Source of the DNA: Bimastos eiseni
Taxonomy: Eukaryota; Annelida; Clitellata; Crassiclitellata; Lumbricidae
Assembly (NCBI GenBank): GCA_959347315.1
Contig: OY365809.1
Coordinates: 2,583,953 to 2,647,952, forward strand
Reading direction: 5' to 3'
Length of the DNA: 64,000 nt
This document shows, piece after piece, positions 1-64,000 of this stretch. The notes below the pieces were generated by a model. The model was given only the letters and a program-made list of their open reading frames with translations. It did not search any database and was not told the origin of the DNA. Within the stretch, counting starts at the first letter, position 1. Every line of letters starts with the position of its first letter. The translations under genes and the position numbers were made by a program.

Positions 1-157
1 AATCCCACGCCATTTTCCATCCCTCGAGGCACATTCGAGGCCTACAAGGATGACTCATTCAAACCTCATCTGTTCAGTTTGTTTGTCCCATTGGTCTGTA
101 AGCATCATAAAGTGATGGGAGCGTTTTAGACTGCGTAATGCCATCACCAAAAATGTT

Positions 158-335
<178 letters not shown>

Positions 336-435
336 CATCATCATGACGATGATGATGACATAATCATCATCATCAGTAGCAGCAGCAGCAGCAGCAACTA
401 CAGTTTCTCTAATCATTGCCGTCTTGGTAGCTAAC

Positions 436-1289
436 AGCCGCAGTTACCCACTCTTACACATGGAGTCCTGGACCAGACACATATCTTCCCTTTGATCATC
501 ACCAGCATTAAAATAAAGATCAAAGCGATGATCAAATCATCCCACCTCCTCCTTCATCATCGTATGCCTCTTAACCACAACTTTCGCACCCATTTTTTTC
601 ACCAGAAAGGCTTTGTTAAATACAATATCTTAACACTCAATTCACCAGAGGTTGGACACCAGAAAAAAAAACCTTCACACATATTTAATGTCAAGCAAGG
701 CGGTTTTCAAGAAACAAATATCGACATATCATTAAACCTCGCTAAGTTACTTCTGTTGTGTACAATGATGTTTGAAGGAAGAGGAGGAGGTTGAGGAGAA
801 CGCTTAATAAATAATTAATCAGTGCTAATTAAGAGGACAAAATAATAATATTTGCATCAAAAGTTATTGCAAATGTATGGAACAAGTCCAGTCAAGAATA
901 AGTCTTATAACAATTATAGGCATACTGTAACTTATGCAGTCGAATGTGCTTAGCATAAGAAGCACAAAGTAGACCTGCAACTGACACGAAATGACGGTCT
1001 CCTGTCGCATGGCCGTCGGCACTTTGATCTAGGCAGGGCGGTTCATCCATAAATACAGTTGTATATGTATTGTAATTTGTTGTGCGATTACTTGGAATCA
1101 CAACGCAAAAATTGATAATGTCAATGACATCCGATTTTTGTTGTTTACGGTTGAAATCTTGTCGCATGTAGGTATATCTGTACAATATTTTATATTGATA
1201 CCAACAAGCATGTATGAATATAGGCATGCAAATATGTGTATATTATGTATGTATATGTATGCATTGTATTAATAATGGTTTTGTATTTA
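436..1289. other. No recognisable gene
   Basis: Unremarkable AT-rich intergenic DNA. Short open frames occur, but I see no splice-flanked exon, RNA element or transposon end. Confidence 0.5.
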
Positions 1290-1295
1290 CACATT

Positions 1296-1345
1296 TATAT
1301 GGCGCCCTCATAGTGCAACCTTATCAGAGGCGCTGGCAGTGGTGA
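1296..1345 (-). repeat. LINE/SINE 3'-tail remnant
   Basis: Read on the minus strand this gives 'agcgcctctgataagg' then 'ggcgccatataaatg'. That is the 'gcgcctctgag ... gcgctatataaa' signature ending many L2/CR1-like copies in this window (for example 23800-23870 and 58230-58280). Confidence 0.45.
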
Positions 1346-1397
1346 AAATCCTGGCGTAATAAAAAAGCGTCTTAAAGGAACAAAGGCAGAAACAGAT

Positions 1398-1399
1398 AC

Positions 1400-1438
<39 letters not shown>

Positions 1439-1600
1439 TGTATTAATGTATATATACATATGTGTACCCATGAATGTGTGCATTCATATATGTGTGTACT
1501 GTATGTGCATGCATGTGTCGTTGTGCTGGCACATGTGTTCCTGCATGCACACGTATATGTATGTATTAATGTATGCACAGTTAAATGGTCTGCTGCTATC
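1398..1600. repeat. (TA)n followed by TG/TATG-rich low-complexity DNA
   Basis: A run of about 34 bp of TA (near 1402-1435) continues into TATG/TGTG/CATG-rich simple sequence to about 1600. Overlapping open frames here are low-complexity translations. Confidence 0.85.
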
Positions 1601-1850
1601 AACACAAGATCGTATGGCAACAGCGAATCAATTTTCAACAACACCAACCTCAATGGATCCGCCAACTAACAGACGCAATTTCTCCAACAGAAGATTCCAA
1701 GCCTTTCCACGACCTTCCCAACACTCAGCAACGTTCTGAACGTCAGAATCCGTACCCAGAATGACCCTAATACAGTACAAAATGTACACAGGTCCGCTAA
1801 ACCTGTATTAAGACGCAGCGTTAATTCTAAACGCACAATGTTTTTCCCTG

Positions 1851-2363
1851 TTATACGGTAGCGCAGTCTTGCACTGCTTTGCGGTGTTGCTTGGCGGCTT
1901 CATATAGGCCAGGCAGAGACGGCAGACTAGGTAGGGCTTGAGGCGACGGCTTGGCCACTGGAGGCGCAGCTGGCTGCCAGGCAGACGTTGGCGATGAGGT
2001 CAATGATGCAGGCGTAGATGCAGGAGCACTGCTGCTTGTACGGCTGCCGGGAAGGAGAGATAGAGAGAGAGACAGACAGACAGAGAGACAGACAGAGAGA
2101 GAGACACTCAGAAACAAACAGAGAGTGAGACAGAGTTTGGAGCGGTGGGTGTCGTAAAGGAAAGTGCAAACGTCGTAAATTAACCGCGCCCAATTTTCAG
2201 GAGAATTGCAGCAGCGGCTTCTGAACCATAATATTGCTGTCAACAGTGTTTCATGTGGATTCAGTGACAACATCGATGCTGTTGGACAACAGGCAGCAAT
2301 AACAACTGCAACAGCAACAGAAATGACAACAAATAACGTCCTGATATTAGTCGATATCTTCAT
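1851..2363 (-). CDS. Hypothetical ORF, possible secreted-protein exon
   Basis: A 170-codon frame starting with a strong hydrophobic N-terminus (residues 1-30, ending near AACCPTAS) that looks like a signal peptide. It is followed by a short segment RSRCCNSPENW with paired cysteines after a basic RSR. From about residue 80 the frame runs through a (GACAGA)n simple repeat and becomes poly-Ser/Leu, then Pro/Ala-rich, so the right half is not credible coding sequence. If there is a real exon it covers roughly 2180-2363, but I cannot find a convincing GT donor (GTTAAT near 2187 is weak). I do not recognise the product. It may be a chance open frame. Confidence 0.2.
   Translation of the reverse strand: MKISTNIRTLFVVISVAVAVVIAACCPTASMLSLNPHETLLTAILWFRSRCCNSPENWARLIYDVCTFLYDTHRSKLCLTLCLFLSVSLSVCLSVCLSLSLSLLPGSRTSSSAPASTPASLTSSPTSAWQPAAPPVAKPSPQALPSLPSLPGLYEAAKQHRKAVQDCATV
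2055..2112. repeat. (GACAGA)n simple repeat
   Basis: GA/GACA-rich low-complexity run within the hypothetical ORF at 1851-2363. Confidence 0.85.
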
Positions 2364-2394
2364 CGACTGATTATCTTTATTTCGGTTGACTTCG

Positions 2395-2600
2395 TTGCTT
2401 CAGACTCTTCTTCCTCCTCCTATTTCTCTCGAGTAACTCTCAGCTTACCATTCCTAATATTCCTCATCTTACACCACTTTATTCCTCTTACGTCTTCTCT
2501 CTCCTCTCTTAAGTTCCTCTCAGCTTACCCTTCCTCTTCCTCCTCCTCCTCCTCCTCTTCATATTCCTCCTCATTTCACTCCTCGCAGTTTGGAGTTGCC
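2395..2600. repeat. CT/TCC-rich low-complexity DNA
   Basis: Pyrimidine-rich sequence with a (TCC)n core near 2540-2565 and duplicated 'ctcagcttacc' segments near 2439 and 2519. Confidence 0.6.
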
Positions 2601-2714
2601 TGAATAGAAATAGGAGCAAGATGAAGAAAAAGAATAGGAAGATGGGTGTAAGTTCTAGCCATCACTGTTTTGCTAATTGCCCGTGTCATATTCGTTAGTA
2701 AGTACTTTTAACAT

Positions 2715-2825
2715 CGTTTGGGCCAGCGCAGAGAGCGCTTCTGAGAAGATAGGAGGGAAGGGCGCTATGTAAAGGCTAAATTACATTACAATACACTGCC
2801 CTACATTATATTACATTATTATCAA
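2715..2825 (+). repeat. LINE/SINE 3' tail
   Basis: Contains 'gagagcgcttctgag', then 'gggcgctatgtaaa', then an imperfect (attac)n tail. This is the same 3'-tail layout as the other L2/CR1-like ends here, so probably a short 5'-truncated copy. Confidence 0.55.
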
Positions 2826-3451
2826 CAAAGAGCAACTGCATCATCAATTATTATCGACATCAATATCAATAGTAACAACAAGATCAGTATTCCAGCCAAC
2901 AACAGCATTTGCCAAACAATTGTTTTTGTTGTCGAATTTTTACATTTTCGTCATTATCCTTACCACAATTCAGCCACCAATTAACTCAAAACTAGTTAGT
3001 TGTTGAACCTTAGCGTTGTCGATACTTGGAGGACAGTTGCTATGTTCCAGACTTGGAATTTAAATCATCGTGAGGACGTTACGTAACCTAATTATGCTGG
3101 AGTTTCTTAAGCAGAAGATATTCAGTTTAATCATGCTCGAAATAGCTGGAAAACTATCACTAGCCAGCTCTCACGTAGGCTGCTCTAGCATCCATCGTGT
3201 GTGTAAACTTCTGCATTAGTCAAATAAGTGTGGGCCTCAATCCTTCTGATGTGACGTAGCCCTTGGCTTTGGAGCAGCGCTCTAGATAATATGGGATTAT
3301 ATACAACTTCGAATTGCGAAATTTCGTATAGGGAGTAAACTGAGAGAATGATTAGGATGATTATTTATTTAACGCATCACGCGATTATATAACATGGCTT
3401 GATATAATCATAAAGGTGTATACGAAGACATTCAAATCAACCGGTTGAGTG
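2826..3451. other. No recognisable gene
   Basis: Intergenic sequence. I see no exon, tRNA, transposon terminus or promoter motif I would defend. Confidence 0.5.
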
Positions 3452-3532
3452 GATGGATTCAGAATTTAAAGACAGCTTATGACAACAACGGCTCACTCGT
3501 ATATACAGAATCTACTTTAGTCAATTACAGCT
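3452..3532 (-). ncRNA. Decayed hairpin element, family 1
   Basis: On the minus strand it carries 'gccgttgttgtcataag' then 'ctgtctttaaa', matching the 3' hairpin and end string of the better copies at 5685, 10334 and 11901. The outer stem is damaged and the end reads CTTTAAA instead of CGTTAAA. I see no promoter motif upstream. Probably a dead copy. Confidence 0.4.
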
Positions 3533-3910
3533 TATCGTCGTATATTGAATACGAATTGGAAACATATTATCGTAGCATCAACAAGATTTGAAGACGCCCA
3601 ATTTTGAGAAAGGAAAATGGTGAGCTTAGCCATTTATCTTACGGCGAAGAACAGGCTTGGGGTTGGGTAAAATAGAGAGCAGGAGTTTGGATTCTTAAAG
3701 TATTTGGTGTCAATGGTACTGTTTAGCCGTTAACATTTCTCATTGCTGCTAACCAAGGTTTAAACTACAGTATTCTGCTGGTATCAACTATAGTATAACC
3801 TAACATTATCTAAGTTTCTGTCACTTCGCTCTCTTCGTCTTTCATTGTGTATTTACATGTGTTCTGATGTATGTAACTTGCTGCGGTTTGCCAGTCTGTT
3901 CAATAAACGA

Positions 3911-3912
<2 letters not shown>

Positions 3913-3958
<46 letters not shown>

Positions 3959-3984
3959 TAATAATAATAATAATAATAATGATA
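3913..3984. repeat. (ATA)n microsatellite left of a LINE fragment
   Basis: AAT/ATA array directly abutting the 5' side of the RT fragment at 3985. A second array abuts its 3' side at 4310. Confidence 0.95.
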
Positions 3985-4286
3985 CCGTGGCTCCATCATA
4001 TCTCCAAGCGACGTCATCTTCGGTGGGGGCTTCAGCGGAGGTGGTTACCATCAGGAAGACCATCAAGTACAGCCAGCTCGCTGTCAGCTATCTTTTCATT
4101 CCATTGGCCTTTGAGACCATGGGCCCAGTCAATAACGAAGGAATAGACTTCATCAAAGACTTGGGTCGCCTTCTGACACATGTCACCAGAGACCCTAGAG
4201 AGACAAGCTACTTGTTCCAACGATTGTCAGTGTGCATCCAGCGCTTCAACGCAGTTGCCTTCAGAGGCTCTTTTGTGCAGCTGTAG
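3985..4286 (+). pseudogene. REL-type non-LTR retrotransposon, C-terminal fragment
   Basis: An open frame of about 100 residues starts DTVAPSYLQATSSSVG and ends IQRFNAVAFRGSFVQL before a TAG stop. It aligns along its length with the C-terminal part of the copy at 46320-47315 (minus), where the same segment follows a zinc-knuckle and RPDG...WDATVVD endonuclease-like region. Only the last 100 residues remain here, so this is a 5'-truncated copy. The reading frame is intact across the fragment. Both ends abut (TAA)n arrays, in line with target-specific insertion into TAA repeats, which is known for some R4-group elements such as Dong. The clade assignment is an inference. Confidence 0.7.
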
Positions 4287-4309
4287 TTTAACCAAACAAT
4301 ATAACCACT

Positions 4310-4535
4310 TATAATAATAATAATAATAAAAACAATAGTAATAATAATAATAAATATAGTGATGAAAATAATGATAATAATAAGAATAATAATAATAATA
4401 ATAATAATGATAATAATAATAATAATAATGATAATAATGATAATAATAATAATAATGATAATAATAATAATAATGATAATAATAATAATAATAATGATAA
4501 TAATAATAATAATAATGATAATAATAATAATAATG

Positions 4536-4626
<91 letters not shown>

Positions 4627-4710
4627 TAAAAATAATAATAATGATAATAATAATGATAATAAATAATAATAATGATAATAATAATAATAATGATAATAAT
4701 AATAATAATG

Positions 4711-4789
<79 letters not shown>

Positions 4790-4868
4790 TAAAAATAATA
4801 ATAATGATAATAATAATGATAATAAATAATAATAATGATAATAATAATAATAATGATAATAATAATAA

Positions 4869-4900
<32 letters not shown>

Positions 4901-4906
4901 ATAATA
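4310..4906. repeat. Long (TAA)n / (TAATGA)n microsatellite
   Basis: About 600 bp of imperfect AAT repeats, with regular TGATAATAA variants and an internal duplication of about 150 bp (compare 4620-4690 with 4785-4860). It begins right after the LINE fragment's 3' end. Poly-Ile, poly-Asn, poly-Tyr and poly-Leu frames come from the repeat. Confidence 0.95.
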
Positions 4907-5010
4907 ATGCTGTGGCATTCATGGTCTCTGCTGTTTAGCACGATGGTGACAAGAACCTCACTATAGTTTCTTAGAACCTGAGGGATTTTTTTCTACATCG
5001 GACATAAAAA

Positions 5011-5012
5011 TG

Positions 5013-5095
<83 letters not shown>
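5011..5095. repeat. (AAT)n microsatellite
   Basis: A second AAT array, interrupted by 'aac', separated from the previous one by about 100 bp of unique sequence. Confidence 0.95.
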
Positions 5096-5096
<1 letters not shown>

Positions 5097-5233
5097 TCTG
5101 CCATGGTAGTGATTTCAGAGACTGTTGGAAAATATAACCAAACGTTTATCTCTTCTTAAGAGTTTTTTCAGGCATTCTTTATCCGAGGCAAGGGTCAGAC
5201 AACACCAGGAAGGGAAGCCTTAGCATTATTATT

Positions 5234-5660
5234 GTTCAACAGTTTAACGACATCTTATAGCAACACAGGCTGTTGACGTCTTCAGAATTTGTTACATTTC
5301 AGTTCAATTTCGTAAATAGTTTTAATCCTTTATCTTTGTGTTGTCTTTCTTTCTTTAGTCTTTCTGTTTTCTTTCTTCCTTTTGTGTTGTTATTGATTCC
5401 ATTTCTGCATGACTGGTTGCTGAGACAGCAATATTCGACATATGGTTGTTGTAGATATTTCATAACATATAAATGATTATTACATTTTATTCCTACATAT
5501 ATAAACATACATATTGTATAAATGTATATATACATACAATGTACAAACATACATATGTGAAATTTATTCGTGTGGCCATATAGCTTCTTGGTTTGTTCAT
5601 GGATGCTCTTTTTTGACCGTATCTGTTCTTTTGTTTTTCAGTTTTACCCCATGAGGGCTG
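5234..5660 (-). ncRNA. Family B structured-RNA element with 3' hairpin
   Basis: Transcribed leftwards if active. The body contains 'ggaatcaataacaacac' and an 'agaaagac' purine tract, ending in the hairpin at 5240-5280: outer stem GACGT/ATGTC, inner stem CAAC/GTTG, a 7-nt loop AGCCTGT, then GTCGTTAAACTG. It is very similar along its whole length to 50163-50580 (minus), and its purine tract and hairpin match 25090-25320 (plus). It lies just downstream of the PSE/TATA unit at 5690-5848, so it may be a 3' extension of that unit or a separate copy. No coding potential. Confidence 0.5.
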
Positions 5661-5684
5661 GAAGGCAATTAATACAATGGATGG

Positions 5685-5786
5685 ATCCGGGAGTTTAACG
5701 ACCGCTTTTGACAACAGAGGCCGTTGCAGTCGACAGAAATTTCCTTGGCATATTACAGCACTTACAGCTCCAATTTTGCTTAATTA
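5685..5786 (-). ncRNA. Family 1 small structured RNA unit (about 93 nt)
   Basis: Predicted start near 5786, 29 bp after the TATA box at 5815, running left to the end string GTCGTTAAACTC near 5692. The body contains 'gctgtaagtgctgtaatatg' and 'ccaaggaaatttctgtcg'. The terminal hairpin has outer stem GACTG/CGGTC, inner stem CAAC/GTTG and loop GGCCTCT. Relative to the copies at 10334 and 11901 the outer stem has changed while pairing is kept. There is no T-run after it that would suit Pol III termination. The function is unknown. Confidence 0.5.
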
Positions 5787-5808
5787 ATACAATGTCTCAC
5801 GAGCTTTT

Positions 5809-5848
5809 AATTATAGCTTCCGATAAGAAATATTAGAGGTGTCTAAAA
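5809..5848 (-). promoter_or_regulatory. snRNA-type promoter (PSE + TATA), minus strand
   Basis: TTAGACACCTCTAATA with TATAATTA starting 28 bp after the G of GACACC. It drives towards the family 1 hairpin element at 5685-5786. A second PSE-like match lies just upstream (5898-5912, minus: TTTAGACACCTTTAAAA), but it has no TATA at the right distance. Confidence 0.55.
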
Positions 5849-6186
5849 TGGCATATTCATTAAACGGAAAATTGAGTTCCGTGATTGTATAATATATTTT
5901 AAAGGTGTCTAAAGAGAGCGTTTTAGCATATCAAACGATTGGTTGAGTCGATAGTGCACTCACTAGCGTATTCACAACAGTCTGTTACCATAAAAGAGGA
6001 GCTGCAGGACGGTGATTCCATGTAGTTCATGAAGCAGCCTACATTTGCATCTGACAAAGCGCACACGCATTTCACTCCATCCAATGACTGCATTTATTTT
6101 AATACTTAAACACAATTGCTCTAATGAAGAGGTGCAAGAGCTGTCGAACGCAGTGATCATTAAACTGTGGTTTATGAAAGAGTTTA

Positions 6187-6277
6187 TACTAACGACACTG
6201 TGTGATAATAAAGTTCATAAGCGTCGCGCCTTCTTCCTTTACAAAAGCTTGAGACTGGCGCTATCAGAGTGCAAAAG
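6187..6277 (-). ncRNA. Family 2 hairpin element
   Basis: On the minus strand: 'gcgccagtctcaagctt', then 'gaaggcgcgacgc', then the hairpin with ATCA-like inner stem and the end GTGTCGTTAGT. It differs from the consensus in the AAACTG end. I find no good PSE/TATA upstream (a weak TTAACACCCAGTT near 6551 lacks a placed TATA). Confidence 0.5.
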
Positions 6278-6664
6278 GTGGCCGAGTTGCGAATAAAACA
6301 TTTATCTTGAACGCCTTAAACATTAGCAACGATTACCTCAATGGTGTGTTGTGCTGTGGTTTCTAAATCAGCTGATCACTCTGATACGAGAGTCTACTGT
6401 AACAAGACAGCGATTTCATCGTGAACCGAGGGTGTAATCAACGCATCTCAATTCGGGTACTCAGTAGTTGAGTTCAAAGAGCCAGATGAGTTAATATTAT
6501 GACATCCGTTCAGAAAGAAAACAATCTTACATAATTAGTAAATAAAAACTGGGTGTTAATTGAGAGTTTTCCATTGGTGAGTGAATATGGCTGTGTGCTC
6601 TAATTGCCACGCGTAACTCACAAGTGGCGCCATGTTGCCTATATTCACCGATTTTCAAGCGATG

Positions 6665-6706
6665 CTTTAGACACCTTTAATATGTAGTCAACAGAAACTA
6701 TATAAG
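6665..6706 (+). promoter_or_regulatory. snRNA-type promoter (PSE + TATA)
   Basis: TTTAGACACCTTTAATATG with TATATAAGG exactly 29 bp from the G at 6670 to the T at 6699. Expected start near 6728. A family 2 hairpin lies on the same strand about 240 bp downstream (6972-7043). Confidence 0.6.
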
Positions 6707-6971
6707 GATACGACACTACCAAAGTTTCGCAATTTGTCGCAAACAGCGCAACATCGATTTTTGAAGGAATGAATGAACTTGTCTTCTGTTGGATCGTCGG
6801 TATATGCTAATTATGCTTTCAGGGATGTCTTAGTTTCAGTCGATCTGTTTGTGAAGAAGTGTTGGTAGGTCTATTTCTGTCGTCTTGTCCATGTCTTGGG
6901 TTTAGTTTCTCCCTATCGATTAGCGCAATAAGTACGTTAAAATTGGCTGGGAATATGCTCAAATTCCGGTA

Positions 6972-7043
6972 GTGCCAGTCCCAAGCCTTTAGAAAGGAGG
7001 GATCGACGACAATCAAATTCGTTATGACACAGTTTCGATAAAC
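6972..7043 (+). ncRNA. Family 2 hairpin element (3' part of a unit starting near 6728)
   Basis: 'gtgccagtcccaagcc', 'aaaggagggatcgacgac' and 'gttatgacacagtttcgat' followed by AAAC. The hairpin is recognisable but the end reads TTTCGATAAAC instead of GTGTCGTTAAAC. The inferred transcript from the promoter at 6670 would be about 315 nt. Confidence 0.5.
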
Positions 7044-7052
7044 AGCGGCCAA

Positions 7053-7946
7053 TCAATCAATGATAACAACAGTTGCCATAATAATACTTATTATCGGTGG
7101 TCGAAAACATAACAGAGAAATACCTGCGTGGGTTACCAAGAAGTAGACATCTGATCGCGCTGCCTCAGTCACTCCTTGGCTGCCACGCGTTCGTTTCTCA
7201 CCGACAGAGGTCGCATTAATCACTGGAAAACACTGCAGACGTGAAATAACTGTTCTAGGAACAGGGAGCTGATCAACTACGCCGAAAAGTTCGATCATCG
7301 TCTCAACAGATTAGATCGCACGACAGATGAACCTACCTAGGAGAAGTCAACAACCCTGGGAAAGGAACTGAGTAACGGTTGTTTTGATGGATTTCCGCGT
7401 TGGTTGACCGCAGGTCGTGACCTCTGTTGGACCACGTGACTGAGACAACGTGACTGGATCAAGTGACGAATGGAGCACCTGTTAGTTCGTTTGGCTGTAA
7501 AGTGTGGAATCGGGGTGGGGATTGTTGAGGGAAACCTGTGGATGGCGTAAACTGTTTGGGAAAAGTGCTGTGAAACGGATTTTCTCGGTGGAAATAAGTC
7601 TGCGTTTAAAGATTTGCTTATCAAATCTTGTCTATAGGCAAGTGGGCCCTAAGCAATAGGCTATGCCATTCAGTAATATTCAAGGGAAAATATAACATGA
7701 ACAAATAAAGTCAAATATATGTGTATCAGTTCTCATCCGATCAAATCGAATCTTTACCTAAATATTATATAACCCAATGTAATCTATTAAAATAAAATCT
7801 AATTCAATCTAATCATTTGATCAAGAGAAATAACTTCAATAGCTCCAATTTATTTGAATATTCGTTTAATAAGAGAAGCAGTCTCAAAGGGACGTAGGCT
7901 GCAATGGCATTCAACTTTGTATGTTTGTACACTTACACCCATACAT

Positions 7947-7950
<4 letters not shown>
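7053..7950. other. No recognisable gene
   Basis: Intergenic DNA. Short open frames on the minus strand (7053-7624) have no splice or domain support. Confidence 0.5.
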
Positions 7951-8000
<50 letters not shown>

Positions 8001-8078
8001 TATATATATACATACATATATAACTATGTATATGCATATATATATATGTATATTTAGCCATGTATATATATATATTGA
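7951..8078. repeat. (CA)n/(TA)n microsatellite
   Basis: A short (CA)n leads into (TA)n, then imperfect TATA/TACA sequence. The Tyr/Ile-rich frames here are low complexity. Confidence 0.9.
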
Positions 8079-8790
8079 TTCACATAAGAGTGCACTTACA
8101 TTATATTTATATATTGAACCAGCATTCTTACTTGTCTCAGTAAATGTATCTGAAGAGATACATTTACATGTAGACATTTTCTATTACACGAATAAGATAA
8201 ACAACATTAGTTCTGAATTATAATGTCGGTTTGTCCGCAAATGTCTCATGCTCATAGAACGAATAAACAATTAAACATTCAACTAAATGCGTTACATAAA
8301 GTTCCGTTGTTTACATGCAAATCCCAAAACCCTTCAATACTCCGTTGATTTACTTTCAATCCAGGGCTGCACCATCTCGTTTCAGAAGCAATACATCAAA
8401 GTCTGAGACTTCGAGTCTGACAAAGTCTAAGACTCCGAGTCTGACTACCAGCTGTACACGGAATCCAGGCCAGCTGGATTCCAGGATAGCAGTGTTTACC
8501 AGGATTCACCGGTTTCTGGGTCATTGCCAGAAAAAGATGGATCGAGGAGATTCAGTTCAACCGGTGTAGAACTAATGATTCGCAGTCTAGGAGTGGCTTT
8601 CGAGAAAAATGTCTGCATCGCAAGTTCAGATGGTGTTGGGTGTCGAGAAAACGCTGAAGGAGAGCGTAAGGTTAAACACTACATGCGAACGCTACTTGAG
8701 GAATGTGTAGGAATTGTTAGGTGAAGGTTAGACATAGAGACGTAAGAGAATGTGGGACCGATGGGTAAAGGTCATCTTTGTAGACATCTT
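8079..8790. other. No recognisable gene
   Basis: Contains a short imperfect inverted/direct pattern of 'gagtctgac' near 8400-8450 and a small open frame, but no supported feature. Confidence 0.4.
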
Positions 8791-8799
8791 CAAAACGGT

Positions 8800-8992
8800 A
8801 GTTTGACCGGATGGATAAATGGACTGATGGAGTGTGGACGAATGTAGAGATGGAAGGATGGATTGATTGATGAATGGATTTAAGGATGGATTAACGGATG
8901 AGTGGATGAATGCAGGGATGGAAGGATGGATTGATGGATGAATGGATGAATGTAGAGATGGAAAGAAGAATGGATTAAGTGATGGATGTATT
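8800..8992. repeat. (GGAT)n-derived minisatellite
   Basis: GATGGATT/AATGGATG units with a longer repeating segment 'gagatggaaggatgga' at about 8848, 8912 and 8953. Confidence 0.85.
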
Positions 8993-9172
8993 TATTAATA
9001 AAATAATGAAATACGTGTGAAAATGCAACATAAACGTGTGCAGGATGTCACAAAATCACTCAAATCTGCAGTTATTTTTACACACTTTAAAACATATTTA
9101 TAGTAACCATACATGTATAGATGTATACGAGCAGTTTAATAGAACCAGATTCCTCCGCTGCAAGTATTCTCA

Positions 9173-9248
9173 CAGTGCCAGTCCCAAGCCTGGATAAAGA
9201 AGGAGGGCGTCGCTATTGATCTTTGTTGTCACACAGTGTCGTTAAACT
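9173..9248 (+). ncRNA. Family 2 hairpin element
   Basis: One of the best-kept copies: 'gtgccagtcccaagcctgg', 'ataaagaaggagggcg', then the hairpin (inner stem TGAT/GTCA, loop CTTTGTT) and the end GTGTCGTTAAACTG. A poor PSE-like string (ACACACTTTAAAA near 9080) has no TATA at the expected distance. Confidence 0.6.
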
Positions 9249-9774
9249 GAATCTAACTCACTATTAATGAAAATATAACTAATGCGGAGGTGCAACAATT
9301 TCATACATGTCACATACCACAGCAATAAAATCATTTCAGAAAAAAAGTTGTTTAAAAGTATCTATTATTAAAAAAACAGAGTTCGTTTAAGTGTGAAATA
9401 ATATTAGATCAAGAATAAGTGATTATGATGAAAAATATGACAAAATTCTTTGGAGTAGTAATTATCGAAGTATATTGTGCTGTAAACAAAACACTAGTTG
9501 ATGAAAGAAGAGGTGTGCATAAGGTCAAACCTTTTGGGACCATAAACGATCAAGGACATCTACGTTCTTTTGACTGACAGTCATGACCTCTTTGTAGGCC
9601 TACCTCGGACTCGGACAGCTTCTGCCCAATGCCGCGTTCATAAATGCGTCTGCTGGCCCTTTGTTTGGGAACGATTACCCCTCTCCCACTAGCTCGTGAT
9701 TTTATCTGGAATGCTTCTGTTTCTGTTCGTATTGTTTAGACTCTTCTTTTAGCGTGGGGCTCTTTTTCAGGTGG

Positions 9775-9963
9775 TACTGCGAGAGGCGGGATAGAAAGCT
9801 TAAATATCATACAATAAAATGTGTGCGAGCACTGAGTGCTTCTTATTCGCCGAAAAATAAGATTTGGTTGACTTATCAAACGGAAAATTCATTTTGACCA
9901 ATACCTCAAAGGCAGATCATTTATTGTATGATATTTAAGCTTTCAATCCCGCCTCTCGCAGTA
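9775..9963. mobile_element. Foldback MITE, about 189 bp
   Basis: Terminal inverted repeats of about 45 bp with one or two mismatches. The left arm begins TACTGCGAGAGGCGGGAT and runs through 'gcttaaatatcatacaat'; the right arm is its reverse complement. They flank about 100 bp of unrelated sequence with no coding capacity. The superfamily cannot be told from the ends alone. Confidence 0.75.
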
Positions 9964-10114
9964 TGATTATGTATGATTACACCAAACGTAATTCGTGACT
10001 CCGATATTTCTACAGCGTCAACAAAAGCAAAGACGCGGGAACCAGATTATTCACAGGCGCATTATCAATACATAATCGATAGGCAGAGGGTCAAAATCCA
10101 GACAGTCAGACGAG

Positions 10115-10205
10115 CAGGCAGGGATGCAGACAGACAGACAGACAGGCAGGAAGGAAGGAAGGCAGGAAGACAGAAAGGAAGACATGCAGGCAGGCAGGAA
10201 GACAG
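10115..10205. repeat. (CAGA)n/(GGAA)n simple repeat
   Basis: CAGACAGACAGGCAGG and GGAAGGAAGG units. Confidence 0.9.
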
Positions 10206-10333
10206 ATGGTGATTTTTGGATGGTGCTATGAGTTTAAGCCTTTGAGCGAAGAGGAGGAATCAGGAAATAATTAATTAAAATGTTTCGTTTTCAGTTTTGA
10301 GTGAAAGACCTATGAAAAGATGGCAAGAGGCGG

Positions 10334-10422
10334 ATGGATCCAGGGTTTAACGACAGCTTATGACAACAGAGGCAGTTGCCGTCGACAGAAATTTGCTAGG
10401 CATATTACAGCACTTACAGCTA
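10334..10422 (-). ncRNA. Family 1 hairpin element
   Basis: The minus strand reads 'gctgtaagtgctgtaatatg', 'cctagcaaatttctgtcgac', then the hairpin: outer stem GACGG/CTGTC, inner stem CAAC/GTTG, loop TGCCTCT. It ends GTCGTTAAACCC. The promoter at 10745-10780 (minus) lies about 300 bp upstream on the same strand, with a 35-nt foldback (10647-10682) and a dispersed repeat in between. Confidence 0.55.
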
Positions 10423-10429
10423 TACTATA

Positions 10430-10640
10430 TTGCAAGAGGCGGTATTCCTAGGATGGACATTTATACTCGGGGAAGTCTGTTCCAGAGAGGCCGACAGCAA
10501 TGGCCATATGGAACGATACACAACTTTAGCAAAGAGGTGACGGAAAGGCGGAGTATTGTTTTGTGTGAAAGAGGAACGGGCTGAACTTAGTGGTTGGACC
10601 GTGTACAACCGACAGATGTATGAGGAATGGGAGGATAAGA
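10430..10640. repeat. Dispersed repeat shared with 28520-28750
   Basis: Diverged but collinear with 28520-28750; shared blocks include 'tttagcaaag' followed by 'ggcggag', and 'gaggaac' followed by 'ggttgga'. Both copies sit next to hairpin elements. Probably a decayed LINE 3' segment; I cannot assign the clade or coding strand. Confidence 0.45.
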
Positions 10641-10646
10641 ACGAGC

Positions 10647-10682
10647 TGTAATAGTAGAAGTTGTTTCAATTCTACTATTACA
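10647..10682. repeat. Perfect 13-bp stem foldback
   Basis: TGTAATAGTAGAA and TTCTACTATTACA separated by 10 nt. It lies inside the region transcribed from the promoter at 10745-10780 (minus), so it could fold in that RNA. Confidence 0.6.
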
Positions 10683-10722
10683 CGTTAGCATGTCTTAATC
10701 GGTTTAGTAAAAAATTTGGCAA

Positions 10723-10780
10723 GCTTATATACCAATGGTTCTTATATACCAATGATAAGAATGTTTATAAAGGTGTTTAA
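10723..10780 (-). promoter_or_regulatory. snRNA-type promoter with duplicated TATA
   Basis: Minus strand CTTAAACACCTTTATAAAC with TATATAAG exactly 29 bp downstream (T at 10748). A tandem duplication of about 19 bp gives a second 'ggtatataag' at 10723-10732. Confidence 0.6.
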
Positions 10781-11900
10781 GCAGATTAAGGAACGGATAG
10801 GAAAATATAGAAAATATATGAGAACAATTGCAATATTAACTAAACTTAATGAGAGCATATCCCCTAATTTTGACGGCAATTAGTCGTGCATAATACCTTG
10901 TTTATAGGAATCTGTATAAGGAATAGTAATAATGTAATTTACGGTACATAGACAATTAAATTGCTAAAAAACGCCTTCTCCATTGTGCAGAAAATATAAG
11001 TGAGGTATTATTGCATTAAGACACTTTCATGTCAGCTTTTACATTCAGTATAACATGCAATAAATGCCAGGGACTAAAAGTTCAATTAATTACTACTATA
11101 ATCGCATTGTTTTAATTTTACAAACAGAGGGGCATAATTGTCAGCTTATTGAACTCGATTTTGGACCTCAGAATTACTGATATTCGACGATCAATTTCTC
11201 TGTTATGAATAAGAAATGAAAATGCTAACCAGGCAAAATGTCGTTAATAAAAACTACACAAATCTGAAACAATAAATTTCTACAGTTAAATTAAATATTC
11301 ATATAATTTGAATGAGAATATGAAACGACAAATATCAATATAAATAACTGAAATTGTTTTTGAATAAATTGTTAGAAATGAAATCGCCAAAAGAGACCAC
11401 CTAGTGCGAATCAATTGAAATTTACGAAAATAAATCCGACGTGGGAAACAAAGATGAACTCTTGAACTTGATTAATCCAGAATTTATGTTTGACGAAAGA
11501 AATCACCTTCATAGCAATTTCAATTTGCTAATATTTGCTACTTATTATATTAAAAGAGGTGTGCCAATTCCGTATGTCACCTGTTTGAACCAATTGAGTA
11601 AGGGCATCTATAAACACTTACACTGTGCTTGGCCATTGACTCACATGGATAATTAATTAGTTTTTTTTGGAAATCCACATTCGAAGGCTCATTCAACTGC
11701 TGGCTAAAATGTCTTTATTGCTTAACGATGACTACGTTTTATTTCAACTAAGGTCATCAAGGTTTCAAACTGTTTATTATCGTTGCCATAAGCGTTTGCG
11801 GCATTTCCTGGTTTCAACTGCAGTTGACACGTCTGAAAAGTTGCAGTTTAATTTTTAATTGTTGTATAATGAAACTGTTTTATTACAGAGATAGGATGGA

Positions 11901-11987
11901 TGGATCCAGGGTTTAACGACCGCTTCTGACAACAATGGCTGTTGCCGTCGACAGAAATTTGCTTGGCATATTACAACACTTACAGCT
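11901..11987 (-). ncRNA. Family 1 hairpin element
   Basis: Minus strand 'gctgtaagtgttgtaatatg', 'ccaagcaaatttctgtcgac', then inner stem CAAC/GTTG with loop AGCCATT, ending GTCGTTAAACCC. One outer stem pair is mismatched (GACGG/CGGTC). No PSE/TATA found directly upstream. Confidence 0.55.
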
Positions 11988-11989
11988 TT

Positions 11990-13120
11990 TTTAATAGAAA
12001 GTTTTCGCAAATTATTGCATAAAGTTAAAAAAAATTTCAATTTCAACTATAATTGGCTTTTCCAGGCTAATATTAGCCTATTTAGGCTATAGTTTACCGA
12101 CCAGACGACGTCATTGTTAATGATTGTGACCCGTGGTTTATGAGATTATGCGATTTCGCATATTTTCGCATAATTGTACTCGGGTCATCGCCTCGACTGA
12201 TAATTAACTCGAACACACGAGCAATGTTAGCGGGTGTGCGGCGTGCGCGCCGTGCGTACTGTTTTACGGGGTTTACGACTTGAAGCTCCTGTTTCGTCAA
12301 TTTATCGTATCATACGATTTAAGATAGTTTTATTCCAGTCTCTGTTAGGAAACTCTTTAATCATATGAAATGAAGCAGATCCCTTATCAGTTCGCAAACT
12401 TCTGATCAAAACTCTAGCATCGTCTGTCAACGACGCCATTTTGCGTCACTAACGACAACAAAACAGGGTAGCTAGGGCTGTTCCAAACAATTCTTAAACT
12501 GAAAAAAACTAGCACAGGTTCGACTTTTTCTATTCTAATCTAGAGTGAAATATCTTTGAGTTGATCCAATATGTATAACTAACTTCCAAATATTGGTGGA
12601 GTTATTTCCTAAAATATCTGACCATTTAGCGTTTTTTCTTTTGCCTCTTCCCTTTATTTGAATCACTGTTAAAGTAACATATTATAATTTTCTGTTTTCA
12701 GTTTCTGATGAGTTCCAATATCGTGAAAATAGTTAATTATGTCGATAATTTCCAGCCATAACAAAACATGACGGCACCAAGACAACGATGACTTTTGTCA
12801 ATGATTTATGATCAGAATATCTCAACTATTAGACCAATACCGTCTCAAAATTTCACTCATTATAATCTAATACAGTCTGTTTTGAGAAAACTCCTAAAAA
12901 CCTAAACCAACTTTTTACGTAAGTTTACTATAGTGACTCCAGAGCACTTTTAAGAAAGATCAAAGCTGTCGAAAACAAAATGACCGATCGATATAACTTA
13001 ACCACAATTGTATATACATATTTTTTAACAGATGGCTTTAAAACCTGCAATCAAATGGTATGTTTATTTCTTTGATGTTGCCTTTATTAGTCAACCTATT
13101 TTGGTGAATTAATAGCGACA
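11990..13120. other. No recognisable gene
   Basis: AT-rich intergenic DNA. It would lie downstream of the minus-strand promoter at 13125-13160, but I see no hairpin element in it until 11987. Confidence 0.4.
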
Positions 13121-13122
13121 AG

Positions 13123-13161
13123 TATATAGCTACAGTTGAAAATGATTTAGAGGTGTCTGTA
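13123..13161 (-). promoter_or_regulatory. snRNA-type promoter (PSE + TATA), minus strand
   Basis: AGACACCTCTAAATC with TATATACT exactly 29 bp on (G at 13157, T at 13128). The downstream RNA element is not identified; the nearest same-strand hairpin is 1.1 kb away. Confidence 0.5.
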
Positions 13162-13444
13162 TCCTTGATAAAATAGGAGTGCGTCATAAATAGAAGCAAA
13201 CTAACTTAAACCTCATCTATGGTGCAACAGACGTCGTTGAACTTTTAGATCCAATCAGACACCACAAAAATACCAATTAACCTGAGCGGTTCCTTAAATA
13301 TCGCTTAAATTTTTTGCATATCTTCTCCAAAATAGAATAGAAGCAATAGTAACGTGTTAGAAGAGCCTTACCATGCCTACTGCTGGATGTACAAGTATAA
13401 TTACAATTATCTGGGCTACAACAAGATATAAAGTCAATGTTTCA

Positions 13445-13965
13445 CTTGAGATTTAACGACTTCTTTCCAGTAGTATAATGAACAATCTATAAGGAATGAG
13501 CCAAAACTCAGATCGAAACTCTGCTTGGTCCCAGTTTTCTAGTACTCGACATCACTCGGATTAGGACAAATAATGGGTCCGAATAACAATTTGTTTTGAA
13601 AAAATCTGAATCATTAATCTACAAAGCGACAATCGACCTAATTGAAAACTAAAATACTTTTATTTTTACCTACAAAACAACAATCTGCCTAATTATAAAC
13701 CAGAATTCTGTAAGTTATGACACCTCCAAATTAAAATTAAGAGATCACGACTTTTTTTAAATACTCGAAACTCTGACTCGGAAAATTTTAGCTCTCAATA
13801 CTCGGTACTCGGACTCGGAAAGTAATTCAAACTCGGTTCACCCCTATAATCTATCGCGCGCCGTCATTGTGCGGGTATGTTCGTTATTTGCTTTGCTCAG
13901 TTACATTGCTGAATGCTGATCAATCAATACAATGGAGTATTTTGAAGATGACTGGGATATTAAAT
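13445..13965 (-). ncRNA. Family 3 element, split by a transposon
   Basis: Shares its flanks with 15385-15540 and 27640-27785. The minus strand ends 'ggaaagaagtcgttaaatct' after a GC-rich 'gcccgcacaatgacggcg'-like block. The two halves (13445-13496 and 13847-13965) are separated by an insertion of about 350 bp. A weak PSE (ATACCCCTTTTAA, near 14010 minus) with TATGAATA about 29 bp on could be its promoter. Read on the plus strand the right end gives a short frame starting MEYFEDDWDI, so a transposon-coding origin is an alternative. Confidence 0.35.
13497..13846. mobile_element. hAT-like non-autonomous insertion
   Basis: Interrupts a family 3 element. The flanks repeat AATCTAT at both junctions (7-8 bp, the hAT target duplication length). 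The right end, reverse-complemented, starts TAGGGGTGAACCGAG; the left end is a degenerate match. The interior is rich in 'actcggactcgg'. No transposase. Confidence 0.5.
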
Positions 13966-14291
13966 GTAATGACAAATATTCATAGGTTGAGTATAGAAGT
14001 TAAAAGGGGTATGAAAAGAACAGTTGAAATATAAATAATAAATTATGTAGTAACAGTTTAACGATACGTTATTGTGACAAAGATCGTTAGCGTTGCCCTC
14101 ATACTGTTTTATCAAATTTTTGCTACTTCTTTCAACGGTCTTTATAACTACGATACCTCATTAAAATCAACAATTGCCATAACAATTGCAGCAGCAAAAA
14201 ATTCATTGACGTCATTGGAGGAGTCTGACGATGACTAATTGGATGTGTTAGCTACACAACTGTAAGCTATGTGACCATTGAATTTGTCTTT

Positions 14292-14292
<1 letters not shown>

Positions 14293-14331
<39 letters not shown>
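14293..14331. repeat. (TA)n microsatellite
   Basis: About 38 bp of pure TA. Confidence 0.95.
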
Positions 14332-14334
<3 letters not shown>

Positions 14335-14371
14335 AATATTTCAAGTGACTAACTGAGCACTTGTCAATACA

Positions 14372-14995
14372 ACCTACAGTTTGACACCAAACACACCCTT
14401 CTGGCTTAAACGATTCTTTAGATATTGACTTTTTGCTTTCGGCGGCCATGTTTGACGCCATTTTGAAAGTGACTTTCTTACTGTGGTCATTCAAAGGAGG
14501 GTAGACGGTAAATTTGTTAATTAACATATACTACGGTCTACAGTTTTACACTAAACGCACCCTTCTGTGTTACATGATTCTTAAGATATTGACATTCATA
14601 GATATTGACATTTTAGCCATCGGCGGCCATTTTGGACGCCATTTCTAATGTGACCCATTTACCGTCAACATAATAGGATAGACTGTTACTTTCTTAATAA
14701 GCATAAAATATACCCTGCAGTTTGACACCAAACACACCTTTCTAGATTGAATACTTCTCTAGATATTGACAGTTTAGCTTTCGGCGGCCATGTTGGTCGC
14801 CATTTTGAAAGTTACTCTTATGTCATGATCCTAATAGATCATTTGGTAAATAGAATATAATAAGGCCTACGGTTTGACACAAAAAACACCTTTCTATGTC
14901 GAATGGTTCTTTAGATATTGAGAATTTTATTTATCGGCGGCCATGTTGGACGCCATCTTGAAAATGACCCTTTTCTGATGGTCAAATTGGAGTAG
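14372..14995. repeat. Four diverged tandem repeats of about 150-175 bp
   Basis: Units start near 14372, 14530, 14705 and 14865. Each holds 'tttgacaccaaacacacc', then 'tctagatattgac', then GGCGGCCATNTTGGACGCCA and a 'gaaantgac' end. The paired CCAT blocks are the best conserved part. The units resemble each other but are far from identical, so this is an old array. Confidence 0.75.
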
Positions 14996-15129
14996 ACTTT
15001 TAGTATGTTAATAAGCATGAAATAAGCTCAAAAGCTGCCATAACCCTCAAAAAGGGTATCAGATTCCGTCGAGAAACCTTTTGTTCGCATTTTTGGGGGC
15101 TAAGTGCCTTTTTCCATAGAATGACCCGA

Positions 15130-15352
15130 CTAAATAATTTACAACGCTATTCTTAACCTGGGTAATTTACGATGCTAAAATAAGATTTTACGATTTTGTC
15201 TACCTTTCTTTCATATTAAGTTATATGCAGATGTTCACCAGAAAGTATCCAATGGGATATTCTGTTCACACTGAAAGTTTTCCGCGGAACTCCTGTCATC
15301 ACCTCACGGAACCCTAGGGTACCGCGGAACACAGTTTGGTGAAAGCTGATTT
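15130..15352 (+). mobile_element. DNA transposon segment (right-hand type), paired with 20250-20475
   Basis: About 220 bp matching the reverse complement of 20250-20475, from 'aataatttacaacgctatt' to the GC-rich block with 'ttccgcggaactcctgtc' and 'taccgcggaacacag'. 'Ccgcggaac' palindromic ends resemble hAT-type termini. Confidence 0.5.
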
Positions 15353-15384
15353 AGGTTTTGACGAACTACTCTACTCAATTTGAT

Positions 15385-15540
15385 TTTTGACTCACTCGAG
15401 ATTTAACGGTTTCTTTCCAGCAGTGATACATATCACGCGCAGTCATAGTCCGGGCAAACTGAGTAAAATTTTGATTTGTTTACTGACATTGCTGATCATT
15501 GAATGCACTTCAATGCAAAGTAGAATCTGAAAGAAGTTTA
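15385..15540 (-). ncRNA. Family 3 element
   Basis: Uninterrupted copy. The minus strand ends 'ctggaaagaaaccgttaaat' and contains the block around 'gactatgactgcgcgtgat'. The end differs from the family's GTCGTT (ACCGTT here). It lies head-on against a plus-strand family 1 element at 15565. Confidence 0.35.
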
Positions 15541-15564
15541 GGACCGAATTTCACGAGAAGCTTC

Positions 15565-15640
15565 GAGTGCTGTAATATTCCAAGGAAATTTATGTTCACG
15601 GCGATTACTGACCTATGTTTCCAAAAGCTGTCGTTAAACA
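15565..15640 (+). ncRNA. Family 1 hairpin element
   Basis: 'gagtgctgtaatattccaag', 'gaaatttatgttcacggcg' and then 'ccaaaagctgtcgttaaac'. Inner stem and loop are eroded; the 3' end is intact. Confidence 0.45.
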
Positions 15641-16606
15641 AATCCAACGACAGACTGCGTGGCATGCATTAAAAACTCAAAAGATGGACTACCGCAAAAC
15701 TGAAATCTCAGAATTATTATATATTAATTCGATCATCCACCCTCCCACACTCGCCCTAAACACACTCGCCTCAAAAGCTGCCATATAACCCTCATCCCTT
15801 CTCAGGGCTACCTACCCTTTGGACAACTCATCTGATTCTACGCAGCTTACGCGAGGAAGATGGTTTCTTGGGCTTGACTTTCACATTGCGCTTCAGAAGT
15901 TATGAGATTAAAATCACGAACATAGGCTAAATTGCGTCCTTTCAATATTGCAACTGTGTCAAAATATGTTGTAATGATTTTGACCAATTAAATTTTGTAA
16001 ATATCAATGAAACTCTGCAGTGCTAGACAAAAATCTGAAAAAGGACTAATCATCTTTGCTACGAAAGTATCTTAAGCAGTATCGCATCTTAGAATAATTT
16101 ATGTAGCGCATGACCATCGAGTAAAAATAAGAGAACCTTCAGAATTCGATGGCATGAGGGCGAAACCTAGATTATAATCTTGATTCGGATTGCAGGGGTA
16201 GGTCAATCCGCATAGTAGGGCCAAAGATGACATACATATTGGCATGGTGCTTGGTCATTGGAGTCCATATTCCGGAAGCTAGTACCAGGTAGGCCAAGAT
16301 TAAGTCGATCAGCAGACCGGTCATGATATTTTTAATAATAATAGGCCACTGTTGTTGTTACTAAAGCCTGTTAGTAGTAAAGATATTTTGAACAGACATC
16401 ACACATGAAGAGAAAAAATACAATACTCTCCTTTTTGGCCTACCGAAACAGCATCTTTTCCTTTTCATTCGCTCTTAAATGCTTCAGCTAGACTCATAGC
16501 CCGACTCTCTCGCTTTGTGCATATCTCTACATGTAATGCCTGAAGTCTGAATTTCCTGTCACTGCTCGTATCCACTAAAACGGTATGGTTTCCAAAGCCC
16601 AGCTAG
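15641..16606. other. No recognisable gene
   Basis: Intergenic. The left edge of the assembly gap. Confidence 0.4.
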
Positions 16607-16806
16607 NNNNNNNNNNNNNNNNNNNNNNNNNNNNNNNNNNNNNNNNNNNNNNNNNNNNNNNNNNNNNNNNNNNNNNNNNNNNNNNNNNNNNNNNNNNNNN
16701 NNNNNNNNNNNNNNNNNNNNNNNNNNNNNNNNNNNNNNNNNNNNNNNNNNNNNNNNNNNNNNNNNNNNNNNNNNNNNNNNNNNNNNNNNNNNNNNNNNNN
16801 NNNNNN
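16607..16806. other. Assembly gap, 200 N
   Basis: Exactly 200 N, a round number typical of an arbitrary scaffold gap. Sequence and true length are unknown; frames across it are meaningless. Confidence 0.99.
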
Positions 16807-16857
16807 TAATCGGTAGTCGGTTCAAGACTTCGATATTGATTCTGGAAATGATCGTCA

Positions 16858-17140
16858 TTACACGCCTTCAAAACGGTTTCCTCCGACATAATAATATTCA
16901 GTAGTGCACAATTGCTGTCAGTTTTTTCTCCACTTGTAAGGTGTCTACGCCTTCTTTAAACTCTGTGTATGATTCATCCTGGGTTAATGGGAAAACGAGT
17001 GAACCAATTGACGGCTCTGAAATGCACTCAACCACAAGTGAAGCATTTCTGCATGCACACCTTCAAAACGCTTTCCTCCGACATCATAATAGGGCTCTAT
17101 TGTTGTCCTCAGCCGGTTTACTCCACAGTTTCAAAGCTTC
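16858..17140 (+). repeat. Duplicated promoter-like segments
   Basis: 16861-16930 and 17061-17130 are related ('ccttcaaaacg' then 'tttcctccgacat' then AATAATA or CATAATA about 29 bp from the start). They read as weak PSE/TATA units (CACGCCTTCAAAA, CACACCTTCAAAA). The stretch 16967-17056 also resembles 17852-17957 ('tgattcatcctgg', 'gcactc', 'caagtg', 'agcattt'), so a larger unit is duplicated with about 885 bp offset. Confidence 0.4.
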
Positions 17141-17230
17141 CTTAACCCATTTACGTGAACCTCGAGTTATCTCGTCCAATGGAAATCATTGTAAACCGTG
17201 ATCCACGAGTTAACTCGTCCAAGCGTTGTT
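17141..17230 (+). mobile_element. Possible piggyBac-like terminus
   Basis: TTAACCCATTTACG, followed by a direct repeat of CGAGTTA(T/A)CTCGTCCA at about 17162 and 17206. TTAACCC ends are typical of piggyBac-type elements. I found no matching second end, so this is tentative. Confidence 0.25.
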
Positions 17231-18214
17231 GTCTGTTTACACATCGCGTATCTCAATTAAATTCGTTATAATGGCTATTACAAGTTATAATAATGCAATG
17301 CGATTGTAGCAACGGCTTTCCATATTATAAATTACGTCATTTGCTGGGTAGACCGATCAAAAACAACACATTTGAAACCAAAATAGCTGGTCGCTGCGCG
17401 ATCGTTGCGTAGCCTACGTTGTCGTTGGGTCGCAAATGTAACTTATTTTGCGAAATACATCAATTGTTATTGAAAGTGATATGGCCTAATATTTTGTCCG
17501 ATTTAGAAAATTAATTATAGCTCCAATCACGTTACTGTTTCAGAAAAATAATTATTACTGATAAATAAAGATTGCCGAAATCCGTTCGTGGCTTGTGTGG
17601 TCAAGAGATGGGTCTCATTTTGGCCTATTTTACATCATTTATTGTCTGAAAATCATAATAAAGTTCACCAAAAGGGTTTATTTTAAAACTAAATATGTCT
17701 ATTGCTATGTTTACCAGAGCAGTGATAAGCTGCTGGATTTATACACTTGCAAATATCAGTCTACCTATAATCAATAGACTTAAAAACTAATTACCCGGGT
17801 GCGGAAAGAATTAAAAAAACAGTATTCCCCGGTAAAGGGGCTAAACATTATTTATGACTCATCCTGGAGAAATGTGGAAAACGGATAAAATGGATTGGAC
17901 TAACAAGTTGCTACTGAGCAAGAATTGCACTCCACCTCAAGTGGAGCATTTTTAACTGGAGAGGCGACACTCCTACTCTCATCCAGGAACCATTTCACTC
18001 CCTGTGTTGTTTTCTCTGTGAATCAACCATTCAGTTCTTCTATTATCCTTGGCTAAGTAACGAATATGAAAATAAATAGTAAATGATCGTCGATTTTTAA
18101 AATTCCAAACCGTTTTAATCTTACACATTTATCCACAAATGTTTAATTTACGAACGTCCTTACACTACAAAGTTAATGCATGGGAGGAATTTGAGGGATG
18201 TTTGATTTAGAAAA

Positions 18215-18960
18215 TAATAGGCCTATATCGATATTGCCTTATTACACGAATTTTTTTGAAAACGCTTTGTACACTCGCTTAACAGTGTTTTTAATTCAGA
18301 AAGACACCCTGTTCACTGGCCAGTTTGGCTTTCGTAAAACCTCTGAACTCACATGGCAGTACTAGACATCCGTGATAAGATCTTTGAAGCAAAGGATAAT
18401 AATATGTTTTCCATAGGAGTGTTTTTCGACTTATCTAAAGCGTTCGACACTGTAAATCATAAAATACTACTCAGAAAATTAACACATTATGGGATAAAAT
18501 GGCTATGCTTGGACTGGATTTGTAACAACTTAGATAAAAGGAAACAAGGTCTCTGTACAATGGACTCACGTCTGGATTACTGGAAATAGTATGTGGAGTT
18601 CCTCAAGGCTCTATACTGGGGCCACTACTGTTTTTGTTATATGTTAACGACATTCAGGCTACTTCACCTCTTTTTGGCATTCATTATGTTCGCTGATGAC
18701 ACTAGTGTGTTTTTGTCTGGCAATACTCTGCATGATTCTAGTAATGATCTGAACGTGGAGCTTGGTAGGATTGGGGAGTGGTTCCAAGCAAGTAACTTAT
18801 CTCGTAACTTAAGTAAAACAAATTATATTCTCTTTTGTTCATAAAAAATATGGCCACCATCCTTGACTATCCGATCTCTCTTAATATTGGTAAACAATGC
18901 AGGAAAAGAGTAACATCAACTAAATTTCTTGAAGTATTTATCGACGATCAGCTGTCGAGG
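18215..18960 (+). pseudogene. CR1/L2-like reverse transcriptase fragment
   Basis: Three frames carry RT motifs in order: RPISILPYYTNFFENALYTR (fingers), FSIGVFFDLSKAFDTVNHK (motif A with catalytic Asp), [14 protein letters not shown] (motif B), [11 protein letters not shown] (motif C, both Asp present), then EWFQASNLSRNLSKTNYILF (thumb side). The frame shifts at least three times and stops occur, so it is dead. It matches the same region of the larger LINE at 33861-34866 in motif order. No endonuclease remains upstream. Confidence 0.85.
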
Positions 18961-19102
18961 GAATAGCACGTCACTTATACAAATATTATCACAAAAATTA
19001 AGTTCGAACAGATCAAACAGCGAGTAACTAGGTATCCTGGAGATCTCATTTGAATGAAGATCATTAATTTTGTAATGGTTGCAACTTAAATTAAATAAAT
19101 TT

Positions 19103-19148
19103 TAATTGACGACAGAGACCGTTAATGCCGCAAGATGTCGTTTAATCC
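19103..19148 (+). ncRNA. Hairpin end, family B-like
   Basis: 'gacgacagagaccgttaat' then 'gccgcaagatgtcgtttaat'. It keeps GATGTCGTTTAA at the end. It lies between the RT fragment at 18215-18960 and the promoter at 19190, and matches the positions of 21031 and 23914 relative to their promoters. Confidence 0.4.
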
Positions 19149-19185
19149 TATCCTAATGCTATAGACTTCCATCTGAATGCGCATA

Positions 19186-19227
19186 CTTAGACACCTGTAA
19201 GATGTTAATGCAGTACGCTATAATAAG
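19186..19227 (+). promoter_or_regulatory. snRNA-type promoter (PSE + TATA)
   Basis: CTTAGACACCTGTAAGATG with TATAATAAG exactly 29 bp downstream (19190 to 19219). The bases after TATA, 'tataataagtatctcatt', match the unit at 21139. No hairpin element found downstream. Confidence 0.55.
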
Positions 19228-19479
19228 TATCTCATTCATGTGCATTAGTAATAACATGAAGAGTTAAAAAATAATTTTGCCTTATTTTATAGACTTGCTT
19301 CAACATCAAATTTACTAGGACACGTAAGGGGTTGGCCAATGTATTATGTAGGGTCCACACGTCAAAGATAGCTAAGTTCGAATTTCCACGCGAAGCAGGC
19401 GAGAACAAAACGTGTTTAAAAATTGCAGCGAACGTCTGGTTATTTCTCGATGTCATCCTGTATGTTAAATACTCAAAAG

Positions 19480-19565
19480 CAATAATTATTACAGAAGCCA
19501 GGAAGTAGTTTAGCCTATAGTGGTGGAGGAAAGAGATTCCAGGTAGATGGACCCACGACAGCAAA
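19480..19565 (-). repeat. L2/CR1-like LINE C-terminal remnant
   Basis: Minus strand 'gggtccatctacctgga' then 'ctttcctccaccact' matches 23285-23320 and 29515-29550. The frame resembles GPSTWNDLPPSL, the conserved C-terminus of L2/CR1 ORF2. Confidence 0.5.
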
Positions 19566-19969
19566 TGATTAAATATTTAGTAAATAAGTTTTGAGAGCGA
19601 TACTAAGCATCTTCCTTTATCACATAGCGTTGTTAAACAGCAATTAACTCAGAAGACCCTCCAATGCTTTTTTTGCGCAACTTCTAAAGGTGAATAGTTG
19701 GCCCATTGCTACTATTTTATCGCTTTCGGGCAATCTGTCAAAAAGCGTAAATTCAAGGCTGCTACGTATCATATCATATAAACCAATTCGCTTTCGACGG
19801 CCTTCTTTGCTGGAAAATGTCGTTAGAGTACTCTCGAAAACAAAACATCTTTTTAAAACCGTCTCTAATCCTGTAAATGGCGCTAGACATGTAGACAACA
19901 TTAGAATGCCTTTGAGGGAAGTATTCAAACTATTATGGACAGATGCAAAAATTTAATCTCAAATCGTGG

Positions 19970-20235
19970 TCATATATATATAGCTTTATATATATATAAT
20001 ATATATATAATATATATATAATATATATATAATATATATATAATATATATATATATAATATATATATAATATATATATATAGCTATATATATATAACTTA
20101 TATATATAGCTTTTATATATATATAACATATATATATATAGCTATATATATATAACTTATATATATATATAGCTTTATATATATAATCTATATATATATA
20201 TATATAGCTTTATATATATATATATATATAAAGCT
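19970..20235. repeat. (TA)n array with AGCTATATATATA units
   Basis: About 260 bp of TA dinucleotides broken by AATATA and AGCT(TT)ATA units; strongly palindromic. Confidence 0.9.
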
Positions 20236-20249
20236 ATCATCTACTACAG

Positions 20250-20475
20250 CTTTCCCAAATTGTGTTCCGCGGAATCCCAGGGTTCCGTGAGCTGACAACA
20301 GGAGTTCCGCGGACAACTTTCAGGGTGAGCAGAATTTCCCATTGGAGACTTTTTCCTTAACATCTGCAAAAAATTCTGCATATAACTTAATAGGAAAGAA
20401 AGGTAAACAAAATCGTAAAATCTTATTTTAGCGTCGAAAATTACCCTTGTTAATAAATAGCGTCGTAAATGATTC
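20250..20475 (-). mobile_element. DNA transposon segment, inverted partner of 15130-15352
   Basis: Reverse complement of 15130-15352 with modest divergence, including 'gtgttccgcggaatccc' and 'ggagttccgcggacaac'. The two copies lie 5 kb apart in inverted orientation, either as ends of one large composite element or as two independent copies. Confidence 0.5.
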
Positions 20476-21030
20476 TCCATGGCAAATCTGGCCAAGCCTC
20501 GTCAGCGTCGGTAGTAGAAGCGAGATTTGTGAAAAGAAATCCAGCTAACTGTAGGCCTGCGTGTGCTTGGTTAAATTTTCTGTTTAACTGAGAGCTCGAT
20601 TGATGAAATAAATCATGCTTAAATGGAAGTTGGATTGACGAAGTGATGTCCTCCTTGTGCAATGATGAAAAGATGCACTTGAAGAAAAGAATTATGCGTA
20701 AATAGAAGCTGCATGGATAGAAATGAGAATTTTACTTGACGTGGAACCTTTCTCATTATTTCCGCTTTCATTTCGGTGGAAGTCCTTTCAGCATTTTCGC
20801 TTCCATCTGTTCATAAATTTCAAAAATAGTCCTCCACATTAAGTATAGGTCCATCACTGTTAGGCCTATGCTTATTGTGGAGGACCATTTTCTGTCGGGG
20901 ATTATAACATGTGAGCTTACGCGGAATCCTGTAGGTCACTTTATGATAATTGCCATTGCACACGGATTCACAGACAAGAGATCTCCTAAAAATTAGGACA
21001 ATTTGTAACGGTTACAGCAGAAGATAAATT

Positions 21031-21066
21031 TGTGTCGACGTCAGAGGCCTTCGATGGCGCACCCCT
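21031..21066 (+). promoter_or_regulatory. Conserved upstream block of an RNA unit
   Basis: 'gacgtcagaggccttcgatg', 72 bp before the PSE at 21103. Related blocks stand about 75-85 bp before the PSEs at 19190 and 23989, followed in all three by 'gcat(n)...ttagacacc'. It may be an upstream promoter element or the hairpin end of a preceding copy. Confidence 0.35.
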
Positions 21067-21098
21067 AACTAATAAATGTCATCCGCATAATGAGCATA

Positions 21099-21147
21099 CT
21101 TAGACACCTTTAAATCTTTCAATAGCAACACAAAACACTATAATAAG
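21099..21147 (+). promoter_or_regulatory. snRNA-type promoter, long spacing
   Basis: CTTAGACACCTTTAAATC, then TATAATAAG 36 bp from the G at 21103. This is 7 bp longer than the usual 29, the only strong PSE with that spacing. A family 2 element follows on the same strand. Confidence 0.5.
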
Positions 21148-21167
21148 TATCTCATTTGCATCAATTG

Positions 21168-21300
21168 AACATCGCTCGCCTTCGAAGAATCAATATTGCC
21201 ACACTCCACTGCTCGTACTCTAGAACTGCCAGTCAAAAGCATTGATAAAGAAGGAGGGCAACGATAATTACCTTGGTTATCGCACAGTGTTGTTAAACTC
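21168..21300 (+). ncRNA. Family 2 small structured RNA unit (about 130 nt)
   Basis: Predicted start near 21168. The conserved part spans 21205-21300: 'ccactgctcgtactctagaa', 'ctgccagtcaaaagcattg', 'aaagaaggagggcaacg', then the hairpin and GTGTTGTTAAACTC. Here the usual GGCGACG/GTGTCGTT stem reads GGCAACG/GTGTTGTT: a G-C pair has become A-T, which keeps the helix. The inner stem is ATAA/TTAT. This is the clearest compensatory change I found. Confidence 0.6.
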
Positions 21301-21352
21301 CAACTACTACTACTACCTAACCACCTAACTTCGCAAATTCTAACGCTTAAGC

Positions 21353-21427
21353 AGTGTCAACCCCACTACTGGTCACAAGAGGAGGGCGACCTAACTATCT
21401 TGGTTTTTACAGAGAGTGAAACTTAAA
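21353..21427 (+). ncRNA. Degenerate family 2 hairpin element
   Basis: 'caagaggagggcgacctaa' then 'gagagtgaaacttaaac'. Tandem to the copy at 21205-21300, about 55 bp apart. Decayed. Confidence 0.35.
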
Positions 21428-21429
21428 CT

Positions 21430-22080
21430 TCTACAAATAACTGTTGTCTATTATAAAGTGATGCGGGTTTCACTGTGCTTGATCAACATTGTTGATATTC
21501 GTTTTGGGCGGTACCAGTCACGTCAGCGAATGGTGTGAAAAGTCTGCATATTCAAAAACGTCTTTTATTTGTAATCTTTGCCCCCACACCAGAAATTGAT
21601 ATTTTATTACATGAAATGCGGAATAAAGTATTTACACACCTCTTTTGCGTGTAAAATGCAGATACAAAATTCAACAAACTTCTGTCGACGCCCACGGCAT
21701 TTGTTGTCAAAACCCAGATCAAATTTAGAAGGAACAAAAGTAACAGAAGTGCGTTCCAAAGGGAGAGACCAATCGAGACTGAGCCATAGCTGTTCCAATA
21801 TGACGAACCAAAAGACAGAGTCCATTGAACGAGCGAATTGGACGGACGGAATTAGCTGATCGAAGCCGAAGTATTACGTCAACCAGGTATCTCTTAACAA
21901 GACCCCGATAAGCCTTGAAGATAAGCGAGTTTCCATAAATATCGCAATTGGCAGTAGCATTATGGAATAAGTGTGCAATTTAAAATAATAATGTACAATC
22001 TTACAAAATAATTTCTGTAGACGGCATCAACCTTTGTCGTGATTATCAGTCTTCAGACTCTGGATCCATCACACCGCCAC
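21430..22080. other. No recognisable gene
   Basis: Intergenic; open frames on both strands near 21552-21859 lack support. Confidence 0.4.
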
Positions 22081-22094
22081 CGCTTTGGCTATGG

Positions 22095-22172
22095 CAGTGC
22101 CAGTCCAAATTGTGAATTAAATAGGAGGGCGAAGCATGTGATCGTTGTTAACATACAGTGTCGTTAAACTGA
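22095..22172 (+). ncRNA. Family 2 hairpin element
   Basis: 'ggcagtgccagtccaaattg', 'taggagggcgaagcatg', 'atcgttgttaacatacagtg', ending GTGTCGTTAAACTG. The next promoter (22225) follows 53 bp later. Confidence 0.5.
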
Positions 22173-22220
22173 AACTACAATTGGCTCCAACCAGAGCAAC
22201 TTTTTGCAATAAACAGTTAA

Positions 22221-22262
22221 ATTAGACACCTTTGATAAGGCTCTTGATGAGATTATAATAAA
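22221..22262 (+). promoter_or_regulatory. snRNA-type promoter (PSE + TATA)
   Basis: AATTAGACACCTTTGATAAG with TATAATAAAA exactly 29 bp on (22225 to 22254). No hairpin element found in the next 500 bp. Confidence 0.55.
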
Positions 22263-22784
22263 AATAAACTCTGACCGCTGTGTAATAAATGCTCTACGCG
22301 CGCTGTGTCATAATTATGGGAACTACTTAAGATTATTCGCCGAAATGCGTTATTATGCAACTTGAAACTATCCATCCATCACTTAACAGGACAGACAATG
22401 ACATGGTGCTGAAATGCTATAAACGTATTCTACCTATATGTATAAATCACTTGGAATACACATACCTTAGAGAGGCAGCTGTTGCCGGGAAATAATATGC
22501 CATTTGCTTTGCAAGTTCATTTACATAGCGCCTCTTCAGCTAGAATTGAGACGAATTGAAGCACCTTTTTAAAGTTTATTTTAATTCAGATAAATTAAGC
22601 TGGATGCCAACATCAAGACAGTTATTATTTAAGTACACTACACGAATTACTCCAAAAACTTAATTAAGGAAACGGAATTTTAATAATTGTATATATATAT
22701 ATGCAGCATGTAATGAGAGAAGCTTTGAACAATGAAAGTTACATTATAGAGACTAGTTTTGAGATATGCAACGACAAACACGTG

Positions 22785-23260
22785 AGCATAGACACATACA
22801 AAGATTAGTGAGGGCAATGATCTTCCGTACAGTACTATATGGCTGTGAGACGTGGACAATGACAAAGAACATGGAGAAAAAGATTAACGCATGCGAAATG
22901 TGGATATGATGGAAGATGAAGAGAATATCGTGGACGGAGAAAAAGACGAATGAAAGGGTGCGCATGGAGATTGGAGTTGAGAAGGATGAGTCGTTATAAC
23001 AAACAGCGCTGAGAAGGAAGCTGGGTTTCTTCAGGCATGTCATGCAATCAGATGGATTAGAAAAGGAAATGATGTTGGCGTGCGGAGAAGGAAGGAGAAA
23101 ACAGGGGACCCCAAGGAAAAGATTGATGGACGAGATATGCGAAAAAACCGGAATGAATCTGGAGTAATTAAGAGATGCGACTTCAAAAAGAGAGCAATGC
23201 AGAAGTTGAGTCATTGCGATCGTTAGAGTTCCAAGAACTGACAGCACAAGGTGAGTTGTG
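22785..23260 (+). pseudogene. LINE C-terminal fragment of the 'LYGCETWT' type
   Basis: Frames read RRLVRAMIFRTVLYGCETWT, then KINACEMWI, SWTEKKTNERV, ALRRKLGFFRHV, GEGRRKQGTPRKRLMDEI. This is the well-known C-terminal block of a widespread RTE-like animal LINE group (LYGCETWT ... RRRIRFFGHV ... GRGRPRRRW). It has stops at several points. A minus-strand L2-like fragment follows at once. Confidence 0.75.
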
Positions 23261-23261
23261 A

Positions 23262-23480
23262 GTGTAACCCTTAGTGATGGACTAAGGTCATTCCAGGTAG
23301 ATGGACCCACAACAGAAAACGCAAAATATGTCTAGTTGGTACATGGCGTGATAGAGTTGGTGTTGAATATTCGGTGGATAATGACATAAAGTCCTAGCAG
23401 CTCATATAACGAGCTTTGAAGTGTACTGGAGGTCACAGTGTGGTTGGAGCCATTGCAAACTGATATACAGGCCAGGTCGA
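23262..23480 (-). repeat. L2/CR1-like LINE C-terminal fragment
   Basis: The minus strand translates to GPSTWNDLSPSLRVTL, the conserved C-terminal box. Nucleotides match 29510-29775 ('gaatgacataaagt' shared). Tail to tail with the next fragment. Confidence 0.6.
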
Positions 23481-23481
23481 G

Positions 23482-23872
23482 GTCAGAGATCTCTTAAGTG
23501 GCTCCCAGTTCAGTAGCGCATTCATTATAGAATCTACTCTATTGTCTGGCACTGTGTCTTGGGCAATGCGCCTGTCTATTTTTGGTATCTCTTCACATTA
23601 ACTTCGCTTGGCCTCTGGAGGCGAATCTGTAGTATCATATGCTCACATTGCCACCATACAAAATAGAGCCTTCGCAATTCTGGGTCCCAGTGTTTGGAAC
23701 AACCTCCCATCTGACTTGCGCTCTCTCACGCGCGTCCTGTCTTGCTCTTTTTATATACTTATCAAGGCTTTCCTGTTTGACCCACCCTGGGTTGGGAGCG
23801 CCTCTGAATAGTTATGTTGAAAAAGCGCTATGTAAATTGCCCTGATTGATTGATTGATTGATTGAAATGAAG
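23482..23872 (+). pseudogene. L2/CR1-like LINE 3' end with (ATTG)n tail
   Basis: Frames read LKWLPVQ.RIHYRI, then RAFAILGPSVWNNLPSDL and FLFDPPWVGSASE, the C-terminal end of L2/CR1 ORF2. It is followed by 'aaaaagcgctatgtaaatt' and four ATTG/GATT units. 5'-truncated with a few frame breaks. Confidence 0.8.
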
Positions 23873-23913
23873 AACATTTATAGCGGGTACACCTGAATAA
23901 ATATTTGCTTCGA

Positions 23914-23965
23914 TGTCAGCGGCCATCGATGACGAAAGATGAATCTCATCGCATCAGTAGTAAAT
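23914..23965 (+). promoter_or_regulatory. Conserved upstream block of an RNA unit
   Basis: 'gatgtcagcggccatcgatg', about 75 bp before the PSE at 23989, paralogous to 21031-21066. Confidence 0.35.
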
Positions 23966-23984
23966 GCCGCCAGGATGTGCACAA

Positions 23985-24024
23985 CTTAGACACCTCGAAT
24001 ATGTTTATAAAAAAATTATAAGTA
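23985..24024 (+). promoter_or_regulatory. snRNA-type promoter (PSE + TATA)
   Basis: CTTAGACACCTCGAATATG with TATAAGTA 28 bp on (23989 to 24017). Confidence 0.5.
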
Positions 24025-24104
24025 AATAATTATCTCGTTCGTATCATTGAATTCAAACACTTCTCTCAATTGTGTAGGCCTACTCTTCACATTGCAACTC
24101 AGCC

Positions 24105-24165
24105 ACTGTTCGCACTCTTGCTGGTAAATGGCAATCGAGGCTAATACATATGCAGTTGAAATTCC
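24105..24165 (+). ncRNA. Truncated family 2 element
   Basis: 'gccactgttcgcactcttg' then 'ctggtaaatggcaatcgagg' keep the 5' half of family 2; the hairpin half is missing. Same strand as the promoter at 23989. Confidence 0.4.
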
Positions 24166-24243
24166 CACCAGGGTAGAAATTTCGCTCAGAAATTCTCTTC
24201 ACTCACTAGTGTAGGCCTACTTACTACAATTGATCGATAATAT

Positions 24244-24285
24244 TCAACGACATCTTGCAGCATAGAGAGATACAGTCGGTTGAGT
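24244..24285 (-). ncRNA. Hairpin-end remnant
   Basis: Minus strand '...gctgcaagatgtcgttgaat', similar to the family B end but with GTTGAA for GTTAAA. Confidence 0.3.
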
Positions 24286-24289
24286 GTAC

Positions 24290-25085
24290 GACAAAGTAAT
24301 TGTATATAGAGCGTGTTCACCGCTTTACACACCATCTAAAAATTGGAACAAGATCATAAAATAGGTTTTAATTTCAAAGATATGATGATATCGTATAACG
24401 TCAGACGCCCAAATTTAAAATGGACGGTCTAAGTGGCCGCATAATGTCGATAGAGATTCTTTCATTTTAGCTAACAACATCATTAACCCTTACCGATCCA
24501 ATTACTATATCAAATGCATTCAAACTGGCCGATCACAGCGGCATTAGGATGAGTAAGGGTAAATAGAAGCTGAGTATAATGAGACAAGAAAGGTTGCAAA
24601 TATACACACCCTATCCAGTTAAATACACCAGATCTAGTCCAATCGTATAAACCGGGAAAACATCAACGTAGCATGGACCTATAGTCTAATTTGAACTTGA
24701 TTTTATTATATAAGTATGGTATTATTGAAAACATGATAATTATTATGCTGGATTCAAGAGCATAGGAAGCTCATTGATTTTCCTCTAAGTGGAGAACAGT
24801 TAAAAACGACGTTAATATTTATTGCAAGAAAGTCTTCCATTAAACACCTTCAAAACACTTTTGTTTAAAATTATATTAATAATTAGTCAATGTATACTAT
24901 ATAATTTATTGTATGTGTATATAGATGGAATAGACATATCACGTGTTTATCAGGATGACGCATATCAATTAACTCATGTGATCTCAGTAGCATGCATACA
25001 GATTATAGTGGTTTATAGATGTATAAAAATAATAATTGTAGGTTTAATATTATAATTCATAATATCTTATAATTATGTTATAATT
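24290..25085. other. No recognisable gene
   Basis: AT-rich intergenic DNA. A short 'ttaacccttaccgatcc ... gagtaagggtaaa' inverted pair (24483-24562) could be a tiny piggyBac-type MITE but is too short to call. Confidence 0.35.
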
Positions 25086-25089
25086 AAAT

Positions 25090-25322
25090 TACATTGTTAA
25101 ATAATAATGGAATCAATAACAACACGTAAGGAAGAAAGAAGACAAATAGACTAAAGAAAGAAAGAAAACAGAAAGACTAAAGAAAGAAAGAAACAGAAAG
25201 ACTAAAGAAAGAAAGAAAACAGAAAGATAAATGATTAAAACTATATACGAAATTGAACTGATATGTAACAAATTTTAAAGACGTCAACGGCCTGTGTTGC
25301 TATAGGATGTCGTTAAACTGTT
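25090..25322 (+). ncRNA. Family B structured-RNA element
   Basis: 'ggaatcaataacaacac', three copies of 'agaaagactaaagaaagaaa' and the hairpin at 25280-25320: outer stem GACGT/ATGTC, inner stem CAAC/GTTG, loop GGCCTGT, end GTCGTTAAACTG. Sister to 5234 and 50163 (both minus). No PSE/TATA within 300 bp upstream. Confidence 0.5.
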
Positions 25323-25479
25323 GAATAATAAATAAACATCATCAATACCGTTCCTGTCAAGCTCCAAAATTTCCTATAAATCCTCCTTGGTCATAAAGTG
25401 ATATAAAAGTTGATCTTAGCCTTCACAAATCGGTAAATAAGAAATTAGACAATTTGGAATTTATTCGTCTTTTTTCATT

Positions 25480-26880
25480 GGAACATATTGACAAATATCA
25501 TGACTATATACACACATATACACTGATGGATCGAAAGCTGATAACTTAGTTGCTGCTGTATACACGATCCCTTCCTTAGAGATAGAGAAACAAGTCCGTC
25601 TTGGCAATGATTCTTCCATATATGCCGCTGAATTAACTGCAATAAAAAAAGTTTTATTGTGGATACCAGAGAATGAAAACCAAGATAATAAGAAATTTGC
25701 TTTTTTCTCATTGTTTGAGTGCTACTACTTCTATTAAACGTAACTATTCACGCTCTAGACCAGCCCTTTTAAAGGAAACAGTGATAGCAATTAATCAAAT
25801 TAAGATGAGTAACATATGTTTAATTTGGATTCCTAGTCATGTTAATATATTAGGTAATGAAACAGCAGATGCTTCAGCAAAACAATCTTTTAATTTGCCT
25901 ATTATAAATTCAACAAGTTATTTAGAATTACAAGAAATCTTTTCCATTATAAAATCTTATGTGATTAATGAATGGCAGATTGAATATGACAATGATTCTA
26001 AGGGTCAGCATTGTAAACATATTTGTTCTGTGGTGGACACATGATTACAATTTACTGACCCAAATAAAAGGAAAGAAGTTCAAATATCAAGATTAAGATT
26101 AGGAAAAGTAAATCTGAATGAAAGACTTCTTCTTATGAAGAAATATGAAACTGGACATAGTAGTTAATGTAAGGTCCCAGAAAATATTAACCATTTATTA
26201 TTAAATTGTAGAAAAGAGAATATCTCCAACATATTTAAAGAAGCATGTGTTTTGTATAAAATAGATTTTAATTTTAAAAAATTTACTTCGTGAAGGTTGT
26301 ATGCAAAAGTAAAGTTTATATGCTTATTAACCTTATTTATAATGAAAAAGTTGTGAAGCTGTTGTCTTACATAAATTGAGTTTGGTTTTTTTAGTGCTCG
26401 TAAAATTAGCCAAAAAAATGTGTGATAGTCAAGTATCGGACACCTTCAAAAAGATCACCTCCAAAATAATAATTGCAGGCCTAAGCAATTATATGTGTCA
26501 AATAAAAGAATGGAATATAATGATCTTGGTGTCAAGATTATGAATATCTATAATCTGCAAACCTCTGGAAAACATTTTTCACTAGATTAAGAATTCTTTA
26601 TTCTGAGTGAAGTTTGCTAAATGTGATTCAACACGTACTCAGTTATTGGTGTGCTAAAAATTGTTTGTCTTCTTGCATTAAGTTTCTATTGTAATGTTGC
26701 AGTTATGATGATAAGATGTCTTAGGAATGGGTTATAGTTGATGTTGATTGGCTAATGCTTTTTGACTTTCAAGAGTATTTTATATATCTCAATTGCCTTG
26801 CAATGATTGAGTTAATAAGGTGCTTATACAAACATGTGATAATTAATATTGACCTCATTTGAGTCATTTCGTACATATAC
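25480..26880 (+). pseudogene. RNase H-bearing LINE, 3' end
   Basis: Frames carry an RNase H domain: HIYTDGSKADNL (first Asp), IYAAELTAIKKVLLW (Glu), SATTSIKR, and IWIPSHVNILGNETADASAK (last Asp). The third acidic residue, usually in SDSLSA, is lost (SHCLSA). The C-terminal zinc-like segment follows (LRLGKVNLNERLLLMKKYE ... INHLLLNCRKENI). Frames break several times. The 3' UTR end, 'gacctcatttgagtcattt', is shared with 31040-31070. An extra stretch of about 350 bp (26400-26780) is absent from the copy at 30625. RNase H at this position is typical of the I/R1-type LINE groups. Confidence 0.8.
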
Positions 26881-27353
26881 ATGCATACATGACAATGTTA
26901 ATGGAGTTGTATTAGAAAGTCAAAGTGAGCAATTTGAGATTTATGCAAAGCTGTAATTCACTGAATTACACCTTGGTACAATATGATAAATGAATGTTAT
27001 AAACATACATTATATGAAAATATTTTTGTAGTAATGTTTTGATGGAATAAGAACATTATGAAAAAATTTCATGTTAAAAAGATTCTTTAAAAGTTTGATG
27101 ATTACACAATGTATATAGAGACTGGTCAGACACAATTTGTTTTATTTTGAACATTTTTTGATGCAAATATTAATGCAAATATTGTTAAATTTGCATGAAA
27201 TACTATATTACATGTATTATTGATGTTATCAATACCATTATTATTTATGTGTAAAACAATGAACACTAATGACAGTTTAAAATTCAGACAGTTTTGAATG
27301 GTGTCTTTCGGACACTCTGAATTTGTTTGCACTGTACTGTAATGTTTCAAATT

Positions 27354-27395
27354 GTCGTCAGCGGCCATAGATGTCATATGATGACGTTAAACTGT
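27354..27395 (+). ncRNA. Hairpin element, family B-like
   Basis: 'gtcgtcagcggccatagatg' then 'tcatatgatgacgttaaac'. The outer stem GTCGTC/GATGAC pairs over six positions with one G-U; the sequence differs from the other copies but the fold is kept. No promoter found upstream. Confidence 0.45.
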
Positions 27396-27639
27396 GGATT
27401 AATAATGAATATCAATGGTACAATCTTGCTGTCAAATGAAAACGATTTGTGAAGCTATGTTTAGCTCAACCAATAATTACGCTCCATGAAATATCAGAAC
27501 AATTATCTTCCAGTCTGAGGCGGCCACATTGCTTATCGCGCCCATTCCTAGATAGGTCCAACATGAGTGCGCAACATAAATTTCCGATTTTTATTACAAA
27601 CATAGACATATAGGCTACAACCAACTACTGTTCTCAGTC

Positions 27640-27862
27640 TTGTCAATTGAGATTTAACGGCATCTTTCCCGTAGATTATTTAACAATCACTCGCACGTGA
27701 TCACAGCGCGGGCATACTCCGCATTTGTTATGTTTAGTGATATTGCTACATAAAATATGAATTTTGAGGATTTCTTTGATATCAGTCTCGGTGTGACGAC
27801 AACTATACTTGATTTGTTTGATTGTAAGATTCTGTTGGGCACAACGGGCCTGTAGTCAGCTG
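27640..27862 (-). ncRNA. Family 3 RNA unit
   Basis: Predicted start near 27862, 29 bp after the TATA at 27891. It ends 'gggaaagatgccgttaaat' near 27650. Length about 210 nt. The region 27640-27785 is shared with the family 3 copies at 13445 and 15385. Read on the plus strand it offers a short frame MNFEDFFDISLG, comparable with MEYFEDDWDI at 13931, so a transposon-gene origin is the main alternative. Confidence 0.4.
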
Positions 27863-27883
27863 AAGCAAGGTGATTATTACAAG

Positions 27884-27925
27884 TATATATATGTTAATGT
27901 GTAAACGATGTAAAGGTGTTTTAAT
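27884..27925 (-). promoter_or_regulatory. snRNA-type promoter (PSE + TATA), minus strand
   Basis: TTAAAACACCTTTACATCG with TATATATAC exactly 29 bp on (27920 to 27891). Confidence 0.55.
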
Positions 27926-27929
27926 TCTT

Positions 27930-28500
27930 GATTAAGTGTGATGCTCTTTATATTTGTTATGACATCGCGCCTTTTAATTAAGAAAACGCCTATATCTTTG
28001 GAAAAGGAAATGGAAAAGGAGACGAAAGAAAATAAAGCATCAATTTCTCTCCTCGCGTGCTAATTCAGGTCCGATTCAAAATGAAGCATCAAGATCTGGA
28101 CCATTAAAAAGTTCAAATTTCTGGCAACAATGCTGAGTGAATGAGACACAACTATACACGATGAAGTCATTAATTTATACAGCGCATATAAATGCAACGA
28201 CGGGTTATCCAGCTCATTTAACACTTGCTTAATCAACACAAATTATTGACAAGAAGAGGTCAATATCCAGTGAGTCAAGCAGACAGAAAGACGGACAGGC
28301 AAGCAATTAAGTTGGATGGTGGTTAGAGTTCAAACAGCCAGGGAAGTTGGGTTTAGAGAAGGATTAGGGTTAGAATATGTTCCACGTTAGACTAGAACGA
28401 TCTCCATCGAATGTTGCGTCAACTGATAGCTAATGTTGCGTGCATTAAAACGTAATGTTGCCATCATACAACAATAATTTTTATGTCCAAGAGCCGTTTT
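27930..28500. other. No recognisable gene
   Basis: Intergenic; contains 'ggattagggttagaa' near 28362 but no telomeric array. Confidence 0.4.
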
Positions 28501-28519
28501 ACTATCAAGCGAATTGCCT

Positions 28520-28755
28520 GTGAGCAGATAGGAAAGAGTGAGGCTTTGGTGTGTTCTTATTATATAAATGGACCTTTAAGTTTGGGAAGTCGGTTCCGAA
28601 GAGGCGAGATATATCATCTATGGCTATGGAGAGATCTGTAATTTTAGCAAAGCGGTTACAAAGGGGCGGAGCAGTGTGGAAGAGGAACCAAATGGTTGGA
28701 CAGCGAACTATGGGACTGGGAGGATAGGATTGGACTCCAACCATTGAAGTATGCT
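28520..28755. repeat. Dispersed repeat shared with 10430-10640
   Basis: Collinear, diverged copy; see shared blocks noted at 10430. As there, a hairpin element follows immediately on its right. Confidence 0.45.
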
Positions 28756-28776
28756 GTAATGGTAGAAATAGTTTTA

Positions 28777-28865
28777 GTTGAACGACAGTTTTACAAAGAT
28801 TATCAGCGTCACCCTTTTCCTGTATCCACAGTTTTCCACACTTTGCAGTAGCGCTTCCAGAGTGC
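28777..28865 (-). ncRNA. Family 2 hairpin element
   Basis: Minus strand 'gcactctggaagcgctactg', 'ggatacaggaaaagggtgac', 'gctgataatctttgtaaaac', ending CTGTCGTTCAAC. Inner stem GATA and loop are altered. Confidence 0.45.
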
Positions 28866-29328
28866 AATCTGTATCGGAGTTGGAGTGTGTTGCAGCCTAT
28901 TTGCTAGTGAGTGACATGATGCTATATTCAATTCATTCAGGTCTTTATTCTATAACTTATGCCTCTGTCTGGCTTAAGTGCTTACGCCATATTATGACCA
29001 ATAAATCTAGCACACTTGAAACTTATAAGACGATGGTAAACATTTAAATTAAATAATGAAATGCAAATTTAAAGCTTGTCTCTTTTCTGAGTATAAGGAC
29101 AAGTCTCTACAATGTAACGCGTCCTATGAGTATGACTTTCTTTCACAAAGGAGTTTTACTAATACCAATTGTGTTTCATTGTACAGTAAAGTCAAGGATG
29201 GTTTTCCTGCAAATAAAAAATGTTTGTTGCACGTTTTGACATCAACGGTAGCTATATCCACAAGTAATGCAGTACTTGATCTGTACAAGTGAACGTGTTA
29301 TCCATATAATTATATTGACCGTTCTGTA

Positions 29329-29369
29329 TTTAAACACCTTTAACACAGAGGCTCCAAAGGATATATCAT
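29329..29369 (+). promoter_or_regulatory. snRNA-type promoter (PSE + TATA)
   Basis: ATTTAAACACCTTTAACAC with TATATCAT exactly 29 bp on (29333 to 29362). A weak hairpin end, 'gacgcagagcgcaataaact' then 'aaggtgttaaacagag' (29441-29472), follows on the same strand. Confidence 0.5.
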
Positions 29370-29489
29370 GATGAGTAATTAGCATAGTATAATCACGTCC
29401 CGTCTTACGCTAAACTCCTCTTTAGTTATATACATACAGTTGACGCAGAGCGCAATAAACTAAGGTGTTAAACAGAGAAGTAATATTAC

Positions 29490-29792
29490 AGAAGCCAGTC
29501 ATTAGTGAATCTCATAGTGATGGAGGAAGGTCATTCCTGGCAGATCGACCTTGAAAAGCAAACGCCAAATATGTGGTATTCAGACCTGGGGTGATAGGAT
29601 CGATGTAGATTGGCAGACAGTATGGTCCGTGCTATCACTGGTGTTATAGAATGCGAGATTCTGTCGAGAATGACATAAAGTTGAGTAGACAATATAACAA
29701 GTTTACAAGCATCCTGGAGGCCACTGTAGGGTAGGATCCATTGCAAGAGGGTCCACAGGCCAGGTAGCCTGCAGGGCCAGATATCTCTTTAA
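29490..29792 (-). repeat. L2/CR1-like LINE C-terminal fragment
   Basis: Minus strand includes 'aatgaccttcctccatc' (NDLPPSL) and matches 23262-23480 over most of its length. Non-coding in all frames. Confidence 0.55.
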
Positions 29793-29799
29793 AGCGATG

Positions 29800-30620
29800 A
29801 ACATTTGTAACGGTTACAGTATCTTGCTTGGGCCTTGCTCTAACAGAATGCAAATCAGTGTAGATTTAATTATGTTGTTATGGTTAATTAATACAGGCAT
29901 GTAGTAATTCGAACTTATATGTAATCCAGGCTTATGTTTACATTTATCTTGCGCGAAATTATAGTAGTGTTCATAGTGCCGATTGTGGGAATACATGCAA
30001 ATGAGCATGAATATAAACATTTTAATTTTTTCTTTCAAATTTGATCTTGTTTTTTGGTGTAGTAGTGGCTTGTAGTCAATATTTACTCATTCATGCCCCT
30101 GTTGAGTGTATTCATACTGAATAAATGTACATCACGTGACATGTTTATTTTTCAGGTCGTGGCACAATGCTATTTGGCTAGGTATACAAGAAACATTGTC
30201 TGTGCTTACAAAGATTACTGATATGATGCCAGATGGTCAGTCCAAAGGTCACCCAGCCAAGATATTGTGCTATTGGGGTTATTTTAGTCCCCATTGTCTA
30301 TTGTTCAGATGGGGGCGCACGCCGCCTCCATTCTATTGTTTTGCAGGCTTGTTGGGGTGCAGTCTATGGTTACTACAACCAATATGAGTGCTGCACTGGC
30401 TTCCACTCCAGTCATCTAGACCTGCACTGGCTCCCAGGCTTGGGGTAGAATAACCTCAAACAAAGGAAATTAGGTATGGTCAGCCTACAAAGTGCAGAGG
30501 TTGTGACCTAGATACAAAGTACAGGTCACAGAAGGCAATTGATGACGTCATAGACAGTCACGTGACAGTCCAAAGGTCAGCCTGGGTTTAAACACCCCCT
30601 ACCACCACTACTCACGTGCT
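29800..30620. other. No recognisable gene
   Basis: Intergenic; the frames near 30136-30448 show no domain and no splice signals. Confidence 0.4.
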
Positions 30621-30624
30621 TAAA

Positions 30625-31072
30625 ATTCACTGACCAAATGGTAGGAAAGAGGTTCAAATATCAAAATTAAGGTTAGGAAAAGTAAATCTAAATGAAAGAC
30701 TTCTTCTTATGAAGAAACATGAAACTGGACTTTGTAGTTTGTGTAATGTCACAGAAAATATTAACAATTTATTGTTAGATTGTAGAAAAGAAAACATCTC
30801 TAGCACATTAAAAGATGCATGCGTTTTATATAAAATGGATTTTAATACAAAGAATATGCTAGGTGATGGTTGTATGCAAAGTAAAGTTTACATGCTTATA
30901 AACCTTATTAGTAAGGGAAAAGTTGTGTAAATGTAATCCTAAAAAAATTTAGTTTTTTGGTTTTTGATGTGTGAAAATAAATTTCAATTGCTTTGCATTG
31001 ATTGTGTTAATTAGGTGCTTATACAAAGATATGTGATAATTAATATTGACCTCATTTGAGTCATTTCATATA
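30625..31072 (+). pseudogene. RNase H LINE, second 3'-end copy
   Basis: Matches 26050-26880: LRLGKVNLNERLLLMKKHE, INNLLLDCRKENISSTLK, VYMLINLISKGKVV, stop, then the shared 3' UTR ending 'gacctcatttgagtcattt' and a (TA)n tail at 31067-31090. It is 5'-truncated but its last 73-codon frame is intact, so it is younger than the copy at 25480. Confidence 0.75.
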
Positions 31073-31125
31073 TATATATATATATATATGTCAGAGTACT
31101 TTTCCTATGCGCGCTTATGTCGGGT

Positions 31126-31167
31126 TACCCACACCTTTAAATCGGTTAATGGTGAGCTGATATAGCG
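31126..31167 (+). promoter_or_regulatory. PSE-like motif with off-position TATA
   Basis: CCACACCTTTAAATCGG with GATATAG at 31 bp. It faces the minus-strand RNA unit at 31250-31360, so the two would be transcribed towards each other. Confidence 0.3.
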
Positions 31168-31249
31168 CCAACATTTATTGAATTATGTTATCTGCATCCT
31201 TTAGAGACAAATATTCGATACTAAAAAATTATTAGAGGTAGCTAGTTGC

Positions 31250-31360
31250 AGTTTAATGGCACTGTGTGCTAACATAGACCATTAGCGACGCCGTCCTCCT
31301 TCGTTCATGCTTGGGACTGGCACTGCCAGGGTCCAACAAGTGATGATGCTCAAAAAATTT
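31250..31360 (-). ncRNA. Family 2 small structured RNA unit (about 110 nt)
   Basis: Predicted start near 31360 (TATA at 31389 minus). It contains 'ctggcagtgccagtcccaag', 'gaaggaggacggcgtcgc', and the hairpin with end GTGCCATTAAACTG. A compact unit comparable in length with 21168-21300. Confidence 0.55.
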
Positions 31361-31382
31361 ATTAGAAGGCGAAGTATATGCA

Positions 31383-31424
31383 TTTTATAAAATATATGTC
31401 AAGCAACCTAAAGGTAGCTAAAAT
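31383..31424 (-). promoter_or_regulatory. snRNA-type promoter (PSE + TATA), minus strand
   Basis: TTAGCTACCTTTAGGTT with TATAAAATG exactly 29 bp on (31418 to 31389). GCTACC replaces GACACC, yet spacing, TATA and the same-strand family 2 element all fit. Confidence 0.5.
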
Positions 31425-31429
31425 AACTT

Positions 31430-31985
31430 GTTGCATTGATGTCGTAAGGACGATCTTTCATTTTTCGTTTGCAGTGAGTGATTCTGCATTATATTATAGT
31501 TTTGAGCTTCCTAACCCGTAGTCTACGTCATAGTTGCCTACTCGATGTCAGTGAAGTTTCATTATACAAGAAGTTATGACTTTTCATTGCATTACCTTCT
31601 TGGTCACGTTTATTCAATTATTGATGATTTTCGTTTGCAATGATTTATCTGAAATAATTGTAGTTTTCACTATAATTATTCTATGCAGACTTTGTCTTAT
31701 GAGTATCTTTGATTAAGATGTTTTTATTGTCTGCCTTTAAATGAAATTTAATTAATTCTCATTTTCATGAATACGTGTATGCTCACGTGTGTGCTTTTGA
31801 TTATCTATGATAACGAGTTATTACTATAAAAATCCTCTTATCGCTGGTAATACTTAAGATTTTAAAATGCGTAACTAACTAATAAAATAATCAAATTCGT
31901 AGTTATGTATGTTCTCGACTGCTGCTGTTGCTGCTGGGACCTTTTGCCGCAGTTGCCTCTATATAGCATAGCCTGTGCTGTTGTT
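31430..31985. other. No recognisable gene; possible LINE 5' UTR at the right end
   Basis: 31900-31985 ('gctgctgttgctgctggga') may be the 5' UTR of the LINE that follows; its boundary is not visible. Confidence 0.35.
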
Positions 31986-31997
31986 TTGCTTTAGTTT

Positions 31998-32375
31998 GTG
32001 CTGCCAGTTCAGCGTCTAGATAAGAATTTAGTTAAGTGCTGTTTATGCATTCATTCGTCTAAAGTTAAGGACGAACTTCTTACTTGTGCGCTTTGCTATA
32101 AAAGTTTTCATTTGTCTCACCTTGATGTACCTACTACTACTATTGATTCGTGGTTTTGTAGTGCCTGCCTGTCGCAGTCGTTTCCTTTTAATCATGTGAC
32201 TGATGATAATGATTTTGCTCAGTGTATTCTTGAAGATAGGGCTGTTCGTCATTCACTTCATAAACTGAGGGAAGGACCACGTCTTGACCTATTTACCTAT
32301 TTACCGACACTAATCTTGATCGCCCGCTACTCAATAACAATGGCCTTGATCCTGACGAGCATTATTACACAATGA
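31998..32375 (+). pseudogene. LINE ORF segment: PHD finger
   Basis: About 125 residues. Zinc ligands are visible as VKCCLCIHSS, LTCALCYKSFHLSHL and WFCSACLSQS, a C4HC3-type PHD pattern. The right end of the frame (after FAQCILEDRAVRH) is probably shifted. It has no upstream splice site and lies directly before the endonuclease, so it belongs to the LINE and not to a host chromatin protein. Confidence 0.75.
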
Positions 32376-32474
32376 GACCAGGCCTCTGCACCTATAAATG
32401 TCCCCTCTTCCATTGACTTTGCAAGTAAGTGTAACTCTGGACTTCTATCTATACTGCACTTAAATTGTCTAAGT

Positions 32475-33344
32475 ATGATTGGGAAGCTATCGTGTATCGA
32501 GGACCTTTTGTCTAGAACAGCGACTGACATATTAGCAGTCACTGAAACGTGGTTAGATGATAATCTAGTAAACTCAGTTCATATTCCTGGCTATAACTTT
32601 GAATTTCGCTGTAGATCTACAGGTCGGGGTGGAGGCGTTGGTTTTTTCATAAAAGTTTTCATAAAGTATCATCCTTATAGTCTACCTGTTAATTGCCTCA
32701 CTCATGTAACATATGAATCCCTCTTTCTCCGCTTTCCTTGTAGTAATAATGGTACTTTCTTCATAGTTGGTGTACTATATAGACCTCCAGGTCACAACCT
32801 AGATCTTTTCAATAATGAATGGAACACCCTATTAACGGTTTTAACATCAAAGGACAGGGACTCCTTCATAATAGGAGATTTTAATATTGACTTGCTCAAG
32901 GCACAGGATCATAAATTGACCAATAATTTCCTGGACATTGCTTCATCTCATCACTTTCTCCCAGTCATTACCCAACCGATGCGAATCACAGCTTCCTCCG
33001 CTTCTCTAATAGACAACCTCTTTACAAATCGGGTCTTTACAATCCTGGAGTCCAATATTCTAATTGAGGATATATCTGATCATCTGCCAATTATGGCATA
33101 TGTTGAAATAACGCCAACATTTTATACCGATCCCGTTATTAATCATAGTCGATGTTTTGACGCAAAATCTAAAGAACTTTTCAAGACCCTACTATCACAA
33201 GCAGACTGGTCTTGTGTAAAGGATTCGTGTGATGCAAATGATCCGGATACAGCTTATAACTTGTTTAATCATAAATTTACCAGTGTGTATGACATCGCTT
33301 TCCCTCAGACTATAACAAAACCTAAGTCAAGGAATATATTTTAG
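32475..33344 (+). pseudogene. LINE ORF segment: AP-type endonuclease
   Basis: About 289 residues. Motifs: VTETWLDDNLV (catalytic Glu region), RGGGVGFFIK, VGVLYRPPGHN, FIIGDFNIDLL (Asp/Asn pair), TASSASLIDNLFTN and ISDHLPIMAYVE (catalytic DH). All core residues of the exonuclease-endonuclease-phosphatase fold are present. It ends at a stop before the RT region, where an intact element would read on. Confidence 0.85.
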
Positions 33345-33544
33345 CAGCCTTGGATGACACCTGCCCTACTATGATCATGTAAAAATAAGGCAAAACTTCA
33401 CAACGCTTATGTGAGGAACCCAAATCCTGCCAATAAGTTTAAAACGTCACGAAAAATATGTGAAAGAAATTTCTATGTTTCGGAATTCACAAAGTATAAC
33501 AACGACCTTAAACAAACCTGGCAAACCATTAAAACTATATTAAA

Positions 33545-33808
33545 GTGAAATCTTCGCACTTGCCAATTAAATCCATAATCTCTGGTAGTGTTGAATTGAC
33601 GGATGCTAAATTGATTGCTGAAAAATCCAATAACTATTTTACGAGCATAGCTCAAGAACTTGTCGACAAGATACCATCCTCTCTTGCATTCTTTTCTGAC
33701 TACCTTGGTCCACCTCAACTTAGTTCCTTTGCTGTCCATCCTGTTACTCCTAACGAGTTACTCAAGCTCGCCCGGTCTTTGAAAAAATACACACTCTTCT
33801 GGACATGA
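33545..33808 (+). pseudogene. LINE ORF segment: linker before RT
   Basis: About 87 residues with AEKSNNYFTSIAQELVDKIP, the 'fNxyF...i' linker that precedes RT in CR1-like elements. A frameshift near 33790 breaks the link to the next segment, whose start (SSGHDDINPSLVTPL in another frame) is the expected continuation. Confidence 0.7.
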
Positions 33809-33860
33809 CGACATCAATCCTAGTTTAGTTACTCCTTTACTGAACCTGATCGCTAATCCA

Positions 33861-34418
33861 TTGACTAATATTATAAATTGCTCTCCAACTACTGGCACTG
33901 TTTCTTCTCTCTTGAAAATAGCCAAAGTCATACCTGTACATAAACAAGGCCCAAGTGAACTCATTACTAATTATAGGCCCATTTCAATCTTGCCTTTCTT
34001 TTCTAAGTTATTGGAAAAAGTCATGTATTCACGCCTTTCTGACTTTATTAGTAAAAATAACTTTCTTTGTCCACTTCAACACGGTTTCCAACCAGGCCAT
34101 TCCACGATGATGTCCCTACTACACCTACAGGAAAACATATCTGCTGCCATTGGCCGTAATGAATACTCTATCGGCGTTTTTATTGACATTTCTAAAGCTT
34201 TCGATACTGTAAACCATGATTTATTAGTATCAAAATTGGCTAACTTGGGTGTTCGAGGGATGGCCTTAGCTTGGTTCCAAAGCTATCTAGCTGATAGGCA
34301 CCAATATGTATACTGCAACGGTTCGATATCTAGCACTAAATTAATTAGATATGGTGTACCTCAAGGTTCCATCCTAGGTCCCCTTCTTTTTTTGGATCTT
34401 TGTCAACGACTTGCCTAG
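33861..34418 (+). pseudogene. LINE ORF segment: reverse transcriptase, first part
   Basis: About 185 residues. KIAKVIPVHKQG, NYRPISILPFFSKLLEKVMY, LCPLQHGFQPGHST, IGVFIDISKAFDTVNHDLL (motif A) and [13 protein letters not shown] (motif B). It ends in a frameshift (extra T in a T-run near 34390) before motif C. Confidence 0.85.
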
Positions 34419-34866
34419 TGCCTCGAGTCTCCTTCATTTTTTATTACATGCAGACGATACCAACATATTTGCATCACACGCATTTTATGATAAGCTAATT
34501 GCATTAATGAACCAGGAACTTACTCATGTCAACGAATGGTTTACTGTAAATAAACTGTCACTCAACGTCACTAGGACCAATTATATCCTCTTTACTTCTC
34601 ATTGCAAGCATCTTCCTGCCAATATAGGTGTTCTGAGTATAAATAATATCCCCATTCCCAAAGTCATCTCAATAAAATTCCTGGGGGTCTATGTAGATCA
34701 ATATCTTACTTGGAACAGTCACATTGAAATGTTAGCATCAAAAGTAGCCAAAAATATAGGAATAATATTTAGAATTGCCTACCTGTTACCAACTCATATG
34801 CGCCTTAGCCTATACTATTCCATGGTCCATCCTTACTTAACTTATTGTAATCTTGTATGGGCTTGA
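34411..34866 (+). pseudogene. LINE ORF segment: reverse transcriptase, second part
   Basis: About 151 residues. Motif C reads LLHADDTNIF; both catalytic aspartates are present but His replaces the usual aromatic residue. Then EWFTVNKLSLNVTRTNYILF, KFLGVYVDQYLTWNSHI and MVHPYLTYCNLVWA, ended by a stop at 34864. Confidence 0.85.
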
Positions 34867-35081
34867 AACTACCATACAACACTAAAAAGGTTAATCTCTC
34901 TTCAAAATAGAACCCTTAAAGTTATTGTTAGAAACTCTCATATTGCCTCAACCGAATATCTCTATAGCCTAACTCATACACTGGGAATTGAGAAAATCAA
35001 TCTATTGCAAACCAGCGAATTCATGTATAAACACTTCCATAACCAGCTGCTTTCTATCTTTGATAATTATTTTGTGCCCAA

Positions 35082-35288
35082 GTGAACCCGTACAAACTAC
35101 GCTCGTCAACTAATTATAGGCCCATTAAAACGCGTACTAACTCACGAAAATTTTCGATTCGATGCTCTGGTCCTAATGCATGGAACAGAGTTCCGGCAGA
35201 ACTACGCTGTCTTCCCAATGTCTTTTCGTTTAAACATAAACTGCGTGTTTACATAAATAACTTAGCACACAGCGATTTTCAAGTTTGA
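35082..35288 (+). pseudogene. LINE ORF segment: C-terminal box
   Basis: YKLRSSTNYRPIKTRTNSRK and then IRCSGPNAWNRVPAELRCLP, the CR1/L2 C-terminal box, followed by FSFKHKLRVYIN and a stop. The 3' UTR holds 'cctgtaagcgggaccacgg' and an AATAAA-like site near 35578. Confidence 0.8.
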
Positions 35289-35869
35289 TACTGAACAACT
35301 ATATTTGTAAATAATGATTGATGAATGCTATTTCGTTTACTTATATCTTGTATGAATTTTTTAGTTAACTAGTTAAGTCTCTTTTCTTAACAAACTTAGA
35401 GCAACTGAGTGAATTATTATACCGACATCAATCACTTACGTAATGGGTGACCCTGTAAGCGGGACCACGGTCCCTTTAGGGTTTGTCTTCATCCCTGTTG
35501 ATCGCTGGCATTCGCTTCTTTGTATATATAATTGCTGTACATAATGTTCTTACTTTTTTGATGAATTGTCAGTGAACAATAAAAATATTTGGCTATGGTT
35601 ATATACAAATATAAGATAAATAGGATAAAGATAATTTAATTTTATGTCATCCCTTCAAAACAAATCGCTGGACACTAATAAAGCGATGAGAGAAGAAAAG
35701 AATATCGAGAGAAGAAACTCTTCTAAAATTTACTGAATAATAATAGCTGTCATTAAAGAATTTATAGTCACTTGCTATTGAAAGTGTCGTTAAAATTTGG
35801 AATAAAAATAATGATTACCTTTGCAATCATAAAATATCGTTTTACTATTGAACTTCCTTATAAAAGTAG

Positions 35870-35911
35870 ATTAGACACCTTTATTAATCATATTCAGTTG
35901 TTTATATAATT
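35870..35911 (+). promoter_or_regulatory. snRNA-type promoter (PSE + TATA)
   Basis: GATTAGACACCTTTATTAATC with TATATAAT exactly 29 bp on (35874 to 35903). Expected start near 35932; a family 2 element lies on the same strand at 36281-36375. Confidence 0.6.
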
Positions 35912-36280
35912 TTTCCGGGGTAGTTTCCTTAAACAGCAAAGCGTTTCGAAACTTAATCGTAACAAGGTTTCAAGGGTGACAATCTTTGACGTGTAACAAA
36001 CTTTTTAACGTGACATCATCAATCTCAGAAGCGCATAACAAACAACTTTAGAGCATGGAAATTTAAAATAGCGTAAGCAACCTATGAAGGTGGCAGCCTT
36101 GGAAACTAGTGAGCTAAGACAGATTCTTGCGTTAGAATGCGGCATCACTAGAACAGTGCTTTCCATAAAAGGGTTCCAACCTTTGAGACTGGCAATCTTA
36201 AAATGTTACCGCACTTAGCACGGCATGGCACCATCCTTGGAAGTTAGGAGATTTCAATTATGATATAATGTGATAAATCC

Positions 36281-36375
36281 GTCACTGCTAGAACTGATGT
36301 AGTGCCAGTCCCAAGCCTAGATAAAGAAGGAGGGCGACTCTAATGACCTGTGTAATGTACAAATGTACCATGAGA
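36281..36375 (+). ncRNA. Family 2 element (3' part of a unit starting near 35932)
   Basis: 'gtgccagtcccaagcctag', 'ataaagaaggagggcgact', then a decayed hairpin; the GTTAAAC end is missing. The inferred transcript would be about 440 nt. Confidence 0.45.
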
Positions 36376-36379
36376 CAGA

Positions 36380-37545
36380 GAACGACGTCATCATAATTGT
36401 AGGTCTACTCTTAGACAGGTGCCGTCCTTCGATTGCCAACAAATTTTAAAAGCACCAACCTTAGAAGATAGCAACAAATATAACAACTGCATGAAGCGAT
36501 AGGCTGCGTTAGCACACAGCAGGTCTGAGCACGTGACTAATTCAATATGTCGTTTTTGTCACATATAATTATGTCGTTCGACGAATTCTCTCTCACGCCG
36601 AGTCTCCTAATTGAATCTGCAAAAATTCTTTTCGCAGAGGTCTATGTAGGGGTAAACCAAGTTAGCGCCATCTAGAGTTCTAGAGCAGCGACACCTAGCG
36701 ACGACTCCTTTTTCATCTACCTTCATCTAGAACTGTCATCTAACACAATTAGCTCGTCATTCAGAGAAGACCTGCAGCTACATATAGCGCCGTGTATCGG
36801 GTGGCGTTTATGAAACTATGCGTTCCCCATACCTCGTTCGAATTAGCTTTGCAATGCTTTGGCGGCTAAGGAGAGGAAGGGTGAAGAAGTGAGAAAGTAG
36901 CTAATTATATTCTTTAATCAGACGTCTGCAAACGCACGGGATGTACAAATTAACAAGTACGATCAAAAGTATCTATTTACATAATTTGTCGAAGACATCT
37001 AAATTTTAAAACAATGCCGGATAGCAAAATGAAGGCCTGTCAGGAAGAAAAGTCAACGGGAATTAAGTAACCATATAATGAAGCCTCACCGGGTGAAATC
37101 AGTAGCCCGAGGAACCGACCTATTATGAACACGCGAAAGTGCATTTTATGGAATGCTGATGACATCGTTAATTATGTTTTCAACGCAGTTGGAATTTGAT
37201 GAGTATCATAACAACACTGTCACACAGTGACTCTGACTGAAAATAGAAGCTCCATTAACGATAAATGGACCAACGAATGAAAATAGAAGCGCAGTAAATG
37301 GAAAATATAGACCAATGATAGAGGTTCTATTTTTAAATAGTGCCGAAAATGGTCATCGTTTTCTCTGCCACCGTTATACCATGTTGCAGTCAAGGTATGC
37401 ATTGCCTCTCTTGATAATTACAATGCATTGGAAGGGTCGACGCAACATGGCTTTTGCGCACGTGTTTGAATAAGCGTTGGGAAGACTGGTCTCCTTTATT
37501 TTGGAGCTCATCAAATGAAAAGACTTAAATTTTAATGTAATGCAA
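36380..37545. other. No recognisable gene
   Basis: Intergenic. I see no exon, RNA element or transposon end. Confidence 0.45.
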
Positions 37546-37552
37546 TGGAACA

Positions 37553-37605
37553 TTCATATAGCGCCCCTTAGCTATCTACTCAGAGGCGCTCTCTGCATTA
37601 GCCCG
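37553..37605 (-). repeat. LINE 3'-tail remnant
   Basis: 'atatagcgccccttagc' and 'cagaggcgctctctgc' are the reverse complement of the 'gcgcctctg ... gcgctatat' tail. Confidence 0.45.
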
Positions 37606-37989
37606 TATGATGTCAAATGTAATCACTGGTAAAATTTCTTGTTAATATCATACGGTCCGTGGATTGCCTCTGCTATAAATCTACCCAATTACCAGTCCTT
37701 CCACCAGTCATTGTCACTCACCAACCACATCTTGTCATACCCCGACTCATTAGTATGCCTTATACAGCATTAGCGCTGGCGAATCTGGTCTTAGTAAACC
37801 ATCCACTGCCTACTCCCATCTTTGGTCTCCATGGCAACCGTATTTGGTTCTCCGTTTGATAACTCCGCAGACAACCACAGAAACTCGACGCAGCGCTAGT
37901 GAATAAATTTGTGTCCTAAGTATAGCTTTCCAGTGTCTAGTATTTGGACATTTGAAGTGAATGAATACGGTTATAAGACCTCTGGTTAC

Positions 37990-38206
37990 AACTAAGGCTG
38001 TCAACGGGTAACCGGGTACCCGGATACCCGCCCGAGGCTGACTGCCAAGGCTATGGAATCGGTACTTTGGGGCCCGGCATTCCCTGAAAATGCGCGATTA
38101 CCTACAGTTTCCAACAAAATTTCCGCGCGGTCGAGTACCCGGGTACCCGCTGCATTGATCGACGGGTACCCGGCCCATGATTTCAAAATATTTGACAGCC
38201 TTAGTC
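37990..38206. mobile_element. hAT-like MITE, about 215 bp
   Basis: Inverted ends ACTAAGGCTGTCAA and TTGACAGCCTTAGT, with subterminal 'gggtacccgg' palindromes at both ends (38012-38032 and 38130-38172). The ends resemble the (C)AGGGCTGTCAA termini common in hAT elements. No coding capacity. Confidence 0.65.
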
Positions 38207-38272
38207 AAAATCATCTTCTGTTTTTGTTTTATTCGACAGATAGCGTCGGCGTCTTTTGTCGCCTCTTCAAAA

Positions 38273-38413
38273 CGGACATTGGGACCTCAAAGTTTGAGGT
38301 TCCAATGTCCGAAGATATGAGAAATGAAATTTATATCAGGTCATTGGTTATGTGGTTTGAGGCTCAAACCACATAACCAACGCCCTAGTATAAATTTCAT
38401 TTCTCATATCTTC
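38273..38413. repeat. Two adjacent foldbacks
   Basis: 38273-38310: a near-perfect palindrome around 'cctcaaagtttgagg'. 38311-38413: a 25-bp perfect stem starting GAAGATATGAGAAATG, an 8/8 internal bulge, then an 18-bp perfect stem ending in 'gtggtttgag', and a 1-nt centre. Transcribed, the second would form a hairpin of about 50 bp. Confidence 0.8.
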
Positions 38414-38414
38414 G

Positions 38415-38640
38415 CCACTGTTCGTACTCTGGTAGTACCAGGTGTAAGTTTGCCACAGCCCGATCTTGGAGCCTCGCCTACATGAGTCCCAACCACCTGG
38501 AACAGCCTCCTACTTCCTTTTCCGCGGGCTCCTTTAGACCTTCCTGTTCTCCATTTAGCTATGTGTTGAGGCCTGAGCGTTCTGACATCGAGTGGCGTTA
38601 TATAAGTTTATTTGGGATACTGAAGGAGGCCAATATTAAT
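38415..38640 (+). repeat. L2/CR1-like LINE 3' fragment
   Basis: 'cccaaccacctggaacagcc' resembles the GPxxWNSL box; 'gagtggcgttatataagttt' is the tail. The left edge ('cactgttcgtactctggtag') also matches the start of family 2 elements. Confidence 0.45.
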
Positions 38641-38994
38641 CCTCTCTAACTAAGACAGAAGCCACCTACTTGGTAACGAATTGCAATGAACATCAATCTA
38701 GGAAAAACAGGATCAACATCATGTTAGAACATTCCTCCATTTCGGTTAATAACAACAGGTTGCGGAAAATAAGGTTGCCCCAACACGCACGTCTACCGCC
38801 GTTGTTCTCTACGCTCAGCTGCACATGCTGAACATATTGTACCCCGGATTGCTCTCAGTGGCTGGTCCTGCGATATGAATTGGTCAGACTGCCCTTCAGA
38901 CTGTCCTGTTCGATCGGGGTTGAGATGGGAATGCTCCTGAGTAGGTAAACTTGATGGGGCGGAATATAAAATTGTTGCAGTAATATAAGTATGC

Positions 38995-38996
<2 letters not shown>

Positions 38997-39035
<39 letters not shown>

Positions 39036-39345
39036 CCTTTACATAGCGCCTCTTTAAAGAAATTACTCAGAGACGCTTCCAGTCCAACCACGTCCAAAGA
39101 GGTAATACTTATGAGAAGAATAGGAAGAAGATGAGGAATTCCTAGATGAAAGCCGGATGTCCAGAGGAAGCCCATTCCAAGTGATAGGACTCACAACAGA
39201 AAAGGAACGATGCTGCTAACTAAAAGGAACGGGTGCAGTGTGTGAGAATAGGACTATGATAAAAACCCAATGAGCACTGGAGGCAGTGGGACGTCAGTTA
39301 GACGAAGATGGTGTAACAGATGTACAAGAGAATGCACGACGGGCT
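38997..39345 (-). repeat. L2/CR1-like LINE 3' end with (TGAT)n tail, reverse orientation
   Basis: (ATCA)n at 38997-39036, then 'tttacatagcgcctctttaa' and 'cagagacgcttccagtcc'. Further right, 'cattccaagtgataggac' matches the GPSTWNDL box on the minus strand. Confidence 0.65.
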
Positions 39346-39391
39346 AGAGTTAAAATACTTAAACGCGGCACCTGCATATCTACATCGCTTG

Positions 39392-39441
39392 ACCTCTAAG
39401 AAGTTCAAACATGCGATCGCATGTTTGAACTTCTTAGAGGT
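39392..39441. repeat. Perfect 50-bp palindrome without spacer
   Basis: Arms begin ACCTCTAAGAAGTTCAAACA and meet at GCGATCGC with no mismatch that I can find. Either a real DNA palindrome or an assembly foldback. Confidence 0.9.
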
Positions 39442-39449
39442 TTCACAAA

Positions 39450-39975
39450 TGATTATATAACCGATTTCTCTCAATGTTAATGATTTGACTGCAGAATATA
39501 GTTCTGATTTCAAGACTGCATAGAATAAGAGACGATGACACAAGACATTCAACACAGAGTCGATCAACGTAGAGTGAAAATTAATTGTATTGGCATGTAA
39601 AGTGACAATGACAGACCTCCATGGTTATTGGGTTGCTGTAAAGTCCATTGCTCCCGTTAGTGTCGGCTCAAGTGATGCCTAATGTAGGCCTAATCATTTA
39701 TATTATCTATCCATCGTCGTCTTAGACTGTCTGCGTTTCTTTTTCCTTTGAATCGCTCATGTAGTGCATTTTATGAGATTCGGTCAGCCATTTATTCGTG
39801 CCCATCGCCGCCAAATGGCTGGTCATGCAGATTATGACGTTGGTAATCTAATAATTGTTGGCTGAATTCTAATAATTGACATAAGACTCTGTGTGCGCTA
39901 AATTCGCCTTGTTGTATTTGGCCGCACGAATGTCGCTTTGTGTTGCACCTCCTCAAAATTACCACACACTGAAAC
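39450..39975. other. No recognisable gene
   Basis: Intergenic sequence with no supported feature. Confidence 0.4.
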
Positions 39976-39978
39976 CCA

Positions 39979-40021
39979 TTTAAACACCCTTAATATAGTT
40001 TTGTGCAGATAATATATAAAT
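39979..40021 (+). promoter_or_regulatory. snRNA-type promoter (PSE + TATA)
   Basis: TTTAAACACCCTTAATATAG with TATATAAA 30 bp on (39983 to 40013). No hairpin element identified downstream. Confidence 0.45.
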
Positions 40022-40955
40022 ACCAATTATCACCAATCACAAGTTACTCCGCTCAATTCAGAGAGAAAAGCAGACAACTAACCGAGAATCATGGATGTAA
40101 TAAAGAGTCGAAGCTATCAGTCTCAAGTAAACAAAATTCTGAGTTTCAATGTTACTATAATAATCATAGAAACAATTTTCGGAAAATTGTTCGCCGTTCA
40201 GATGATCTCACTATTTAAATTTAATTTACTTTATTGCCTTAGTCCACATTACGGAATATTATAATTCGAACTGGAAACCCAATCACCGACTATTATTCCT
40301 GCTTAATCAATTTTATCTTGTTAAACTTGTTAAAATGCAAATGACATTAGCGTTTTATTTCTTCATAACAGCTAACAAATTTAAGCTGGCAAATATGTTG
40401 CTTAGAAAAAATAAATAGCTTGGGGTAAAATCAACTTTGCAATGAAGGAGGGGGTAGAGTTCCGATGTTCGTACGTATGGGCAGAGATCAACGAAACGTA
40501 CGTGGTGCAACAAAGGGGAGGGGGTTCAAAAATTCGATTTTTTTGCATTCGTAATATATTTAATGGGTCCTGAGATTGATAAAATTCATAAATCTCCGGA
40601 TTTGAAGTTTTCGGTTACACATAAAATGTGTGACGTCAACAATGGATGACTTGACTGAAAGTGTAGATCATCGAGTGAAATTAAACCGAAAAAATCACTT
40701 CCGTTGGTTACCTTACAGCAAAGCTCTTGTAATGTATGTTTAATGTATTATTGTATGACAGTAACACAATTAGTAAATACATTATACATTACATATAGAC
40801 CTAGTTATCAAAAGAATTGAAAGACGTCTTAGGGCAAGGTCGTTCGAGCGATACAGAATAACTGCCTTGTCAAAAGGTCCCACATTTTGAAGAATGGTCC
40901 TAGGTGCTTCTGCTTCACCCTCAATCATGCAAATGGGGCTGAAAAATATTCCCTG
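40022..40955. other. No recognisable gene; 3' flank of the membrane-protein gene
   Basis: AT-rich. It includes the 3' flank of the minus-strand gene ending at 41016. TTTATT strings near 40241 and 40350 could be its polyadenylation signals on the minus strand. Confidence 0.35.
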
Positions 40956-40961
40956 ACCAGA

Positions 40962-41003
40962 ACCCTGACTCTAACCCTAACCCTGATCCTAACCCTAACT
41001 CAA
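40962..41003. repeat. Telomere-like (CCCTAA)n, interstitial
   Basis: About six CCCTAA-type units with point changes (CCCTGA, TCCTAA), only 13 bp past the stop codon of the gene at 41016. TTAGGG on the minus strand. Confidence 0.75.
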
Positions 41004-41015
41004 ACCTCTGCATTC

Positions 41016-43487
41016 TTAAACATTAAATGATTTAATATTTTTCTGTCCAATAGTCTTTGTCTCTGTTCTATCAGATTCTCGTCCGCCTTGACCGACACTA
41101 GGATTCTCATGACTGTGAAGGTCATTCCAAGGACTACTCCCCATGTCCTGGATATCGCTCCAGGTGGAAGCATCAGCTCTGCCTGACCTGAGTGGCGTGA
41201 TCGTCACCCTTGCAGGTCCGATTCGCTTCATGACGGACCCACTTCGGAGATACCTCGTTCGAAGCATCAATTTTGTGTGGTCAACGCTTTCGATGGAAGT
41301 ACTCGTGTCACTCTTCACCTTTGACCTGTTCAGTGTTTCATTGACATTGAAAGAGTCGTGATTGTAAACGAAAAAATCTTCAGGATATTTGGAAGGATCA
41401 TGGATGCGATAATCGGAGAAGGATTCGTCTAGAGAGAGTTCCAAAGAGGGAGTATTGCAGTGTCGAAGGGACTGTTGCTGTCCCTGTGTGTCCTCTTCGC
41501 TGTGTGCGGTGATTCTGGATGGGGAACTCCGATGTAAAGTGGCTCGTTTTGGAAGCTTTGGGCTGATCATACTGAACTCAAAGTCTTGCCTCGGAGGTTT
41601 CCGAATCATAGCAGGTCCCAGACATTTCTTCTCCGCAATCAAACTTTTGGACGTTAGATCTAACTCCACGATTTTATGCTTTGGACTCTTCAAAACTAAT
41701 CCCATTTCTTTTTCCACTTGCTTTTCATCGCCCAGTTGTAACTCGGATTCTGTTCTATCCTGACTTAGACTGTCCAATGCTAACTGTCTTTCCCCTTCTA
41801 TTGAACTACCCAATACTAATTCTCTTTCTTGTTGTATTGGACTTCCCAATTCCAGCTCTCTTTTCTCACGCGTTAGGCATTCCAGTGCTGACTCCCTTTT
41901 CCTTTGGATAGGATATCCCAATGGTAACTCTCTATTCTCTTTTATGGGATTATCCAAATCCAACTCTTCTTTTTCATGTATTGGACCTCCGAATGCTTTT
42001 CTCGACTCGCTTCTTTCTTTACTTTGGTTACCGAATTCTAACGCTCTTTTTGGTTGCGTAGTACTATCCAATGCCAATATGGACCATTTTCTTTCTCGGC
42101 TAGGGCTACCAAGTTTTAATTCTCTCCTCCCAGGTATCGGGCTACCCAATGCAAACCTGAATTCTTTTCCCTTTTGACTTGGGAACACAAATTCTGACTT
42201 ACCCAGTTCTAATATGAACTCTTTCTTACACTGTCTTGTATCGTCAATGGTTAACTCGAACCCTCCATTCTCTTGTGCCGGACTCTCCCCAACTACCCCC
42301 GCGTCCATTTTCTTTAAAGTTCTCTTTACTACATAACTGTTGGAATTGTTTCCCTGTTCATTCTTATCACTTAAGCGACTATTCCTGTTTAATTTTAATT
42401 GCTTTCCGGTGTAAAAATCAGCTCCTTTCTCGCTCAACATCGGATTCTTTGCATTTGTTTTGATTTCGTCTTTTCTCAGTCTTGTATTGGCGACAGGGAG
42501 CTCCAATTTCTTTTCTGCCGACCTCGATGTAAATGTTGAACTTAGCGAATTGGATTTAGAATCATTCAAAGACGTCGATTTGTTACTCAGTTTGATGATT
42601 CGATCGATGTTACCTATGATCTGTTCATCGTATGTGGAAGATTTCAAAGTTTTTGCATCTAGCTCCATGTTTTTCATCTTCGAAGTTGAATTGTCTGGAC
42701 TTAAATCAACAGATTCAGTTTTAGATTGATTCATGAGTCCATTTATCTGTCTTTCTTCTTCCTTATGTGAATTACGCTGCGCTTTCTCTGATTTCAACTG
42801 TAATTTGTGATTTGTGATTGATGAACAAGTGCTTGTTCTCGAATAGCATTTAAGTTCTGAGTTATCAATCTCTCCCAAATCCGACGATTTTTCAATTCCG
42901 GGTTCTGAGTTAAGAAGTAAACGGTGTCGCGAGCATTTGTACAATTTCCAATTTTGTTTCTTTTCAATCGAGTAAAATACTTCAGGTTCAATGCAGGAAT
43001 CGCCGTATATCGACTGAGAGATGGACTCCACAGAATCTTTGAGTTCCGCAGCGGAAATACCAACGAGTGGTTCCAAGCAAAGATCAGTGGAATGCGGCCG
43101 CGACTTGGTAAGTGGAACCTCCGTAACATATGAACGCAAATTACTGGCTAATGAGCGGGTTTGGTCCCCCATTGACTGGGGTCGGTCCACGTGAGAGGGG
43201 AACGTCCAGAGGTCATAGGGGTTAGAACTTGGGTTCAAGCCCCGCATTCCTTGGAGTTCATCCCAGAAGGAAAACGACGCCGCTTCCGGTGTTCCTGGTG
43301 TAGGTGGAGGGGTTCTTAGTTCTGGGGTTGGTAGCTCAATCGTTGTTGCACTAGCCGTGGCACTGACGTTAACTCCGAACAGGGATTGCTTGTCAAAGTT
43401 CACGCACTTGTCAGGGTTTACGGCGGAGGTATGAGGAGGGAGTGTGTGAGGCGATCGAGTCAACTTTGTTGTTAGGTCGATTGATGC
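41016..43487 (-). CDS. Exon 3 (terminal) of the two-membrane-segment gene
   Basis: Acceptor 'attctttaacag', then GCA TCA ATC GAC (ASID...). A single open frame of 2472 nt, far longer than any chance frame in this AT-rich DNA. Charged and Ser-rich, with proline-rich TPELRTPPPTPGTPE near its start and the 16-residue repeats in its second half. Stop TAA at 41016. Confidence 0.85.
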   Translation of the reverse strand, partial: ASIDLTTKLTRSPHTLPPHTSAVNPDKCVNFDKQSLFGVNVSATASATTIELPTPELRTPPPTPGTPEAASFSFWDELQGMRGLNPSSNPYDLWTFPSHVDRPQSMGDQTRSLASNLRSYVTEVPLTKSRPHSTDLCLEPLVGISAAELKDSVESISQSIYGDSCIEPEVFYSIEKKQNWKLYKCSRHRLLLNSEPGIEKSSDLGEIDNSELKCYSRTSTCSSITNHKLQLKSEKAQRNSHKEEERQINGLMNQSKTESVDLSPDNSTSKMKNMELDAKTLKSSTYDEQIIGNIDRIIKLSNKSTSLNDSKSNSLSSTFTSRSAEKKLELPVANTRLRKDEIKTNAKNPMLSEKGADFYTGKQLKLNRNSRLSDKNEQGNNSNSYVVKRTLKKMDAGVVGESPAQENGGFELTIDDTRQCKKEFILELGKSEFVFPSQKGKEFRFALGSPIPGRRELKLGSPSRERKWSILALDSTTQPKRALEFGNQSKERSESRKAFGGPIHEKEELDLDNPIKENRELPLGYPIQRKRESALECLTREKRELELGSPIQQERELVLGSSIEGERQLALDSLSQDRTESELQLGDEKQVEKEMGLVLKSPKHKIVELDLTSKSLIAEKKCLGPAMIRKPPRQDFEFSMISPKLPKRATLHRSSPSRITAHSEEDTQGQQQSLRHCNTPSLELSLDESFSDYRIHDPSKYPEDFFVYNHDSFNVNETLNRSKVKSDTSTSIESVDHTKLMLRTRYLRSGSVMKRIGPARVTITPLRSGRADASTWSDIQDMGSSPWNDLHSHENPSVGQGGRESDRTETKTIGQKNIKSFNV

Positions 43488-46169
43488 CTGTTAAAGAATA
43501 AAGTAAATGATCTCAAGAATAATTGTAATCGTAAGAAGCGAAGGAAATAGAATAATTATTATGATGCTTAAGACGACGATAATGATGATGTCGATGATGA
43601 TGATGATGACGATGACGATGATGGTACCGATGTTGGTGATGATGATGGTAATTATGTAGGTGATGATGATGGTACTTATGATGGTGGTGATGATGATGGT
43701 ACTTATGCTGGTGATGATGATGGTAATTATGTTGGTAGTGATGATTGCAATTATGTTGGTGATGATGATGGTAATTATGTTGGTGGTGATGATTGCAATT
43801 ATGTAGGTGATGATGATGGTACTTATGATGGTGGTGATGATGATGGTACTTATGTTGGTGATGATGATGGTAATTATGTTGGTGGTGATGATTGCAATTA
43901 TGTTGGTGATGATGATGGTAATTATGTAGGTGATGATGATGGTACTTATGATGGTGGTGATGATGATGGTACTTATGCTGGTGATGATGATGGTAATTAT
44001 GTTGGTGGTGATGATTGCAATTATGTTGGTGATGATGATGGTAATTATGTAGGTGATGATGATGGTACTTATGATGGTGGTGATGATGATGGTACTTATG
44101 CTGGTGATGATGATTGTAATTATGGTGGTGGTGATCACATCGACTTTTGTCCACAGTCTCAACAAGAGTAGGCCCTAATGTTCTATTCTCATTTTTTTAT
44201 ATCTCAATATTTAGCACAAAACGGATACAATCGTATCTAGGACACGCAACGTTTTGTGTAAAATAGAACTCCTCCGCTGCTCACACCCTGGCAGTGCCAG
44301 TCCCGTGCTTGGATAACAGTGGTGGGCTACTCGGATGATCTTTGATAGCACACAGTATCGTTTAATTGAAACTACAACTATTGTGTGAAAATAAAGCACC
44401 TTCGCAGGACCAAAATCTGACAATGGTGTAGGGCCATTTGCGTAAAAGTTTAGGTACTTACGGTTGAACAGTACACCTTCGGCCATCCACCTCAAGGAAC
44501 TCGGGAAGAACAGTCTCCTTGCGATTAAAGATCAACCGTTCCAACCCTACTCTAGCAGATGCCCGTCCCATGCATAGGATGATGCGCACGGCATCGCTGG
44601 CCATCTTTGTTAAGAGTCGGTTTAGTGAAACAGCAATTAATAACCCAATTTCATAATTATTCGAATAAGCTATACTAATTGTTTTTAGTAGTGCATGAGT
44701 CAGCATTGATGACCACATCTGTTTCAATTCGTCGACATCTTCTTATTCATGAAGTGCTTATAACCATAACCATAACCATCACCACGTGTTTCTATTATCC
44801 ATCTCATGCAATTAAACACAAGAATAAGAATGCATGAAAAACGGTAATAAGAGTGATAATAGGGAAAGTAAACTCCAAAGGGACCGATTGGTCCCGCTAG
44901 TAGGGCCTACCCTTTACAATTTGATATTGGGCAACAGGTACATACAATTGAAACATAACTCATCATCTTAACTAGTTGACTAATGCTGTCTGTGCACACG
45001 CCAATTATTTAGAAAGGGTAGTTAACAAATATTTTTTAAATTTATTTTTAAAAACTTTGATTATTATTTTTATTTAGCCAACGTTGCGGGTAAGGTTTTG
45101 GTACATTCATGAGATGTCGCTGAATATCGACGCTGGTGCAAGTTTTGTCGTTCAAGTGATTACAATGATTGAGTCAACTTTTGCGTAGACACCCTTAAAG
45201 TTATTTCAGTGAAAGCTATATAATTGTGTTTCCCGTTGGAGCGTTAGTGTGCGGAAAGAAAAGCTAGCCGAAAGAGGCCAAAAAAGAGTCCAAGTGACCA
45301 AAAAATACGAAATACCAAAAAAATATACAAAATAGAAAGAGGAAAAACAATATAAAGAAAACAAAAAAGAGAAAAAAGGAGAGGAAAACTGAAGAGGAAA
45401 AAATTATACAAAAACAATCAGAAGAGCCGATTGGCCAATATCAATTACATAAATAAATAAATATTGTAAAGACGTCAACGGCCATTGTTGCCATACGACG
45501 TCGTTAAACCTCTGAGAATTGAAATTGAGCGTTAGCATAATCGTATTTTCTTAGCACTTTCCTCATGAAATGAGAGTTAAATGACCTGACAGCCACACGA
45601 TCTATCCACCCCACCCATTAATTCAATCATTCTAAGCATTCATATAGCGCCTCATAGGTAATCAAATGCCAGTGTGTTGTTACAAACATTCCTTCTCGCT
45701 CTCTGCAGTTTCAACAGTGGACCCTAACATATCACTTTTTTACGGAAAAAGATATTTCAATGAACGTAGCTTCTGTTGGTCTACTTCAACTTAGACACCT
45801 TTAAAGTGGTTCATATCCAAGCTATATAAACGTCAATGTCAGTATCCTTTCTCAAGATAAGGTTCATTACAAATCTCTCTGTTACTCGGGCAACGATAGA
45901 AATGGCTCATATGGTGCTTCCCTTTGTGGATTCCTACTTAGGTGATTGCTTCCCCATACTATACCCTCTAGGATTTTCATTCTGGTCTCTCAATAGGTTA
46001 TAGCTGCTTAAAGACATTTTAATTTTGTTATACAAAAGTGCGTTAAAGTTCTCGTCGCTATCAGGCTGAACGAAAGAGCCTCTGAGTTCCACTGTATTAA
46101 AACGTTGTGTACAAAAAAATAGATAGACTTTGAAAAAGATGAGTTGTTTCTCGTGGGTCTCCCGTTGTC

Positions 46170-46224
<55 letters not shown>

Positions 46225-48424
46225 GTTATTATTATTATTATTATTCATCATTGGCATTGCCAACGGATCTGTTATCATGCTATCTGGGTCGCCGCTTGTC
46301 AGTGGACTGTAATCTTGACATGGTGCCCTGAAACGCCACCGCATTGAAACGTTGGATCAATGCCGACAAGTTCTGGAAAAGGAAGTTTGTCTCTCGGGTG
46401 TCACCGGTAGTTGTCGAAAGTCGGCGTCCAGTCTCAGACAGAAAGGCGAGGCCCTCACTATTGAGGGGACCGAAGGTTTCTATAGCGATTGGAACAAAAG
46501 TGTATTTCTTCTCTAGCTCAGAATATTTTGTGTGTTTCCTTGTGGCTGCTATCTCCGCCGCTCCTCCAGCTATGGAAGCTGTTTCGGGGATATAGGAAGC
46601 GGCCACTGTGTCCACCACAGTTGCGTCCCAAAGTAAGGTCCGCCCCCCACTCCACGGTATCAGGGTCTGCCCGTCCGGTCTCTTTCCATCTAATCTGGAA
46701 AGACCTGACGGTTCCTTGACCGCTGAATACCGGCTCTGTTGAGGCTGCGATGGATAAGGTCGTTGATATTACAGTGTCTTGCTTGACGCCAAAACCCAAT
46801 GAACAGGACAGGCCATGTGCGCCTCTGGCAGAGACGAAGGCGCCGCATGCGCAGGTGTGCGGCTCACAGATGGCCATCCCTAAACGTAGGCCGACCGCCA
46901 CCCTCACGGTATCGTCCTCCAGTCTGAGATCGCGAGAAACGAGCGGGAGAGCGTATAGCCAGTCCGAGGCGTGTGGTGACTGCAAGGCCCTTAGTCTCGC
47001 CTGGTCGTAGGGATCCTGTAGCTTTTCTTCTAGTGCAGACAGAACCGCGTTTAACAGCGGTCTGTCAAAGTGGGCTTGTTTATGGCCTGGCGTCGTCGGG
47101 GCAGAAGCTTCGGTAAGTTGAAGCCAGGTAGACATGGCCGAGCCGCAGGCCGAGTCCGATTTCACCGCTACTGATTCTAAGATGAGGGACTGGATCTGGA
47201 GAGTGCCCGCGGCTGAAGCCAAAAAGGCGGGAAGTGCCAGCGAGGACGCCCTCCTAATTCCCAGTCCTCCCATCCTGATCGGGAGAGTGGCCTGACCCCA
47301 TTGGTCATCGGTCATCGAAATGTTGAAGATTATTATTATTATTATTATTATTATATTTTTATTATTATATTTTTATTATTATTATTATTATTATTATTAC
47401 TACTACTACTACTATTATTATTACTACTACTACTATTATTATTACTATTATTATTATTATTAATACTGCACACCGCATGATTCATATGATGTATAGGCCC
47501 ATGTGTGTGACCACGCCGTTTTCGGGGTAGAGTAGTAACCTTGAAGGGGCGCTATATAAATTTTCGTAATGAATGAATGAATTGGAACAAGTGCATTCCT
47601 GCTACAGAACTGTCATGATCAACCATCACGTGTATCAATAACAATAACGAACAAGCAAAATAGAAATTTTATGTATAAAATAAAGATAAAAAGTCTTTGC
47701 GCTTACTGCTGCTGTCTTCACAGCGTCTCGATTGCGTCTTGCCATGACGCGGTAGGCATGAAGGCAGAAGAGGACTCCAAGCAGAAGGATGGAAACGCCT
47801 AGCAGGAGGAAGGTTAGACCCCAGACCTCGTAATCCCTGGAAAAACACAACAGTTGATTAGGTTGTGCAACACGACATTTTCTTCTATCTAGTTGTCTGT
47901 TTGTGTCTCTGTCTGTCTGTCTGTACGTCCATCTGTGTGTCTGCCTGTCTGTTATTATTATTATTATTATTAACAACACGAAAATAACATCAATAACAAC
48001 AGTAAAATTAATAATATACTATTAATAATGCGCACTTAACAAAACACCTCTATTTTTTGCTACAGCGTTTTATATAAAGCATGTGGTCTTTGAACAATCC
48101 ACAAGTAGTTCTCTTCGTACTGCGTCGCTATATAAACTTGTTACACCCTTTTCGAACGACTGCAATGCTTCGTCCTTACACAAACATACTATGTACCGGT
48201 TACATTATTACATACAAGCAAATTGTAATGTAATACATATTATTGTATAATCAACAGATTTTCAAATGGACTTACTTGCCCTTGTGTTTACTGGTAACGA
48301 GAAGTATCATCCCGGAGAAGACAAGTATTACTGCGATCCAGAATAGGGCACACATGACCCTGCGGGGTACCATCCACAGATAGGCTGTGAACCTGGACCC
48401 TGTATTGGCCAGCGCAAGCACCAT
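41016..48424 (-). CDS. Two-membrane-segment protein with long repetitive tail (3 exons, complete ORF)
   Basis: Exons 48276-48424, 47707-47836 and 41016-43487 join in frame to 2751 nt, or 916 residues plus stop. The N-terminus starts MVLALANTGSRF. Membrane segment 1 is about residues 24-45 (CALFWIAVILVFSGMILLVT) and segment 2 about 55-77 (GLTFLLLGVSILLLGVLFCL), followed by basic AYRVMARRNR. The remaining 830 residues are hydrophilic. Residues of roughly 480-700 contain degenerate 16-residue repeats of the type ELxLGSPIxxERE. A short hairpin-like topology with both ends inside the cell is likely. Long introns of 439 and 4219 bp; intron 2 holds a minisatellite, RNA elements and a LINE fragment. 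I do not recognise the family; small two-pass neuronal proteins of the TMEM74/neurensin kind are only a loose comparison. The splice phases agree, which supports the model. Confidence 0.75.
43570..44140. repeat. Higher-order minisatellite in intron 2
   Basis: Monomers of 24 and 27 bp such as 'ggtgatgatgatggtaatta'. Five monomers form a 123-bp higher-order unit: the marker 'gtaggtgatgatgatggtac' recurs near 43804, 43927 and 44050, with an earlier one near 43656. Because the unit is a multiple of three it leaves long His- or Ile-rich open frames, which are not genes. Confidence 0.9.
44265..44367 (+). ncRNA. Family 2 hairpin element
   Basis: 'cctggcagtgccagtcccgt', 'gcttggataacagtggtggg', 'gatgatctttgatagcacac', ending GTATCGTTTAATTG. 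Antisense to intron 2 of the membrane-protein gene. No PSE/TATA found upstream. Confidence 0.5.
45184..45225 (+). promoter_or_regulatory. snRNA-type promoter (PSE + TATA)
   Basis: CGTAGACACCCTTAAAG with TATATAATTG exactly 29 bp on (45188 to 45217). Inside intron 2, antisense to the host gene. Confidence 0.6.
45246..45510 (+). ncRNA. Family B RNA unit (about 265 nt)
   Basis: Predicted start near 45246. Purine-rich body ('gaaagaggccaaaaaagag', repeated 'ggaaaa' and 'acaaaa'), then the best hairpin of this type: outer stem GACGT/ACGTC without mismatch, inner stem CAAC/GTTG, loop GGCCATT, end GTCGTTAAACC. Promoter, body and hairpin are all present on one strand, which makes it the most complete family B unit. 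Confidence 0.6.
45635..45690 (-). repeat. LINE 3'-tail remnant
   Basis: 'cattcatatagcgcctcata' in reverse orientation to the common tail. Confidence 0.35.
45790..45831 (+). promoter_or_regulatory. snRNA-type promoter (PSE + TATA)
   Basis: CTTAGACACCTTTAAAGTGG with TATATAAAC exactly 29 bp on (45794 to 45823). The best match to the consensus. Downstream sequence up to the LINE fragment at 46045 shows no hairpin; the insertion may have removed it. Confidence 0.6.
46045..46115 (-). pseudogene. REL-type LINE extreme C-terminus
   Basis: QRFNTVELRGSFVQPDSDEN, a third copy of the C-terminal end seen at 3985-4286. It follows the (AAT)n array at 46170-46249. Confidence 0.55.
46170..46249. repeat. (ATT)n microsatellite
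   Basis: Pure ATT array with one GTT, between two REL-type LINE pieces. Confidence 0.95.
46320..47315 (-). pseudogene. REL-type non-LTR retrotransposon, C-terminal third
   Basis: Two overlapping frames joined by a frameshift near 46630-46700. Order: LPIRMGGLGIRRASSLALPA (post-RT region), then a CCHC-type zinc knuckle in CACGAFVSARGAHGLSC, then RPDGQTLIPWSGG and LLWDATVVDTVAASYI, a PD-(D/E)XK-like restriction-type endonuclease signature. It ends FLFQNLSALIQRFNAVAF. This C-terminal zinc knuckle plus endonuclease is typical of R2/R4-group LINEs. The RT itself is missing; the 5' edge meets a (TAA)n array at 47326. Confidence 0.75.
47326..47465. repeat. (ATT)n/(TAC)n compound microsatellite
   Basis: ATT array with ATATTTTT interruptions, a (TAC)n middle and a second ATT run. 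It abuts the 5'-truncated end of the LINE at 47315. Confidence 0.95.
47520..47582 (+). repeat. LINE 3' tail with (ATGA)n
   Basis: 'gaaggggcgctatataaatt' then 'aatgaatgaatgaattgg'. It lies in intron 2, 125 bp from exon 2. Confidence 0.6.
47707..47836 (-). CDS. Exon 2 of the two-membrane-segment gene
   Basis: Acceptor 'gtgtttttccag' then GGATTACGAG; the split AA|G codon gives K-DYEVWG. It encodes the second membrane segment and RRNRDAVKTAA, and ends before the donor GTAAGC in phase 0. Confidence 0.75.
48276..48424 (-). CDS. Exon 1 of the two-membrane-segment gene
   Basis: Opens at ATG 48424 and ends GGGCAA before the donor GTAAGT, phase 2. It encodes the first membrane segment. In-frame stops upstream of the ATG support this start. 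Confidence 0.75.
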
Positions 48425-48569
48425 GATGACGACGTCGACGATGATGATAACGACGACAATTTGTCATTCAGCGAATTCGTTGTTGTCCTTGGCTGCTGAA
48501 GTATGCCATCCTCAGTTGGTTATGAATGTAAGGGGTGATCAATAGCATAGTTGTTTGTTTCTTAGGTAC

Positions 48570-48658
48570 AGTTTAACGAAGGATAACAAAGATCATCAGC
48601 GTCGCCCCCCTCCTTTATCCAAGCCTTGGACTGGCACTACTAAATTGCAAGCAGTGGA
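48570..48658 (-). ncRNA. Family 2 hairpin element
   Basis: Minus strand 'gtgccagtccaaggcttgg', 'ggggggcgacgctgatgatc', end CTTCGTTAAACTG; the stem partner GTGTCG is partly deleted. It abuts a SINE on its right. Confidence 0.5.
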
Positions 48659-48885
48659 CGAGTAAGCGTGGTGCTTAGCGTGCTGGGTTGTTTATCAAGA
48701 GGTCGCAGGTTCAAATCCATACGGAGCTACGGCACAGGGTTTCTGTTCAAGCTGTATCCCTTGCCAACTCTGAATAGTGAGTACTCTTACACTGCGCTGT
48801 CGGTGCGAAAATGAAACGGTGATAGAGAGGACTGGGCAGCCGTTATCATACGCCAAGGCTAAAAAAATGAAGTCGTCAACATAGC
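48655..48885 (+). mobile_element. tRNA-like SINE
   Basis: A-box-like 'gtgcttagcgtgctggg' and B-box-like GGTTCAAATCC; the downstream part 'gtcggtgcgaaaatgaaacg' and 'gccaaggctaaaaaaatgaa' matches 59380-59460. A Pol III-type tRNA-derived SINE is the likeliest reading. Confidence 0.6.
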
Positions 48886-48980
48886 CTCACAGTTAGCATA
48901 TGAGACTGCTCTTCTCAATCTGTGCATAGGAGAGAATATTAAGTTTTCAAAAAGTTTGTTCAAGTTATGGTCTTAGTCTA

Positions 48981-49073
48981 AGTTTAGAGTGATAGCCAAT
49001 ATCATTAGCGTCTCCCTCCTCCCTCATACCAACTGGGGACTGGCACTGACATAGTGCGAACAGTGGTGGAATT
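48981..49073 (-). ncRNA. Family 2 hairpin element
   Basis: Minus strand 'ccactgttcgcactatgtc', 'gtgccagtccccagttgg', 'gagggagacgctaatgat'; the end reads CACTCTAAAC. Moderately decayed. Confidence 0.45.
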
Positions 49074-49129
49074 ATGTTTATGTGCTGTAAGTCTTCTTGA
49101 TTATTCTTGAATATGAATGACTATAAAAT

Positions 49130-49188
49130 GGTGACGACGATTATGATGATATTGTTGAGGACGATGACGATGATGGTGATGATGAATA
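49130..49188. repeat. (GATGAC)n imperfect repeat
   Basis: GATGATGAC-rich short simple repeat. Confidence 0.7.
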
Positions 49189-49189
49189 T

Positions 49190-49980
49190 ACAGACAAACT
49201 AATTACCTTTTTGACTAAATTCGATATTCTACTCACGTTCGTAGCTATCAATGAAGCACTGAAACACCCTGAAGTCAATTAATTAGTTAAATTCATTCAG
49301 AAATCATTCAAATAAGAACACGACAGCTTGAGTGAAAGAAAGTTCTCCTACAGAGGGCGCTCGTGAGCTGGTCACGTGATCTGATCTATCTGCCGCTGGT
49401 ACCTGGCATCTATCCTGGAAAGCATCCGATACTTTGGCAACGACTGGAATCGGAAACAACGACGCTGCTGCCAAGTCTTAGAGAAGATTTCTGATGCCGT
49501 CCACTGACTCAGATGTTAATTATTATTACCTGCAATGATGTGATGCATTTAACTTAATATATCATTCAATCATTCACAGCCTGACGAAGTCTAGTGTGGC
49601 CGGGTTTCGGCGCCATTTAAATTACTGTTTCGTTGTCATTGATATTATTATAATTATAATTAATATTATTGGTTGTATAATCCACAAACCATCAATTAAT
49701 TATTGTTTCTTCAAGTTAAATGATTGTCGACAAGCGATGCGTTTTGTAGAATCACAGTATAAGAAGTCTTAAGAGGCAGAAAAACCAGAATGTCTACGGC
49801 AGTTAACCACATTGAGTCAGGTAAGTTTTTGGTATCGACCATATCGAAGTTCAGCAACCATGCCTGTTAGTTCTGTTTTCTGTAGTGAAGTCAAACGGAT
49901 AGCCATGCTGAAGTATTTAAAGTTATAAACCGATCAATTCATTGAAAAATGAGCGGGGATCGAGGTATAGTTACATTCGT
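49190..49980. other. No recognisable gene
   Basis: Intergenic. AACACCCTGAAG near 49262 is PSE-like but has no TATA. Confidence 0.4.
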
Positions 49981-49986
49981 AGATTC

Positions 49987-50083
49987 AGTTTGACGACACT
50001 GTGTCATAGCAAGGACCATTGGCGTATCCCTCAACCTTTGCTCAGGCTTGAGATTGACACAGTCAGAGTAGGAACAGTGGAGG
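49987..50083 (-). ncRNA. Family 2 hairpin element
   Basis: Minus strand 'ccactgttcctactctgac', 'tgtcaatctcaagcctgag', ending GTGTCGTCAAACTG. The GTCGT stem is kept. Confidence 0.5.
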
Positions 50084-50162
50084 GGTTTGTTATATCTAGC
50101 GATTGCTATGTTTCGTTGTAAAACATTTAAATTGCATAACCTGGCTGCAACCATTATTATTG

Positions 50163-50660
50163 TTCAACAGTTTAATGACATCTTATAGCAACACAGGCTG
50201 TTGACGTCTTCAGAATTTGTTATATTTCAGTTCAATTTCGTATAAAGCTTTAATCCTTTATCTTTATGTTGTCTTTCTTTCTTTTGTCTTTCTGTTTTCT
50301 TTCTTCCTTTTGTGTTGTTATTGATTCCATTTCTGCATGACTGGTTGCTGAGACAGAAATATTTGACATATGGTTGTTGTAGATATTTCATAACATATAA
50401 ATGATTATTACATTTTATTCCTACATATATGAACATACATATTGTATAAATGTATATATATACATACAATGTACAAACATACATATGTATAATTTATTCA
50501 TGTGGCCATATGGCTTCTTTCTTTGTTCATGAAGGCTCTTTCTTGACCTTATCGGTTCTTTTCTTATTTCAGTTTATTTCCCATTAAGGCTTTCTTTCCA
50601 TCTTATTTACAGAGCATCAAAACAATTTCCTTACACCGCTGATACTAAAAATTTCCTTTC
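50163..50660 (-). ncRNA. Family B RNA unit (about 500 nt)
   Basis: Predicted start near 50660. The body from about 50580 leftwards is nearly identical to 5650-5234, including the TATG-rich stretch and the purine tract 'agaaaacagaaagac'. It ends in the hairpin at 50169-50207 (GACGT/ATGTC, CAAC/GTTG, loop AGCCTGT) and ATGTCATTAAACTG. A frame of 85 codons across it is low complexity. Similarity to 5234 suggests recent duplication. Confidence 0.5.
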
Positions 50661-50684
50661 GACAGTTGGAGAAAGCGAGATTTG

Positions 50685-50722
50685 TTATAGAACCGTGTTA
50701 ACAGAATAGAAAGGTGTCTAAG
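50685..50722 (-). promoter_or_regulatory. snRNA-type promoter (PSE + TATA), minus strand
   Basis: CTTAGACACCTTTCTATTC with TATAACAAA exactly 29 bp on (50718 to 50689). Confidence 0.6.
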
Positions 50723-51046
50723 TGCGAACACTAGACCAGTTGCATTGACATCTCAGATATCTAGGATTACATGTACCGCATATTGCTTACCCACCAAATG
50801 GTTCGCCTCTAGCTTAACTTAATAACTACCTGCCTGGGATTCATACACCGTCATTGACAATTTCGCTATGAACTGGTCACGTGAGCTGATCTGTCTGCCG
50901 CTGCTAACGGACAGCTAATTAAATAAATAATTAATTAATAATTTAATAATTATTTATTAAATATTTATTATATATTTTTTCTTTCATTATTGTCAATTAA
51001 TTAGTGAACTAATTAAGTAAATAAATAAATTTATTAATAATGATTA

Positions 51047-52760
51047 GGGGCCGTCCATAAATGACGTCACGCGAAATTGGCTGATTTTTGACCCCCTCCT
51101 CCCCCCCTTGTCACACTTCGTCACAAAAAGTCTGACCCCCCTCAAATATGACGTCACAATGCTCTGACCCCCCCCAGAAAAACCACTTCATTTAATTTCA
51201 AATAAAACATAAAAATTAATAATTAACTTTTTTAAACATTGCTGAACTTAGCATAAAAAATCATTTTAAAATAATCGTAGACTCATCGTCTATTAATGCT
51301 AAAAAAATGCAATGTTCAGAATAATTTTTATTCTTTTATTTTCTTATAAAAAGAAGTAACCTATAGAATTTTTATAGTTTTTATTGGTGAGCGAGGGGGG
51401 GAGGGGGGAAAGGGGGGACCAAAATCTTTTCTTCTTAGAATCTTCTGAAACCTCCAGAAAACTAAAATTTCTGAAATCGGACCATAAATAAAAAAGTTGA
51501 AAAATGAAGACTAAAGGAGATTAAAAACTTGGAAAATTTTTGATAAAATAAAAAAAAAATCTCCGGAAGAACTGAACCGATTTTGACCTTGTTCATCTCG
51601 TTGGAAAGTGCACTGAAAGCCACTCAAAAATTCATAATTTCAAAATTTCATAAAATGACGCTTTTTTACAATTTGTAAAAAACGAATTTTTGAGTCGATT
51701 GATAATCATAAAAAAATCAAAGTATCTTGAGAAGGGCTGAACCGATTTTCATTGGGTTAGTGTCGTTTGAAGGACCATAAAAAGCCGCTCAAAAGACTTC
51801 TTACACAAAATTTCATTAAAAATCACCGTTTTTTTACAATTCTTGAAAAACGGATTTTCAAACGTATTGTGTCATTGTTCGGTGGTGCATTTCTGTACTG
51901 CTGCATTTCTCTCTGTTGCATTGTTCTTGCTATATTGCATTCTGCTGCATTTCTCTCTGATGCATTGCTCTCTGTTCCACTCACACTGCGAAGGCTCGCA
52001 CTCTGTGCGTTTATTTTACATTGCATAATGCCAGTTATTTTTACCACCATAATTATTAACTGCTAGAGTAACGCTTTATACAGTAAGGATTCTTCATAAG
52101 CAGAATAAGATACAAACGATCATCTGGAATTATACTGCTCAATGTCAATCAGAACGACAGTTAACGACCGTTATTTTTTATAGAGCAAAGTAACACTCAA
52201 CGTATTATTAACTTTATGTAGATATATTTTTACTGATTTCGCGCCGATTATGCAAATTTGAAATAGCGCATTACGCTAGTATGACGTTACATTATGCAAA
52301 ACTTTAACATCGATTTTCTCGAAATTTAATGGCAAATTTTGAGATACGCCAGAATAGTTCTCGGGCAACGTAATAGTGACAGGAATTACAATACTTACGT
52401 TTTATAATATTATTAATTCGAAAATAATGCGTTTTTTAATATAGTAGCCTACATTGAACGACTGCATAAAAGAATAATTGCAATTTCCTCTTTCTGGCAG
52501 AGTAATAATAAACGTCAAAAGTGAACATAAATTTAGAACCAAAATTTTGTCAGAAATCCTATGCTATTGACATCTAGTGAATAAAAGAAAAAATTTATAT
52601 TGCTTTATAAAATATTAAAGGACGTTTTTATAAATTTATTAAAAATTATTTTTTTAATGTTACGTCACATTACTCATACCCCCTCCCCCCTCGTCACACA
52701 TCGTCACAAATGTCAGACCCCCTCCCCCCTAAGTGCGTGACGTCATTTATGGACGGCCCC
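51047..52760. mobile_element. PIF/Harbinger-like non-autonomous DNA transposon (1714 bp)
   Basis: Perfect 24-bp terminal inverted repeats beginning GGGGCCGTCCATAAATGACG, flanked by a TTA target duplication (51044-51046 and 52761-52763). A 3-bp TWA duplication and GG-rich ends are the hallmark of PIF/Harbinger. Subterminal C-runs with 'gtcacacntcgtcacaaa' occur at both ends. Inside are a twofold repeat of about 165 bp ('ctgaaccgattttga', near 51575 and 51740) and a 'gcatttctctctg' cluster near 51890-51970. No transposase or Myb-like frame, so it depends on a helper. Confidence 0.85.
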
Positions 52761-52763
52761 TTA

Positions 52764-53535
52764 TAGGTCACTGAGAATTCCCCCAGAGAGTCCGTCGTTT
52801 GTCTGCTAGCAGACTCCGAAAAGCTCGAGTCAATGCTCGTTGAAGAGTGCCTGGACTCTCTGATTCGTGGCAGCGCTCGTGAATAAGCCAATGCCCTTCG
52901 TCTGGCTTTCTAGTGTCACTTCAGAAGTTTTAAGATTACGATTACCGCGTTATTTTATTTTTAGTCTGAGAAAATTGTGGTGCATTACAAGGGGTGTCAC
53001 TGAATAATTTGGTATCCTATGGAGGAATACTGCACTCATTCACCCTCGCGTTGCGTTGTGGGGCTTTTGTGTAGAGTAATATTCGGTTGTGCTAAATTCC
53101 AAAGAGACGTTACTGAGATTCATATTGTTTTTGTTCTCAGTTGGATGTTTTCTACAATGAACCGCTCCGTCAGAGAAACTATTTTAAGACACGGAAAGCT
53201 CATGCTGCGTTCCACTGAGACGCGCACACGTGAGGACGCCATGTTCTGGTATTTATTTCTTAGACTCCTTCGATATGTAAACAAACATTTGAGTCAGAAC
53301 AGTTGCTCGTGCTGCGTTCCACTAAGACAATGAAACTTGCTAATGATTTGCTAAAATTAATACTAATCCTTTGAGACGTTACCACGATACTTGTCTGTCG
53401 TTTGTTTTGGGTCTGATAATGGTCATATGCAAAGCTCATATGATTATGGAATCCTGTTCTGTTTTATGACACCTTCGACTGTTGAATTGTTTTATATTAT
53501 TCAGGCACTTTAGAAGTGTCCTACTTCACAGGCTA
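52764..53535. other. No recognisable gene
   Basis: Intergenic. 'gctgcgttccact' occurs twice (near 53206 and 53313) and again near 54650, possibly ends of a further small DNA transposon. Confidence 0.35.
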
Positions 53536-53539
53536 TAGG

Positions 53540-54115
53540 AAAAGGACAAAAGAGCGAGAGAAGGATATGGAGAAAGGCAGGGAGCGACAAAATAGACCGA
53601 CCCATACAGACAAATACAATTAAAAAAACGCTGCAGATAAAAGTAAATAAATGATAAATGGATTTTCATAAGGAAATAGAAAGAAAGCACAAGCCCATAG
53701 ACAGACAAACATACACAGAGACACACAGAGACAGAAAGACAGACACACAGGGAGGCCTACAGAGTCCAGATGACGCGAAAAGAAACACAAACAAAGCTGA
53801 AAGGGTAACAAAAAGTCAAACAATTCGTTGTAAAGCACACTCTCTCTTTCAATCTCTGTCTCGCTCTGTCTCTGTCTGTCTCCCATTGTATGTCTCTATC
53901 TGACTCTCTTTGTAGGGCTCTATTTGTCTCTCTTTATACATCTCTGTCTGTCTCTGTTTCTATCTTTCGCCATTTGTCTGTCTCTGCCTCTATCTGTATC
54001 TTCTTGTCTCTCTCGCCGCCTCAGCCTGTAACGTGCTCTATATGCATATTTTTGTCTGTCTCTGTCTCTGTCTGTAACTCTCTCTATCAATCTCTGTCTC
54101 ACCTTACATTTTTGT
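53540..54115. repeat. (CAGA)n / (TCTG)n low-complexity region
   Basis: CAGACA-rich on the left half, TCTGTCTC-rich on the right; many short open frames here are simple-sequence artefacts. Confidence 0.8.
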
Positions 54116-54119
54116 TTTA

Positions 54120-55495
54120 TCTTTCTCCTCCTCCCCTCACATCTGAATATTTGTATCTGATATTGTCACATAATATATCATTCTGTTGTATTAACCCTGT
54201 TGTATTAACCCTATAGTCTTTGAGCTGGGAGCCCCTAAGCCTAAGGCGTCTGCAGCATAGGAAACAATTCAATAGTCGAAGGTCTCATCAAACAGAACAG
54301 AATTCCAGAATCAAATAGGCTATGGATGGAACTATTGTTGACAGACAAACAGAGAGACAGCCTCACACGGACAAAGAGAAAGACGCCTGTTGGAATCTTG
54401 AGCATTTCCGAAGAGTTGAGAATGGCGTAGCAGGTGGCTCTTTGAGTTCTTCTGCAAAACGATGGATTGGCAGGATACGACATGCGTGACAGGAACCCAT
54501 CCGTGAAGACTGAGCCGATGCACAGATACTCGACTTAACTACGCACGGGTTCTGCTCCAGCGAAGGAATGCGTGACATGGTCTGAGTGCTGTGCGTGAGA
54601 GTGCGCATGCGTGAGAATGCGCATGTGCGAGACCATCAGCACAGTAACGCTGCGTTCCACAGACTTCGTTCAAATCGTTCATTTGAAGTGAACGATTCAC
54701 TGCATTCCGGTGACAAAGATATTGTAAATGATAGTCGGATTTAATCAAAGGTGCTGAAAACGTTACGAACAGAAAAAGAAATTTTTGAAAACTGGACAGA
54801 CGGAAGGAAGAAAATAATTTGAATTTGCTACGACATGTTCTGGATTAGAAAAATAAACGCGGATGCGTATTTTTTTTAAAATCCGGAAATAGCATAACTT
54901 TATTAATTTTGTAAACACTACGAAATCTTATGTTGTCTCGTAAATTAGAGGAATCATTGAAAGTGCGGAGATAACAGAATGCGTCATCAGATAAAAACGA
55001 AATTTAAACAAATCAGTGACAGAGAGTAAATACATGTTTTTTCATTCATAAACAATAAAAACGAATAAACGAAATAAGAGATATTTAAAAATACAACACA
55101 ACTAAAAACACGGTGATAGCAGACAGACGAACACGGACAGAGAGTACGACAATGGACGACAATGCTTTGAATAGTAATCGCAGAAACTCAACATTTGCAA
55201 AGTCAAGCGTAGGGCACCAGCCTATTCGCGAGGGCTGCCCGGAGATTTTAAGTGAAATACCCTTGTCCGATTGCTTGTAACACAAGACCGAAGTCTTGAT
55301 GGGTCAGATTCGAGGCAACGAGTCCATTGGAGAGCAGCATTAGGATCTCAGCTAGACGCTTGCCTTGGTATCTTCCTCAGCAGCTGTTCCTAGGAAGGAT
55401 GGACTGACTTCGCTCTTTCATCGCACAACCTCGTTCACCCTCGCGTTACGCCGTTGCTTAGCAACCGCCAGCATCTTTCCCCGTCTCTGAGGGTC
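54120..55495. other. No recognisable gene
   Basis: Intergenic; contains a short palindrome 'cgttcatttgaagtgaacg' near 54677 and no supported gene. Confidence 0.4.
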
Positions 55496-55499
55496 TGTC

Positions 55500-55675
55500 T
55501 ACCTTATTATTATTGTCTGTCTGTCTCTCTCTCCCTCTTTTCTCTCTCTCTCTCTCTTTCTATATATATATATATATATATATTTCTCTCTGTCTTTCTC
55601 TGTCACTCTCTCTGTCTGTCTGTCTGTATCTCTCACTGTCCGTCTGTCTGTCCGTCTCTCTCTCTCTTATTGGAA
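55500..55675. repeat. (TCTG)n/(CTCT)n/(TA)n simple repeats
   Basis: TCTGTCTGTCTCTC runs flanking a 24-bp TA array near 55562-55582. Confidence 0.9.
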
Positions 55676-55679
55676 TCTA

Positions 55680-56580
55680 GCAACAGCGCTGTGACTTCTA
55701 ACCCCATAACAGAACGCAAGCACTCACAGAACACCACTGACAGAATAGTTCCCAATAAAACAAGCATTCACTCGACGCTTAAGAGCTACACACTGCAGCA
55801 TCCTTCTTCACGCGTAATCTCATTCGCTAATCTAAGATCTTCTGATCTGATTTTATGGCTCCTGATTAATGAACCGAATACCGACCGCAGCTGATAAAGA
55901 AGAAAAAGGAAATTGATGGCGACGATAATAGGGAAGAGAAGATGATAATGGTGAAGAATATCCCCTCCCCATATTTCTTCTTGAATTTTCTTCTTTCCTT
56001 CATTTGCTCTTAGGTATACATGGCGTAGGCCTATAATCTCCTGACAGGCCCATAGCCAAAGGTCAAAGTAAAGACGGAACAGAAGCCAATCCTGAACTCT
56101 TCCCATCACCGACCTCTGCCCTGCCTTACCGTCCTCTCATGTCCATATTCTAGCCTTCCATCCCTCGTTGCCCTTACATTTCTCATTCCGCTCACATCTC
56201 ATTCCCTGTCTGGATAATGGATAAAACATTGGGCGCATAGCTGAGGAACCAAGTTCGAAATCCTTATCTCCGGTAAGGTTGACCAGACTTTCCTTTGCTA
56301 GGCGGCGAAGTTGGTTCAATTAGATGTAGGCCTGTAATTTTGTTATAGCGTTATGGTTGCCCTGTATTGTGACAGTTAACAACGACGTCGTTAGATGGCG
56401 GCACATAGTAGCAATTGATTACATAGGCTCAGATGGGAAACAGAGTTATTTTGTATTCCAATATGATATAATGATATGTGACTTACTTATAAATTGCATT
56501 ATATTGTATACTTTCATATTTCGAAGTAACTTTTCTGTGAATGGCCGAATTAAATAGTTATTACCGTTAGTCAGATTTGT
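55680..56580. other. No recognisable gene
   Basis: Intergenic. A B-box-like 'agttcgaaatcc' near 56252 may mark an old tRNA-type SINE. Confidence 0.35.
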
Positions 56581-56583
56581 CAT

Positions 56584-56622
56584 TGAAGACTTTTTTTTAG
56601 ATACGCATGCACGCTATAAAAG
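56584..56622 (+). promoter_or_regulatory. TATA box with weak PSE for a U2-like gene
   Basis: TATAAAAG at 56615, 29 bp before the U2-like 5' end. A poor PSE-like string (GAAGACTTTTTTTTAG) stands at the expected distance. TATA-dependent U2 promoters are known in sea urchins. Confidence 0.5.
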
Positions 56623-56643
56623 ACCTCAGGATAATACGTCGTT

Positions 56644-56810
56644 ATCGCTTCTTAACCTTTTGGCTAAGATGAAAGTGTTTACTTACTTGTCAGCTTAAAA
56701 CCTGATACGTACATTAACCTCGGTTGCGTGATCAGATTAATACCTGATCCGCTATTCCTGGTTTTAGTACGAGAAGCTACGGGAGACGCTACGGTATCCT
56801 CCGGCTTCTC
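56644..56810 (+). ncRNA. U2-like snRNA (divergent copy or derived RNA)
   Basis: The 5' end ATCGCTTCTTAACCTTTTGG, followed by CTAAGAT, matches U2 snRNA positions 1-27 except CGG to TAA in stem I. The next part, 'tgtcagcttaaaacctgata', resembles U2 stem-loop IIa. The branch-point recognition sequence GTAGTA of U2 reads GTTTAC here, so it should not pair with normal branch points. A second IIa-like hairpin (GATCAG ... CTGATC) follows, and the RNA ends in a 40-nt hairpin closed by GAGAAGC/GCTTCTC. The Sm site is unclear (GGTTTTAG near 56759). About 167 nt against 185-190 for U2. A correctly placed TATA and no poly(A) argue for a gene-level duplicate and not a retrocopy. Confidence 0.65.
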
Positions 56811-56814
56811 AATC

Positions 56815-58080
56815 TCCCCACTGAGGGAGATAATTAAAACAAAAATAAAACAGTCTAGGCCTACTAAGTTCAGGGCGTGATGGTTCGTAACATTCCCTTC
56901 TGGGAAATCTTTGCAGAGTGGGTCTTTGGCTATTTGCTAGGGTGCTCAAAGGGAGAAGGGCTAGGAGTTGAATGAAAACTTCCGATGAGCCAAAAAACAC
57001 AAGTTATTACAAAGCAGAAGCTTGACAGGTAGTGTTAGACCGCAAAGGAGTGCTGCCCAACACGCGTATAGCATGCTGCCCGTGGATGGATTTTAACACC
57101 CTAGAAACACATGCCTTAGAATTCAGAAATTTGCAAAACAAAATAGGTCATGGCGATGTCCTTGACATCAGGATGCTGCATCTGTAAAAATATTGACTTT
57201 ATCTGTAGAAATAAAAAAGTTTCTCAGTTCCCCGATTTCCGGGGTTTTCGGGTTACCCGATTCCAATTTCACTGATTAACCAATCAGCAGCGGGGGTAAT
57301 AGTGTGAGTAGTGATAGTGGTAATGTTAGAATGGGAAGTAGCGGAAGCTGCAGTAAGTCACATCAGTAGCAGATGAAGCAGAGCTAAACATCTCTCCTCG
57401 TAACATGTTCCTGCTTCGTTCCTCTTCTCTAACGTCGTCTCAAATTGATCTATGGTTCTCCCGCACTCAGTTTTAGTCCAAACGCCACGCTCTGTCAAAC
57501 GTCAGCCTCCGAACCCGTCAACTGCCCACTCATCCAACATCCTACCCAACATCCCTCCCCAGTTCCAGGTGATTCATCTTCCCGCCAGTTTCCTTCGCCT
57601 TTTCCAGCCAATTACCATCGTCAGTGGACACAACTTTCCAATCAGCCTCTGTTTCCACGATTACCCCAAGCTGGTCCCTAAGTCATCTAGTGTCCGCTAA
57701 TGGACGAATGGCGTTGGTTCGAATCCCTCTGGTCTTCTAAATCACTCACCAAAAACATCAACTCAGCAACGAATTAGCGATAGTTAAAAGAGCTCGCGTG
57801 CAGCGCTTCCCCGATGACGTATGGGGTTGTTTGGTTTGTTGCTAATGGTGACAAACGAGCAGGTTGCTGCGCGTTGTATATAAATAGGGAGTCTTGACAT
57901 AGGAAGTTACAGGAGTCTGCTGTTCAAAGAAGCAAAGGTATTTCCGGAGGTGGCATCGCTTGGAAGGACGGCAACGACTTTAGAACCGCACCAACTAGCT
58001 TCGACAGTATGCACACTTATTTCTTAAATTATAATTGTAATTGTAGATAAACTGTAAGTGCAAGAGTCTTCTTCTTGTCC
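56815..58080. other. No recognisable gene
   Basis: Intergenic. 'gttggttcgaatccctctgg' near 57712 looks like a tRNA B box, perhaps an old SINE. Confidence 0.4.
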
Positions 58081-58084
58081 CTGT

Positions 58085-58302
58085 CTTTGGGAGCTCTGTG
58101 ATGCAGTGTCGCGCTTTATCGGTTGTGGTCTGACTGCCCGAAGTGGATTTTATGCTCTTGCCTTGGAGCTCACTGTTACCTTTCTATTCCACTCTAAAAT
58201 CTGTCTTCGTTGACCGTGGTTGGACTGGAAGCGCCTCTGAGTAGATTTCTTGAACAGGCGCTATATCAAGTTTCGTTGATTGATTGATTTATTTGGCGCC
58301 TA
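58085..58302 (+). repeat. L2/CR1-like LINE 3' end
   Basis: 'gactggaagcgcctctgag', 'gaacaggcgctatatcaag' and a GATTGATTGATT tail, as at 23482-23872. Upstream coding sequence is too decayed to read. Confidence 0.6.
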
Positions 58303-58830
58303 GTTAAGAAACTCACCAGCAGGTGTCCCGATCTGATAGACATGATTCGATAAAAGGCCTTCAAGCGCTTGCGAAATCAAAGGAGAGGAAGATGAAATTC
58401 ATGGCTCAGATTAAATTGAAGCTTCTTGTAGAATCAGAAGCCGACCAATATACAACCTTTATGTTGCGTTGCGAATGCACGTGCACTATTTCTAAGGTAC
58501 TGAGTCAAGAGAATTGATTCTAAAGTACTGAGTCAAGAGAATTGATTCTAAAGTTATAGTCCATGGAGACGAGTCTAATATACTGATTCCAGAACACTGA
58601 TCCCAAAGTATTGATTTTAAAGTACTGAGTCTAGATAACTGGTTCTAAAAGACTGATTTTGAAGTTATTGAGTGCGTAATTTTATCCTTTTAGTACTTTT
58701 TGTTCAACTGATTCGACTTATTTCACGTGGGGCTTAAAAACTTTCTCTTTTGAACCGAGGGGAACATTTGGGCATAAATTCTCCATTTCAGTAGCCTTAT
58801 TCGGGGACCTATCGACTGGCTTGGATGATT
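58303..58830. other. No gene; short 'agtactgagtc' repeats
   Basis: 58495-58660 holds several diverged copies of 'ttctaaagtactgagtc' at about 40-bp intervals. Otherwise featureless. Confidence 0.5.
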
Positions 58831-58834
58831 GTGT

Positions 58835-59075
58835 GGCACAGTGGCCGATCGGTTAGAGGGGTCAGCCCGTAACGTTCAGTGTTCGCTGAGCGAGCGGGTT
58901 CGACCAACGGCCGGGGAGTCACTGTGTAGGGATCTTGAGCAAGTCCTTCGCACATGATTGCTCTGCAGTACAACTGCAATTGCGCCTTCGAGGTGTGTCT
59001 GTGCACTTCTGAGCAAAAGATGTTGGAAGAAGGGCGGTATGAAATTTCGGTTATAAATAAAAATAAACAAATATA
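58835..59075 (+). mobile_element. tRNA-derived SINE
   Basis: A-box-like 'agtggccgatcggttag' and B-box-like 'gcgggttcgaccaac' about 55 bp apart, a tRNA-unrelated body, and an 'ataaataaaaataaac' tail. Different from the SINE at 48655. Confidence 0.65.
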
Positions 59076-59234
59076 AAATAGTAATTCCTCAGTGAACTAT
59101 AATATTTATCACACCTTCTACTAAACTTTACAGGCTTGCGTTGCAGTATTTTTAACACAGCTTTCTGATCCATTGAATCGTCTTCATAGTTTCAACCACT
59201 GTCATATGCAATTATTAGTCTAGTGTGGATGCTA

Positions 59235-59470
59235 GATAGTACAAAGGTTTACGTGCTGATTGCAAGTGTCAATAGAAAGGTAAGAGGTTTAAATTACTGC
59301 GAAAGCTGTTCGAGATTTCTGCTTCATCTGAACCATAGTCAACTGAGCTGAAATGAGTAGGTTTACACTGACCGCACACTGTCGGTGAGAATATGAGACG
59401 ATAAATGATGGACAGGTCACCGCCTTCATATGCCGAGGCTAAGAAAATGAAGTCGGTGACCATTCATATT
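59235..59470 (+). mobile_element. tRNA-like SINE (second copy of the 48655 family)
   Basis: 'tgtcggtgagaatatgagac' and 'atgccgaggctaagaaaatg' match 48785-48875; the tRNA-like head is more decayed. Confidence 0.55.
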
Positions 59471-59640
59471 AGTCGTTTCTACTCATGGCTGGTAAAAGTA
59501 ATATCTAAAATGTTCTATTTAACACAAAAATAATACTAAGAACCTTCACTAAGCTTCCACTACCTATTGCTTAACCCTTTCTTCCTCAGTGCTTGCAACT
59601 GCTTGGCATTGCACTACCTTTACAGTGGTAAGCAATTCCA

Positions 59641-59732
59641 CTGCTTGCGCTCTGACATTGCCAGTCTCAAGTCTGGATAAAGGAGGAGGGCAACGCTGAT
59701 GATCTTTATTATCACACAACGTCGTTAAACTG
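59641..59732 (+). ncRNA. Family 2 hairpin element
   Basis: 'tgccagtctcaagtctgg', 'ataaaggaggagggcaacgc', inner stem TGAT/ATCA with loop CTTTATT, end ACGTCGTTAAACTG. The stem is AACG/CGTT here, against GACG/TGTC elsewhere. 60 bp upstream of the coding exon at 59795; no PSE/TATA found. Confidence 0.55.
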
Positions 59733-59794
59733 CAGCCACAACTCCACCCTTCCATCTTAGATAACCTCTGCCATTATTACTTGTTGTTTTCCAG

Positions 59795-59959
59795 ATGGCT
59801 GGCTCTTCCTGTGTCCGATTGCTGATGGCAGAGGTGACAATTCTGGTCATCTGTGGTCATTTGGTCAGCAGTAGACCCCCTTCGTCCGGTCTCTATGACT
59901 ACAGCGCCCCTCCTCCGACAGACACAGAATTCATGAGACGAATCGCAGATTCACTGGGG
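59795..59959 (+). CDS. Exon 1 of the secreted precursor
   Basis: Begins at the ATG directly after the acceptor 'gttgttttccag', so a 5' non-coding exon must lie upstream. 55 codons, ends phase 0 at ...DSLG before GTCAGC. Holds the signal peptide. Confidence 0.6.
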
Positions 59960-61446
59960 GTCAGCAATACATTCATTATTTTATCATCTTTTTATCTTAT
60001 TTATCTATTTTATTTAACCTTAGATTAATTATTGGTTTTCAAACCGACAGAACTCAATATCTTTACAATTCATTGTAAGAACGGATGATTATAAATTATT
60101 ACTGGAGTCAAATTTAACTGGTTCTCATTACGTCATGCACAGTACTTAACAAACAACGTCACCTAGCGAATGGGAGGAATAGTCAACCTAATGGGGTGAA
60201 ATAATCGATGTACACGTGGCTTTTCATTGCTCTTCACGCCAGTGTGTTATCCATTACTGTACGTCTCAATGGCAATTATAGTTTACATTTGTACGGTGTC
60301 ATATCAAGGTAAACTGTTAACAGAGGTACGCAACGGGTAAGGATATTTCAAACTTCAGATGCGTTGAGCGCTACTTTATTTCTAGGAGAAGGGCATCAGC
60401 TTATTCGCGGGCGCAACGTCATGTTCAGAGATGATTGAGGAAAGACGGTTGTACGGTTGCCAATGAGAAGAGGAAGAGAAGATGCAAGGGATCAGTGAGA
60501 TAACGGGGAAAATTGGAAATGCGAAGGAATATATTCTCATAATTACAATTATTACAATGTTTATCATTACTATAAATGATGACATACATCCGTCGTGTGT
60601 TCTCGCTGGCACTACCCACCTCTCTGGCCTCAGGCACACGCGTACACGTCCACGCACAATCTCACTTACATACGCGAGTGTTATTTGCAGACGAAGAGGT
60701 TCTTGGCTAACATGGACGGACTTCCTTACTCCTCCCTATCCGATGGTCACCTCATGTCCTCTGCAGTAGCCACCAACCGCAACGAAGACCTCGCTCTCAA
60801 CACAGACATAAGGAAACTACTCGCTGGAACACGTAATAAGAGTAAGTCCACGATGCGTTACACTCTAGCTAACTGGATGGATGGATGGATAGATGGATGG
60901 ATGGATGGATGGATGGATGGATGGACGGATAGATATGTGGCAAGGCTAATGGATGGAGCGATGGAAGGATTGATGAATGGATTTATGTGTGAATGATGGA
61001 TAAATGAATGTATGAATGGATGTGGGGAATGGATGGATTAATGAATGTGTGAAATGATGTGGGATGATGAGGTTTTTTATTCAAATTGCTTCATACAACC
61101 TTTCAATTATGTTTTACATGTAAGTTATGTTTTCTTTAATTACTTTAAGTTAGGTTATGTTTTATCATATTACTTTATGTTTTGCTATGTTATACGATAT
61201 AATTTCTGCTGTTTTGCCTGATTGGGATCCATATTGCTGAGCAGCTACGTGAAGCTTTGTTTCACATTGTAAAATTGTAATTGACGGACATACAGAGACA
61301 GACAGACAGAGACAAGTATACAGAGACAAGTAGACAGACAGACAGAGATATGTAGACAGACATATTTTGATGGATCACGTGGTTTTTCTTTTCTAGGACA
61401 TTGCTGGGATGTAACTGACGTCTGCTGTATGTGGAGCATCTGTTAG
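59795..61446 (+). CDS. Secreted peptide-hormone-like precursor (3 exons)
   Basis: Exons 59795-59959, 60691-60841 and 61397-61446 join in matching phases (0 and 1) to a 121-residue ORF ending TAG. Residues 1-26 form a signal peptide ([18 protein letters not shown] core). Then [14 protein letters not shown], a basic site [13 protein letters not shown], a middle peptide starting [12 protein letters not shown], a single-basic region [10 protein letters not shown], then NKR and the C-terminal peptide [17 protein letters not shown] before a short cysteine-bearing peptide at the very end is a classic prohormone layout. The C-x6-CC-x4-C pattern matches no family I can name; an insulin A chain would have CC-x3-C-x8-C, and no B chain is visible. 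The family is unknown. The weakest splice site is the first donor, GTCAGC. Confidence 0.6.
60691..60841 (+). CDS. Exon 2 of the secreted precursor
   Basis: Acceptor 'gtgttatttgcag' then ACG AAG AGG (TKR). 151 nt, ends ...AGTRNK plus one base before a strong donor GTAAGT. Confidence 0.65.
60870..61065. repeat. (GGAT)n minisatellite in intron 2
   Basis: GGATGGATGGAT run near 60873-60925, then decayed ATGGATTAATGA units. Confidence 0.9.
61285..61362. repeat. (GACA)n simple repeat in intron 2
   Basis: GACAGACAGA and 'acagagacaagta' units. Confidence 0.85.
61397..61446 (+). CDS. Exon 3 of the secreted precursor
   Basis: Acceptor 'tttttcttttctag' with a good pyrimidine tract. The split codon A|GA gives Arg, completing the NKR site, followed by [15 protein letters not shown] and TAG. 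The frame, the cleavage site and the stop fit together. Confidence 0.55.
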
Positions 61447-61449
61447 TAA

Positions 61450-62070
61450 CACATCCATGATGAGGTTTTTTATTCGCCAGGTGTCGCTTCTTCACACCAA
61501 CCAACAAACTCACTCTTACAAGGACAGAAAATCGAGTCGATAGTTAGCTCTAATTATAAATAAATACGATTAATCACAGCCGCTTAATTTCGATGAAATC
61601 ATAACTGATCAATATACAATGAATACATTGCGGTTGCTGTGTTTAATTGATTTGTGTAGATAAGCTATAATAAGTTACATGATAAACAAATAAAACGCGT
61701 GCGTTTCTATAGCCTCTCGACCATGTTCAGCCCTTAATGACTTAATTGGATATGCGCAATAATGATGAAATGTAACGATTTGCATAGGTTCTAAGGTTGA
61801 TCTCCAGCTGTTCTTTCAACCTTTGTTTTTAGTTTTAGGCCAACCTCAGCTACAAATTTTAACAGCGAATGTTGATGATAACTTTTTCCATGTTTATTTT
61901 GTTCTTTCTTTGTCATTAAGTTCACTGGTTAGCGACGCTTCCTTTTCGGCAAAATAATCAACCCGTCTACGAAAAGAGGTAGAAATGGTCTCAATTGTTA
62001 ACTTCAGACAAGACAAAAAGTAGGGTAACTGTTGCAGCTGTCAGTAGATAATATTGGAAATAATTTTCCT
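61450..62070. other. No recognisable gene; 3' flank of the precursor gene
   Basis: Intergenic. An AATAAA-like site on the plus strand near 61686 (AAATAAAAC) could serve the precursor gene. Confidence 0.35.
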
Positions 62071-62071
62071 T

Positions 62072-62152
62072 GCGGTAAAGTTTACGGTAAAATGGAAAAT
62101 GATGAGTTTGAAGTTCAAACTCATCATTTTCCATTTTGGCAAACTTTACCGC
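62072..62152. repeat. 81-bp near-perfect palindrome
   Basis: Arms begin GCGGTAAAGTTT and include 'aaaatggaaaatgatgagtt'; the centre is 'ttgaagttcaa'. A mismatch near 'acggt/ggc' is the main break. It ends 19 bp before the PSE at 62171. Confidence 0.85.
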
Positions 62153-62166
62153 AAACTTTCAACCGG

Positions 62167-62207
62167 CTTCGACACCTTCGAAACCCTGCTTAATGATGCT
62201 ATAAATA
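62167..62207 (+). promoter_or_regulatory. snRNA-type promoter (PSE + TATA)
   Basis: CTTCGACACCTTCGAAACC with TATAAATAC exactly 29 bp on (62171 to 62200). The PSE core differs from the others (TTCGAAA), the spacing does not. Confidence 0.55.
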
Positions 62208-62228
62208 CTGGTCGACTAAGCATTCATA

Positions 62229-62318
62229 CGAATTACCTTTTTGCAGTACAAATGCTACTAGTCCCAAGCCTGGATAAAGAGGAGGACGATCAATGATCAT
62301 TGTGATGACAGACTGATC
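62229..62318 (+). ncRNA. Family 2 small structured RNA unit (about 85 nt)
   Basis: The shortest promoter-to-hairpin unit. From the expected start near 62229: 'aatgctactagtcccaagcc', 'tggataaagaggaggacg', 'atcaatgatcattgtgatga', end CAGACTGATC. The conserved GTTAAAC end is absent. Confidence 0.45.
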
Positions 62319-62343
62319 TCTTCGTCCTATGATAGTGCCAAGA

Positions 62344-62461
62344 CAATTCTGTTTTGGAATTGTAGAGGCTTGCAGAGCAGGTTGGATAACATATTTGGCT
62401 GCATAAGCTAAATAAATCATCCAACCTAATCTGCATGCCTCAGCAATTCCACAGCAGAATT
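62344..62461. repeat. Imperfect inverted repeat
   Basis: Arms of about 43 bp ('ggaattgtagaggcttgcag' against 'ctgcatgcctcagcaattcc') around a 32-bp centre. Possibly a MITE. Confidence 0.65.
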
Positions 62462-62631
62462 CAAATAAACTAAAGCTCTGACCCTTCAATACACCCATCC
62501 AATGAGTGAAGTGAGGTGGGAACGGGATCCAAGTCGGATTGATTGTTGGAAAGAGTTTTGGAGGAGTGAACGACAACTTCCTTTCTGACTCACCCCTCAA
62601 TGATCCAACATTCTGCTCATGACATAATGAT

Positions 62632-62698
62632 GATGCGGTTGGTGTCATTCTCTTCATCTGTATCCCCGACAGGGGAAGAGAATGACACTAACCGCATC
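62632..62698. repeat. Inverted repeat, 22-bp arms
   Basis: GATGCGGTTGGTGTCATTCT against its reverse complement with one mismatch; the centre contains 'ccccgacagggg'. Confidence 0.75.
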
Positions 62699-62699
62699 T

Positions 62700-63210
62700 T
62701 TCCATCACTAAAACCGCCACGGGACATGTTTTAAGTCCAATTGCTCCAGGACTATTTTTATCAACCTGGAATCCACACAACTCTAGCGTCTGCAACTTAT
62801 CCAAAACTCGGGAACGCCGAAGCATCATCCAGCAATTTCCAACGACAGTCCACAACCCAACACTTCCGAATTCACCTTAATGTCTTATCAATTTCTTCCA
62901 GTACCCTACAATACTCCACCCCCGATTTCAACATCCAGTCAGCCCACACTACCCGATCATCCACATGGAGCTGACTCCATCTGGCTCTACTCAACGATGC
63001 AAATTTGCCCAGAGAATCTGAACGTCTATACTATCTGCCAGATGTCGAGGGGAATCCCTTGGTTTGTTCTACGCTTGTGCTTCAGCCATCACAGATAACT
63101 CGTCTCAGCTTATTGTGCATAGCTGCTAATAGATGCATTTATTATTACTCATCATTAAGTCATCACCCGAAGCTACATATTGTTGCCATGAAGTTCTTCT
63201 TATCGCAAGT
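62700..63210. other. No recognisable gene
   Basis: Plus-strand frames (62741-63098) have no splice or domain support. Confidence 0.4.
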
Positions 63211-63215
63211 TCTCC

Positions 63216-63308
63216 ACTTTGCTCATACTCTAGCAATGCCAGTCCAAAGCATAGATGAACGAGAAGGGCGACATGAATCATCTTTAAAATAAACAGCACG
63301 AATCACAA
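63216..63308 (+). ncRNA. Family 2 hairpin element
   Basis: 'gctcatactctagcaatgcc', 'agtccaaagcatagatgaac', 'gagaagggcgacatgaatc'; the 3' end is decayed (no GTTAAAC). Confidence 0.45.
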
Positions 63309-63471
63309 AGAAACGAGTTTTGATGATAAGCAGACAGGTGCAAACACATTCAGAATGAATATCGCTTAAGTTAATTAACACAGTTAGTTAAAAGTTAGAT
63401 TATTCAAAACTATTCACGACCCCACCATTCCACGGGATATCAAAGTTACTTAGCACAACTTGTCCCATTCG

Positions 63472-63993
63472 CTAAGAACCAATATGTGTATCATTCACCG
63501 ACATGATGAAACGAAAGGTAGTTATGACACTGGTTCGAGCATTCACATCGCGGCCAATACACGCAATCTCCTTCCTCTCGCTGTCGTAGTGGAAATCAAA
63601 GTAAAGAAAGATCTTACTTACATCCTGCTGCACACTATATAAACCAAGAAGATTAAATTCAGAATCTAAGAGCTCGATTCCTTCTCGAGGGTCAGATATG
63701 ATAATTCTATCACAATTTTCTGCAAAACCCACACAATAAAATGCACTGAACTTGAGTAATGATGAATATCGACGCTCAACAATTCCACTCATGTCGATCT
63801 CCATCAGTTGGTTTCCATAACTTGGGCCTCTGACAAAAACCACCACCAAGTTTCCAGTTGCTTTTTGAAATATGTCCCAATATTTGCACACCAAACTATC
63901 TAGAGGCAATAGTGTTTCATGCTGCAAGGAACCATCCGCATTATATAAGCTCACTACAGAAGGATACTGACCATGCTTCTCTGTTAATATCAT
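63472..63993 (-). CDS. Beta-propeller-like protein, C-terminal end (partial at window edge)
   Basis: 173 codons of open frame to a TAG stop; the frame is open to the right edge, so the true start lies outside. The pattern of short strands ending in GSLQHETLLPLDS, GNLVVVFVRGPSYGNQLMEI, DRIIISDPREGIELLDSEFN and ERKEIACIGRD repeats about every 40-45 residues, as in NHL/WD-like propellers. Similar C-terminal propellers cap TRIM-type ubiquitin ligases, which are expanded in marine invertebrates; the RING and B-box part would be beyond the window. No catalytic motif is present in this part. Family assignment is an inference from pattern only. Confidence 0.6.
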   Translation of the reverse strand: MILTEKHGQYPSVVSLYNADGSLQHETLLPLDSLVCKYWDIFQKATGNLVVVFVRGPSYGNQLMEIDMSGIVERRYSSLLKFSAFYCVGFAENCDRIIISDPREGIELLDSEFNLLGLYSVQQDVSKIFLYFDFHYDSERKEIACIGRDVNARTSVITTFRFIMSVNDTHIGS

Positions 63994-64000
63994 TACGCTA

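What the first reader, a model, noticed from the sequence alone, without database searches (positions are those of the whole stretch)
5685..5848. Promoters and hairpins are coupled on the same strand: a family of small RNA genes
In at least ten loci a hairpin element lies downstream of a PSE/TATA on the same strand: 5843- to 5690, 6670 to 7043, 10777- to 10334, 21103 to 21300, 23989 to 24160, 27920- to 27650, 31418- to 31250, 35874 to 36375, 45188 to 45510, 50718- to 50169 and 62171 to 62318. Only 31130 faces its neighbour the wrong way. Inferred transcripts are about 85-500 nt with diverse bodies and a common 3' end. A retroposed copy would lose an upstream promoter, so the coupling argues for gene-level duplication or DNA-level mobilisation, and not for ordinary SINEs. 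I know of no described family with this layout.
Basis: inference. Interest (0 to 1): 0.9.

Follow-up and report, generated by a model that had tools for sequence, protein, structure and literature searches.

The report
Retroposons landing on snRNA-type promoters
Short jumping sequences with a ribozyme-like start and a hairpin tail sit, in the readable direction, just after the start point of small-nuclear-RNA-type promoters far more often than chance allows, which suggests that they aim for such promoters and borrow them.

Summary
The promoters and their coupling to hairpins are real; the small-RNA-gene reading is not the best one. The window holds 19 PSE/TATA sites with the geometry of this 660-Mb genome's own U2 genes (PSE at -62, TATA at -31). 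Eleven of 19 have a same-strand hairpin within 600 nt downstream (2.6 expected at random). The hairpin is the 3' tail of abundant short retroposons with short-repeat tails and, where readable, target-site duplications. Family A also carries a degenerate twister ribozyme at its 5' edge. Readable duplications leave the promoter outside: they span, adjoin or lie just beyond the predicted start site (5846-, 31421-, 45185+, 23986+; genome loci L023, L043, L045). Of 40 genome-wide promoters chosen blind to what lies downstream, 16 have a sense element starting +52 to +180 from the PSE, against 2 antisense; the leaders in between are unrelated. So retroposons insert downstream of existing promoters; the promoter is recruited, not copied. 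The promoters are exceptional too: 169 exact matches against 0 in the control, in megabase-scale, mostly terminal domains, without a shared downstream sequence. That recalls nematode 21U-RNA loci. Tethering, transcription and promoter activity are inferred.

The parts
5807..5846 (-). PSE/TATA promoter of the finding; predicted start site about 5786
   Evidence: core with 1 mismatch, TATA offset 30, score 32.8
5690..5768 (-). retroposon family B1 at that start site (5' edge +78), with hairpin, TTAAAC and ATCC tail
   Evidence: homology to 10421, 11987, 15559; TSD CATTGTATTAATT 13/13 at 5794-5782 and 5679-5667
31382..31421 (-). PSE/TATA promoter
   Evidence: score 23.6, offset 31
31248..31347 (-). 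family A retroposon at the start site (5' edge +74)
   Evidence: TSD TCTAATAAATTTTTTGAGCATC / TCTAATAATTTTTTAGTATC at the 5' edge, p<0.003; CM 52.8 bits
45185..45224 (+). PSE/TATA promoter
   Evidence: score 33.5
45248..45526 (+). A-rich retroposon with B-type hairpin tail at the start site
   Evidence: TSD GAGCGTTAG 9/9 at 45239-45247 and 45527-45535 (p 0.44 in an unconstrained search, so its position is the argument); hairpin 48.9 bits
23986..24025 (+). PSE/TATA promoter
   Evidence: score 29.6
24095..24211 (+). degenerate family A copy (5' edge +109)
   Evidence: 46% to the A consensus, similarity mainly in its first part; TSD around GTGTAGGCCTACT, p 0.020-0.026
62168..62207 (+). PSE/TATA promoter
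   Evidence: score 30.1
62231..62339 (+). family A copy (5' edge +63), diverged 3' part
   Evidence: twister-P1 26.8 bits, E 0.17, at 62230-62291; no significant TSD
21100..21146 (+). PSE/TATA promoter (TATA at +38)
   Evidence: exact core
21204..21301 (+). family A copy (5' edge +104); leader resembles that of 23986, so possibly the same event
   Evidence: CM 51.4 bits; no TSD found; leader p<0.005
6667..6706 (+). PSE/TATA promoter; family A copy 278 nt downstream
   Evidence: score 35.6; exact genome-wide pattern match
6945..7046 (+). family A copy
   Evidence: CM 39.3 bits
10741..10780 (-). PSE/TATA promoter; B1 copy 360 nt downstream
   Evidence: score 29.9
10342..10420 (-). family B1 copy with TSD CCGCCTCTTGC... 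reaching its 5' edge, about 330 nt from the PSE
   Evidence: p 0.009
35871..35910 (+). PSE/TATA promoter; family A copy 403 nt downstream
   Evidence: score 28.9
36274..36376 (+). family A copy with the best twister match of the window
   Evidence: RF03160 36.6 bits, gathering 67.2
50682..50721 (-). PSE/TATA promoter
   Evidence: score 30.1
50152..50591 (-). 440-nt repeat with B-type tail; 93% to 5224-5659
   Evidence: similarity starts +130 from the PSE
24840..24879 (+). PSE/TATA promoter, not listed in the finding
   Evidence: score 23.2, not used in training
24992..25331 (+). same repeat family as 50152-50591; 24992-25231 is 97% to genome locus L056, where it starts at +54 of another PSE
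27884..27923 (-). PSE/TATA promoter
   Evidence: score 24.1
27641..27720 (-). third tail type (related to 13442-13488 and 15392-15460)
   Evidence: nhmmer; no CM match
45791..45830 (+). best-scoring PSE/TATA; no listed tail within 600 nt downstream
   Evidence: score 41.3; exact genome-wide match
3384..3423 (-). PSE/TATA; a B tail ends 26 nt upstream
19187..19226 (+). PSE/TATA; B-like tail just upstream; shares about -110..+55 with 21100 and 23986
22222..22261 (+). PSE/TATA; an A tail ends 44 nt upstream
13121..13160 (-). PSE/TATA without a listed tail within 600 nt downstream
29330..29369 (+). PSE/TATA; other repeat sequence from +146
39980..40020 (+). PSE/TATA without a listed tail within 600 nt downstream
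9150..9250 (+). family A copy without a clear PSE (weak match 74 nt upstream, p 0.09)
   Evidence: twister-P1 32.5 bits
59633..59733 (+). family A copy without PSE
   Evidence: CM 53.5 bits, twister-P1 31.5 bits
44268..44369 (+). family A copy with TSD and without PSE
   Evidence: TSD p 0.012

Best explanation
Two things are superposed. (1) Pre-existing snRNA-type promoters: a PSE at about -62 and a TATA box at -31, the geometry of this genome's own U2 genes. They occur in dense clusters, and the window lies in one. (2) Short non-autonomous non-LTR retroposons, probably of RTE type. They have a fixed 5' edge (in family A a degenerate twister ribozyme, with the edge at the expected cleavage site), a two-step hairpin followed by TTAAA and a short tandem repeat at the 3' end, and target-site duplications. 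These retroposons integrate preferentially, in sense orientation, from the start site to about 120 nt downstream of it, so a new copy is placed under a promoter it did not bring. Most likely the integration machinery is drawn to the promoter complex (SNAPc/TBP) or to its open start site; the element RNA is then made from the borrowed promoter and the ribozyme trims its 5' end. Shown by sequence: promoters and geometry, elements, positions, orientation bias, unrelated leaders, TSDs with the promoter outside. Inferred: tethering, transcription, ribozyme action, benefit.
For: Promoter; U2 geometry in 8 loci; T/A context strongest exactly 30 nt after the C of CTATAA, rank 1 of 108 offsets. Position: 5 of 21 A/B1 5' edges lie +50..+115 sense from a PSE; 0 of 1,719 shifts and 0 of 4,000 random placements reach this; antisense 0; 4 of 20 without the weakest copy. 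Independent DNA: 3 of 9 PSEs in L009-L030, random mean 0.225, fraction 0.0006. Forty genome-wide promoters, chosen from the 100 places printed without sight of what lies downstream: 16 sense elements at +52..+180, 2 antisense. Seven more have other repeats starting +53..+142, among them a 97% copy at +54 in L056 and a 97% copy at +53 in L069 whose twin L023:6068 has no PSE of score 16 or more upstream in that locus. Leaders are unrelated: 7 of 231 pairs at p<=0.05, 11.6 expected. TSDs with the promoter outside: one search searched up to 350 nt upstream of the tail, PSEs included, and put the best match at or after the start site for 5846-, 31421-, 23986+ and 45185+; L023 12/12; L043 p 0.008 and L045 p 0.037. 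Family A: seven weak twister matches in the window.
Against: Most elements are not at a PSE: 16 of 21 in the window, 20 of 21 in the 200-kb sample. 24 of 40 promoters have no sense A/B1 element downstream. TSDs reach p<=0.05 in a minority: 5 of 19 (expected 1) and 3 of 16 (expected 0.8); two searches looked only near the 5' edge or after +28, so they cannot by themselves place the promoter outside. 5' edges spread over 130 nt rather than one spot. Window twister matches are below the Rfam cut-off and P1 is largely unpaired. Local alignments spanning PSE, leader and element exist (for example L057 with 5854-5682, 73%; L048 with 21100-21322, 68%), although their leaders are not alike. 21100 and 23986 have alike leaders and may be one event. 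No partner LINE was established; the RTE label rests on a relic read by eye and one literature sentence. No expression data.
Confidence: 0.8

Rival explanations
1. One reading: a family of small-RNA genes (promoter, diverse body, hairpin 3' end) spread by gene-level or DNA-level duplication; promoterless copies are its retropseudogenes.
For: Strict same-strand coupling; a local triplet shares about 165 nt across PSE and TATA and 21100/23986 share their leader; an inverted PSE pair exists in the flank; some local alignments span promoter and element; clustering of promoters.
Against: TSDs between TATA and element; leaders otherwise no more alike than shuffles; 5' edges vary from +52 to +180; different element families and a LINE relic occupy the same place; no covariation within family A.
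Confidence: 0.1
2. No targeting: insertions are frequent everywhere in terminal domains and the coupling reflects local density or survival.
For: Element density is higher beside the window: 14 hits in 20 kb of flank against 21 in 200 kb elsewhere.
Against: Even that density predicts about 2.4 sense elements in the tested 170-nt windows of 40 promoters (arithmetic) against 16 seen, while antisense (2) fits background. The only PSE scoring 20 or more in the 200-kb sample (C11, 2.0 Mb, outside the listed domains) is also occupied, with a perfect TSD.
Confidence: 0.08
3. The promoters belong to a 21U/piRNA-like system of many SNAPc-dependent loci with unrelated products, and retroposons were captured there, by selection for silencing or merely as residents. 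This concerns what the promoters are for and is not exclusive of the best explanation.
For: Megabase-scale clusters on many large contigs; about 40 bp conserved, unrelated flanks; 17 of 40 have no recognised sense repeat downstream.
Against: No small-RNA data; inserted elements are in sense orientation, the wrong strand for simple antisense silencing; a TATA box is present, which I recall is not part of the nematode 21U motif.
Confidence: 0.15

Closest known systems
Ty3 of yeast and TRE5/TRE3/NLTR-A of social amoebae (pol III-gene-targeting retroelements; passages of PMC5911963)
   Same: Integration at or near the start site of small-RNA-type genes; Ty3 at the pol III start site; TRE elements are non-LTR with fixed orientation; TRE5 ORF1 interacts with TFIIIB proteins.
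   Different: They target tRNA and 5S genes; here the targets are PSE/TATA promoters with U2-like spacing and no recognised gene behind them. Elements here are about 100-nt non-autonomous retroposons.
Utopia and Keno (U2-gene LINEs; passages of PMC4640811)
   Same: Non-LTR elements tied to snRNA genes.
   Different: They insert at a sequence inside the U2 gene; here the shared target feature is the promoter, and insertions lie downstream of it in unrelated sequence.
RTE retrotransposons with truncated 5' twister ribozymes (one sentence, 'in preparation', in PMC7761336)
   Same: Twister at the 5' end of RTE-type elements, proposed for 5' processing.
   Different: That passage says nothing of insertion at snRNA-type promoters; here the elements are short, non-coding and hairpin-tailed.
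Metazoan retrozymes (passages of PMC7229834, and PMC7761336)
   Same: Small ribozyme-bearing non-autonomous non-LTR retroelements reported to lack their own promoter.
   Different: Hammerhead rather than twister, tandem repeats, circular RNAs; no promoter targeting in the passages read.
Trypanosomatid Pr77 elements (abstract of PMC8190864)
   Same: TBP/SNAP50-related transcription of retroelements.
   Different: Pr77 is a promoter sequence carried at the element's 5' end; here the promoter is external and outside the TSD.
Nematode 21U-RNA loci (PMC7884074, search listing only; rest recalled)
   Same: Many SNAPc-type promoters, megabase clusters, unrelated downstream sequence.
   Different: Short RNAs not tested; a TATA box is present here.

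Membership tests
snRNA-type (PSE/TATA) promoter | Same element geometry as the genome's own snRNA genes | tested here: met
   U2 loci: ACC of the PSE at -56 in 8 of 8, TATA at -31 in 7 of 8 (L007 unclear), the 25-nt spacing of the window sites (8 of 46 listed U2 matches, not all independent). U6 spacing is longer, 28-32 in 8 loci (counted).
snRNA-type (PSE/TATA) promoter | Bound by SNAPc and transcribed | not testable with these tools
   No chromatin or RNA data.
Twister ribozyme (RF03160) | Score above the Rfam cut-off | tested here: not met
   Seven window copies 23.2-36.6 bits against 67.2, E 2.6e-4 to 1.8. Elsewhere in the genome 6 of 62 listed matches pass; whether those 62 are family A was not examined. 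So: degenerate, twister-derived.
Twister ribozyme (RF03160) | Self-cleavage | not testable with these tools
   P1 is largely unpaired in the two aligned copies.
Non-LTR retroposon | Target-site duplications and a 3' short tandem repeat | tested here: met
   5 of 19 window elements at p<=0.05, 1 expected, L023 12/12; ATCC, ACTA and AAT tails.
RTE-type retroposon | 3' end shared with an RTE LINE of the genome | tested here: inconclusive
   An RTE/BovB-like C-terminal relic at about 22.75-23.15 kb was recognised by eye from memory; a shared 3' end was not shown.
SINE (tRNA, 5S or 7SL derived) | Internal pol III promoter of a known small RNA | tested here: not met
   No tRNA and no Rfam family at its cut-off in the window.
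Promoter-targeting retroelement (Ty3/TRE kind) | Non-random position and orientation relative to the start site | tested here: met
Promoter-targeting retroelement (Ty3/TRE kind) | Physical contact of element protein with promoter factors | not testable with these tools
   none
Small-RNA gene family with conserved structure | Compensatory changes among member genes | tested here: not met
   Family A: twister stems and hairpin no better than shuffles. Between families A and B the hairpin does covary.
Gene family spread by duplication of whole units | Members share sequence between promoter and body | tested here: not met
   Leaders: 7 of 231 pairs at p<=0.05, 11.6 expected; exception 21100/23986.
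21U/piRNA-like loci | Short 5'-U RNAs from each promoter | not testable with these tools
   Only promoter clustering was seen.

The most novel reading that the evidence does not exclude
This animal-like genome keeps well over a thousand orphan snRNA-type promoters (169 perfect copies; roughly 1,600 if the window's ratio of 2 exact to 19 scored sites holds) in megabase domains, mostly near chromosome ends. About 40 bp of each is conserved and the sequences they drive are unrelated, as at nematode 21U-RNA loci. Promoterless twister retroposons use these promoters as landing pads and borrowed promoters, a life cycle in which the target site supplies the promoter.
Probability: 0.25. Interest if true: 0.9.

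Novelty: new variant of a known kind. Interest (0 to 1): 0.76.

Why it matters
How a non-autonomous retroposon without an internal promoter keeps being transcribed is an open problem. Integration just downstream of snRNA-type promoters, with a 5' ribozyme that can trim whatever leader results, would be a simple solution and would extend promoter-directed integration from tRNA genes to PSE/TATA promoters. The clustered orphan promoters raise a separate question: why a genome should maintain so many snRNA-type promoters with no conserved product, which small-RNA sequencing could answer directly.

Tried and rejected
Pol III-type oligo-T terminators soon after the start site: 6 of 19 sites within 45 nt against 4.9 expected, rejected. 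Known RNA families: none at cut-off in the window; most permissive-E miRNA matches fall on simple repeats and palindromes. Relatives in prokaryote and viral collections by exact pattern: none. A decayed PSE upstream of every family A/B1 copy: six strong ones apart, the other 16 do not differ from background (p 0.45), although four weak matches lie at -64 to -74. Proof that the hairpin is the tail of the RTE relic (repeat at 19478, 23234, 29476): not shown. Insertion also just upstream of the PSE: 2 of 19 with tails at -38 and -50, fraction about 0.014, and 3 of 40 genome-wide, left open. Upstream stretches (-60..-4) of 22 occupied promoters show a mild excess of alike pairs (17 of 231 at p<=0.05, 11.6 expected), unexplained. 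I first read several copies as starting exactly at the start site; the 40-promoter sample shows a spread of +52 to +180. Literature: six listings on retroposons at snRNA-type promoters, snRNA-gene targeting and twister retroposons, one on SINE/RTE tails, one on PSEs; nothing seen in those listings describes this coupling, but subscription papers and the 'in preparation' twister-RTE work are not in the library. The organism was not identified.

Full report
Setting. The window is C4:2583953-2647952 of an unnamed 660-Mb genome in 118 contigs. It carries a LINE with endonuclease and reverse transcriptase domains (CR1-like from memory), many microsatellites, and no tRNA or Rfam family at its cut-off.

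The promoter motif is real. Scanning for TTAGACACCTTTAA gives 15 sites with at most 2 mismatches; among these, conservation is confined to the core and to a TATA box about 31 nt after the core start. A two-box score finds 18 sites at 23-41; the maximum in 12 strands of random sequence with the window's dinucleotide frequencies is 17.3, and one more window site, 48040+ at 17.5, is not counted. With 21100, whose TATA lies at +38, I use 19. The score was trained on 17 of these, so the independent figures are the genome-wide ones: the exact pattern TTAGACACCTTTAAN{15,19}TATAWA occurs 169 times in the genome and its reversed control 0 times. The genome's U2 genes have the same layout: ACC of the PSE at -56 in 8 of 8 loci, TATA at -31 in 7 of 8. 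In 8 U6 loci the ACC-to-TATA spacing is 28-32 (counted), so the 25 nt here is U2-like; part of that rests on the spacing range allowed in my scan. The predicted start site, 30 nt after the C of CTATAA, is where a T-to-A context is strongest among 108 offsets.

The promoters are clustered. In 200 kb taken at regular places from three other contigs only 1 site reaches a score of 20, against 18 in the window; because the matrix was trained on the window this overstates the contrast. Two untrained checks agree: the exact pattern occurs twice in the 64-kb window (6667, 45791) against 169 in 660 Mb, and the two 10-kb flanks hold 5 and 2 sites of score 20 or more. The 100 places printed (some are overlapping matches of one site) fall in domains such as C2 0.2-5.4 and 58.3-58.4 of 59.9 Mb, C4 1.9-3.6 and 44.95-44.99 of 46.6 Mb, C1 70.2-70.5 of 71.8 Mb, C9 28.6-33.6 of 35.5 Mb, and, internal, C8 19-27 of 35.5 Mb; contig lengths. 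The other matches were not printed. About 40 bp are conserved, in some pairs up to 60-70; beyond that the flanks of the first 20 fetched sites show no column conservation.

The hairpin is a retroposon tail. Homology finds 34 tails in the window, in at least three types; the covariance model finds 25 at E<0.05, 18 of them by construction. In the random 200 kb there are 18 model matches at E<=0.1, so the elements are genome-wide. A register of types A and B that I set by eye covaries between subfamilies (0 of 500 shuffles). Within family A neither the hairpin nor the twister stems do better than shuffles, as expected of neutrally decaying copies. Tails end in TTAAA plus ATCC, ACTA or AAT repeats. 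Family A is about 100 nt long with a sharp 5' edge at AACTCC. Its 5' part matches the twister ribozyme: seven window copies are among the permissive Rfam matches, best 36.6 bits, E 2.6e-4, cut-off 67.2. The genome lists 62 twister matches, 6 above the cut-off, and none of 14 control genomes has any; I did not check that these 62 are family A. The 5' edge lies at the place where twister is expected to cut (UAA in 36270-36338; the cleavage rule is recalled). Truncated twisters at the 5' end of RTE elements are mentioned, as work in preparation, in PMC7761336 (passages read). The RTE label here rests on that and on a relic recognised by eye.

Coupling. In the window 11 of 19 PSEs have a same-strand tail within 600 nt downstream: random mean 2.6, 0 of 5,000; circular shift fraction 0.0064; strand-flip fraction 0.0014; 1 on the opposite strand. 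Using homology-defined 5' edges of 21 A/B1 copies, 5 lie +50..+115 sense from a PSE (+63, +74, +78, +104, +109); 0 of 1,719 circular shifts and 0 of 4,000 random placements reach 5; antisense 0. Dropping the weakest copy and collapsing the local triplet leaves 4 of 20 (random fraction 0.00005); dropping two more copies leaves 2 (0.009). In sequence not used to build anything (L009-L030), 3 of 9 PSEs of score 19.5 or more have such an element (random mean 0.225, fraction 0.0006; one of the 9 lies at the end of its locus). Forty promoters were taken from the 100 places without sight of what lies downstream, the first 20 spread over contigs with a preference for clean promoters, the second 20 from the rest. 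Sixteen have a sense A/B1 element starting +52 to +180, 2 an antisense one, and 3 a sense tail ending within 130 nt upstream. Seven further promoters (L046, L056, L061, L067, L069, L075, L078) have other repeats beginning +53 to +142; all but L069 appear to be in sense by the orientation of their window relatives (inference). Background arithmetic: 0.36 expected from the random-sample density, 2.4 from the flank density.

Insertion or duplicated units? Some local alignments span PSE, leader and element (for example L057 with window 5854-5682, 73%; L048 with 21100-21322, 68%; L068 with L023, 67%). A direct test of the leaders alone, from after TATA to the element edge, in 22 occupied promoters gives 7 of 231 pairs at p<=0.05 where 11.6 are expected, and of the eight spanning or related pairs looked at by name only 21100/23986 is significant (p<0.005); these two belong to a local triplet with 19187 and may carry one and the same insertion. 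The 57 nt upstream of the PSE show a mild excess (17 of 231).

The promoter lies outside the element. One search searched up to 350 nt upstream of each tail, PSEs included. The best matches for four coupled elements lie at or after the start site: 5846- CATTGTATTAATT 13/13 spanning it; 31421- about 20 nt with 3 differences, at the 5' edge; 45185+ GAGCGTTAG 9/9 at the start site (not significant in that free search); 23986+ around GTGTAGGCCTACT at +74..+108 over. Elsewhere: L023 CTTTTAAATCGA 12/12 at +47..+58 (the only promoter of score 20 in the 200-kb sample), L043 at +39..+52 (p 0.008) and L045 at +44..+61 (p 0.037). Overall TSDs reach p<=0.05 in 5 of 19 window elements (1 expected) and 3 of 16 genome-wide ones (0.8 expected), so most are too decayed to read; two searches looked only close to the element. 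L069 has a 97% identical repeat starting at +53, whose twin at L023:6068 has no PSE of score 16 or more upstream in that locus, and L056 has a 97% copy of window 24992-25231 starting at +54. So repeats and promoters are separable.

Mechanism. The simplest account is insertion in sense orientation between the start site and about 120 nt downstream of it, at promoters that already existed. A promoter-bound complex or an open start site could guide target-primed reverse transcription; a 5' ribozyme would make the exact insertion point unimportant, because any leader is cut off. These steps are inferred. Ty3 and the TRE elements show that such guidance exists at pol III genes (PMC5911963, passages). 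Utopia and Keno insert inside U2 genes (PMC4640811, passages), which is a different target.

Results against. Most elements are not at promoters (16 of 21 in the window; 20 of 21 in the sample), and 24 of 40 promoters have no sense A/B1 element. Local DNA-level duplication of promoters does occur (the triplet; an inverted pair in the flank). Terminator-like T runs are not enriched. There is no expression evidence.

What the promoters are for is open. With the repeats counted, 17 of 40 have no recognised sense repeat downstream; of these two have an antisense family A copy (L055, L073) and one a 20-nt B1 fragment (L053). Dense clusters of snRNA-type promoters with unrelated products resemble nematode 21U-RNA loci; SNAPc-dependent piRNA expression there is the subject of PMC7884074 (search listing only), and the cluster comparison is recalled. 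Small-RNA sequencing would decide.

Noticed in passing
window 56644-56817 (+): A divergent U2-like sequence (31.8 bits, cut-off 46) with CTATAAAA exactly 30 nt before its start but only a poor PSE; probably a decayed U2 gene copy that kept its TATA box.
   Followed up: partly
G000 C7 20.01-20.56 Mb; C8, C9, C10: Large U2 gene array (46 U2 matches listed genome-wide, 35 of them on C7) and U6 groups on C8 and C10; U2 and U6 differ in PSE-to-TATA spacing.
   Followed up: partly
L029 8953 (+) and 9147 (-): Two near-identical PSE/TATA units in inverted orientation about 200 bp apart, with B1 elements; a local inverted duplication of a promoter.
   Followed up: no
window 16858, 17053, 26436 (+): Decayed sequences resembling the longer genome-wide promoter consensus (..AAAACGGTTTCCTCCGACATAATAATA), below the PSE/TATA threshold.
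   Followed up: no
window 62070-62154 and 39392-39441: Near-perfect short palindromes that draw weak miRNA family matches.
   Followed up: no
window 41016-43490 (-): An 824-codon stop-to-stop frame with a repetitive stretch and no Pfam match; possibly a host exon.
   Followed up: no
window 31995-34866 (+): A LINE (CR1-like from memory) with endonuclease and reverse transcriptase domains, broken into several frames.
   Followed up: no
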